Virus record (IMG/VR): IMGVR_UViG_3300025880_000037
Span: 1 to 37,040 of that record
DNA length: 37,040 nt
From: a virus
Strand: one strand, 5' to 3'
Shown: in pieces, positions 1-37,040 of the stretch
Numbering within the stretch: the first letter of the stretch is position 1
Layout of the letters: every line of letters begins with the position of its first letter
Program-made: the position numbers and the translations under genes
Notes under the pieces: model-generated
The model's input: only the letters and a program-made list of their open reading frames with translations
What the model was told of the DNA's origin: nothing
Database searches by the model: none

Positions 1-363
1 GTTAGTTGTCGAAGCTCCAGTTTGGTCGTTATATGTTGTTTGCGCATTACTTGTTGAGTTAGGTCCTCTTGCGTAAGCATAGTCAAAACGAGTAGCACCA
101 GAACCAGTTCCAGTTGCTTGACTATCATCAGTAGCAATTAATCTTAATCCTTGAGTGCCGCTAACATAATATTTTAAACCGAATCTTGTCTTGGCATTAG
201 CTGAAGAACCACCATTAACAACTTGGTTATGAACAAATCCTGATCCTTCGTTTAAGTCTGCTACAAGGTTTGTTATTACATTACTAGTAATACCTGCACT
301 ACCACCGCCAGTTCCACCGGTATCTGTTGTGCCTGCTATTGTATTAAATGTATGACTTGGCAT
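1..363 (-). CDS. Hypothetical phage structural/fibre-like protein, C-terminus cut by window edge
   Basis: The frame opens with ATG at 363 and has no stop before the window start, so about 121 residues are visible and the C-terminus is missing. The N-terminus reads MPSHTFNTIAGTTDTGGTGG, followed by a Gly/Ser/Thr-rich stretch and a region containing KTRFGLKYYVSGTQGLRLIA and TRFDYAYARGP. There is no signal peptide or membrane segment. The composition (Gly, Thr, Ser, Asn, few charges) is that of a phage fibre or decoration protein. It starts 12 bases after the stop of the Hint-domain gene, with AAGGAA as a ribosome-binding site, so it is the last visible gene of the unit that begins at 3408. It lacks the I-x-G-T-T-V-I-D tag of its neighbours. 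I do not recognise a family. The reading frame is secure, but the function is inferred from context only. Confidence 0.75.
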   Translation of the reverse strand, partial: MPSHTFNTIAGTTDTGGTGGGSAGITSNVITNLVADLNEGSGFVHNQVVNGGSSANAKTRFGLKYYVSGTQGLRLIATDDSQATGTGSGATRFDYAYARGPNSTSNAQTTYNDQTGASTTN

Positions 364-375
364 CTTTTATTTCCT

Positions 376-858
376 TTACTTATTATGAACAACGTGTCCA
401 TTAACAATATATGTACTGTCTCCACCAACAGTCAGTGTATATACATCCTTAATCTGTTCTGGTGATTTATCAATTGAAGTTACTTCTTCATCATAATATT
501 CATTTGTTTCAGAATTATATTTCTTCAATATATCTCCTACCGCAAGTTGTGTTAAATCAAGGTTTGGATAATCTAAGGTTTCAGTATTTTCTCCAAGACA
601 TTTCCAACCATCAGTTGTTAAGAATGGGTGAGTACTTGAAACAAACATATCACTTCCGTTTATAGAATAATAATAATCTCTTAATTTGAAAGTTCTAAAT
701 CCTTCAATTTCTTTATGTAAACCATCTTGACCAATAACGTAATGAACTTCGTCATCTTCTTTGTTTGAGTATTGATCGTAAGCTGAATCCAACGTCATAA
801 TGCTTACTGTATTTGTATCAACATTCCATCTATATAAATTAGCTGACCCAATGAAACA
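376..858 (-). other. Hint domain coding segment
   Basis: This is the part of the preceding gene that encodes residues 315-474. Visible hallmarks are Cys1 (TGT at 858-856), the block-B-type His in STHPF, a V-G-D-I-L strand, and a C-terminal V-V-H-N. The penultimate His472 and Asn473 are the residues that assist or perform Asn cyclisation in inteins. The assignment is from motif order, not a profile search. Confidence 0.75.
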
Positions 859-1800
859 CCCAGACCCAGATGCTTGTGCATTGGCTTCAAATCTCCATGT
901 AGCAACTTTAGTATCTTCATATCCTGACTTTCGAGCCCAACATTCGATAATTTCAATATCTGTTTCATTATCAGTACCAGCAACTGGACCATAAGCAGCT
1001 GCTGTTGCCGCTGCTGAAACGGACGCGCCTGATGATGTGCTTGCCGTAACATATCCTGTATCTGTTATAATAGTACCGCCCGTAGTCTTAAGAACACATC
1101 GAGTTGTGTCTGGTGTTACTGAGTTTTCTTCCCATATTGTTGTTGATTGGCCACTCGTTCTTGAAACAAATGCGCCAGTTGATTGAGTGTAATACCCAAG
1201 AGGATCTCCACCAGTTCCAGTTGGAGTAAATCTGATTTCTGAACCACCGCCTGATCTTGCGCGATAATAAATATTACAAGAGGAAGTAGAAGTAATTGGA
1301 TCATTTACACCAAAATTCCCGCTGTAATGATTATCCGATTCTCCGGTAAGGAGTGTGCCACCTTCTCGAGCAACAATACTTGTAGCTCCTGGCCAACCGT
1401 TTAGAGAACCTCCACCGTTGGCAGTATATCCAAAAGCAACTGCTCTTATTTCAGATGCGGATATTACAGTAAAACACAAGTGCCATCTTTGATAACCTGA
1501 CCATGTTGGTGTTGTTCCGTCGGCCCAGTTTATATTGCTAGAAAAAGTTGGTGTATGATTTGAAGTACTAAGATCTAATAACATTTGTGCAGATTTTCCA
1601 GCCGCCGCAGCCGTTTCAGTAAAAGTAGTATCAGCTGATAATATACAATTCATAAACGGAGTTGAAAAATTTATGTTATCATTAGTAGAAGATATTGCAT
1701 AAGCACCCGCATGAGTTTTAATTCTTCCTACATTACCAACGATATTTTCCAATACTCTTTGATTGTCAATAACTGACGTGCCTGCTATATTAATCGACAT
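376..1800 (-). CDS. Fibre/adhesin-like protein with C-terminal Hint (hedgehog/intein-type) domain
   Basis: The protein has 474 residues in two parts. Residues 1-314 are a Gly/Ser/Thr-rich beta-type region. It opens with MSINIAGTSVIDNQRVL, matching the N-terminal tag of the two upstream fibre-like genes, and carries TPTF...TPTW...RW near residues 83-106, also shared with them. Residues 315-473 look like a Hint domain: Cys315 after SGSG, a block-B-like S-x-x-H in FVSSTHPFLTTDGW (His391), LAVGDILKKYN near 419, the late strand VYTLTV (453-458), TYIVNG (463-468), and the terminal V-V-H-N at 470-473. Only Lys474 follows the terminal Asn, so there is no real C-extein and protein splicing is not possible in the usual sense; N-terminal cleavage or ester transfer at Cys315 is. 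No homing-endonuclease insert is visible because the domain is only about 160 residues. GGAG lies ahead of the ATG, inside the end of the preceding 51-codon gene. Confidence 0.85.
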   Translation of the reverse strand: MSINIAGTSVIDNQRVLENIVGNVGRIKTHAGAYAISSTNDNINFSTPFMNCILSADTTFTETAAAAGKSAQMLLDLSTSNHTPTFSSNINWADGTTPTWSGYQRWHLCFTVISASEIRAVAFGYTANGGGSLNGWPGATSIVAREGGTLLTGESDNHYSGNFGVNDPITSTSSCNIYYRARSGGGSEIRFTPTGTGGDPLGYYTQSTGAFVSRTSGQSTTIWEENSVTPDTTRCVLKTTGGTIITDTGYVTASTSSGASVSAAATAAAYGPVAGTDNETDIEIIECWARKSGYEDTKVATWRFEANAQASGSGCFIGSANLYRWNVDTNTVSIMTLDSAYDQYSNKEDDEVHYVIGQDGLHKEIEGFRTFKLRDYYYSINGSDMFVSSTHPFLTTDGWKCLGENTETLDYPNLDLTQLAVGDILKKYNSETNEYYDEEVTSIDKSPEQIKDVYTLTVGGDSTYIVNGHVVHNK

Positions 1801-1802
1801 TA

Positions 1803-1958
1803 TTAATCTCCAGTTAACCTATTAGTAGCTGCTATCAGCTCAGCCAAATTATCTTCTTCATTATCGTGTTCTGGATATTGAATCCATTCTTCCCATACAT
1901 TGCCATCAGCGTCTTCTCTTTCGATTTTTGATGTTTTAAATAATCCTGTTAAAGCCAT
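1803..1958 (-). CDS. Small acidic hypothetical protein, 51 aa
   Basis: This short gene fills the gap between two fibre-like genes. It starts MALTGLFKTSKIEREDADGN, continues with a W-E-E-W-I-Q-Y-P-E-H segment rich in Asp and Glu, and ends ATNRLTGD before TAA. GGGGAG sits 8 bases ahead of the ATG, and the start is 3 bases from the upstream stop. The stop lies 2 bases before the ATG of the Hint-domain gene and carries that gene's GGAG, so translational coupling is likely. There are no membrane or signal segments. The tight fit, the strong ribosome-binding site and the sensible composition support a real gene. I do not recognise the family. It could be a small assembly factor or linker for the neighbouring fibre proteins, but nothing in the sequence proves this. 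Confidence 0.7.
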   Translation of the reverse strand: MALTGLFKTSKIEREDADGNVWEEWIQYPEHDNEEDNLAELIAATNRLTGD

Positions 1959-1961
1959 TTC

Positions 1962-2390
1962 TTATGCTCCCCAACTTGTTGCGGTAACTGAATGAACAGT
2001 AGAATCCCAAGATGTTATAACAATAATCCAGTATCTTGCAGTTGTCCAATCAGGTTCTGAATCATTTTCAAAAAGCCAAGTTTTACCACCGCCAAATGTT
2101 AAATCGTGCAAGTCAGTTGATCCGTCAACTAAATATGTAAATTGATCACCGCCTGTAGTACCAGTTATTCCAGTAATTATTACATCACTACCACTTAATG
2201 TTAAAAACTCTTGAGTTTCTGCGGCCATAGATTGGGCAAGATTTGCTGTACCTTGAGTTCTTGTTGCGTAACCTGGTTGAACATTATCGTATTCACCATT
2301 AACTCCAGTAAGATTTTTAAACTGCATACCAGTTAAAGCACCACTAGTCGTTCTATCTATTACTGTTGTTCCGCCTATTTTAATTGCCAT
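1962..2390 (-). CDS. Small fibre/tip-like protein with I-x-G-T-T-V-I-D tag
   Basis: The protein has 142 residues and starts MAIKIGGTTVIDRTTSGALT, the same N-terminal tag as the genes at 3408 and 1800. The C-terminal third contains W-L-F-E-N-D-S-E-P-D-W-T-T-A-R-Y-W, the module (Trp, then R-Y-W) also seen in both paralogues, and the chain ends a few residues after it. It therefore looks like a minimal form of the same family: tag, short beta-rich middle (LTLSGSDVIITGITGTTGG), and one W/RYW module. GGAG precedes the ATG, and the gene starts 4 bases after the upstream stop, within one operon. There is no enzyme motif. The likely role is a small virion or tail-tip component (inference from family resemblance and position); the exact role is unknown. 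Confidence 0.75.
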   Translation of the reverse strand: MAIKIGGTTVIDRTTSGALTGMQFKNLTGVNGEYDNVQPGYATRTQGTANLAQSMAAETQEFLTLSGSDVIITGITGTTGGDQFTYLVDGSTDLHDLTFGGGKTWLFENDSEPDWTTARYWIIVITSWDSTVHSVTATSWGA

Positions 2391-2394
2391 ATAA

Positions 2395-3408
2395 TTAAAC
2401 TCCTGGGTTCACTCCGGCCGTTGGTCCGTAATTACAAAACACACTTAATGGACCTACGTTAGCCGTCGAATAAAATGTACCTTCATTACACACAATCTTA
2501 ATTCTAAAATCTGGATCTGAAGAGTTAAAGTTTGCAGTAGTATGAGAATCATTTCCTGAGCTTGAATCTACTTCTGCAGACCAGCCAAAGAACACCTGCG
2601 ATGAAGCACAATTATAATAAGTTCCTGCTGCCAAGCCGTCATCTGTTGGCAAAGGGCCATAACTGTGACCCGAATTACTTCCGCAATTAGATCCTGAACA
2701 GTTCTGAGTGCCAGGGTTATATTGAACTTCTACTGATGATATTCCAGTTAATCCTGTATAGTTTGCATATGTAGTATACTGAGTAGATCCGTTTCTCGAA
2801 TCACCTGAACCATAAGTTACATTAACTCTATTATTTGCTGCACTATGAAGAAACGACATCCAGGCTGCAGCCCAAGGAGTACCTGATCCAAAAGAACTTG
2901 CTAGGTTATCCCATTGATTACCAAGACCACCTAAAAAATTTGAAAACGAGGATGATGGAGCCGACACTGCATCAAAAGGTACCGCTGTACATCTTGCTAC
3001 ACCATCAGGCCATATTACACCACTGATTGTCCAATATCTATCGCTTGACCAAGTAGGTGTTGATGTAAATGAAAATTGAGAAATAAAGGTTGGGGTATAC
3101 CCAGCGGATGCACGATCTAAATATATGGTAAAATGACTACCGATTTGACCTGCACTAAAAGCTCCAGCAGGAGCTACAGAAAACTGCAAGTTTTGAGTCA
3201 TCGCGAAACTAAATGCAGCATAACCTTGAGTAGATGCTGTACCGCTGTCTGCATCTCCTATTGGTATTGCACCACTAGATGGAATTGTTATTACATCCGG
3301 ATGAAAATCCGTAAAGTTAACATCTTCAAAAAATGTTTCATCACCATTGGAAGTGCCAATAACTCTTGAATCGTCAATTACCGTTGTGCCGGCTAGTTTA
3401 ATCGCCAT
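2395..3408 (-). CDS. Fibre/adhesin-like structural protein with I-x-G-T-T-V-I-D tag
   Basis: The protein has 337 residues. It begins MAIKLAGTTVIDDSRVIGTS, the shared N-terminal tag. Around residues 104-124 it has YTPTFISQFSF followed by TPTWSSDRYW, the module found again in the two downstream paralogues. The C-terminal half is rich in Ser, Gly and Asn with several Cys (NCSGSNCGSNSGHSYG; later YYNCASS and KIVCNEG), unusual for a cytoplasm-assembled virion protein and possibly metal or surface related. It is the first gene after a perfect late promoter box (3455-3448) and has a strong GGAGG ribosome-binding site. The tag probably anchors these proteins to a common attachment point and the variable remainder is exposed (inference). 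No known receptor-binding fold was identified by eye. Confidence 0.8.
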   Translation of the reverse strand: MAIKLAGTTVIDDSRVIGTSNGDETFFEDVNFTDFHPDVITIPSSGAIPIGDADSGTASTQGYAAFSFAMTQNLQFSVAPAGAFSAGQIGSHFTIYLDRASAGYTPTFISQFSFTSTPTWSSDRYWTISGVIWPDGVARCTAVPFDAVSAPSSSFSNFLGGLGNQWDNLASSFGSGTPWAAAWMSFLHSAANNRVNVTYGSGDSRNGSTQYTTYANYTGLTGISSVEVQYNPGTQNCSGSNCGSNSGHSYGPLPTDDGLAAGTYYNCASSQVFFGWSAEVDSSSGNDSHTTANFNSSDPDFRIKIVCNEGTFYSTANVGPLSVFCNYGPTAGVNPGV

Positions 3409-3447
3409 CTTCGTCCTCCAGACTATTAGCGTTTTAAGTATATAGTT

Positions 3448-3455
3448 TATTTATA
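3448..3455 (-). promoter_or_regulatory. T4-type late promoter box TATAAATA
   Basis: The minus strand reads TATAAATA, the T4 late promoter consensus. It lies between the stop of the nucleotidyltransferase-cupin gene and the ATG of the fibre-like gene, ending 39 bases before that ATG. It sits mostly in the loop of a 7-base inverted repeat (taagtat at 3435-3441 and atactta at 3453-3459). Confidence 0.7.
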
Positions 3456-3456
3456 C

Positions 3457-4209
3457 TTAGTCTCTTCTTTCAATATCAGATTCTTCGAGTTTGTCTCCAA
3501 GCCATACTTCAATTACTTTAGCGGTTTCGGTACCAACATTTGTTGCTCTATGCCAAACATTCTTTGGAATGTCAACACTTTGCCCTTCCCAATAGATACG
3601 AGATTCTGTTCTGTTCATACCATGATCAAGTTCCATTAATATAGAACCTTTTACAACATGCCAATGTTCAGATCTGTGTTTATGTTTTTGGTCGCTTAGT
3701 GATTGTCCTGCATCAAAACTTAGTTCTTTAACTCGCCAAGATCCGTTAGAATCTAATATTTTATATGTACCCCATTTACGCTGAGTCGTAGGTTGAGACC
3801 ATTCTTTTAATATCCAACTTGATGAATTCTTTTTATCTTCTCCACCAACTCCAAACTCAAACTGAATACCTTCTACTGCCATCTCAGGGATGTTGTCTGA
3901 TGTTCTATCACCACCATTAACAAATATAATGGTATCGTGTGGATACAACAATTTAACTTGTTCTAAGCAATGTATCGCGCTTCCATCAGAATCATCAAAA
4001 TCAATAACTGCATCAACACATGCTAATGCCTTAACGATTGCTGCTCTTTCTTTCCAAGGCATAAATGCTCTACCTTTCTTTCGTATTAACCATTCGTCAG
4101 AATTAACTCCAACGACAAGGTTAGTACCAGAAAGTGAAGCATCTTTTAAATATTCAATATGTCCTGAATGAATTGGATCAAAACCACCTGTCGCAACTAC
4201 AGTAATCAT
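3457..4209 (-). CDS. Cytidylyltransferase-like nucleotidyltransferase fused to a C-terminal cupin
   Basis: The protein has 250 residues and two domains. Residues 1-135 are a nucleotidyltransferase of the HIGH superfamily (glycerol-3-phosphate cytidylyltransferase / heptose-phosphate adenylyltransferase type): GGFDPIHSGHIEYL at 8-21 holds the H-x-G-H nucleotide-binding motif, NGGDRT is at 98-103, and KKNSSSWIL at 126-134 fits the S-x-x-S/T motif near the end of the fold. Residues 145-250 are a cupin like that of mannose-1-phosphate guanylyltransferase/mannose-6-phosphate isomerase: WRVKEL, LSDQKHKHRSEHWHVVKG (170-187, His176, His178 and Glu181 as likely metal ligands), a second motif with His220 (VWHRATNVG), and DIERRD at the end. 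It probably activates a sugar or polyol phosphate with a nucleotide and acts on or binds a sugar through the cupin. The ATG overlaps the upstream stop in ATGA, so translation is coupled to the methyltransferase. The substrate cannot be deduced. Confidence 0.85.
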   Translation of the reverse strand: MITVVATGGFDPIHSGHIEYLKDASLSGTNLVVGVNSDEWLIRKKGRAFMPWKERAAIVKALACVDAVIDFDDSDGSAIHCLEQVKLLYPHDTIIFVNGGDRTSDNIPEMAVEGIQFEFGVGGEDKKNSSSWILKEWSQPTTQRKWGTYKILDSNGSWRVKELSFDAGQSLSDQKHKHRSEHWHVVKGSILMELDHGMNRTESRIYWEGQSVDIPKNVWHRATNVGTETAKVIEVWLGDKLEESDIERRD

Positions 4210-5474
4210 TTGAGCGGCTCCATGAAATAATCAAATACAAAATTAGTATCTTTAGTTGCTAACATTTCTTTTGGAATATCAACTACATCAGGGTGGTAAT
4301 ACCAATCTTCATAAGGATAACCATCAGCGTGGAATCCAACATTTGGAACTGCACAAACATATCCATGTTCTTCTAATATCTTTTTGGCAGCATACTTTTT
4401 ATCTGTACTTAAACGATACGAATCATGTTCAAAAGTAATTATACCAAACTTGAATTTATCCAAAGGCATTTTTTCTAATACCGAGATTGATAATTCATCA
4501 CAATCAATTTGTAAATAATCTATTATTGGATCCATGCAATGTTTGTAAAATAAATCTTCGTAATTTATTTCAGTTGCATCAGCACAAATTACAGTATTGT
4601 TTCTTGCTTGTCTAAATTCATAACACAAGGCTTCAGAGTTATCTACTGAAATACCTTTCCAACCAAACTCCTCTTCAAGCAATGCTGTATTATTATGAAC
4701 ATGCGGATCTCCTGAACCAATCTCTAAATAAGAACCATTCTTTTTACCTCTATATGCAGATAAGACAAACATATCTTGAAAATGTTTAGAGTGATTTACA
4801 TGAATCTTTTCTATACCAGGAAATAAGAATTTATATCTTTCAAAATCTTCTTGAGTATATGGTATAATGTCAGGATAGAAATTCCAATCCAATGCCAACT
4901 GAACTTTTTCTCTAAGATGTTCTGGTAATTTACGTTTATGTTTTAAATTAAAGAATAATTGTTTTCCATCTTGTTGAGCAGTAATAGACCATTTAGCCAA
5001 AGCTTGAAAATATTCTAAATCTATTTTTCCTGGAAATCCTAATTCTTCATTAGGAACAATATCTTCAATATCTAACGCCAAGTTGGCGTGTAATAAACAA
5101 CTTTTCCATTTCTTCATCTTTTCGTAAACAGCACATAAAAGATAATGCGCCTCAGGTCTTTTTGGCATTAACGCCGCAGCGTCAAGTAATGCTCCTTCCG
5201 TTGTAAAGTTTCTATCTCTTTGCCTATCATAACATCGAGCAATACCAATTAATGATTTATATTGAAGGTTAGTATCTTTAGAAATATCAGCAGTCTTTAA
5301 ATATAAAGATACTGCCATTGCACCATTTTCTATTTTATCATAACACTGGGCCAAATTATAAATCTTTACTGGATTCTTTGGATCCATGATATGAGTTGTA
5401 AGTACATCTTGTAAATTCTTTTTATCATTTACATCAACAACATCACTCTCTGTAATGTATCTTTTAATCTTCAT
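4206..5474 (-). CDS. FkbM-type methyltransferase with N-terminal helical (TPR-like) repeats
   Basis: The protein has 422 residues. Residues about 20-200 are alpha-helical with TPR-like spacing (PVKIYNLAQCYDKIENGAMA, LQYKSLIGIARCYDRQR, PEAHYLLCAVYEKMKKW). Residues about 235-420 resemble FkbM-family SAM-dependent O-methyltransferases: motif I GSYLEIGSGDP (247-257), GISVDNS (274-280) with the acidic residue that would hold the SAM ribose, CADATEI, then DYLQIDCDE (319-327) and FGIITFEHDSYR (343-354), the typical FkbM strand pair. FkbM enzymes usually methylate hydroxyls of sugars or polyketides. A protein-binding repeat domain joined to it suggests a peptide or glycoprotein partner (inference). 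GAGGAGAGG precedes the ATG, the gene begins 2 bases after the propeller gene's stop, and it overlaps the next gene by 4 bases, so all three form one operon. Confidence 0.85.
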   Translation of the reverse strand: MKIKRYITESDVVDVNDKKNLQDVLTTHIMDPKNPVKIYNLAQCYDKIENGAMAVSLYLKTADISKDTNLQYKSLIGIARCYDRQRDRNFTTEGALLDAAALMPKRPEAHYLLCAVYEKMKKWKSCLLHANLALDIEDIVPNEELGFPGKIDLEYFQALAKWSITAQQDGKQLFFNLKHKRKLPEHLREKVQLALDWNFYPDIIPYTQEDFERYKFLFPGIEKIHVNHSKHFQDMFVLSAYRGKKNGSYLEIGSGDPHVHNNTALLEEEFGWKGISVDNSEALCYEFRQARNNTVICADATEINYEDLFYKHCMDPIIDYLQIDCDELSISVLEKMPLDKFKFGIITFEHDSYRLSTDKKYAAKKILEEHGYVCAVPNVGFHADGYPYEDWYYHPDVVDIPKEMLATKDTNFVFDYFMEPLK

Positions 5475-5476
5475 TA

Positions 5477-6520
5477 TTAACCTCTCCTCACAAAATCAAA
5501 GAATAATTCTTCAGGCATTTTTAATAAGAATGTACCATTGTCTTGATAACCAAAAGCAATAATTACATTACCATCTAAGAATACCATACCAGTCGCAAAC
5601 TCAATATTATATTCAAGACCTGTCGTAGGATCTTTTTGAGTACCTAAGAAATGGAAGTCCTTTGTAAAATGTTCTAATTTCCAATCTTTATCCCATACAA
5701 TTACTCTATGATTGTAATGACCATCTTTACGTCCAAACGCGTCTTTCTTTAAATCAACTTCATGAGTTAAACACATGTGTCGACCTTCGCCAATTGGATG
5801 TACTTGAGTACCACCTCTTAAATCTCTCCAAAGACCACGTTCAGTACCAACCTTTTCTTCGGTTAAATGAACCGTCTCAGTTGTACCTTTATCAATGTCA
5901 AATTTTACAAGTTCAGTAGGATTAGTCCATTTAACAAAATGCCATGGCATATCAACAACTGGCATCCAATTCTTTTCACAATATGTTGCATCATCTCCTG
6001 GAGCAGGAATGGGAAAACGAGCAACTTCTTTCCATTGACCTTCAATATATTCTAATTCTTGAAGCTCCATTCTACCTCTACCTTTATCGTCATAACAATC
6101 TCGACGTACTCCGCAAAGGAATAAACGGCCTTCCCAATTAAAGAGACGACCGTCTTCAAGACCAATAAAGTTCCATGTAGGTTTAGTATCAAGTTCTGTT
6201 GTATCAATCCTTTGAGCATGGATAATTTCTAAATCACCATTTAGCTCACACATAACATTATATGTTGTTAACGTAATATCGTTTTCAGGATGGATGTATT
6301 GAAGAGGACCCCAGACGTGAGGCCAATGTTTTCCTTCGGAATGATAAAGAGTATAATTAACATGGCGGACATTCAAAAGAATCCTTCCTTCATGTAGAAA
6401 GATGGAAGGATTCATAATCCCTGTCTCGCCGGTTAACTCTTTGGGTAGTGTAATTGGGTGGATGCTTCCGCCACGTTTCAGTGCATAGTGCACCAATCCG
6501 TGATGCCGTAAATCATGCAT
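5477..6520 (-). CDS. Glycosidase-like beta-propeller protein (GH130/GH43-like fold, tentative)
   Basis: The protein has 347 residues with beta-propeller character. Motifs in order: NPSIFLHEGRILLNVR (37-52), FIGLEDGRLFNWEGRLFLCG (118-137), EKNWMPVV (182-189), RGGTQ (235-239), HRVIVWDKDWKLE, YNIEFATGMVFLDG (304-317) and YQDNGTFLLKMP. The L-E-D-x-R, K-N-W-x-P and F-x-x-G order recalls five-bladed glycoside hydrolases and phosphorylases such as GH130, though the usual L-E-D-P-R reads L-E-D-G-R here. It may cleave, phosphorolyse or simply bind a glycan. It is the first gene of the three-gene carbohydrate cassette, with GGAG ahead of the ATG and an imperfect late promoter box 29 bases upstream. There is no signal peptide, so it acts in the cytoplasm or as a virion component. 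The fold is moderately supported; the activity is not established. Confidence 0.65.
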   Translation of the reverse strand: MHDLRHHGLVHYALKRGGSIHPITLPKELTGETGIMNPSIFLHEGRILLNVRHVNYTLYHSEGKHWPHVWGPLQYIHPENDITLTTYNVMCELNGDLEIIHAQRIDTTELDTKPTWNFIGLEDGRLFNWEGRLFLCGVRRDCYDDKGRGRMELQELEYIEGQWKEVARFPIPAPGDDATYCEKNWMPVVDMPWHFVKWTNPTELVKFDIDKGTTETVHLTEEKVGTERGLWRDLRGGTQVHPIGEGRHMCLTHEVDLKKDAFGRKDGHYNHRVIVWDKDWKLEHFTKDFHFLGTQKDPTTGLEYNIEFATGMVFLDGNVIIAFGYQDNGTFLLKMPEELFFDFVRRG

Positions 6521-6548
6521 GTTGACTCCATAATGTAGATCAAAATTT

Positions 6549-6556
6549 TATTTATT
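6549..6556 (-). promoter_or_regulatory. Possible weak late promoter box AATAAATA
   Basis: The minus strand reads AATAAATA, one mismatch from TATAAATA, in the 39-base gap ahead of the carbohydrate cassette and 29 bases before its first ATG. Similar octamers occur by chance inside AT-rich coding sequence, so support comes mainly from position. Confidence 0.35.
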
Positions 6557-6559
6557 CAT

Positions 6560-6889
6560 TTAAGACCAAGGAATTGCTTTCTCAGTAGTCCCTTGTTTTG
6601 CTATCTTTTGTTGAATAGTGGTATCGTAAGATGCTATTAGATCAGCAGATAATCCTGCTTCTAACCATTCTATAACCTTTGCTTCTGTTAAACTAGAAAA
6701 GGCAACGAAATCGGACTCAGCAACACTACTAGCGGTCTGTGTATGATAGCCAACAATACTTGCTGCTTTATCTCCGTCGATACCTTTTCTTCTCCATTGT
6801 ATTTTAACAACAGAATCTGTTAACGTAGCTCCGTCACCATTGACTTCGTCTTTGGTTTCAAAGTTAACTATTTCCCAAGAATAAGTCAT
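6560..6889 (-). CDS. Small phage protein, paralogue of the upstream gene (DUF7936-like)
   Basis: The protein has 109 residues. It starts MTYSWEIVNFETKDEVNGDG, has ATLTDSVVKIQWRRKGIDGD, then a helical segment with LTEAKVIEWLEAGL, and ends EKAIPWS. The same skeleton (W-x-I, K-x-[DR]-[EQ]-V-N, G-A-T-L-T, V-D-G-D, L-T-E-x-x-V-x-x-W, A-x-P-W) is present in the gene at 7332, so the two are tandem paralogues. The family resembles small uncharacterised proteins common in marine T4-like phages (I recall them as DUF7936; not checked). The start has only a weak AAGGT and lies 11 bases after the upstream stop, so it is probably coupled to that gene. Function unknown. Its position between fibre genes and the carbohydrate cassette suggests a late or structural role. 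Confidence 0.75.
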   Translation of the reverse strand: MTYSWEIVNFETKDEVNGDGATLTDSVVKIQWRRKGIDGDKAASIVGYHTQTASSVAESDFVAFSSLTEAKVIEWLEAGLSADLIASYDTTIQQKIAKQGTTEKAIPWS

Positions 6890-6900
6890 TGTTTAAGACC

Positions 6901-7332
6901 TTATTCTGGAGCTGCAGGATCTTCACCAGGTTCTGAATCTGGTTCCGCAGCAGCTAAAGGTGATACTTCATCTTCGGGTGCCCAAGGCATCGCTGCATCA
7001 GCAACTAGTTCGTCGTCAATCTTCTTAGCGACAATTCCTGAAATATGATCAGCATATCCCTGGTCAGAATTTACAACGTTTTGAACCCAACCAACAACTG
7101 TGTTTTCAGTTAGATCGTCAAATGCTGTAAAAGAACCAGCAGGAACGTTTTCAGCAGTAAAAGGTGTAGCTCCTGAGAACTCTCCTTCGTTACCATCGCC
7201 GTCTACTCCAACAACTTTCCAATATGTTTGAACAATAGCTCCGGTTAATGTCGCGCCTTCAGCATTTACTTGGTCTCTTTTCTTCAAACCAGTAATACTC
7301 CAAGTCCACGTATAATCTGTACTTAGTGCCAT
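6901..7332 (-). CDS. Small phage protein with acidic tail (DUF7936-like)
   Basis: The protein has 143 residues. The core MALSTDYTWTWSITGLKKRD, VNAEGATLTGAIVQTYWKVV and VDGDGNEGEFSG matches the 109-residue neighbour. A helical segment with FDDLTENTVVGWVQNVVN follows, then DDELVADAAMPWAPED. Unlike its paralogue it carries an extra C-terminal tail of about 25 residues rich in Glu, Asp, Pro and Ala, likely disordered. Overall it is acidic. It is the first gene after a perfect late promoter box 38 bases upstream and has a clear GGAG ribosome-binding site, so it is expressed late. Function unknown; it could be a small virion protein or a fibre assembly factor. I am confident of the gene and of the paralogy, not of a role. 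Confidence 0.78.
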   Translation of the reverse strand: MALSTDYTWTWSITGLKKRDQVNAEGATLTGAIVQTYWKVVGVDGDGNEGEFSGATPFTAENVPAGSFTAFDDLTENTVVGWVQNVVNSDQGYADHISGIVAKKIDDELVADAAMPWAPEDEVSPLAAAEPDSEPGEDPAAPE

Positions 7333-7369
7333 TTTTTTTCTCCGTAATTAATAACTTATGTTATATTTC

Positions 7370-7377
7370 TATTTATA
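7370..7377 (-). promoter_or_regulatory. T4-type late promoter box TATAAATA
   Basis: A perfect TATAAATA on the minus strand, in the 89-base gap after the giant fibre gene, ending 37 bases before the ATG at 7332. It drives the small paralogue pair and lies just downstream of a hairpin after the fibre stop. Confidence 0.72.
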
Positions 7378-7395
7378 CATTGTTTGTATTATATC

Positions 7396-7423
7396 AAAAA
7401 CTAGTTCATATGTCAACTAGTTT
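7396..7423 (-). terminator. AT-rich hairpin overlapping the giant fibre stop, terminator-like
   Basis: A 9-base perfect stem (aaactagtt at 7398-7406 against aactagttt at 7415-7423) with an 8-base loop overlaps the TAA stop. On the minus strand the distal arm runs into a short T run. The stem is AT-rich with little room for a U tract, so it may be a weak terminator or an mRNA 3' stabiliser. Confidence 0.4.
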
Positions 7424-10400
7424 ATGACAACTTTTTTACCAACTCTGAAACCATGTCTTTAAGATCGCTGATTTCTTGTTGCTGTTTATTTATAATGGTT
7501 TGCTGCTCTTTAATTGCTTCAATTGTTAGAGCAACCATTCTACCATATTCTACCGTCTTGTAATTCTTACCTGATTTTGAAGTACCTAACAATTCTGCTT
7601 GAGAAAGTTCGCCTTCGACATATTCAGTATCAGGATTACCTTGATGTAAATCAAACGGTGCAGGCATAACAAGCTGAGGTAATACTTTTTCAACTTCTTG
7701 AGCAAGAACACCAACATCATTGTATTTCTGTTCAGGATGGAATCCTGCTTCACCTGCCTCATCAGTCCAATCAAAAGTAACACCTCTTAATGTACATAAT
7801 TTTTCAAGTGCATTTTCAATTGGCTTAATGTTTGTTTTTAATCTTTCATCAGATGAATAAGCAATAACATTATATCTTGCTCTTAAATTACCACCAAGCT
7901 GACAGTCATTATTTACCATACTCAATGTCATTGGCCAGTAACCATTATAGGTTGACCAAGAAGTAGTATTATTACTTCGACCACTCAATACGTAAAATAC
8001 GTTAGAGTTCTGGTGAACCATTGAGGTATAATGGTTCACATCTCTCATGTATAGAGTAGGTGAACTACCTTGAATAATAATCTGATTACCAGGAACATTA
8101 ATTTGGTAAAGATTTGAAGTACTTGCTGGGTCAACATAGTAGCCTGTGTTGTTTCTGTCATAGAACAACGTAGCACGCATATCATCTCTACATACAATTC
8201 TAGGACCGATAGCAGCTCTCCACGATCCGTTGTTGATAATCAACATACCGTGGTCACTTAACTGATTAGCTCCACCTAACGAACCTGCGTTTGGATGCGA
8301 CCATGCAATACCATACATATTTGCAGCTGAAGTACCAGCAGAGTTCGGTCTATAGGAAGAACCCATTGCGAATACACACTGTAATCTTGTAGAAGTATAA
8401 GTACCAGTTACACCAACACCGTAGTTTAAGAATGTATGATATCCATTTTGTTGTGAAGTACTCCAATAAGAAGTACTTGCTGGATTCATATAGTATCCAG
8501 TGTTATTTGAATCGTAGTAAATACCGGCATACATAGCGCCGCCATTACCATTGTTAACATCCAACATTGGAATAGTACGCCAAGATCTCCAAGTAGGCCA
8601 TGAACTTCTGAATCGTAAGTTCTCAATTGGTCCACCAACCATCTGCCAACCATAACCAGAAGTATTACTATTTCTATAATGGAATGCCTGTGTACCAACC
8701 CAATGAGATGTACCTGATGGCTGGTTGGGTGGACTAGACCAAGAATCAATAAAGCCTGAACCCCAAGTACTAACAACGTTCATGTCGACTCGACTCCAAC
8801 CCATAGCACCAGTCCAATAGTTGGTATCACTTGTTCTCTGAGCTCTTGATCTGTAGAATTCACCAGAGTTTCTTGTATGACCAGGCAGATTCATATGAGC
8901 CATTGTTCTATTACTTACACCTTCAAATCGCGTTGATCTTAGAGATGCGCCATCGAAGTAGTAAGCAGTATTATTTCTATCGTAATAGATATAAGCTCGA
9001 GCATCGTTCATATATGATACGCCGAACTGTTCAGTACTTGTACTTCCTGGACTTATTCTAAAGGCCCAGCCACCACCGCTGTGTAATAGACCAAAACCAC
9101 CACTATCGTAATATAAGTAACCACGACGATTCCCAGATGCACCCTGAGAACCGTTATATCCAGAGTATATAATCAATCCACCAGAACCACTTGCACCATC
9201 TAAGTGCCAATAAGTTGAACCTGGGCTGTAGAAGTGACGGCCTGTTGCTTGGTTATATAAACCTTGGCCTGCATTATAGTTTCTGAACCAATTATAGTTA
9301 TAAAGATTGCCAACTGTCGTTGTATTAAATCTTGAATCACCAGAACCTGAACCGAAGTAATAAGCAGTGTTATTTCTGTCGTAGAAGATATTAGCTCTTA
9401 CATCATTCATATACGAAGTAGAGGCAAAGTTACCATAATAAGCAGTATCATCTCTATCATAGTAAATGTTAGCTTGAACTGAACCATTTACAAAAGTGGT
9501 TCCACCTACATACCATTGTAAGTATAGGTTATTGCCTGAACGAGAATCTAAGTGTAAGTTACCGTTTGTAGTCGCAACCGAAGCTTCGTTATTATATCGA
9601 CCATTTGTACCAACAGCAAGGTATCTACCCCAACTTGGGTTAGGTCCGTGTAATGCACCACCTCTAATTCTTAAAGCAGCATTAGAAGTTGAATTAGGAT
9701 CTAAGTAATAACCGGTATCATTATTGTCATAGAAGATTGGTGCACGAGCTGAAGCAGAGTGGAATGAGTTACCACTGTTATCTATTCGTAACGACCAACT
9801 ACCACCACTATTTAAGAAACCAATTTCATTTGAGTTGGTAGCATATACATAACCACGAGCATTATTGCCTGAAGTTGTAAATAGAATCTGCGAAGTACTA
9901 CTTGTTGAATACAATCTGAATCTTGAAGATGAATCAGAGTACCAATGCATTGCTGTTGCTTGGTTATATAAACCTTCACCGGAGTTATCGTTACGGAACC
10001 AGTTTCTTGCATAAACCTCATTAGCACGAACAGACACATTAAAATTAGAAGCACCATCTGGATCTACATAAAACCCAGTATTATTCCTATCATACATAAT
10101 AGGAGTATCAAATCTTGATGCAACTAATACCTGTCCATTACCACGAATGATTTGGTTCCAAGTTCCACTTGTACCACCATCTCTGAATGATATATCTTCA
10201 TTACCTGATGTAGCAATGATTAAGTGGGCATCGTTCTCTTCACGTGATTGAATATAACCACGAACATTACCTGATTGAGTTCTTAACGAAATTGTACCGT
10301 AGTTACCAATTGTAAGGTTTTGTAATATTGAAGTACTTGCCGGGTCAGTATAGAAACCTGTATTATTAATATCGTAGAATATCGGTGAACGAAGACTGTT

Positions 10401-13400
10401 ATAGTTATAGAAATCTGTGGAAGATGTTGCTACCTGTCTCCAACCTGGACTATAACCACCACCTTGGTTATTGTAAATATAAACAGCTCCACCACCATTA
10501 CCAGTCGTTGGACGAATAACTAATGTTGTATAATAAGAACCGTCATGCCAGGTTGCTAAAGAAGATCCTGCCATTTCAATTGAAGTAATACCTGTATTTA
10601 CATCAGAGTTACCAGCGTATGACCATGGAACCTTTTGAGCAGTAAAGCCTTGTGATAAAGCTTCGTTATCTCCTAAGTCACCAATAAAGTTAGCGGTTGA
10701 AGTACCGTTATTAAAGTATCCTGTACTCCATCTGAACCTACCGAAGTTATCAGGTAAGTAACCATTTAAAGATTCGTTAATCGTTAGTCTTCTTAATACT
10801 GAAGTTCCATTAGGATCTACACGATAAGTTGTATCGTTATAGTCATAGAAGATTGGGGCTCTGAAATCATAGAAGGCGTAGAAGATACGGTTAGTATCTA
10901 ATCTTGCTGCCTCGACTTGACCAGGCGCATACATTCTTGTTCTTCGACCAGAATAATAGTTGAGGTATATATCATTACTATTCTGCGCATCAATATGGAG
11001 GTTACCACCAAGATAAATTCTACCATTGCCATTTACTGATTCAATCGTTACACCATTTTCAACTCTAAGGTTATTAACTCTGGTATCACGGAATCTTGCA
11101 TCACCTTGGCTTGAACCAAAGTAATAAGCTGTATTTTCACGTTCATAGAATATGTTAGCTCTTACATCATTCATATATGAAGTAGAAGCAAAGTCACCGT
11201 AGTATGAAGCGTTATTTAAATCGTAATAGCGTGGTGAACGCATATGTCGAGAACCACGGAATACTTCTGTTGCTAATTCAGCATTCTCTGCAACACCATC
11301 ACCGTATAATACAAACGTTGCACCAGTACCATCAGGGTTATTATCAGTTACTCTTATCTCTGCATCAAACGCTGTAGTTACGAATCCTAATCTATTCCCA
11401 CGAAGTACCATTGTACTAAACTGAGATGTACCATTAGGATTTGCATAATAACTTGTATCATTTGAATCGTAGAAGATTGGGGCTCTCCAATCCTGAGAAC
11501 CTGTACCACCAACACCATGTAATCTACCGTCATTGGCAATATAAGATTTATCAGAACCATCTTGTCTGAACTGAACAATTCTATTTGAGTTTCCGTTAGA
11601 TACAATGTACCAACGGTTACTGTGCATTTGAATCTTACCTACACCACTACCTGGATTTCCTGTCCAGTTTGAGTTGCCGTTTGAACGAATATCAGAACTT
11701 GTAATCTCAATCGCACCTGCACCACCATCGAAGTTAACATCTCCAACAAATTGCATTGTGTTAAATCTTGAATTACTTGCTGGGTTTGCGTAGTAATTAG
11801 TATCGTTTGAATCGTAGAAGATTGGAGCTCTTAACGAGTTAGCAGCTTGTAAGTAATTACCAACAGTGATATAATTACTTGAATACATTGACATAGAAGT
11901 ATAACGAGTACCTGATGTATTCGTATTATAGAATACTGTATGACCATCTCGTTCAAACCTCATGTAGGCCTGACCACCAATTGTATTAGGTCTACCTAAG
12001 TAATATTGGTTTGTATTTGCATTAAGATTATTATCAACGTTATAACCAAAACCTGCGCCTTCCCACGTTCTTCCTGGTTCTGATACCCAAGCTTGTAATG
12101 CCCATTCTCCTGTACCATTGCCGTTTTGAGGAGCATTTAGAGCTAATCTTATTGCCGTATTACCGTGATCACCAGTTACATCTAATCTCTTACCTGCGGC
12201 TCTATAACCAATACCTAATTGCCACATACGACCGTTAGAGTTTGGATCCAAGTAGTAAGAAGTATCATTTCTATCGTACATTAACGTAGGACGAATATCA
12301 CCTACGAATTCAGATCTGCCTGCGTATGTTCTTTGTTGCCAATCATTAACTCGGCGAGTTTCTAATCTATCAGAGTATCCTAAGATTGAAGTAGCAGGTG
12401 CACCTGCGGTTCCTGTAGCACTGAATGCAATTACTGAAACACCGTTGGATGCGTTAAATAGTCGAATGTTTTCGTTATAACTATTAACCTCATTACCATC
12501 ATTAATCCAAATAGATGGGTTTTGAATCACACCACGAACATTTACCGAAGTACCTGTTGAAGCAGGATCTATATAATATGCAGTATTACCACGATCTCTA
12601 AATATATTTGCATCAATAACATCAGCAGTAATATCATCAACTGTTAAGTCACCTGTAATAAACGCATTACCATCAACATTAAGTTGATCTGATACTCTTA
12701 AATCATCAACTAATAAATTAGATTCAGCATTACGTCTCTTCAACATAATACCGCCGTACTCTCTTAAAGCACCGCCTGAGTTATAGTTAAGTAATATTCT
12801 TATTCTTACGTAATGTACACCACCACCATCAGACCCATTATATGGAGTATGAGATGTTGGCATTGTTGTATGATTTCTTAATGTTTCCCAAGAAGTACTT
12901 GTTCTGTTTGAACCACCAACTACGAAATATGTTGTACCTGTATTACCTGCGATTGGTTTCTTATCTTTATCGAATCTCTCAACACCGTAGTATAATAAAC
13001 CACCTGAGCCTGAAATAAGTCGAGTTGAAATTTCACCGTAAATATCTTCACCAGGACTAACAGGAATATAGTTTGAATAGAAGTTTCTGTATGCAGATGT
13101 TCTTAATACATAACCACCCGCGAAAGGACCGTCACCTTTAACATATTCACTCGTAGTTCCTGTAAGGTTATTCTCATTGTCATCAATGTTTTGTATTACC
13201 CTTGCTTCCATATATGGAGTCATATCGAATAAAACAAGATCTGCTCCACCTGAACCATATGCTGGATTCAATGATATATTTTCGTTACCACCACTTAGTG
13301 CAAAGTTACCTGCAGAAACAGTTCCTTGGAAGTATGCATTACCGTCATCGAGATCAATACTTGCTCTTACATTACCTGAACCTACAAATACATATTCATT

Positions 13401-16400
13401 AGGATTACTTGAACCAAAGTGTTGATATGCAGCACCATTATTACCTGCCCAGAATGTACCCCAGTTACCAGCAGTGTTCCAAATCCAATGCGAATAATCT
13501 TGAGCTTCAATTACCTTGTTTGTATCACCATTACCTGATGTATCAAAACCTTGACGGTAGATTCTACCGTTAGTCATCAATCCGCGGCTTGTATTACCTG
13601 CAGCTGGATTTAAGTAATAAGTAGTATCATTTGAATCATAATAGATTGGTGCTCGCATTTGATTATTTGCGAGGAAGTAACCATTTGCTGTTTCAGCCTG
13701 TTGGGTTCCGTTATAGTATAAAAGAGTTCCGGCGTTTCTATACCACTGTTGACTCCATTCGTTATCGGTATCATTGTAAATACCAACACGTTCTGGTCCA
13801 TTTGACATTAAGACCCATTGGCCTGCGATAGAATAACCAGCCCAACCAGATTTATAACCGCCAACTTCCATTGAACCGTAATTACCAGAAGCAGCATCGG
13901 CATAATATGTAGTTGCATGGTTAAAGTAATAACGCAATGCTTGTACTGCGTTTAATCTTGTAGTACTTGCAGCGTCAACATAATAACCAGTATTACCACT
14001 ATCATAATAGATAGGCGAACGAAGTTGATTCTGTCCAAGGAAGTAACCATTTTCAGCACTTCCCTGTTGTGAACCGTTATAGTACATGGCAGTTACACCA
14101 CCATTCTCGCCTCTAAATAACCAATGATTATTTACATCGTTATAGATACCACTAGTGTTCGCGTTGTTGTGCATAAATACAACACGATCATTAATAGAGA
14201 AGCCTTCGTATCCACTTCGTCCTGTACCAGAAACCGTTAATGAACCAAACGTACCATTAGGTGATCTTAATATAACACCATCTTCGAGTTTGATTGTTGC
14301 TAATCTTGATTCACCAGCAGGATCTGCAAAGTAAGCAGTATTGTTTGTATCAATAAACTTATCTGCGTAGAAGTCGTTACCTGTACCTGGGTTAACATTA
14401 TATAATGGGAAGTCAACAAAATTAGAATAGGCAGTGCCTGAGTTCCAAGTTTGTTGCCACAGTCTCATTCCAAGACCAGACTTTTTAACCATTAATAAGT
14501 TATCAGAACCACCAGAAGAATCAGTGTAAGATCTAAAGTGTAAGTAATCAGCCCAAGGTGCAGTATTGTTATTATTCCAAGATGTGAAACCGAATCTTAA
14601 TCTTCCTGCAGTATCTTCATTTGGTTCAATAATACGGTTATCTCTAGACTTCAGATAATTTGCATATCCTGAAACACCTGGAGCTTGAATCTCATTCGTT
14701 ACTGTTAGGTTAACAAAATCACCTGAAGTAATATATGAATTGCCCCAACGATAAGCGGGTAAACCTAAATTACCTTGAGCATTAACTCTTGGTATTACCG
14801 TTGCACCAACAGTACCATTACTTTCACCGAATACATAATGAGTTGAAGCTTCAGACGAATCAAATACCATTGCCAAGCCAGCACCAGTGGTAACTGAGTT
14901 ATCAGCGTGCCAAACTTTAATAGATGCTTGTTGTTTTCCACTTAATCCGGCTAATTCACCAGATTGGTCGGTCATTGTAATACCGACACCGCCGCCATTA
15001 GTAGGCTTTTGTAATTCTATTCCTGAACCGTAAACTTCAAGCTTGTTTCTAAATCTTATCCTGCCATTGTTAATTTGGCCTCTAATAATACCGCCAGTTG
15101 TAAGTTCAATCTGGTCAGCGGCCGGGAATCCAATATAGGTATTTGTGTCACCACGATGTCTTACCCAATCATCAATATCTACTGTGTTAAATTGTGAGTC
15201 ACCATCTGGGTCAGCATAATAAGCAGTATTCTGATATGAATAGAATACATTACCGTAATATGCACCTGTTGTGTAAATATGCTTATTATTTCTAGAACGG
15301 AGATATGTACCATCGGTCATGTACCAACCGCCACCCCAACCGAATCCTAATTCTTCATCTTTAAGGAATGTTGCTGTACCACGACCAATTACAATAGCAT
15401 CATCACTACCTGCTAATTGAATTGAACCGCCGACGTGTAATCTGTTTGTTGTAAGTGCTCCGCCAACAACTGGAGTATTATCACCTACTGTATATGTTGG
15501 TGCTGAAGAATTCGCAATCATAACATTTACGTTATCATCAACAATTAATGCTTCAGTATATCCTGAATTCCAGAATCCCCAAGTTGTTCCTGATTTTAAT
15601 ACTTGATATAAGTTGCCTGAACTATCACCACGAATAGAACCACCGTCTACTCCGTCATGATAAAAGTGAATATATCTTTGACCGTTTCCTGCTGGGTTAG
15701 CAGATGAATCAATAAGATTCATATATTGTAATGCGTATCCACCAGAAACATTACCACTTATTGCGATTGAAGGATTACTTGTAGATCCGTTTCCGTCTCC
15801 GTAACCCATTAAGGCAATACCACCATTACCTGTCGTATCAGCCCATCTTGAATTGTTTGCGATGTTTTCTATTCTTACCGCACCAGCAAAGGTTGCCGCT
15901 AATGTTGTATCACCGGGATGTACAAAATAACCTGTAGCATTTCTATCAACAAATCTATCTGCTTGAACATCACCTTGAACAATAACAGGGTGAGAGAATG
16001 TTGAGTTAGCATCCGTAATATTTAATCTTTCAACACCGCCTGTGACAAACGTTTGACTATCTGCAGCATCAAAACCAAAGTAATTATTTGTATCACCACG
16101 ATGACGAATATAAGTATCAATATCAATTTGTGCCATCTGAGAAGTAGATGCAAAGTTACCATAATAATTTGTGTTATTTGAATCGTAGAAGATAGGTGAA
16201 CGCATTTGATTATTTGCTAATACATAAGTATCATTAACTAATAATCTTTGAGCATTACCTGTGACAACTTCAAAACTGTTTGCGCCGTTGAAGTTTAAAT
16301 ATGTATCAGTATCACCGTCGTGGAATATAGTACCAACAAGACCAATACCAGACATTCTTGAATTGCCTGCTGGATTAACATAGTATGTTGCGTTATTTAA

Positions 16401-18689
16401 ATCGTAGAAAGTACCTGCATATACATTCGGGAAAATTGCATCAACAGTACCTGTGATATTCGTTGCATTGATTTCAAATCTTTCAACTGCGGCTGTGGTA
16501 AAGATAATGTTATCGTTAGAATCAAAACCTAAGAATGTATTTGTATCACCGTTATGTTGAATGTAATCATCAATACCAATACGATTCATTACTGATGTTG
16601 AATTAGGATCTGCATAATAAGCATTGTTATCAGCATCTAGGAATCTTGAAGCAGCAAGGTCACCAGTGAATGTACCATTGACTGCTGTAATATCTCCACT
16701 TACATCGAGATCACCAGTAATATTAACACCGGTATTTAATACCTCAACTCTTGTAGTACCGCCTGTATCAATCTTAACGTTATCAGTAGCAAAATTAATC
16801 TTGGTATCAGTATCGTTATTATGAACAATTGCATCGTTAACATAAAGATTAGGTACATATGTATCAAGGTTAGATAAGACTCTTGAATTATTAATATCTA
16901 ATCTTGTAGTACCACCAGTGTTTAATTTTATCTGGTCAGTAGTAAAGTTTAGTTTTGTATTTGTATCACCGTTATGGAATAAATCATCATCTATTCCAAC
17001 GTCGTTTAATGTTGAAGTACCATGAGGATTAAGAACGTATGAATTATTATCTACATCTATAAATGACTTACCGTATACATCTTCAGCAGCTCTAACATTA
17101 CCGGCAGTTGCTGTGACATCTCCTGTCGTTGCCGTAACACCTGTTCCACCAGTTACTGTTGTTCCTGCTGATACCGAAGTACCTGCGGTTACTGTTGTTC
17201 CTGCTGCGACTGAACCTGATGGCGCTGCGATGTTTCCTGCTGAGGCTGTTATATCACCGGCAGTTGCTGTTATGTCATCACCAGCAATAACATCATCGCC
17301 TGCGACTACATCACCTGCAGTTGCCGTAACATTTCCTGTTGTTGCTGTTACGCCTGTTCCACCAGTTACTGTTGTTCCTGCCGCAACTGAAGTACCTGCG
17401 GTTACTGATGTTCCTGCCGAAACTGAACCAGCGGTTGCACTGATATTACCTGCAGTTGCTGTTATGTCTTGACCGGCTGTAACATCGTTATCTGCTAATA
17501 CATCTCTTCCTGCATCAACATCTCTATCAACATTCCAGTCACCGTCAGTATCTGAACTTGCATTCCAACCAGAGTTATCATTTTTTAAGAAACCTATTGT
17601 ACCATTGTTTCCGTATAATACTCTGTCTTGACCTGAAGTGGCAAAGTTTATTTGAGCAGCGCCATTACCATCACCAACAGTAATATCACCTTCTATTGTA
17701 ATATTACCAGTTGCAGTATCATCTGCGTCTGAACGTAAGAATTGAGCAGCTTCTAAACCGTCTACAGTATCAGCATCAAATCCATTTCCTGAACCTTCAT
17801 CTGCTGTTGTAATAACTCTACCAAGAACTGCATTATTAACTTCTAACTGCCAATAGTCTTGGGATTCATTCCATACAAGTTTAGGATTTGCTAATGTACC
17901 ACGCTCAACTTCAATACCTGCATTCTCTGAAGGAGCAGATCCTGTATAGTTGGCATTAAGTGTAATAATATTATCGGATAATAATATCTCTTCGGTATTT
18001 ACATAAGTAGTATTACCTGAAACTGTTAGATCACCACCAATTGTTAAACTACCTGCTACTTGAGCATTTGCTTGTGCATCAAGTAAAGCTTTAATAACTG
18101 CTTGACCATCAATCGTAATGTTTGTATCAATTTGTGCAGAACCAGTAACATCAATATCTTGACTGAAGAATATATTACCTGCAGCAGTATCGTCAACATC
18201 TGACCTTAAGAATTGACTTGCTTCTAAACCATCAACAGTATCTGCATCAAGATTATTACCTGAACCTTCGTCTGCAGTTGTAAGTATACGATTACCTTCA
18301 ATCGTCGTTGTGGCAAGACCTGTGAAATCAACGCCTGTAGATGTAAAGGCTGCTATTTCAGTTCCTGCGTAATTAATAACAATACCAGCAGTACCATCAT
18401 AAAAACTAATGGAGTTATCTTGCTGAGGATTTGTTATTTTATAATCGCCCGCAGAAATATTGCGAATCTGGAGTGAATCAGAATCACCTTCAAATTGAGC
18501 GATAATAGTAGATGCGGAATGCCCACCAGAATTGGTGACCTTTAGGGTTGGCGTACCCTGCACAGCTTGTGTTAGAACGGAATCACCGGTGACCTGGAGT
18601 TTTTCTCCTGTATCAGTAGTGGATCCAATGACAGCGTTTTCGGGCGTCAAGAGACCGTTCTTTACTATAAACTTTTTATCATTTGCCAT
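7422..18689 (-). CDS. Giant tail fibre protein with C-terminal S74 chaperone domain
   Basis: About 3755 residues from ATG 18689. A GTG three codons earlier abuts the GGGGAGAG ribosome-binding site, so ATG (MANDKKFIVKNGLLTPENAV) is preferred. Regions: residues 1-400 hold modular fibre elements (SGNTTYVNTE, LSDNIITLNAN, FDADTVDGLEA twice); about 400-535 a Gly/Ala/Thr/Val low-complexity tract (TATAGN and VTAGTSV units); about 540-3530 a long shaft with about 24 copies of a Y-D-x-N-x-T-x-Y-Y-x-x-P-x-x-T-S motif, spaced irregularly and separated by variable segments; about 3612-3755 an S74 endosialidase-type chaperone beginning SSDERLKTNIKPIENALEKL, with VGVLAQEVEKVLPQ and a C-terminal coiled coil. 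In this family the chaperone trimerises the fibre and cuts itself off just before the conserved Ser-Asp. It has its own late promoter. The role is a long trimeric host-recognition fibre or tail extension. Length is extreme even for phage fibres. Confidence 0.9.
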   Translation of the reverse strand: MANDKKFIVKNGLLTPENAVIGSTTDTGEKLQVTGDSVLTQAVQGTPTLKVTNSGGHSASTIIAQFEGDSDSLQIRNISAGDYKITNPQQDNSISFYDGTAGIVINYAGTEIAAFTSTGVDFTGLATTTIEGNRILTTADEGSGNNLDADTVDGLEASQFLRSDVDDTAAGNIFFSQDIDVTGSAQIDTNITIDGQAVIKALLDAQANAQVAGSLTIGGDLTVSGNTTYVNTEEILLSDNIITLNANYTGSAPSENAGIEVERGTLANPKLVWNESQDYWQLEVNNAVLGRVITTADEGSGNGFDADTVDGLEAAQFLRSDADDTATGNITIEGDITVGDGNGAAQINFATSGQDRVLYGNNGTIGFLKNDNSGWNASSDTDGDWNVDRDVDAGRDVLADNDVTAGQDITATAGNISATAGSVSAGTSVTAGTSVAAGTTVTGGTGVTATTGNVTATAGDVVAGDDVIAGDDITATAGDITASAGNIAAPSGSVAAGTTVTAGTSVSAGTTVTGGTGVTATTGDVTATAGNVRAAEDVYGKSFIDVDNNSYVLNPHGTSTLNDVGIDDDLFHNGDTNTKLNFTTDQIKLNTGGTTRLDINNSRVLSNLDTYVPNLYVNDAIVHNNDTDTKINFATDNVKIDTGGTTRVEVLNTGVNITGDLDVSGDITAVNGTFTGDLAASRFLDADNNAYYADPNSTSVMNRIGIDDYIQHNGDTNTFLGFDSNDNIIFTTAAVERFEINATNITGTVDAIFPNVYAGTFYDLNNATYYVNPAGNSRMSGIGLVGTIFHDGDTDTYLNFNGANSFEVVTGNAQRLLVNDTYVLANNQMRSPIFYDSNNTNYYGNFASTSQMAQIDIDTYIRHRGDTNNYFGFDAADSQTFVTGGVERLNITDANSTFSHPVIVQGDVQADRFVDRNATGYFVHPGDTTLAATFAGAVRIENIANNSRWADTTGNGGIALMGYGDGNGSTSNPSIAISGNVSGGYALQYMNLIDSSANPAGNGQRYIHFYHDGVDGGSIRGDSSGNLYQVLKSGTTWGFWNSGYTEALIVDDNVNVMIANSSAPTYTVGDNTPVVGGALTTNRLHVGGSIQLAGSDDAIVIGRGTATFLKDEELGFGWGGGWYMTDGTYLRSRNNKHIYTTGAYYGNVFYSYQNTAYYADPDGDSQFNTVDIDDWVRHRGDTNTYIGFPAADQIELTTGGIIRGQINNGRIRFRNKLEVYGSGIELQKPTNGGGVGITMTDQSGELAGLSGKQQASIKVWHADNSVTTGAGLAMVFDSSEASTHYVFGESNGTVGATVIPRVNAQGNLGLPAYRWGNSYITSGDFVNLTVTNEIQAPGVSGYANYLKSRDNRIIEPNEDTAGRLRFGFTSWNNNNTAPWADYLHFRSYTDSSGGSDNLLMVKKSGLGMRLWQQTWNSGTAYSNFVDFPLYNVNPGTGNDFYADKFIDTNNTAYFADPAGESRLATIKLEDGVILRSPNGTFGSLTVSGTGRSGYEGFSINDRVVFMHNNANTSGIYNDVNNHWLFRGENGGVTAMYYNGSQQGSAENGYFLGQNQLRSPIYYDSGNTGYYVDAASTTRLNAVQALRYYFNHATTYYADAASGNYGSMEVGGYKSGWAGYSIAGQWVLMSNGPERVGIYNDTDNEWSQQWYRNAGTLLYYNGTQQAETANGYFLANNQMRAPIYYDSNDTTYYLNPAAGNTSRGLMTNGRIYRQGFDTSGNGDTNKVIEAQDYSHWIWNTAGNWGTFWAGNNGAAYQHFGSSNPNEYVFVGSGNVRASIDLDDGNAYFQGTVSAGNFALSGGNENISLNPAYGSGGADLVLFDMTPYMEARVIQNIDDNENNLTGTTSEYVKGDGPFAGGYVLRTSAYRNFYSNYIPVSPGEDIYGEISTRLISGSGGLLYYGVERFDKDKKPIAGNTGTTYFVVGGSNRTSTSWETLRNHTTMPTSHTPYNGSDGGGVHYVRIRILLNYNSGGALREYGGIMLKRRNAESNLLVDDLRVSDQLNVDGNAFITGDLTVDDITADVIDANIFRDRGNTAYYIDPASTGTSVNVRGVIQNPSIWINDGNEVNSYNENIRLFNASNGVSVIAFSATGTAGAPATSILGYSDRLETRRVNDWQQRTYAGRSEFVGDIRPTLMYDRNDTSYYLDPNSNGRMWQLGIGYRAAGKRLDVTGDHGNTAIRLALNAPQNGNGTGEWALQAWVSEPGRTWEGAGFGYNVDNNLNANTNQYYLGRPNTIGGQAYMRFERDGHTVFYNTNTSGTRYTSMSMYSSNYITVGNYLQAANSLRAPIFYDSNDTNYYANPASNSRFNTMQFVGDVNFDGGAGAIEITSSDIRSNGNSNWTGNPGSGVGKIQMHSNRWYIVSNGNSNRIVQFRQDGSDKSYIANDGRLHGVGGTGSQDWRAPIFYDSNDTSYYANPNGTSQFSTMVLRGNRLGFVTTAFDAEIRVTDNNPDGTGATFVLYGDGVAENAELATEVFRGSRHMRSPRYYDLNNASYYGDFASTSYMNDVRANIFYERENTAYYFGSSQGDARFRDTRVNNLRVENGVTIESVNGNGRIYLGGNLHIDAQNSNDIYLNYYSGRRTRMYAPGQVEAARLDTNRIFYAFYDFRAPIFYDYNDTTYRVDPNGTSVLRRLTINESLNGYLPDNFGRFRWSTGYFNNGTSTANFIGDLGDNEALSQGFTAQKVPWSYAGNSDVNTGITSIEMAGSSLATWHDGSYYTTLVIRPTTGNGGGAVYIYNNQGGGYSPGWRQVATSSTDFYNYNSLRSPIFYDINNTGFYTDPASTSILQNLTIGNYGTISLRTQSGNVRGYIQSREENDAHLIIATSGNEDISFRDGGTSGTWNQIIRGNGQVLVASRFDTPIMYDRNNTGFYVDPDGASNFNVSVRANEVYARNWFRNDNSGEGLYNQATAMHWYSDSSSRFRLYSTSSTSQILFTTSGNNARGYVYATNSNEIGFLNSGGSWSLRIDNSGNSFHSASARAPIFYDNNDTGYYLDPNSTSNAALRIRGGALHGPNPSWGRYLAVGTNGRYNNEASVATTNGNLHLDSRSGNNLYLQWYVGGTTFVNGSVQANIYYDRDDTAYYGNFASTSYMNDVRANIFYDRNNTAYYFGSGSGDSRFNTTTVGNLYNYNWFRNYNAGQGLYNQATGRHFYSPGSTYWHLDGASGSGGLIIYSGYNGSQGASGNRRGYLYYDSGGFGLLHSGGGWAFRISPGSTSTEQFGVSYMNDARAYIYYDRNNTAYYFDGASLRSTRFEGVSNRTMAHMNLPGHTRNSGEFYRSRAQRTSDTNYWTGAMGWSRVDMNVVSTWGSGFIDSWSSPPNQPSGTSHWVGTQAFHYRNSNTSGYGWQMVGGPIENLRFRSSWPTWRSWRTIPMLDVNNGNGGAMYAGIYYDSNNTGYYMNPASTSYWSTSQQNGYHTFLNYGVGVTGTYTSTRLQCVFAMGSSYRPNSAGTSAANMYGIAWSHPNAGSLGGANQLSDHGMLIINNGSWRAAIGPRIVCRDDMRATLFYDRNNTGYYVDPASTSNLYQINVPGNQIIIQGSSPTLYMRDVNHYTSMVHQNSNVFYVLSGRSNNTTSWSTYNGYWPMTLSMVNNDCQLGGNLRARYNVIAYSSDERLKTNIKPIENALEKLCTLRGVTFDWTDEAGEAGFHPEQKYNDVGVLAQEVEKVLPQLVMPAPFDLHQGNPDTEYVEGELSQAELLGTSKSGKNYKTVEYGRMVALTIEAIKEQQTIINKQQQEISDLKDMVSELVKKLS
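7425..7856 (-). other. S74 intramolecular chaperone domain of the giant fibre
   Basis: These are the last 144 residues. Key residues: S-S-D-E-R-L-K at the start (predicted self-cleavage before Ser in S-D), L-R-G-V-T-F-D-W, V-G-V-L-A-Q-E-V, an insert of about 40 residues absent from the collagen fibre's version, V-E-Y-G-R-M-V-A-L-T-I-E-A-I-K-E, and a heptad-like C-terminal helix. Confidence 0.88.
8080..17075 (-). repeat. About 24 coding repeats of a D-x-N-x-T-x-Y-Y-x-x-P motif
   Basis: The shaft of the giant fibre repeats a segment of about 20 residues, for example IFYDSNDTNYYANPASNS, IYYDRNNTAYYFDGAS and LFYDRNNTGYYVDPASTS. Spacing ranges from about 40 to over 150 residues because unrelated segments lie between copies. 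Early copies are followed by a second element with H-x-G-D-T-[ND]. Two further copies occur in the 1349-residue fibre. Confidence 0.85.
17105..17440 (-). repeat. 213-base direct duplication in a Gly/Ala/Thr/Val tract
   Basis: Segments beginning at 17105 and 17318 are similar over about 110 bases (both run through cctgttccaccagttactg) and are offset by 213 bases (71 codons). They encode repeated TATAGN, VTAGTSV and VTGGTGVTATTG units of the giant fibre. Confidence 0.75.
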
Positions 18690-18739
18690 TCGGTTCACTC
18701 TCCCCAGATAGGCGGTTTTTATTAATCAACGTATACCTT

Positions 18740-18747
18740 TATTTATA
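18740..18747 (-). promoter_or_regulatory. T4-type late promoter box TATAAATA
   Basis: A perfect TATAAATA on the minus strand, directly after the 1115-residue fibre's stop and 50 bases ahead of the giant fibre ATG. It gives the giant fibre its own late transcript. Confidence 0.7.
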
Positions 18748-18749
18748 AG

Positions 18750-21700
18750 TTAACTCTCAGTGTATGTGGCAAATACGGTGAATGTTGTACTTGTAGCAGA
18801 GGCAGGAGTACATCTTAATCTCGATAATCCTGAAGAAGCATCTAGCTCATAAGTAGCAAGTTCAACATTTGATGTTATTCTTCCAAATTCTGTTCCTAAG
18901 AAATCGGTTCCTGTATCAATTGCCAAGATTTTAGTTACATCAACATCAGATCCTGATTTCGCAGTGATAATATATTCAACACTTTTAAATTGACCTTGTG
19001 CATATTGGTCAACACTTATTTGAGTTGTTGCCGTTGTCGTTGTTTCTTTTGTTGTTATTCGTCCATGTTCAAAATTTAGATTGCCGTCAAGACTAACATT
19101 ATTTGTAGCAGTAAGATTAGGAACCGTCAAGTTCCCTGTCATTGTATCTCCATCTACATTAACATATCTTGCATCGGCAATTGCGATTGTTAATACCGCA
19201 AGATTACCTTTCGTAAATCCTACAACATGACCAAACTCATCGAAGTCCATACTCTCAATAACTTCGGCATTTGGTAGATCCAACACGCCAGTATTCGCAA
19301 CACTTGAAGTATCACCATGAGTTAGTGTAACATCTCCACTGAGTGCTCCACCACCTGCTAATCCAGTTCCACCTAACACACTTTGTGTTTTATCAACCTT
19401 AAGAGCTAAAGCAGTATCAACTTCTGTTTCTGTATAATAACGGTTATCTAATTGACCAGCATCTAATTCTGTTTCTGTGTAATAACGATTATCAAGTTGG
19501 CCTGCATCAAGTTCTGTTTCAGTATAATATCTTGTGTCGAGTTGACCTGCATCAAGTTCGGTTTCAGTATAGTATCTGTTATCGAGCTGACCGGCATCTA
19601 ATTCTGATTCTGTATAATAACGATCATCAAAATCAACTTGATCTAAACCAGTCACATGACCGTAAGTATCAAGAACTACATCTTGTATTACCTGACCGCC
19701 ACTTCCTAATACACTTGCTTGTGAAGAAGTATCGGCGTGGTTAATAGTAATTGAACTATTGGCAGTTTGGTTAAGTGTAAATGTACCACCACCATCAATT
19801 GCATTTCCTGCACTGATAGTAATTGTTGAATTGTTAATATTGTTCGCAGCAGATGCAGAAGCTGAATTAATAATATCTATGGCATGCTGACCATCAAGTA
19901 GATCTGCATCAAGGCCTGACGTTGTTCCATCAACTGTTTTAATAGCAGTTAATATTTCTGCTGCTGTTTGGTCAGCCGTAGCGTTTGATTCAATCGTATC
20001 TAATTTTGTACCATCCGCTGAAACGTCACGACCATCAACCGTACCAGAAATTGTAATATTACCTGTGACATCAAGTTCACCGAATTCATGAATGTTGGCA
20101 AGAAAGTAAGTACCGTCTCCAGCTTCTAAACTTAATGTTGTATTTGCGTTATGCCATGTAAGATCTTCAATACCACGAATTGTGTTTGTGGCTGCGGCAG
20201 TAATACGACCATCTTCATCAATTGTAATAGCAGGGATTGCCGTTGCACTACCATAAGATCCTGCCGTAACCGCGGTATTAGCAAGCTCTGTCGCAATTGA
20301 TATTGTTCCATTGCCTAAGTCTGTAAGTGTTGTAGTACCTGTACCAGTGACCTTACCGGTTAACGCAACATCAATCTGTGGATCTGGTAAATTTGTTTGA
20401 TTTGTGAAATCAGTATAATAAGTACCTTCTTGTCCATCTAATAAATCAGCATCCAATCCTGATGTTGTTCCATCAACTGTTTTAATTGCTGTAAGTATTT
20501 CGGATGCAGTTTGATCTGCAGTTGCTCCTGACTCTATACCATCAAGCTTTGTTCCATCAGCATCAATATCACGACCATCGACAGTTCCTGTGACTGTAAT
20601 ATTACCTGTGACATCAATTCCTGCACCGAAGTCAACGTTAGCATCAAAGGCAGATATAATGGTGTTGTAAGAAGAACCATCACCTGTATTGATTTGGAAT
20701 GTGTTGTTTGCGTTATACCATTGGGTACTTCCAATGCCTGCTACAGAGGCTGTGGAGACCGCAGTAAGACGACCATCAGCAGCAACAGTAATAATTGGAA
20801 TAGAGGTTGCACCACCGTAACTTGCAGCGGTAACACCTGACGCAGCAATATCAGCGGTTAATGTACCACTTGCTAAATCCGTTAATGTGACTGAACCTGT
20901 GACATCGCCGGCAAGAGTAATTGTTGGGTCAGGTAAATTTGTTTGATTTGTAAAGTCAGTATAAAAAGAACTGTTTGCACCATCAAGTAGATCAGCATCT
21001 AATCCTGAGTATTCACCGTCAACTGTTTTAAGAGAAGTTAATATTTCTGCAGCAGTAGGGTTAACTTGAGCACCGGCTTCAATTGCATCAAGCTTTGTTC
21101 CATCTGCTAATATATCACGACCATCTACTGTTCCTGTGACCGTTATATCACCAGTAACACCTAGACCTGTAAATTGATTAATAACAGTATTAAATGTACT
21201 GCCATCAACAGTTGAAATTTGGAATGTATTATTTGCTACGTACCAATCAGTATCAGAAACACCTGCGACCGATACATCAGCAGCTGCAGTGATTCGACCA
21301 TCTTCGTCAACTGTGAATGTTGGTATAAGAGAAGCTGAACCATAAGAACCGGCGGTAACTGCTGTATTCGCAAGTTCCGTTGTAATGGCAATTGTACCAT
21401 CGGCAAGATCTGTTAAAGTGGTCATCCCTGACCCAGTAACTTTTCCTGTAAGGTTTACATCTATTGTCGGGTCGGGTTTATTGGTCGCATTTGTAAAATC
21501 TAAATAATGCGTGCCTTCCTGACCGTCCAATAAATCTGCGTCAAATCCATTCCCTGCGCCTTCATCACCAGTAGTAATGATTCTTCCAACTGTTCCACCC
21601 GAAGCAATTTCCCAATAATCATTTGCTTCATTCCATTGTAGAACTACATTTGCGTCGTCGCCTCTTTCAATCTCGAGGCCTGCATTTTGTGTGGCTGAAC

Positions 21701-22097
21701 CTGTATGATTCGCATTAAGAGTAATAATATTATCGGATAACTGAATTGTTTCCGTATTGACATATGTGGTATTACCTGATACAGTAAGATTACCTGATAC
21801 GACAAGATTACCATCAAAGGTATCATCTTCATCGGATCTTAAAAATTGTGTTGAATTAAGTCCGTCTAATAAATCTGCATCAAGGCCTGAGCCTGCTCCG
21901 TCAACTGTTTTAATTAAAGTAAGTAAGTCATTTGGATCGGCACTAAACTCAACGATGGATTCTGTTACACCGTCGTTTTGTTTAATGTAGATTTTACCGT
22001 CGGCTGTGTTAATCGCAAGTTCACCTAACGACAACTGAGCTGTAGTCGGAACTCTACCTGCTACGGCACTTCTTCTTAACTTAATTAATGTTGACAT
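18750..22097 (-). CDS. Modular tail fibre protein, 1115 aa
   Basis: The N-terminus MSTLIKLRRSAVAGRVPTTA, then QLSLGELAINTADGKIYIK, is a phrase common to phage fibre proteins that attach to a baseplate or fibre hub. Then comes SGNTTYVNTE...LSDNIITLNAN (near residue 120), nearly identical to part of the giant fibre. Next are three repeats of about 180 residues, each with T-D-F-T-N-Q-T-N-L-P-D-P, D-E-D-G-R-I-T-A-A, V-D-G-R-D, and L-D-A-D-L-L-D-G. A 15-residue tandem array (RYYTETELDAGQLDN, five units) near 825-895 follows, then H-G-D-T-S-S and F-G-H-V-V-G elements. The last 120 residues form a beta domain (KSVEYIITAKSGSDVDVTKI ... LRCTPASATSTTFTVFATY). There is no S74 domain, so folding may rely on a separate chaperone. 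AGGGA precedes the ATG, and the gap to the previous gene is 36 bases without a late promoter, so it is read from 26566. Confidence 0.85.
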   Translation of the reverse strand: MSTLIKLRRSAVAGRVPTTAQLSLGELAINTADGKIYIKQNDGVTESIVEFSADPNDLLTLIKTVDGAGSGLDADLLDGLNSTQFLRSDEDDTFDGNLVVSGNLTVSGNTTYVNTETIQLSDNIITLNANHTGSATQNAGLEIERGDDANVVLQWNEANDYWEIASGGTVGRIITTGDEGAGNGFDADLLDGQEGTHYLDFTNATNKPDPTIDVNLTGKVTGSGMTTLTDLADGTIAITTELANTAVTAGSYGSASLIPTFTVDEDGRITAAADVSVAGVSDTDWYVANNTFQISTVDGSTFNTVINQFTGLGVTGDITVTGTVDGRDILADGTKLDAIEAGAQVNPTAAEILTSLKTVDGEYSGLDADLLDGANSSFYTDFTNQTNLPDPTITLAGDVTGSVTLTDLASGTLTADIAASGVTAASYGGATSIPIITVAADGRLTAVSTASVAGIGSTQWYNANNTFQINTGDGSSYNTIISAFDANVDFGAGIDVTGNITVTGTVDGRDIDADGTKLDGIESGATADQTASEILTAIKTVDGTTSGLDADLLDGQEGTYYTDFTNQTNLPDPQIDVALTGKVTGTGTTTLTDLGNGTISIATELANTAVTAGSYGSATAIPAITIDEDGRITAAATNTIRGIEDLTWHNANTTLSLEAGDGTYFLANIHEFGELDVTGNITISGTVDGRDVSADGTKLDTIESNATADQTAAEILTAIKTVDGTTSGLDADLLDGQHAIDIINSASASAANNINNSTITISAGNAIDGGGTFTLNQTANSSITINHADTSSQASVLGSGGQVIQDVVLDTYGHVTGLDQVDFDDRYYTESELDAGQLDNRYYTETELDAGQLDTRYYTETELDAGQLDNRYYTETELDAGQLDNRYYTETEVDTALALKVDKTQSVLGGTGLAGGGALSGDVTLTHGDTSSVANTGVLDLPNAEVIESMDFDEFGHVVGFTKGNLAVLTIAIADARYVNVDGDTMTGNLTVPNLTATNNVSLDGNLNFEHGRITTKETTTTATTQISVDQYAQGQFKSVEYIITAKSGSDVDVTKILAIDTGTDFLGTEFGRITSNVELATYELDASSGLSRLRCTPASATSTTFTVFATYTES
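19405..19629 (-). repeat. 45-base tandem coding repeat (15-residue units)
   Basis: Five successive units encode R-Y-Y-T-E-[ST]-E-L-D-A-G-Q-L-D-N with only a few changes at protein level. The DNA copies differ at many third positions (for example gcatctaattc versus gcatcaagttc), so the array is old or under selection against DNA identity. Confidence 0.85.
19880..21513 (-). repeat. Three coding repeats of about 545 bases in the 1115-aa fibre
   Basis: Copies start at about 21513, 20972 and 20425, each opening with the codons for D-F-T-N-x-T-N-x-P-D-P and ending at the D-A-D-L-L-D-G element. The copies have diverged at protein level, the middle one most. Confidence 0.8.
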
Positions 22098-22133
22098 ATA
22101 TATGTCCCTATATCATTACCTATAAAGGCGATA

Positions 22134-25100
22134 TTAAAAGGTTCCTCCATCTAATGTTGTGACAGTTACGTCACCGCTTGCCACAGTAAAGTTTGCGGTA
22201 TTAAACGAAGCAACACCAATATTGGTATCTGTTGCCAATTCACCAGCAATTAATATCTGATTATTGCTGACTGTTGTATTAATACCTTCGCCTGCGGCGA
22301 AAGCGATTGTCTCACCTAATTGAACTACATCGGTAGTTCCGGTCTCTGCTGATATATTAATACCACCAGTTGTTAGGTTTCCAATCGTAGTATCTAAAAA
22401 TTGTTTATTAACTGCATCTAAACTATTGACAGGATCTAACAAACCTGTTATAATAGAGTTATCAACACTAATACTACTACTGAATGAAGATAATGTTAAT
22501 CCACCAGCTGTTGTTGTTAAAGCATTGTTCGCAAGAACAGTATTAGTTCCAACTACAACTGATGTATCTGTATTGATATTTATTAGTCGAGTATCAAAAC
22601 CCGCAGGGTTTAGCTTATATGTATTATTATCCGAATCAATAAATGATTTAGAATAAATGTCTCCATCTGTTACATACCAACTATCATTTGATTTATCAAA
22701 GTAAGTACCAAAGTTAAACGAATTACTTAAGAAACCAATCTGTGTACCCAAAGCGTAGAAATACATATTTCCACCATTGGTACCCATAATGATTTGGGAA
22801 TTACCTTGCTGATAACCAATATGCATATTTTTAAATCGAGAAGTACCCGACGGATCAGCATAGAATGATAAGTTATCTTTACTTACAAATTTTGTTGCTC
22901 TTAAATCACCGTTAGATGTATCACCGCCTTCTGCGTTAATATATCTGCCATCTAAGTCAGCATAATCAAATGTTGTTAAGATAGAAACGTTAGAGTTATT
23001 CTGAACAGTGCCACTACCTGAAACAGCTCCTGTTAACGCAACATCAAATGGATTCGTATAGAAGTTTAATTTCTGATTTGGATTATCAGCAATAACTTGA
23101 ATACCATTCTCAACGTTATTTCTAACCGCATCTTCAAGAACACCGTAAATAGAAGGTACGAAGTCAACAACCGCATTGGATGATACTGATAAAGGAATAT
23201 TAACAATAGAACGAACACGTCCGTAAATATCAAACTCAAAGTTTGGTACCGTTCCTTCAACACCAGCTTCTCTTAATCCTACGAACGAATCCCATACAGT
23301 ATCCAAGGCAAAGGCAGTAACATTATTACCTGAGTCGTAACTTTCAATTGTAAGACCTGTTCCAACTTCAAGACTTGGAGTATTCTCTGTATTGAATAAA
23401 TCAAGAACGTAAGTATTAGCGCCTTTCGTTACATGGAAGTCTCTATCAAAAGTATTCTCTACATAAAACTTAGTGACAGCATCTGAATTTGCGATTGGTT
23501 CAGCAAGACCAGTAATAACTGTATTGGAAACATCAATACTTCCACCTACATCAAATACAAGATCAGTAGCTGCGGCTGTTTTTATTGATTGGTCATTGCC
23601 AACTGTAAACGCAGTAACACCTGCAGTGACAAACCTTAATTCATCGTTATCTGCACCAGGACTTGATTCTGCTTCGATAAAGGTATCTTGGTCAACATCT
23701 TTGACTCCACCTAAACTTGCCCAAGCATTTCCACTATAACCTTCAAATACTCCGTCTGATGTATTGAAACGAACCATACCAGCATCAAGAGGATTAGGTC
23801 TCTCTGCAGTTGTACCAACAGGAACTGTGATTGCACCAGTTGCATCAACTTCGACTACATTAGTATCACTCTTAAGTTTTCTTACATATAATTCTGACCA
23901 ATTAGAACCTGTAGCACCAAGGTCAAATGTATCATCAGTTTGTGGTAATAGATCTGAAGTAAAGTCAGCAACAACATTAATAGAATCTGTTACTTGATCA
24001 CCAAGAGTTAGATTACCTGCGATCGTTACATTGCCAGTAAATTCACCATTACCATCAACTCTAAATAACGATCCATCCCAAGTTAAACCTGCATCGTCGG
24101 TTAATGCACCTGAAGGACCCGCGACTACAACTCTATTATCTGTTAAACTACCTACTGATAATTGATCTGTTGCAGCATTATATGTTAATCCTGAATCACC
24201 AGTGATTTGTCCGTTTGCACCAGCAACGAATACTTGTCCTAAAGAAACTGTTTCAATTGTTGGTGCTGTTAAAAATTCTGCGCTTGCATTAACTGTTAAA
24301 TGACTACCGTCAAACTGGATATTGTTATTTGAAGATAAAGCACCGGTATCGGTTACGAACATCATTGTGTTCGCTTCAAGGTTACCTACTGATAAACTAT
24401 CTCCTGATAAACCACCTGATGTACTAAAGTCACCATCAACTGTAATACCACCAACGATTGTTAAATTAGTTCCGTCCCAAGATAGATTGGCTTGACCTTC
24501 TAATGTACCGCCGCCTGAAGTATAAACAACTGACCCAGCAGGAATGGCAGAAACTGCAGCACTACCAAATGTTGCCTTACCTTGGTCAAAATCAAATACA
24601 ATCTCACTTAATGTTGGGCCATATTTAAAATCACCAGCTTCATCAATTTGTATTCTTTGAGTACCTGCGGTAAAGAAGTCAAGATCATCACCATCATTAC
24701 CAGGAGCGGTTTCAGCTCTTATGAAAGTATCTTTATCAACGTCTTTAACTGAACCTGCCAATTCAGACCAATTAATACCATCATAACCTTCAAATCGACT
24801 GTCTGAAGTATTATAACGAACCATGCCAACTTCATTGTTAGCAGGTCTGTCTGCGGTTCCACCAACAGGTAAAACAAGTGCACCTGTTTCATCAATAGAA
24901 ACTACACCTGAAGAACTCTTTAATGAAGGAGTAAATATTCTACGCCATTCTTTAGTAGGAGTACCTAAACTATATGTTTCAGAAGCATCAGGAATTAAAT
25001 CAGAAGTAAAGTCAGCAACTACGGTTACTGTATCAACTTCGTTATCACCTAATGTAAGGTTACCACCAATTGTAAGATTGCCTGTAATATCGGCATCACC

Positions 25101-26183
25101 AGTAACTGTAAACGTTGAACCGTCAAAAGTTAATTTACTACTATCAACTAACTCTCCATCAGTACCAGCATATACAATTCTACCTGATGTTAAATCAGTA
25201 ACATTAACTGAACCTAAAGTTGATTGACCTGGTACAGATAGAATATCTAAGAATACACCACCTGTTGCTGTAATGGAAACTCCATCAAAACTCAGATTAG
25301 CTGAATCAATCAATTCACCGTTTGCACCGGCATACATGATTCGGCCTTCAGTCAAATCTTGAATATTTACTGAACCTAAAGTTGCTTGACCTGTACTAAC
25401 ATCAAGATCATCGAGGAATACACCTCCTGTAGCAACAATACTTGTACCGTTAAATGTTAATCCTGCGTTATCAATTAACTCTCCACCTGCGCCCGCATAT
25501 ACAATACGACCTTGAGTTAAATCAGATACATTTAAACTATCGGTGTCTGTTTGACCGTCAACTTGTAATCCATCAAGGAATACTCCGCCTGAAGCAATTA
25601 ACGATGTACCATTAAATGTTAATCCTGCACTATCAGATACAAAGCCATTTGCACCAGCAAATAATATTCTGCCGTCAGTAATGTTTCTTATGGATAATGT
25701 ATTTGATAAAACAGGACCGGCTACGTCTAAAGAAGTAAGACCTGTAAGAGTAGAAGTTGTATCACCTAAAGTAAGTGATGTTGTACCGATTGTAAAATTA
25801 TCGGTTGAAATAACTGTTGAGTTAGCTGAAAAGTTTGCTGGATTTAAACTTACATTCTCAAAATCAGTAACATGGCCAAACGTATCAATTGATATATTTT
25901 TAGGATAAGATAAATTTGGATTTGTTGTACTAACTGCGTTTGAAGTATCTGCATGGCCGACAACAACATTTGCTGCTTCGTCAACAATGGTTTGCGTAAT
26001 AACAATACCATCAGCTGAAGTAACTTGACTTACATAAGGCCCAATCGTATCAATTCCGAGAACTACGGAATCTGGTACAATTTGTGGTTTTCTTTCTGCA
26101 GGTGCAACTATCGCAGTTGACTGACCTTGCTTCGGGACGGCCTTAATCGTGCGGCCAGCACCGACCTTGACCTTTATACTCAC
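22134..26183 (-). CDS. Modular tail fibre protein, 1349 aa, GTG start
   Basis: GTG at 26183 directly follows the TAA of the previous gene. GGAGG lies 8 bases ahead, which decides this start (MSIKVKVGAGRTIKAVPKQG). The N-terminal 110 residues include GHADTSNAVSTTNPNLSYPK and DTFGHVTDF, elements shared with the 1115-residue fibre. Residues about 165-360 are four units of about 54 residues (LTQGRIVYAGAGGELIDNAG, LTFNGTSIVATGGVFLD). Then a module of about 150 residues occurs twice (VVADFTSDLIP, TADRP, GMVRYNTSDSRFEGYDGINW and KDVDKDTFIRAE). Near residues 1090-1190 two copies of the giant fibre's motif appear (NLSFYADPSGTSRF and DNNTYKLNPAG). The C-terminus reads GVASFNTANFTVASGDVTVT. There is no S74 domain. 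It is a structural fibre or fibre-hub component, second in the late transcript from 26566. Confidence 0.85.
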   Translation of the reverse strand: MSIKVKVGAGRTIKAVPKQGQSTAIVAPAERKPQIVPDSVVLGIDTIGPYVSQVTSADGIVITQTIVDEAANVVVGHADTSNAVSTTNPNLSYPKNISIDTFGHVTDFENVSLNPANFSANSTVISTDNFTIGTTSLTLGDTTSTLTGLTSLDVAGPVLSNTLSIRNITDGRILFAGANGFVSDSAGLTFNGTSLIASGGVFLDGLQVDGQTDTDSLNVSDLTQGRIVYAGAGGELIDNAGLTFNGTSIVATGGVFLDDLDVSTGQATLGSVNIQDLTEGRIMYAGANGELIDSANLSFDGVSITATGGVFLDILSVPGQSTLGSVNVTDLTSGRIVYAGTDGELVDSSKLTFDGSTFTVTGDADITGNLTIGGNLTLGDNEVDTVTVVADFTSDLIPDASETYSLGTPTKEWRRIFTPSLKSSSGVVSIDETGALVLPVGGTADRPANNEVGMVRYNTSDSRFEGYDGINWSELAGSVKDVDKDTFIRAETAPGNDGDDLDFFTAGTQRIQIDEAGDFKYGPTLSEIVFDFDQGKATFGSAAVSAIPAGSVVYTSGGGTLEGQANLSWDGTNLTIVGGITVDGDFSTSGGLSGDSLSVGNLEANTMMFVTDTGALSSNNNIQFDGSHLTVNASAEFLTAPTIETVSLGQVFVAGANGQITGDSGLTYNAATDQLSVGSLTDNRVVVAGPSGALTDDAGLTWDGSLFRVDGNGEFTGNVTIAGNLTLGDQVTDSINVVADFTSDLLPQTDDTFDLGATGSNWSELYVRKLKSDTNVVEVDATGAITVPVGTTAERPNPLDAGMVRFNTSDGVFEGYSGNAWASLGGVKDVDQDTFIEAESSPGADNDELRFVTAGVTAFTVGNDQSIKTAAATDLVFDVGGSIDVSNTVITGLAEPIANSDAVTKFYVENTFDRDFHVTKGANTYVLDLFNTENTPSLEVGTGLTIESYDSGNNVTAFALDTVWDSFVGLREAGVEGTVPNFEFDIYGRVRSIVNIPLSVSSNAVVDFVPSIYGVLEDAVRNNVENGIQVIADNPNQKLNFYTNPFDVALTGAVSGSGTVQNNSNVSILTTFDYADLDGRYINAEGGDTSNGDLRATKFVSKDNLSFYADPSGTSRFKNMHIGYQQGNSQIIMGTNGGNMYFYALGTQIGFLSNSFNFGTYFDKSNDSWYVTDGDIYSKSFIDSDNNTYKLNPAGFDTRLININTDTSVVVGTNTVLANNALTTTAGGLTLSSFSSSISVDNSIITGLLDPVNSLDAVNKQFLDTTIGNLTTGGINISAETGTTDVVQLGETIAFAAGEGINTTVSNNQILIAGELATDTNIGVASFNTANFTVASGDVTVTTLDGGTF
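23580..25090 (-). repeat. Duplicated module of about 150 codons within the 1349-aa fibre
   Basis: Copy one lies at about 24600-25090 and copy two at about 23580-24040. Both encode N-L-T-L-G-D, V-V-A-D-F-T-S-D-L, P-V-G-x-T-A-[DE]-R-P, G-M-V-R-[YF]-N-T-S-D, F-E-G-Y, and K-D-V-D-[KQ]-D-T-F-I in the same order. Ends are approximate. Confidence 0.8.
25100..25700 (-). repeat. Four tandem coding repeats of about 162 bases
   Basis: Units encode L-T-x-G-R-I-[VLM]-[YF]-A-G, then L-[TS]-F-[ND]-G-[TV]-S and G-G-V-F-L-D. Spacing is about 54 codons. More divergent copies follow at lower coordinates. Confidence 0.8.
26174..26183 (-). promoter_or_regulatory. GTG start of the 1349-aa fibre, immediately after TAA
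   Basis: The minus strand reads GGAGG, 8 bases, then GTG, with the previous stop (26186-26184) touching the start. No ATG in frame competes near this ribosome-binding site, so GTG is the start and translation is probably coupled to the previous gene. Confidence 0.75.
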
Positions 26184-26522
26184 TTATGAAACCTCCGTAA
26201 TAGTATCAACTACGATTGCCAAGCCTTCTACTATTTTTGTAAGTTCTCCTGTTTGTTTTTCCATGACAACATCGTATTGGTACTTACCAGGTGCCAACGT
26301 TTCTGTTTGTTGGTCGGTTAGTACTAAAGTGATGTCATTGTTTGCGACTTCGATATTAAAATTAACCGCCGCGCTTGATGAGTATACTTTTCTGAGACTA
26401 CTATAGAAGTTGTAAACGGAGATGGTCGCATCATCGTATTCGACACCTTCATCATTAAACAGATTTAATTCCGTTCTGAAGTCCAAACCCTTATCGATGT
26501 ATATGTTAGCTCTTGATGCCAT
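26184..26522 (-). CDS. Small virion structural protein, 112 aa
   Basis: The protein starts MASRANIYIDKGLDFRTELN, followed by LFNDEGVEYDDATISVYNFY, then FNIEVANNDITLVLTDQQTE, LAPGKYQYDVVMEKQTGELT and KIVEGLAIVVDTITEVS. The pattern D-F-x-x-x-L-x-L-x-x-D-x-G and A-P-G-K-Y-x-Y-D-V is a small immunoglobulin-like or BppU-like beta sandwich of the sort found beside fibre genes in marine T4-like phages (recalled, not checked). There are no membrane segments. It is the first gene after the late promoter at 26566-26559, with AAGG upstream, and its stop touches the GTG of the 1349-residue fibre. It may be the adaptor that attaches that fibre to the virion (inference). Confidence 0.75.
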   Translation of the reverse strand: MASRANIYIDKGLDFRTELNLFNDEGVEYDDATISVYNFYSSLRKVYSSSAAVNFNIEVANNDITLVLTDQQTETLAPGKYQYDVVMEKQTGELTKIVEGLAIVVDTITEVS

Positions 26523-26558
26523 TGTTATGAAACCTTTTTAAATTTTCTATTATTACCT

Positions 26559-26566
26559 TATTTATA
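26559..26566 (-). promoter_or_regulatory. T4-type late promoter box TATAAATA
   Basis: A perfect TATAAATA on the minus strand, 36 bases ahead of the ATG at 26522, in the largest gap of the window (26523-26661). It is placed just downstream of a terminator hairpin. It would drive 26522-18750 (three genes). Confidence 0.75.
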
Positions 26567-26582
26567 ATATCCGGTCCCACAA

Positions 26583-26609
26583 ATAGAAAAGGACATTATA
26601 GTAATGCCC
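26583..26609 (-). terminator. Rho-independent terminator after the collagen-like fibre gene
   Basis: On the minus strand GGGCATT-ACTAT-AATGTCC forms a 7-base stem (one G-U pair) and is followed by TTTTCTATTT. It lies about 55 bases after the fibre stop and directly ahead of the next late promoter, so the two transcription units are separated here. Confidence 0.65.
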
Positions 26610-26661
26610 TTGTATTTCCATTAACTTTTAATGACAGAGCACGTTATTTACATAATATAAT

Positions 26662-29600
26662 TTAGTTCTTAAGGTCTTCGATTTCTGCTTTCAATTCTTT
26701 GATTGCTTCAATCAGTACTCCAACGATGTTACCATAAGCTACGTGTTTAATTCCTTCGTCTGATTCAACCACAACTTCTGGAAGTATTTGTTCAACCTCT
26801 TGAGCAATAACACCAGTTGCATAATCACCAGAATCCTTCCAATTAAAGTTAACACCTCTTAAACTTTCAACCTTATCGAGAGCGTTTTCAATTACCACAA
26901 TATTTTCTTTAAGTGATTCATCAGATGTTGAATTAAAGTTAGTAGCTGTAATATCACCAGTTGTAGTAATATTGAATGATTGTCCGTCTAAGTTACCACC
27001 TAATTGAGGAGTTGTATCATCAATAAGATCATTCATTGATCCACTACCACTACCAGTTGGCCATGACGTAATCGTAGAACCACCTAGCGTAGCACCACCT
27101 TCAATACTAATATTTTCAACAGTAACCTTATCGGTTGATGCAGTATAGAAGAAGTTAGTTTGGTTACCAGTTGTGATTGTTGGTAAAGCACTGTGGTCGT
27201 AGTTAGGTCCTGTAGTACCATATAATGGTCTTGCACCTGATCCACCTTGAACCATTGTAATAAACATGTTGGTTGCTTGTAGACCTGACGCGTTAATATC
27301 ATCAACTTCTACTTCATCAGTTGAACCCGAAGTACCCTGTGGTCCCTGAACTCCAGTTCCTGTTGTTCCTTGAGGTCCTTGTACTGTACTATCAGCACCA
27401 ACTGCACCAGCTGTTCCTTGTGGTCCGTCCGGGCCTGCATCACCAGGACTACCTTGAATACCAGGTTCTCCTTGATCCCCTTTCTCACCTTGAGTACCCT
27501 GTGGTCCACCACCTGAAGCACCCTGTGGTCCTTCATCACCTTCAAAGCCTTGAGTACCTTGAACACCTTGTGGGCCTGTATCACCTGGAGCTCCTGGTCC
27601 GCCGTCTGCACCGGTTCCACCTTGTGCACCAGTTATTCCTTGTGGTCCATCACCACCGTCTCCACCAGCAGTACCTGCCGGTCCTTGAGGTCCTTCTGGT
27701 CCTAATCCACCTTCACCGCCTGAAGCACCCTGCGGTCCTTCGCCACCGGTATCTCCAGTAAATCCTTGTAAACCTTGAGGTCCTTGGATACCATCTTCAC
27801 CAGCACCAGTTTCACCCTGTGGTCCATACCAACCCTGAGTACCTTGAGGTCCTTGTACTGTAGAATCTGCTCCTGGCTCTCCAGGTCCACCTTGAATACC
27901 TTGAGTACCTTGTGGTCCTTGAACACCTACACCTGCATCTCCAGTAAATCCTTGAGTACCCTGATCTCCCTGAATACCTAAGTCACCTTGAATACCGTCT
28001 CCACCAGCTCCACCTTGGAATCCTTGTCCACCTTGAATACCTTGAGTACCTTGGTCGCCTTGTAAACCTTGAGGACCAGTTCCACCAGGACCATCATTAC
28101 CTTGGAATCCTTGAGTACCCTGAACACCTTGAGAACCAGTTCCATCAAATCCTTGTGTACCTTGGTCGCCTTGAACACCTTGAGTACCTTGTTGGCCTTG
28201 TATACCTACATCACCGCCTGAACCTTGATTGCCCTGAACACCTTGAATACCTTGTGGTCCGTATCCGTCAGCACCTTGAGCACCAAAACCTTGTGGTCCT
28301 TGAGTACCTTGGTCGCCTTGAACACCTTGAGTACCTTGCTGACCTTCGCCACCAGGTTGTCCTTCATCACCAGTTCCACCCTGAACACCTTGAGTACCTT
28401 GAATACCTTGAGCACCCGCACCAGCAGGTCCTTGAGCACCTTCGTCTCCATCAGAACCGATAATACCTTGAGTACCCTGATCACCTTGTAATCCTTGTAT
28501 ACCTTGGTTACCATCTCCAGAAGCACCTTGGAATCCTAACTCACCTTGTTCACCTTGAGTTCCCTGAACACCTTGAGTACCTTGATTACCTTGAGCTCCA
28601 CCTAAACCTGATGTACCTTGGTCGCCTTGCGTACCTTGAACACCTTGAGTACCTTGAGCTCCTGCACCAGTATTACCCTGAAGACCTTGATCTCCTTGAG
28701 TACCTTGAATTCCCTGCGTACCTTGAACACCTTGGTTGCCAGTACCACCTACATCACCTGTTCGAGCAAATGTAATCGTTACATCTTCATTATCAACAAA
28801 TGTACCATTACCACTTACAAATGCACAGGATATAATAAAGTATCCGGTAACTTCAGTAAGAGCAGAAATTGTAAATATTTGGAATAACTCTGGTTGACCT
28901 TTCTTGGTAATTCTAAAGTGACCTTTAATAGGACTTGTAGAATCATCAATCGTTCTGAGGAATGGTTCAATATTAACAAAGTTATCATCTCTATCACCGA
29001 TATAAGTAGCAGTGACCGAAGAATAAGTACCGTTATTGAATTTTAATCCACCAATACCAGGTGAGTTATTAACTGTGTCTGTTTTGAAAGTATAATCAAA
29101 AGTAATACCACCGAACGAACCAGCTTCACCGTCGTTACCTTGTATACCTTGAGTTCCTTGAACGCCTTGGACACCTTGACCGATTGTTCCTTGGTTACCT
29201 TGGAATCCTTGAGTACCTTGTGGTCCTTGAACACCTTCTGGGCCTCGAGGAACAAACGTTAATAATGTTTCAACTCCGTGAGAAGCAGCAACTGTTGTCC
29301 AGCTTGAAGCATTACCATCAATATAAACAACATCAAAATAACCGTAGTTTTTAGAACCTGAATCCCAAGTCCAATTTGTAATTTCGTATACTAACCAATG
29401 ATGACCACCAGGACCAGGATCTCCGCCTGCACCTACTTGAATTTTTAAATACGCTTTAGGTGAGCCTGGGAAAGCATCAATCCAATCTAATAAAGGATCA
29501 ATCTCTGTATCATATTGGTCAGAAGGAACATCATCAAGTGTAATTAATGTAGCAAGAGATGGATTAGAGTTATTGAACTTAAAGTTATTTGTACCTGGGT

Positions 29601-31959
29601 CAGTACCACCAACAACGTTTGAACTATAATTCCATGCAAATGTTAAACCACCGTATTCGCCTTGTTCACCTTGTAAACCTTGAAGTCCTTGTAGACCTTG
29701 TGCACCCTGATTACCAGTTAAACCTGTAAAGCCTTGAGTACCTTGATCGCCTTGTAATCCTTGGTTTCCTTGAATACCCTGTGTACCTTGGACACCCTGA
29801 ATACCTTGAATGGCTTCACCTTGTAGACCTTGGAAACCTTGAACGCCTTGGTCACCCTGAGTACCTTGTATGCCTTGAGTTCCCTGAACACCTTGTGTAC
29901 CTTGGTCGCCTTGTAATCCTTGCGTACCCTGAGGTCCTTGAATACCACGATCACCATTTCTTGAGAATGTTAATTTAACACCTGTACCATTACTGAAGGT
30001 ACTTGCACCACTAATTTGGTTCGATGTAAATTCCCAATAACCTGTCTTATTTGTTATTGAATCAATTCTAAATAATGCTTGATTGTAAATATTGGTTTCA
30101 TCAACAACTCGAACATAACCTTTAGGATCACCGACAATTGCGTTAAGTTCAGCTGCAAGGCCGTCCATAACATTTTGTCCGCCTTCGTCTTCATCGTCAA
30201 CCCATAAAAGAATATCTGTAGTTGAAAGACTAACGTTGCTGAATCTTATTTTACCTGTACCAGGATCGGCATCTGTTGTATTATTTTCATACTCATAATT
30301 ATAACTGATTCCACCGAAGTCACCAGTATTACCCTGAAGACCTTGGTCGCCTTGTAATCCTTGCGTACCTTGTAATCCCTGAAGACCTTGGTTGCCTTGA
30401 ATACCCTGAGTACCTTGACTTCCCTGAGAACCTACTTCACCTTGTGCTCCAGTAAATCCTTGAGTACCTTGATTGCCTTGAGTTCCTTGGTTACCTTGAA
30501 TACCAATGAATCCTTGAGTACCTTGAACACCTTGAGTACCAACTCTTCCGAATGAAAGTATGAATGCAGGATCTAATGCTACACCAGTAAATACTCCTGC
30601 ACTATTTGCTACCCATGATATTTGTAATGTTAACCAACCAGTATTATCAGTTACATCATTGATTTCAAAAGTAATGAACTCTTGAATATCTGAAATTCTT
30701 GTAAGTTGTATATAACCTTTAACAGGTCCTGCCACTAAATCAATACTGTTTAATAAGGCAGATATATCTTTGTTATTTTTTGCTTGTGCATCGATGAACA
30801 TTGCAGATGCCAAAGAAGGATCAGCATTATTGATTGCCCAACCACCTACTCCTGGATCTTGAGCAATTGTAGTGGAATCGTAATCAAATTCAAATGATAC
30901 TCCACCATAAGTACCTGAATAACCTTGTAAGCCATCGTCTCCTTGAATACCGATAAAGCCTTGAGTACCCTGAACACCTTGGTCTCCCTGTGTACCTTGA
31001 ATACCTAAGTCACCTTGAATACCGGTAAAGCCTTGGTTACCTTGTGTTCCTTGTAATCCTTGAGTACCTTGGAAACCTAAATCACCTTGAATACCTTGTG
31101 TACCTTGATCTCCCTGAACGCCTTGATAACCACGGAATCCTCTTTCACCTTGAATACCTTCGTAACCCAATTGACCTTGAACACCTTGGTCGCCTTGAAC
31201 GCCTTGTGTACCTTGAACTCCACGGAATGTACCGAGGTTAATCCAAACAGATCCATCGTATACCCAGATTTCTTCATCAGCGTCATCTACTACAGCATTA
31301 CCAACAACTGCAGAACCAAAGGCCGCATTTAAAGTAGCTTGTGGATCTCCACCAGAATCGACATCAGGTACTGAACCGATAATATCGAAACCAGGACCGT
31401 AATCACCTTGTAAACCTTGAGTTCCTTGTGCACCTGTTATACCTTGAACACCGGCACCTACTTGAGTAACTGGGTCAGATGCAAATACCATAATGGCAAA
31501 TGCACTTGCGGCAGATGGTGTAGTTACTGCGCCATTATTGTCGTATAATGAAATTTCAAATCCATTTACTGTTTTACTTTGTACTGATACATATCTTCCA
31601 TCATCATTTAGTTCACCATCAGTTATAACTGTATAATCAGTATCAGGTTGAGCAGTAGTAAATGTAAGGTCTAATGTTCCTGTACCTGCATTCCAATTAG
31701 AAGATGCAATTCCTGTACCTGTGATTGCTGTTACGCCATCAACTCTAATAAATGCAAAAGGCAAAATTGCGGTTTGTGTTACATTCGAATCAGATAATAA
31801 TTCTTTCCAGACCGTGCCATCAGAATAATAAACTTTATCATTCTCAGCATAAATTAATGAACCCTCGTAAGGTACGGGGTCAAGCGTAATCGGAAATGGC
31901 TGCGGAATACCGTAACCAAGTAATTGATTTTTTCCTGTTATTGTACCAAATCTGGACAT
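26662..31959 (-). CDS. Collagen-like tail fibre with C-terminal S74 chaperone domain
   Basis: 1765 residues. Residues 1-165 form an N-terminal head (MSRFGTITGKNQLLGYG; YAENDKVYYSDGTVWKEL at 37-54; then a beta module). From about 168 onward G-x-y collagen triplets appear, rich in Gln at the third position (GTQGVQGDQG), interrupted by a linker with EEIWVYDGSVWINLG (229-243). Four related globular domains of about 120-140 residues break the collagen: about 351-473, 547-670, 769-905 and 947-1065, each opening G-G-[VILT]-[ST]-[FY] and closing with a F-x-R-x-G strand. A collagen tract of about 480 residues follows (1069-1550), then a short beta region and the S74 domain (about 1679-1765: SDESLKENIVVIENALDKVE, TGVIAQEVEQILPE, YGNIVGVLIEAIKELK). 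It is a trimeric fibre; S74 trimerises it and, by family precedent, may cleave itself off. AAGGAA precedes the ATG. Confidence 0.9.
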   Translation of the reverse strand: MSRFGTITGKNQLLGYGIPQPFPITLDPVPYEGSLIYAENDKVYYSDGTVWKELLSDSNVTQTAILPFAFIRVDGVTAITGTGIASSNWNAGTGTLDLTFTTAQPDTDYTVITDGELNDDGRYVSVQSKTVNGFEISLYDNNGAVTTPSAASAFAIMVFASDPVTQVGAGVQGITGAQGTQGLQGDYGPGFDIIGSVPDVDSGGDPQATLNAAFGSAVVGNAVVDDADEEIWVYDGSVWINLGTFRGVQGTQGVQGDQGVQGQLGYEGIQGERGFRGYQGVQGDQGTQGIQGDLGFQGTQGLQGTQGNQGFTGIQGDLGIQGTQGDQGVQGTQGFIGIQGDDGLQGYSGTYGGVSFEFDYDSTTIAQDPGVGGWAINNADPSLASAMFIDAQAKNNKDISALLNSIDLVAGPVKGYIQLTRISDIQEFITFEINDVTDNTGWLTLQISWVANSAGVFTGVALDPAFILSFGRVGTQGVQGTQGFIGIQGNQGTQGNQGTQGFTGAQGEVGSQGSQGTQGIQGNQGLQGLQGTQGLQGDQGLQGNTGDFGGISYNYEYENNTTDADPGTGKIRFSNVSLSTTDILLWVDDEDEGGQNVMDGLAAELNAIVGDPKGYVRVVDETNIYNQALFRIDSITNKTGYWEFTSNQISGASTFSNGTGVKLTFSRNGDRGIQGPQGTQGLQGDQGTQGVQGTQGIQGTQGDQGVQGFQGLQGEAIQGIQGVQGTQGIQGNQGLQGDQGTQGFTGLTGNQGAQGLQGLQGLQGEQGEYGGLTFAWNYSSNVVGGTDPGTNNFKFNNSNPSLATLITLDDVPSDQYDTEIDPLLDWIDAFPGSPKAYLKIQVGAGGDPGPGGHHWLVYEITNWTWDSGSKNYGYFDVVYIDGNASSWTTVAASHGVETLLTFVPRGPEGVQGPQGTQGFQGNQGTIGQGVQGVQGTQGIQGNDGEAGSFGGITFDYTFKTDTVNNSPGIGGLKFNNGTYSSVTATYIGDRDDNFVNIEPFLRTIDDSTSPIKGHFRITKKGQPELFQIFTISALTEVTGYFIISCAFVSGNGTFVDNEDVTITFARTGDVGGTGNQGVQGTQGIQGTQGDQGLQGNTGAGAQGTQGVQGTQGDQGTSGLGGAQGNQGTQGVQGTQGEQGELGFQGASGDGNQGIQGLQGDQGTQGIIGSDGDEGAQGPAGAGAQGIQGTQGVQGGTGDEGQPGGEGQQGTQGVQGDQGTQGPQGFGAQGADGYGPQGIQGVQGNQGSGGDVGIQGQQGTQGVQGDQGTQGFDGTGSQGVQGTQGFQGNDGPGGTGPQGLQGDQGTQGIQGGQGFQGGAGGDGIQGDLGIQGDQGTQGFTGDAGVGVQGPQGTQGIQGGPGEPGADSTVQGPQGTQGWYGPQGETGAGEDGIQGPQGLQGFTGDTGGEGPQGASGGEGGLGPEGPQGPAGTAGGDGGDGPQGITGAQGGTGADGGPGAPGDTGPQGVQGTQGFEGDEGPQGASGGGPQGTQGEKGDQGEPGIQGSPGDAGPDGPQGTAGAVGADSTVQGPQGTTGTGVQGPQGTSGSTDEVEVDDINASGLQATNMFITMVQGGSGARPLYGTTGPNYDHSALPTITTGNQTNFFYTASTDKVTVENISIEGGATLGGSTITSWPTGSGSGSMNDLIDDTTPQLGGNLDGQSFNITTTGDITATNFNSTSDESLKENIVVIENALDKVESLRGVNFNWKDSGDYATGVIAQEVEQILPEVVVESDEGIKHVAYGNIVGVLIEAIKELKAEIEDLKN
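26665..26925 (-). other. S74 intramolecular chaperone domain of the collagen-like fibre
   Basis: These are the last 87 residues. S-D-E-S-L-K-E-N-I matches the S-D-E-R-L-K-T-N-I of the giant fibre's domain, followed by L-R-G-V-N-F-N-W, G-V-I-A-Q-E-V, Y-G-N-I-V-G-V-L-I-E-A-I-K-E-L and a terminal helix. It lacks the insert seen in the giant fibre's domain. Confidence 0.85.
27310..28755 (-). repeat. Long Gln-rich collagen-like G-x-y tract
   Basis: Coding repeat of about 480 residues made almost wholly of G-x-y triplets such as GTQGVQGDQGTQG, with later stretches richer in Pro, Ala and Glu (GPQGPAGTAGGDGG). On the plus strand it reads as repeated ccttga and accttg units, which create spurious antisense open frames. 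Confidence 0.9.
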
Positions 31960-31998
31960 CTTTGTTTATTTCCTTAAATTCAAAACTGATTAATAATA

Positions 31999-32006
31999 TA
32001 TTTATT
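31999..32006 (-). promoter_or_regulatory. Possible weak late promoter box AATAAATA
   Basis: The minus strand reads AATAAATA, one mismatch from consensus, in the 48-base gap ahead of the collagen-like fibre and 40 bases before its ATG, the same distance as the perfect boxes elsewhere. Position supports it more than sequence. Confidence 0.4.
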
Positions 32007-32007
32007 C

Positions 32008-32433
32008 TTAGACAACATCGTCTTCTTCAGATTGACCCTGAGTGAACGATAATGTGGCATGTACTGCTAAATCTGTATCAGCTTTGATTTCCAACGTATC
32101 ACCACTCTTTAAGAACTGTCCGTTCAATGGAATTGGTGTTGTTTCGTTTGCTGTAATTGGCATGTTTCTCAATACATAAAACTCTGCATTAGCTTCATCT
32201 CTATGGAATCTTAAATCAATCAAAACTGTATTAGATGTTGTATTACATAACACTAGAGGCGATATGATTTCACCAACACCTGGTTCAATTGTTTCAGATC
32301 CACCGAAAACTAATTCAGGAACTTTATAATTAGGTACATCCGCAATCACTTGCCAGTTCGTAGTCACAATCTCATTAATCGCAACTGGTTTTGCGTCTGG
32401 AGCTTGACTCGTTGTAATTGTTGTTACGCTCAT
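32008..32433 (-). CDS. Small virion structural protein, 141 aa
   Basis: The protein starts MSVTTITTSQAPDAKPVAIN and continues EIVTTNWQVIADVPNYKVPE, then IISPLVLCNTTSNTVLIDLR, FYVLRNMPITANETTPIPLN and GQFLKSGDTLEIKADTDLAV, ending acidic (QSEEDDVV). The alternating strands and the L-x-S-G-D-T-L-E-I-K-A phrase suggest a small beta-sandwich virion protein, of a kind that sits next to large structural genes in marine T4-like phages. There are no enzyme motifs or membrane segments. It begins 25 bases after the upstream stop with AAGGAA ahead of the ATG; no late promoter lies between, so it is co-transcribed with the large repeat protein. The specific role is unknown; a decoration or adaptor role is an inference. 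Confidence 0.75.
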   Translation of the reverse strand: MSVTTITTSQAPDAKPVAINEIVTTNWQVIADVPNYKVPELVFGGSETIEPGVGEIISPLVLCNTTSNTVLIDLRFHRDEANAEFYVLRNMPITANETTPIPLNGQFLKSGDTLEIKADTDLAVHATLSFTQGQSEEDDVV

Positions 32434-32458
32434 TTTTCTTATTCCTTTATATTAATTT

Positions 32459-35400
32459 TTATACTACCGCTCTAGAGTTAGAAGCACGTCTTGCTAACTT
32501 ACGAACCGAAGAGGTAAATGGTCGTCCTTCAATACGACCTGTTCTACCGTTAATTCTTAGACCTCTTGCGAAGTACTGGTTATTCAATTCATCAGCACCT
32601 GACCAACGAATACGACCACCGTTTTCATTGAGTACCGAAGCAATCGCCGATATAGCAGCACCTAAGTTTCTGAAGTTCAGAGGTAATGCGTTTCTGTTAA
32701 CACCAGCAGATGCACCGTTGAACTGGTGAGCAATGGATTCAACCAATGATCCGAAGATCAATGTTTCAGGTCTTAAAACGTTATCCTTAAGACAATCGTT
32801 GAATAATCCATTAATCATTGCTGTATGTTCAGCATCAGGCGATAGATTAGTCACAATGTAATCTCTCATACGATCCCAAGATCCAACAAACGCGTCCAAT
32901 AGAGTTGTATCATTGGTTCCTTCTAAGGTCCAAGCGGATCCATTCCAATAATATATATCTCCGGCGAAGTTACTTACTGTAAGATCTGTAGCAACAATAT
33001 AAGCATAATTAGGTTTCATTCCAGTAATACTACTTAGATCTGCGAATGTATTAACCGATCCTTTGTATTTCAGTCCTTGCATTTGTGGATTGAATACTGG
33101 GAATACATGGGTTCCGTCATAGTTAAAGAATGAAGCAGTAAACGTTCTTACAGCATTCTGAGAACCATTATCACTATATGATGGCTGAGGAATATCTGGG
33201 TTAAACTTATCGTAAGCAAAGTCATTATAAACAGCGGTTAATAAGTTTCTTGCATCCCTTCTTGTTAAGTTAGCATCAATGAAGTTGTAAGCAGCGTTAA
33301 CGTGTCTTACAGTATCTTTCTGTAATGATGATCTTCTTTGTCCAATAATGTTTTGAGCATCTATGAACGTAGCCGAACTTGCGATTGTATAATTAGGTTC
33401 TTCCAATACAGGTAAGTACTTAGTATCATTATACAGTTGAGTATTATAGAAGATATTAGCAAGTTCTTCAACCTTCTTACTTTCAACTGAAGTTGCGATT
33501 TCACCAAGTATTTTTTGACCTGGGTATTCACCTATTACGATATCTTTACAAATTCTACCTAATTGACGATATGATTTTGCAGTTGGTATTCTTTGATCTT
33601 CAGGCAATCTGTAAATTTGATTCCAGAAGTAGAAATCAGCATTCCATCTCGAAGCACTATTACCACCGAAGTTCAAGTCGAAGCTGAATGCATCAAGTAA
33701 GAATCCTGTATCTCTTCTACATTTTGCTTTGTTGTAATCAAGTACATTGAAGTTACTGTTGATATATTCAGTTACATCAGAAGCAAGTTCCTCTGTATTA
33801 TTAACAAGCTTATTAGCAGCGGCTGTTAATTCAGCATCCATCCAAGTAGCTGTTGAATATGGTCTTTCCATTTCATCAGTATCATCAGCTCTTACAACCT
33901 GTTCAATCACTCCTACTAAGTCATGTACCTTTGTACCTTCGAGAGCAGTTGCAGCAGTACCAACAGTATTCTGTGGAGTTAATGTATATGTACTTGCGTT
34001 AGTAACCGGTGTTTCTTGAACAACCTGCTCAACGATATCTCCAAGCAATTGTAGTATATCTGCATATTGAGTTTTAGTATCTACAGGAAGTACTGATACT
34101 CCATTCTCGAAGTATATACCTGCTGATTGTAATGTAGCAAAGTTGGTATCGTGTTGAACATCATGAGAGATTGCATCAAGAACATATCCGATATCTCTTC
34201 TACATTTTGCTTCAGGGAAACTTAACGCGTTATGAGTATTTGATAGGTATGTAATTACAGCTTCTGCCCATAGAGCGGATTTTCTTTCTACAACCTCTTT
34301 GGCAGTAATATAGTTTTCGCCCATCCAAGTTTGTAATACATCAATACGATCAGGTATTGTGTTTCTTGTTTCAATACTATCATCAACCGCGTTAGCAACA
34401 ATCTCTACAAGTTTTCTTGCAGCTATACAAGTATTTGGATTTGCACCATGTAATGTCATATCCTGAGCAACAGTTGCTTGATATGAAGGTAAGCCATTCC
34501 AGTATTCGTATTTAGTTACGATATCGCCTGTGTAGTATTTTCCTACTCTTGGGAACAACTTAGTTGTAATATCCTTACCACCAACAACATGTTCAACAAT
34601 TTTTGCTAGGTGTAAGAATGCATCTCTTGTACCCATTCTTTGTTCGATTTGTAATCCAGTATTTACAGCATTCTCAAAATACATTCCTGCAGTTTGAACA
34701 GATGCCGCATTTCCACCGTATTGAATATCGTGACAAAGCGCATCAAGAATATAACCTGTATCTCTTCGACATTTTGTTTCACTGTAAGGTAGTACCTGGA
34801 AGAACTCTGAAAGATGAGCAAGTAACTGTGTATTTACAGAATCCTTAATTCCTTCGAGTGCATTATAAGCAGCGGTTGCTTCAGCACCCCATACTGCGTT
34901 TGTTTCATCAGGCATTACAACCTTAGGAGCAAGTAATAATGTATTGTCTCTAATTGCGTTAGCAACAATATCAAATAAACCTTCTACTTCAGCAGATACC
35001 GCAGCCTGAGCCGATCCACCCGCGAACGATTGAGTTTGAGCATTGCCTGCTGATTTCAATCCAGCAATATCAGTATCTAAACAAATAAGTTCAGCACAAT
35101 CACCGATATGAGCAAATGCAGCAGCCGTTGGTTCTCTTTGATCTGCAGGTAATACTGATACCGCATTCTCGAAGTAAAGTTTTGCATCGTTTAGTGTTGA
35201 GAAGTTTCCACCGTATTGAGCATCAGCAGCAACAGCATCAATTAAGTATCCTAGATCTCTTTCACATTTTGCTACATCGTAAACATGTGAAGGTCTGTTG
35301 GCAGCAAGCCATGCTGTAATCTCTGCCTGTAAGAATACTTTATTATTCTGTAATTGAGATCTTGCATTAATCCTTTCAACTGAAGGTGAAGTATTTGTAT

Positions 35401-37040
35401 AAACAAGAGCATCAGCAGCTGTTCGACCATTTGCCATAATGTCAATGATTTCATTAAATGCAGCTTCAGCTCTAAGTTTCATTGCTCCGCTAGTGATAGC
35501 TTTAATTGCCTTATCTCTTGCGAACTCAATTCCTTTAATTGTTTCTGTTAACTGTTCGTTAATAACTTTGTTAGTACCTGCAGTTTCAATTCTATATGCA
35601 ACACCGTTAAATATCGCAGATTGATTGCCGCCTGTTAATACATCAGTCTTAACAGCATCAATTAACATACCAACATCTCTCTTACATTTGTCACCGTCAA
35701 ATACGTAGTAACGATCTTTGAGGTATCCTTGTAATTCTTCGATGATGAAGTCTCTGTTTCTTACAATTTGCTTTCTTGCCAATGTTCTATTAGGATCAAA
35801 GGAAGCTTTAATCACTGTTGGCATTTCAGCGTCTTCGATATTAGTCTTATCAATTAAATTAGATACTGAGTAAATTAATTGTGCAACTTCTCCAGACTTA
35901 GCAACACTTGCCGCAGTTCCATCTGTAATATGATATGGACCCATACCAATTGCATCTGCATCAGCAGTTACGAATGTATGTGGTTGTTGTCCTGAACCAC
36001 CTGTTCCTACATTCATTGAAATCGTAGTTGCAGTTGTAGCAATAATTTTAACTGGCTTATTGTAATAAGGATGATGTTTCTGTGGTGAAGTATGGTTAGC
36101 AGCACCTGAACCCATATCACAACTGAATGTTACGCCGTTTGGTTTTAGATATACTTCAGCATTAACATCAAGACTATGAGCACCAATATCAGCAACGTAA
36201 ATTCCTGTAGCAGGATCGTATGTCGCAGTTGAAACTCCGAATGTTGGATAAGATGAAGTTTGTTGCGTTCCGGCAGCAACCGGTGCAGCTATTGAACCAA
36301 GACGATTAAACGCAAGCTTAGTTGCGGCACGCTGTTCATAAGGCAATACATTGATTGCTTCTCTTAAACCTGAAACGTTAGCTGTATCTTCATAATTGGA
36401 TAATGTTTTAAATTGTCCTTTTACTTCAATTGGCAATACGTTAGTTGAACGTTGCTGTTCGTAATCAGCAGAAGTTGTATCGAATCTTCTGAAGTAATAA
36501 TCAAATACTTCTAATGTATTTTCATTTCCGCCGTATTCAATATCTCTACTGATTGCATCAACCATAAGGCCGATATCACGTTCACAAACTTCTTTTGCGT
36601 AAGGTAATCCGTTATGTTCATCTCTGAGGTAATCAATTACTGCTTCTGAAAGATTCTCTGTCATTCCATCAATTGCAGCATGAGCATCAATCATGGCAGT
36701 TTCAACAGCAGGTTCAATATATGCAGGCAAGTATTCTAATGTATCATCACTGATTACTTGAGTTACGATATTAACTCTATCTCTTGCCAAGTTAGCAACT
36801 TCAATTCCGTAGTCAGTTCCTGAATCATCTTGAGCTTGTGCATTACCTGATGTAGGAGTAATTGTAATGTCTCTAACAATATTCCAAACTACTTCAGCAA
36901 TATGTTCCCAAACCTTAACAGTTGGTAACTTTTGATCTTCAGGTAATACTGACATTGCGTTTTCAAAATACAATCTTGCGAAGTTAACTGAACATGTATT
37001 TCCACCAAACTTAACATCTTGTATTAAACCATCAACAAGA
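32459..37040 (-). CDS. Very large repeat-containing virion protein, N-terminus cut by window edge
   Basis: The frame is open from the stop at 32459 through the window end, at least 1526 residues; the true start lies outside. The protein is built from units of about 140-190 residues, each with C-x-R-D-x-G-[YF]-[LI]-[LI]-D-A, a D-x-x-Y-G-G-N motif, Y-F-E-N-[AG]-V-x-V-L-P and a helical L-G-x-I-x-x-x-V-V segment. Clear copies have the C-x-R-D box near 36592, 35696, 35275, 34781, 34213 and 33735, with a partial copy at the edge and a degenerate one near 33270. Copies 2 and 3 are separated by a beta-rich insert of about 130 residues. The C-terminus reads NNQYFARGLRINGRTGRIEG then PFTSSVRKLARRA, a basic tail. 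It is probably a major tail or baseplate-associated structural protein (inference from size, repeats and location). I do not recognise a named family. Confidence 0.8.
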   Translation of the reverse strand, partial: LVDGLIQDVKFGGNTCSVNFARLYFENAMSVLPEDQKLPTVKVWEHIAEVVWNIVRDITITPTSGNAQAQDDSGTDYGIEVANLARDRVNIVTQVISDDTLEYLPAYIEPAVETAMIDAHAAIDGMTENLSEAVIDYLRDEHNGLPYAKEVCERDIGLMVDAISRDIEYGGNENTLEVFDYYFRRFDTTSADYEQQRSTNVLPIEVKGQFKTLSNYEDTANVSGLREAINVLPYEQRAATKLAFNRLGSIAAPVAAGTQQTSSYPTFGVSTATYDPATGIYVADIGAHSLDVNAEVYLKPNGVTFSCDMGSGAANHTSPQKHHPYYNKPVKIIATTATTISMNVGTGGSGQQPHTFVTADADAIGMGPYHITDGTAASVAKSGEVAQLIYSVSNLIDKTNIEDAEMPTVIKASFDPNRTLARKQIVRNRDFIIEELQGYLKDRYYVFDGDKCKRDVGMLIDAVKTDVLTGGNQSAIFNGVAYRIETAGTNKVINEQLTETIKGIEFARDKAIKAITSGAMKLRAEAAFNEIIDIMANGRTAADALVYTNTSPSVERINARSQLQNNKVFLQAEITAWLAANRPSHVYDVAKCERDLGYLIDAVAADAQYGGNFSTLNDAKLYFENAVSVLPADQREPTAAAFAHIGDCAELICLDTDIAGLKSAGNAQTQSFAGGSAQAAVSAEVEGLFDIVANAIRDNTLLLAPKVVMPDETNAVWGAEATAAYNALEGIKDSVNTQLLAHLSEFFQVLPYSETKCRRDTGYILDALCHDIQYGGNAASVQTAGMYFENAVNTGLQIEQRMGTRDAFLHLAKIVEHVVGGKDITTKLFPRVGKYYTGDIVTKYEYWNGLPSYQATVAQDMTLHGANPNTCIAARKLVEIVANAVDDSIETRNTIPDRIDVLQTWMGENYITAKEVVERKSALWAEAVITYLSNTHNALSFPEAKCRRDIGYVLDAISHDVQHDTNFATLQSAGIYFENGVSVLPVDTKTQYADILQLLGDIVEQVVQETPVTNASTYTLTPQNTVGTAATALEGTKVHDLVGVIEQVVRADDTDEMERPYSTATWMDAELTAAANKLVNNTEELASDVTEYINSNFNVLDYNKAKCRRDTGFLLDAFSFDLNFGGNSASRWNADFYFWNQIYRLPEDQRIPTAKSYRQLGRICKDIVIGEYPGQKILGEIATSVESKKVEELANIFYNTQLYNDTKYLPVLEEPNYTIASSATFIDAQNIIGQRRSSLQKDTVRHVNAAYNFIDANLTRRDARNLLTAVYNDFAYDKFNPDIPQPSYSDNGSQNAVRTFTASFFNYDGTHVFPVFNPQMQGLKYKGSVNTFADLSSITGMKPNYAYIVATDLTVSNFAGDIYYWNGSAWTLEGTNDTTLLDAFVGSWDRMRDYIVTNLSPDAEHTAMINGLFNDCLKDNVLRPETLIFGSLVESIAHQFNGASAGVNRNALPLNFRNLGAAISAIASVLNENGGRIRWSGADELNNQYFARGLRINGRTGRIEGRPFTSSVRKLARRASNSRAVV

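Follow-up and report, generated by a model that had tools for sequence, protein, structure and literature searches.

The window, that is, the whole stretch of 37,040 nucleotides analysed here (IMG/VR virus record IMGVR_UViG_3300025880_000037), carries a gene for a collagen-like fibre protein at positions 26662..31959 of the minus strand. It is one open frame of 1765 amino acid residues with an ATG start, and all of the features described below within the gene lie on the same strand. The N-terminal region (residues 1-169, 31453..31959) matches the tail fiber family phrog_3484 with an E-value of 1.3e-10 and is presumed to be the virion-proximal attachment; a tblastn search of named phages gave no match to it at E 1e-3. 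A short collagen stretch separates this region from a small knob of residues 191-246 (31222..31389), which together with its flanks matches the tail fiber family phrog_3904 (E 0.0018). A collagen tract recognized by triplet runs and a profile match (residues 247-351, 30907..31221) leads to the first of four globular inserts that are homologous to one another. Insert 1 (residues 352-474, 30538..30906) is followed by collagen spacer 1 (residues 475-548, 30316..30537; 72 residues by the HMM boundaries), insert 2 (residues 549-671, 29947..30315), spacer 2 of 98 residues (29653..29946), insert 3 (residues 770-908, 29236..29652), spacer 3 of 41 residues (29113..29235) and insert 4 (residues 950-1070, 28750..29112). 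Beyond insert 4 lie a long distal collagen tract of 477 residues (1071-1547, 27319..28749), a putative tip region (residues 1548-1678, 26926..27318) and a Peptidase_S74 intramolecular chaperone (residues 1679-1765, 26665..26925).

The initial annotation had described a collagen interrupted by four related globular domains, and this observation is confirmed as a whole: one frame, collagen tracts and four homologous inserts. It had included neither the S74 chaperone nor the small knob, a fifth insert of 56 residues unrelated to the other four; both were found here. The model PF13884 matches residues 1679-1730 with 58 bits against a cut-off of 22. The Ser-Lys dyad Ser1679/Lys1684 has the same spacing as S911/K916 of endoNF and S587/K592 of MyRF, the dyads given in PMC8326128. 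The motif S[DS]xxxK.[ND]I was found at the C-terminus of 20 of the 168 distinct related frames, which is no measure of how common S74 is, given that the motif is stringent and many frames may be truncated at contig ends. Among the 218 other (non-family) internal segments of these 168 frames, 133 fall into the single-linkage cluster of the fifth insert. Other segment types recur in the related fibres as well, and viral collagens therefore seem to use a toolbox of inserts.

The gene following the fibre (26184..26522, minus strand) matches phrog_1084 and phrog_3304 (L-shaped tail fiber assembly) with E-values of 1.7e-15 and 1.3e-14. Its tblastn matches comprise 94 phage records, 76 of them from Synechococcus phages, with Prochlorococcus, Methylophilales and Pelagibacter phages also present. 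Upstream of the fibre gene is a frame of 1504 residues (1526 when read from the window edge), which distantly resembles tail fibre proteins of cyanophages, half of its length aligning at about 24% identity. Downstream, a frame of 1349 residues (22134-26183) is like virion structural and baseplate proteins and matches the structural family phrog_6005; internal repeats are visible by eye in its translation. A frame of 1115 residues, also downstream, resembles tail fibres. In the frame of 3758 residues with a GTG start (7422-18698), likewise downstream, only the C-terminus matches tail fibre families, and the remainder has no PHROG match at E 0.001.

The collagen nature of the tracts is clear. 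The profile PF01391 matches 14 stretches of the fibre protein with 269.7 bits against a cut-off of 27.2. When runs of at least four are counted, there are 276 Gly-X-Y triplets outside the four inserts; the raw count was 280, and the four triplets excluded lie inside insert 3 (residues 843-854). Glutamine occupies 170 of the 276 Y positions and 5 X positions, and proline occurs 24 times in X and 7 times in Y, or at 31 of the 552 X/Y positions. The heavy use of Gln in the third position together with little Pro, pointed out in the initial annotation, is thus borne out. Calculated over 272 triplets, the tracts have 8% Pro in X, 62% Gln in Y and 6% imino acids. Table 4 of PMC3368898 lists Gln in Y at 13% for viral collagens and 18.4% for those of Gram-positive bacteria. 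Of 90 frames bearing the insert, the 86 that contain 20 triplets or more have a median fraction of Gln in Y of 0.52 (range 0-0.94) and a median content of imino acids of 6%, and Thr in Y reaches 0.77 among them. These medians make the Gln-rich, Pro-poor fibre typical of its family, so its composition is extreme in comparison with the published averages and usual among collagens that bear this insert. The host-guest propensity is 78.62 per triplet over the 272 triplets, compared with 77.06 after exchange of X and Y; the highest value among 1000 shuffles is 78.26. A propensity above the swap and all of the shuffles indicates that the placement of residues within the triplets is non-random.

It had been proposed that such a helix would need stabilization by means other than hydroxyproline. 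This is true but ordinary, as phage and bacterial collagens are described in PMC3368898 as lacking hydroxyproline anyway. Other routes to stability put forward in the same source are charge, Ala, Gln and Thr, and Thr and Gln are tied to hydration networks in a review (PMC8968730). An extreme composition is found in the related locus L030 (5912-14284), which codes for a fibre of 2791 residues. Its 490 triplets have Gln at 89% of the Y positions, and imino acids make up about 1% and charged residues 2%. Tracts of this type, with almost no proline or charge, offer a testable limit case for the stability of the triple helix.

Tracts with 6% imino acids might be weak, and the inserts could then be purely structural, acting as clamps that re-nucleate, register or stiffen a Pro-poor helix and have no ligands of their own. 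We consider this rather unlikely, although several of the results below are relevant to it. In L030, 389 triplets are distributed over four gaps of 162-629 residues, the longest of which also holds another segment; long tracts of such make-up evidently do without close clamps.

With a triple-helix rise of 0.286 nm per residue, the predicted length of the collagen is about 233 nm if every tract is triple-helical. A value of 0.29 nm per residue is used in PMC3368898. Breaks in the triplet register, mostly of the form Gly-x-Gly, are concentrated in the distal tract, where 10 are found in 147 triplets, as against 2 in the 75 triplets between beads. Eight relatives have 10-17 breaks in the distal part and 1-2 between beads; the exceptions are L030 (0 and 0) and L047 (3 and 5). 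The distal breaks are possibly hinges.

The four inserts belong to one family. All six pairs are homologous even when the motif ends are left out, with local alignment z-values of 7.6-21.1 (300 shuffles each) and a real score above the best shuffle in every pair. The opening motif GG-x-[ST]-[FY], noted earlier as common to the inserts, is present in all four and nowhere else in the protein. The common closing F-x-R-x-G holds for three inserts, again nowhere else in the protein, and fails for insert 3, which ends in F-V-P-R-G. The AlphaFold model of insert 4, built with 89 aligned copies, has a mean pLDDT of 95.2 and a pTM of 0.87, and that of insert 3, the odd one of the four, has values of 92.0 and 0.88. 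In both models the order of elements is strand, strand, strand, helix and four further strands, with a helix added before the last strand in insert 3. At E <= 0.001, insert 3 has 39 matches in BFVD, all of which are among the 49 matches of insert 4; 26 of these 49 are named collagen triple helix repeat, and the others are unnamed or named otherwise. As modelled, inserts 3 and 4 have the same compact beta-fold. A string of beads of one domain family, as first suggested, is therefore supported for all four inserts by sequence and for inserts 3 and 4 also by the predicted structures and the BFVD overlap.

The insert cores alone matched no model of Pfam, PHROG or NCBIfam, with best E-values of 0.12, 0.21 and 0.065, respectively. 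Whole-protein PHROG alignments do run into the inserts, for example phrog_8745 over residues 560-770. A Foldseek search of the PDB with insert 4 gave no match at E <= 0.001, and the entry 6pv5_A, reached in a PDB profile search at E 0.039 only, was taken as a chance hit. Structural matches by VIA to UPF1, V-ATPase, a tailspike and the Sf11 tail were not taken as evidence of a relation; the best Z-values, 6.1 and 6.0, are to unlike proteins and at a level common for this tool. In the comparisons with the PDB, no solved structure, binding domains included, gave a convincing match. A literature search covering mainly open-access papers yielded no published description of the bead insert. A profile of this domain, for which the searched libraries contain no model, would annotate many collagen-like viral proteins.

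In an alignment of 95 copies the most conserved columns are G1 (86%), G2 (96%), F115 (98%) and G119 (100%), together with P18, K63 and G64; the residues at the collagen junctions, G2, F115 and G119, are thus among the most conserved. The strands 64-70, 77-88, 91-101 and 109-117 are joined by short turns. If these strands form antiparallel hairpins, the turns 71-76 and 102-108 would be located opposite the collagen exit and the turn 89-90 at the exit end. The mean entropy is 3.0 bits in loop 71-76, 2.6 bits in loop 102-108 and 1.45 bits in turn 89-90. The first two loops hold 282 of the 458 inserted residues over the 12 positions tallied, and the additional helix of insert 3 sits in the second of them; 41 inserted residues are found at turn 89-90 despite its low entropy. 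Loop 42-46 is as variable as loop 102-108, and some strand columns are equally variable, so the variable loops are not clearly one-sided. A simple rule of variable loops and conserved strands was rejected, the mean entropy of loops (2.07) being lower than that of strands and helices (2.20). Loops 71-76 and 102-108 probably face away from the collagen, which would fit outward binding loops.

Diversifying selection was not found on whole domains: the dN/dS values (Nei-Gojobori, six pairs of fibres) range from 0.07 to 0.32 across 24 insert comparisons, these values being averages over the whole domain, which leave room for selection on single sites, with some dS near saturation. Purifying selection of this kind would suit structural clamps as well.

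The bead domain occurs widely in viral collagens and in few named phages, as a search for the insert in other phage fibres made evident. A scan of environmental viruses with the four inserts gave at least 148 confirmed among 598 candidate stretches, from which 79 loci were kept, and a second scan gave at least 585 among 600 candidates, with 80 loci kept. In 84,980 bacterial and archaeal genomes, scanned with narrow patterns, four loci were found; a Rhodobacteraceae MAG accounts for three of them and a second MAG for the fourth. A tblastn search of 50,697 named phage records with three different copies gave 3, 7 and 5 records, duplicates of one phage included. The 383 profile matches reduce to 273 distinct copies with visible flanks, and 264 of these lie between collagen of at least five triplets on each side, a location that speaks for structural clamps. 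By source, the collagen-flanked copies number 140 of 143 in the first viral scan, 106 of 107 in the second, 13 of 13 in the MAGs, 4 of 4 in the window and 1 of 6 in the named phages. The viral scans keep the nearest relatives, so this high proportion applies to that section of the family.

The copies from named phages without collagen on both sides are three in the Pelagibacter phage HTVC010P (L005, KC465898) and one each in L006 and L009. One of the HTVC010P copies is followed by a run of six triplets; in L006 and L009 no triplet run is found beside the copy, while L007 has collagen on both sides. For L008, a phage of 735 kb, there is a tblastn match and no profile match. With five of the six named-phage copies not flanked by collagen, the domain does not need collagen, which argues against a role limited to clamping the helix. 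The three copies in HTVC010P are adjacent (16666-18538) and spread over two neighbouring genes: a putative tail fibre carries two of them and the gene beside it the third.

Five collagens of giant viruses in BFVD match insert 4 across the whole domain with TMq values of 0.86-0.96. They come from Marseillevirus LCMAC102 (one), Indivirus ILV1 (two) and Klosneuvirus KNV1 (two), which we take to be metagenome-assembled viruses. The likeness is known here from these five rows only (A0A481YTC9, A0A1V0SCQ2, A0A1V0SD64, A0A1V0SIY6 and A0A1V0SHP6), whose predicted structures hold the bead fold, and contamination of the assemblies is possible. A search for the NCLDV capsid in 40 related records found none and is uninformative, as the control search was likewise empty.

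A tree was calculated for 54 copies from 13 related fibres, picked among those with at least four beads, and in these chosen fibres the copies group mainly by slot and not by phage. The clades of slots 2, 3 and 4 have support of 0.90, 0.99 and 0.95. For slot 1, the copies from the window and L010-L014 cluster at 0.97, joined by L017 and L039 at 0.70, while L042, L057, L077 and L078 have a different slot-1 lineage (support 1.0) and in L087 slot 1 is occupied by a copy similar to insert 2. Extra copies fall inside the slot-3 clade (copy 3 of L017, copy 2 of L077, and copies 3 and 4 of L039), and copy 3 of L077 is outside the supported clades. When ten relatives were compared with the window at matching slots, identity was highest at slot 4 in nine of them, at 60-96%; in L042 slot 3 is higher. 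Slot-specific lineages in most relatives would fit different roles of the beads, and the slot-specific loop insertions are not obviously needed for clamping.

The distances between beads are also retained in most frames. Spacers of 72, 98 and 41 residues are found in 13 of the 21 distinct frames with at least four beads, and 72, 96 and 41 in two; as several of the 21 are truncated or nearly identical copies of others, they do not represent 21 independent events. Three frames with five beads have a first spacer of 72 and a last spacer of 41 residues, and the pattern differs in L030, L047 and L077. The distal tract, in contrast, varies in length: in the frames with a first spacer of 72 where the S74 serine could be seen, its distance from the last bead is 541-773. 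The spacers of the window are 56-78% identical to those of L012, L013, L014, L042 and L087, partly through shared composition. Equal length combined with drifting sequence points to selection on the distance between beads. If the inserts were clamps, such fixed spacing could be set by helix stability and the differences between slots by local packing.

Exact spacings and slot identity would equally fit docking sites. The beads might bind other fibre or baseplate proteins, with the spacing as an assembly ruler and host contact made only by the C-terminal tip, and several other large fibre-like genes are indeed present in the same cluster. We regard this as improbable: no partner is known, and the exchange of slot 1 between phages suits host adaptation more than fixed docking. 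Since the frame is known from an uncultivated virus record, an artefact of metagenome assembly or an unexpressed gene might also be suspected. This is very improbable, as beads and spacers follow one another in the same way in other contigs and the dN/dS values over all fibre segments are 0.03-0.48.

The arrangement of these features allows us to propose, with moderate confidence, that the protein forms a homotrimeric fibre (tail or side fibre) with specialised binding beads at fixed positions, and that the phage probably belongs to the T4 superfamily. The matches of the large neighbouring genes to tail-fibre and virion structural families count in favour of this. Three chains would wind into a collagen triple helix, and the S74 domain would gather them and then cut itself off at Ser1679. 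Four related domains, of predicted beta-fold, would sit in the triple helix at set distances. At each of them the chains would leave the helix at the conserved Gly-Gly, fold, and re-enter it at the conserved F-x-R-x-G. With the variable loops probably facing away from the collagen, each bead would present its own binding surface, and the putative ligands are sugars or proteins of the host envelope. The initial interpretation is in this way supported in part: the one-family beads on a string and the stabilization without hydroxyproline stand, and the trimeric state proposed for the knobs is made likely by two features, the collagen and the trimerising S74 chaperone. The different ligands that it suggested for the beads would fit the slot-specific lineages, but the whole-domain dN/dS values give no sign of diversifying selection. 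The symmetry of the beads, like the direction of their loops, is a deduction.

The specificity of phage fibres is usually thought to be carried at the tip. If the beads are binding domains, four lineage-conserved beads at fixed distances would make the fibre a multi-site adhesin, and this could explain how a phage holds on to hosts with sparse or changing surfaces. A broader proposal, which we put forward tentatively and think doubtful as it stands, is that the insert is a collagen-adapted bead module common to tailed phages and giant viruses of protists. Its numbered slots at fixed distances would then turn the fibre into a spatial code, or ruler, reading several host ligands, with slot 1 as an exchangeable specificity slot.

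Slot identity and fixed bead spacing are the new points in a fibre that is otherwise of a known general kind. EPclA and EPclB from E. coli prophages (Ghosh et al. 2012, PMC3368898) are likewise collagen phage fibres without hydroxyproline, trimeric in that study, with globules at the ends, and an internal globule of EPclB is thought there to hold Pf2 between two collagen parts. The composition is different: in the EPclP tracts charged residues are abundant, and Pro takes on average 48% of the X positions and Gln 14.5% of the Y positions (Table 4 of that paper), against 8% and 62% in the present fibre. In the Tal extensions of streptococcal and lactococcal siphophages, AlphaFold2 predictions place carbohydrate-binding and other binding domains on collagen-like linkers (PMC9437275, PMC9692632). 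As reported there, these linkers are short or of variable length, and Dali matches exist for the domains, which are CBMs and 3-beta domains, whereas the present fibre has long tracts and a bead family that lacks a clear relative among solved structures. Fibres of extracellular contractile injection systems combine a collagen-like shaft with lectins or other globules, proposed to allow flexible target engagement (PMC12923769); judged by that description only, their beta-propeller lectins and TNFR-like end domain are apparently not of the bead family. HTVC010P shares the beads themselves and differs in that none of its copies has collagen on both sides. With the S74 chaperones of endosialidase and MyRF (PMC8326128, PMC3742443) the fibre has the Pfam match and the dyad in common, but the chaperone is preceded by collagen and the tip region instead of a known triple beta-helix.

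The assignment of the window phage to the T4 superfamily is probable and is not general among the carriers of the bead. The related fibres L013 (contig of 156 kb) and L087 (137 kb) occur together with a T4-type gp23. The L013 copy shares 71% identity, at 93% query coverage, with gp23 from Stenotrophomonas phage DLP_6, Methylophilales phages Melnitz and Sinorhizobium phage phiN3. A gp23 was found in only 4 of 40 related records, those of L013 and L087 included, and several records without it exceed 130 kb, which suggests that many carriers are not T4-like or that their gp23 escapes the model. In pelagimyophage genomes, as described in PMC7029224, fibres and sugar genes make up part of a host recognition cluster, and collagen-repeat proteins occur in the structural region. 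In the window, the segment 3457-4209 resembles families of heptose kinase/adenylyltransferase (phrog_7878, E 4.4e-25) and of cysteine dioxygenase, and its product perhaps serves sugar metabolism near the fibre cluster. Two adjacent small genes at 6560-6889 and 6901-7332 both match phrog_7802 and are perhaps a tandem duplication.
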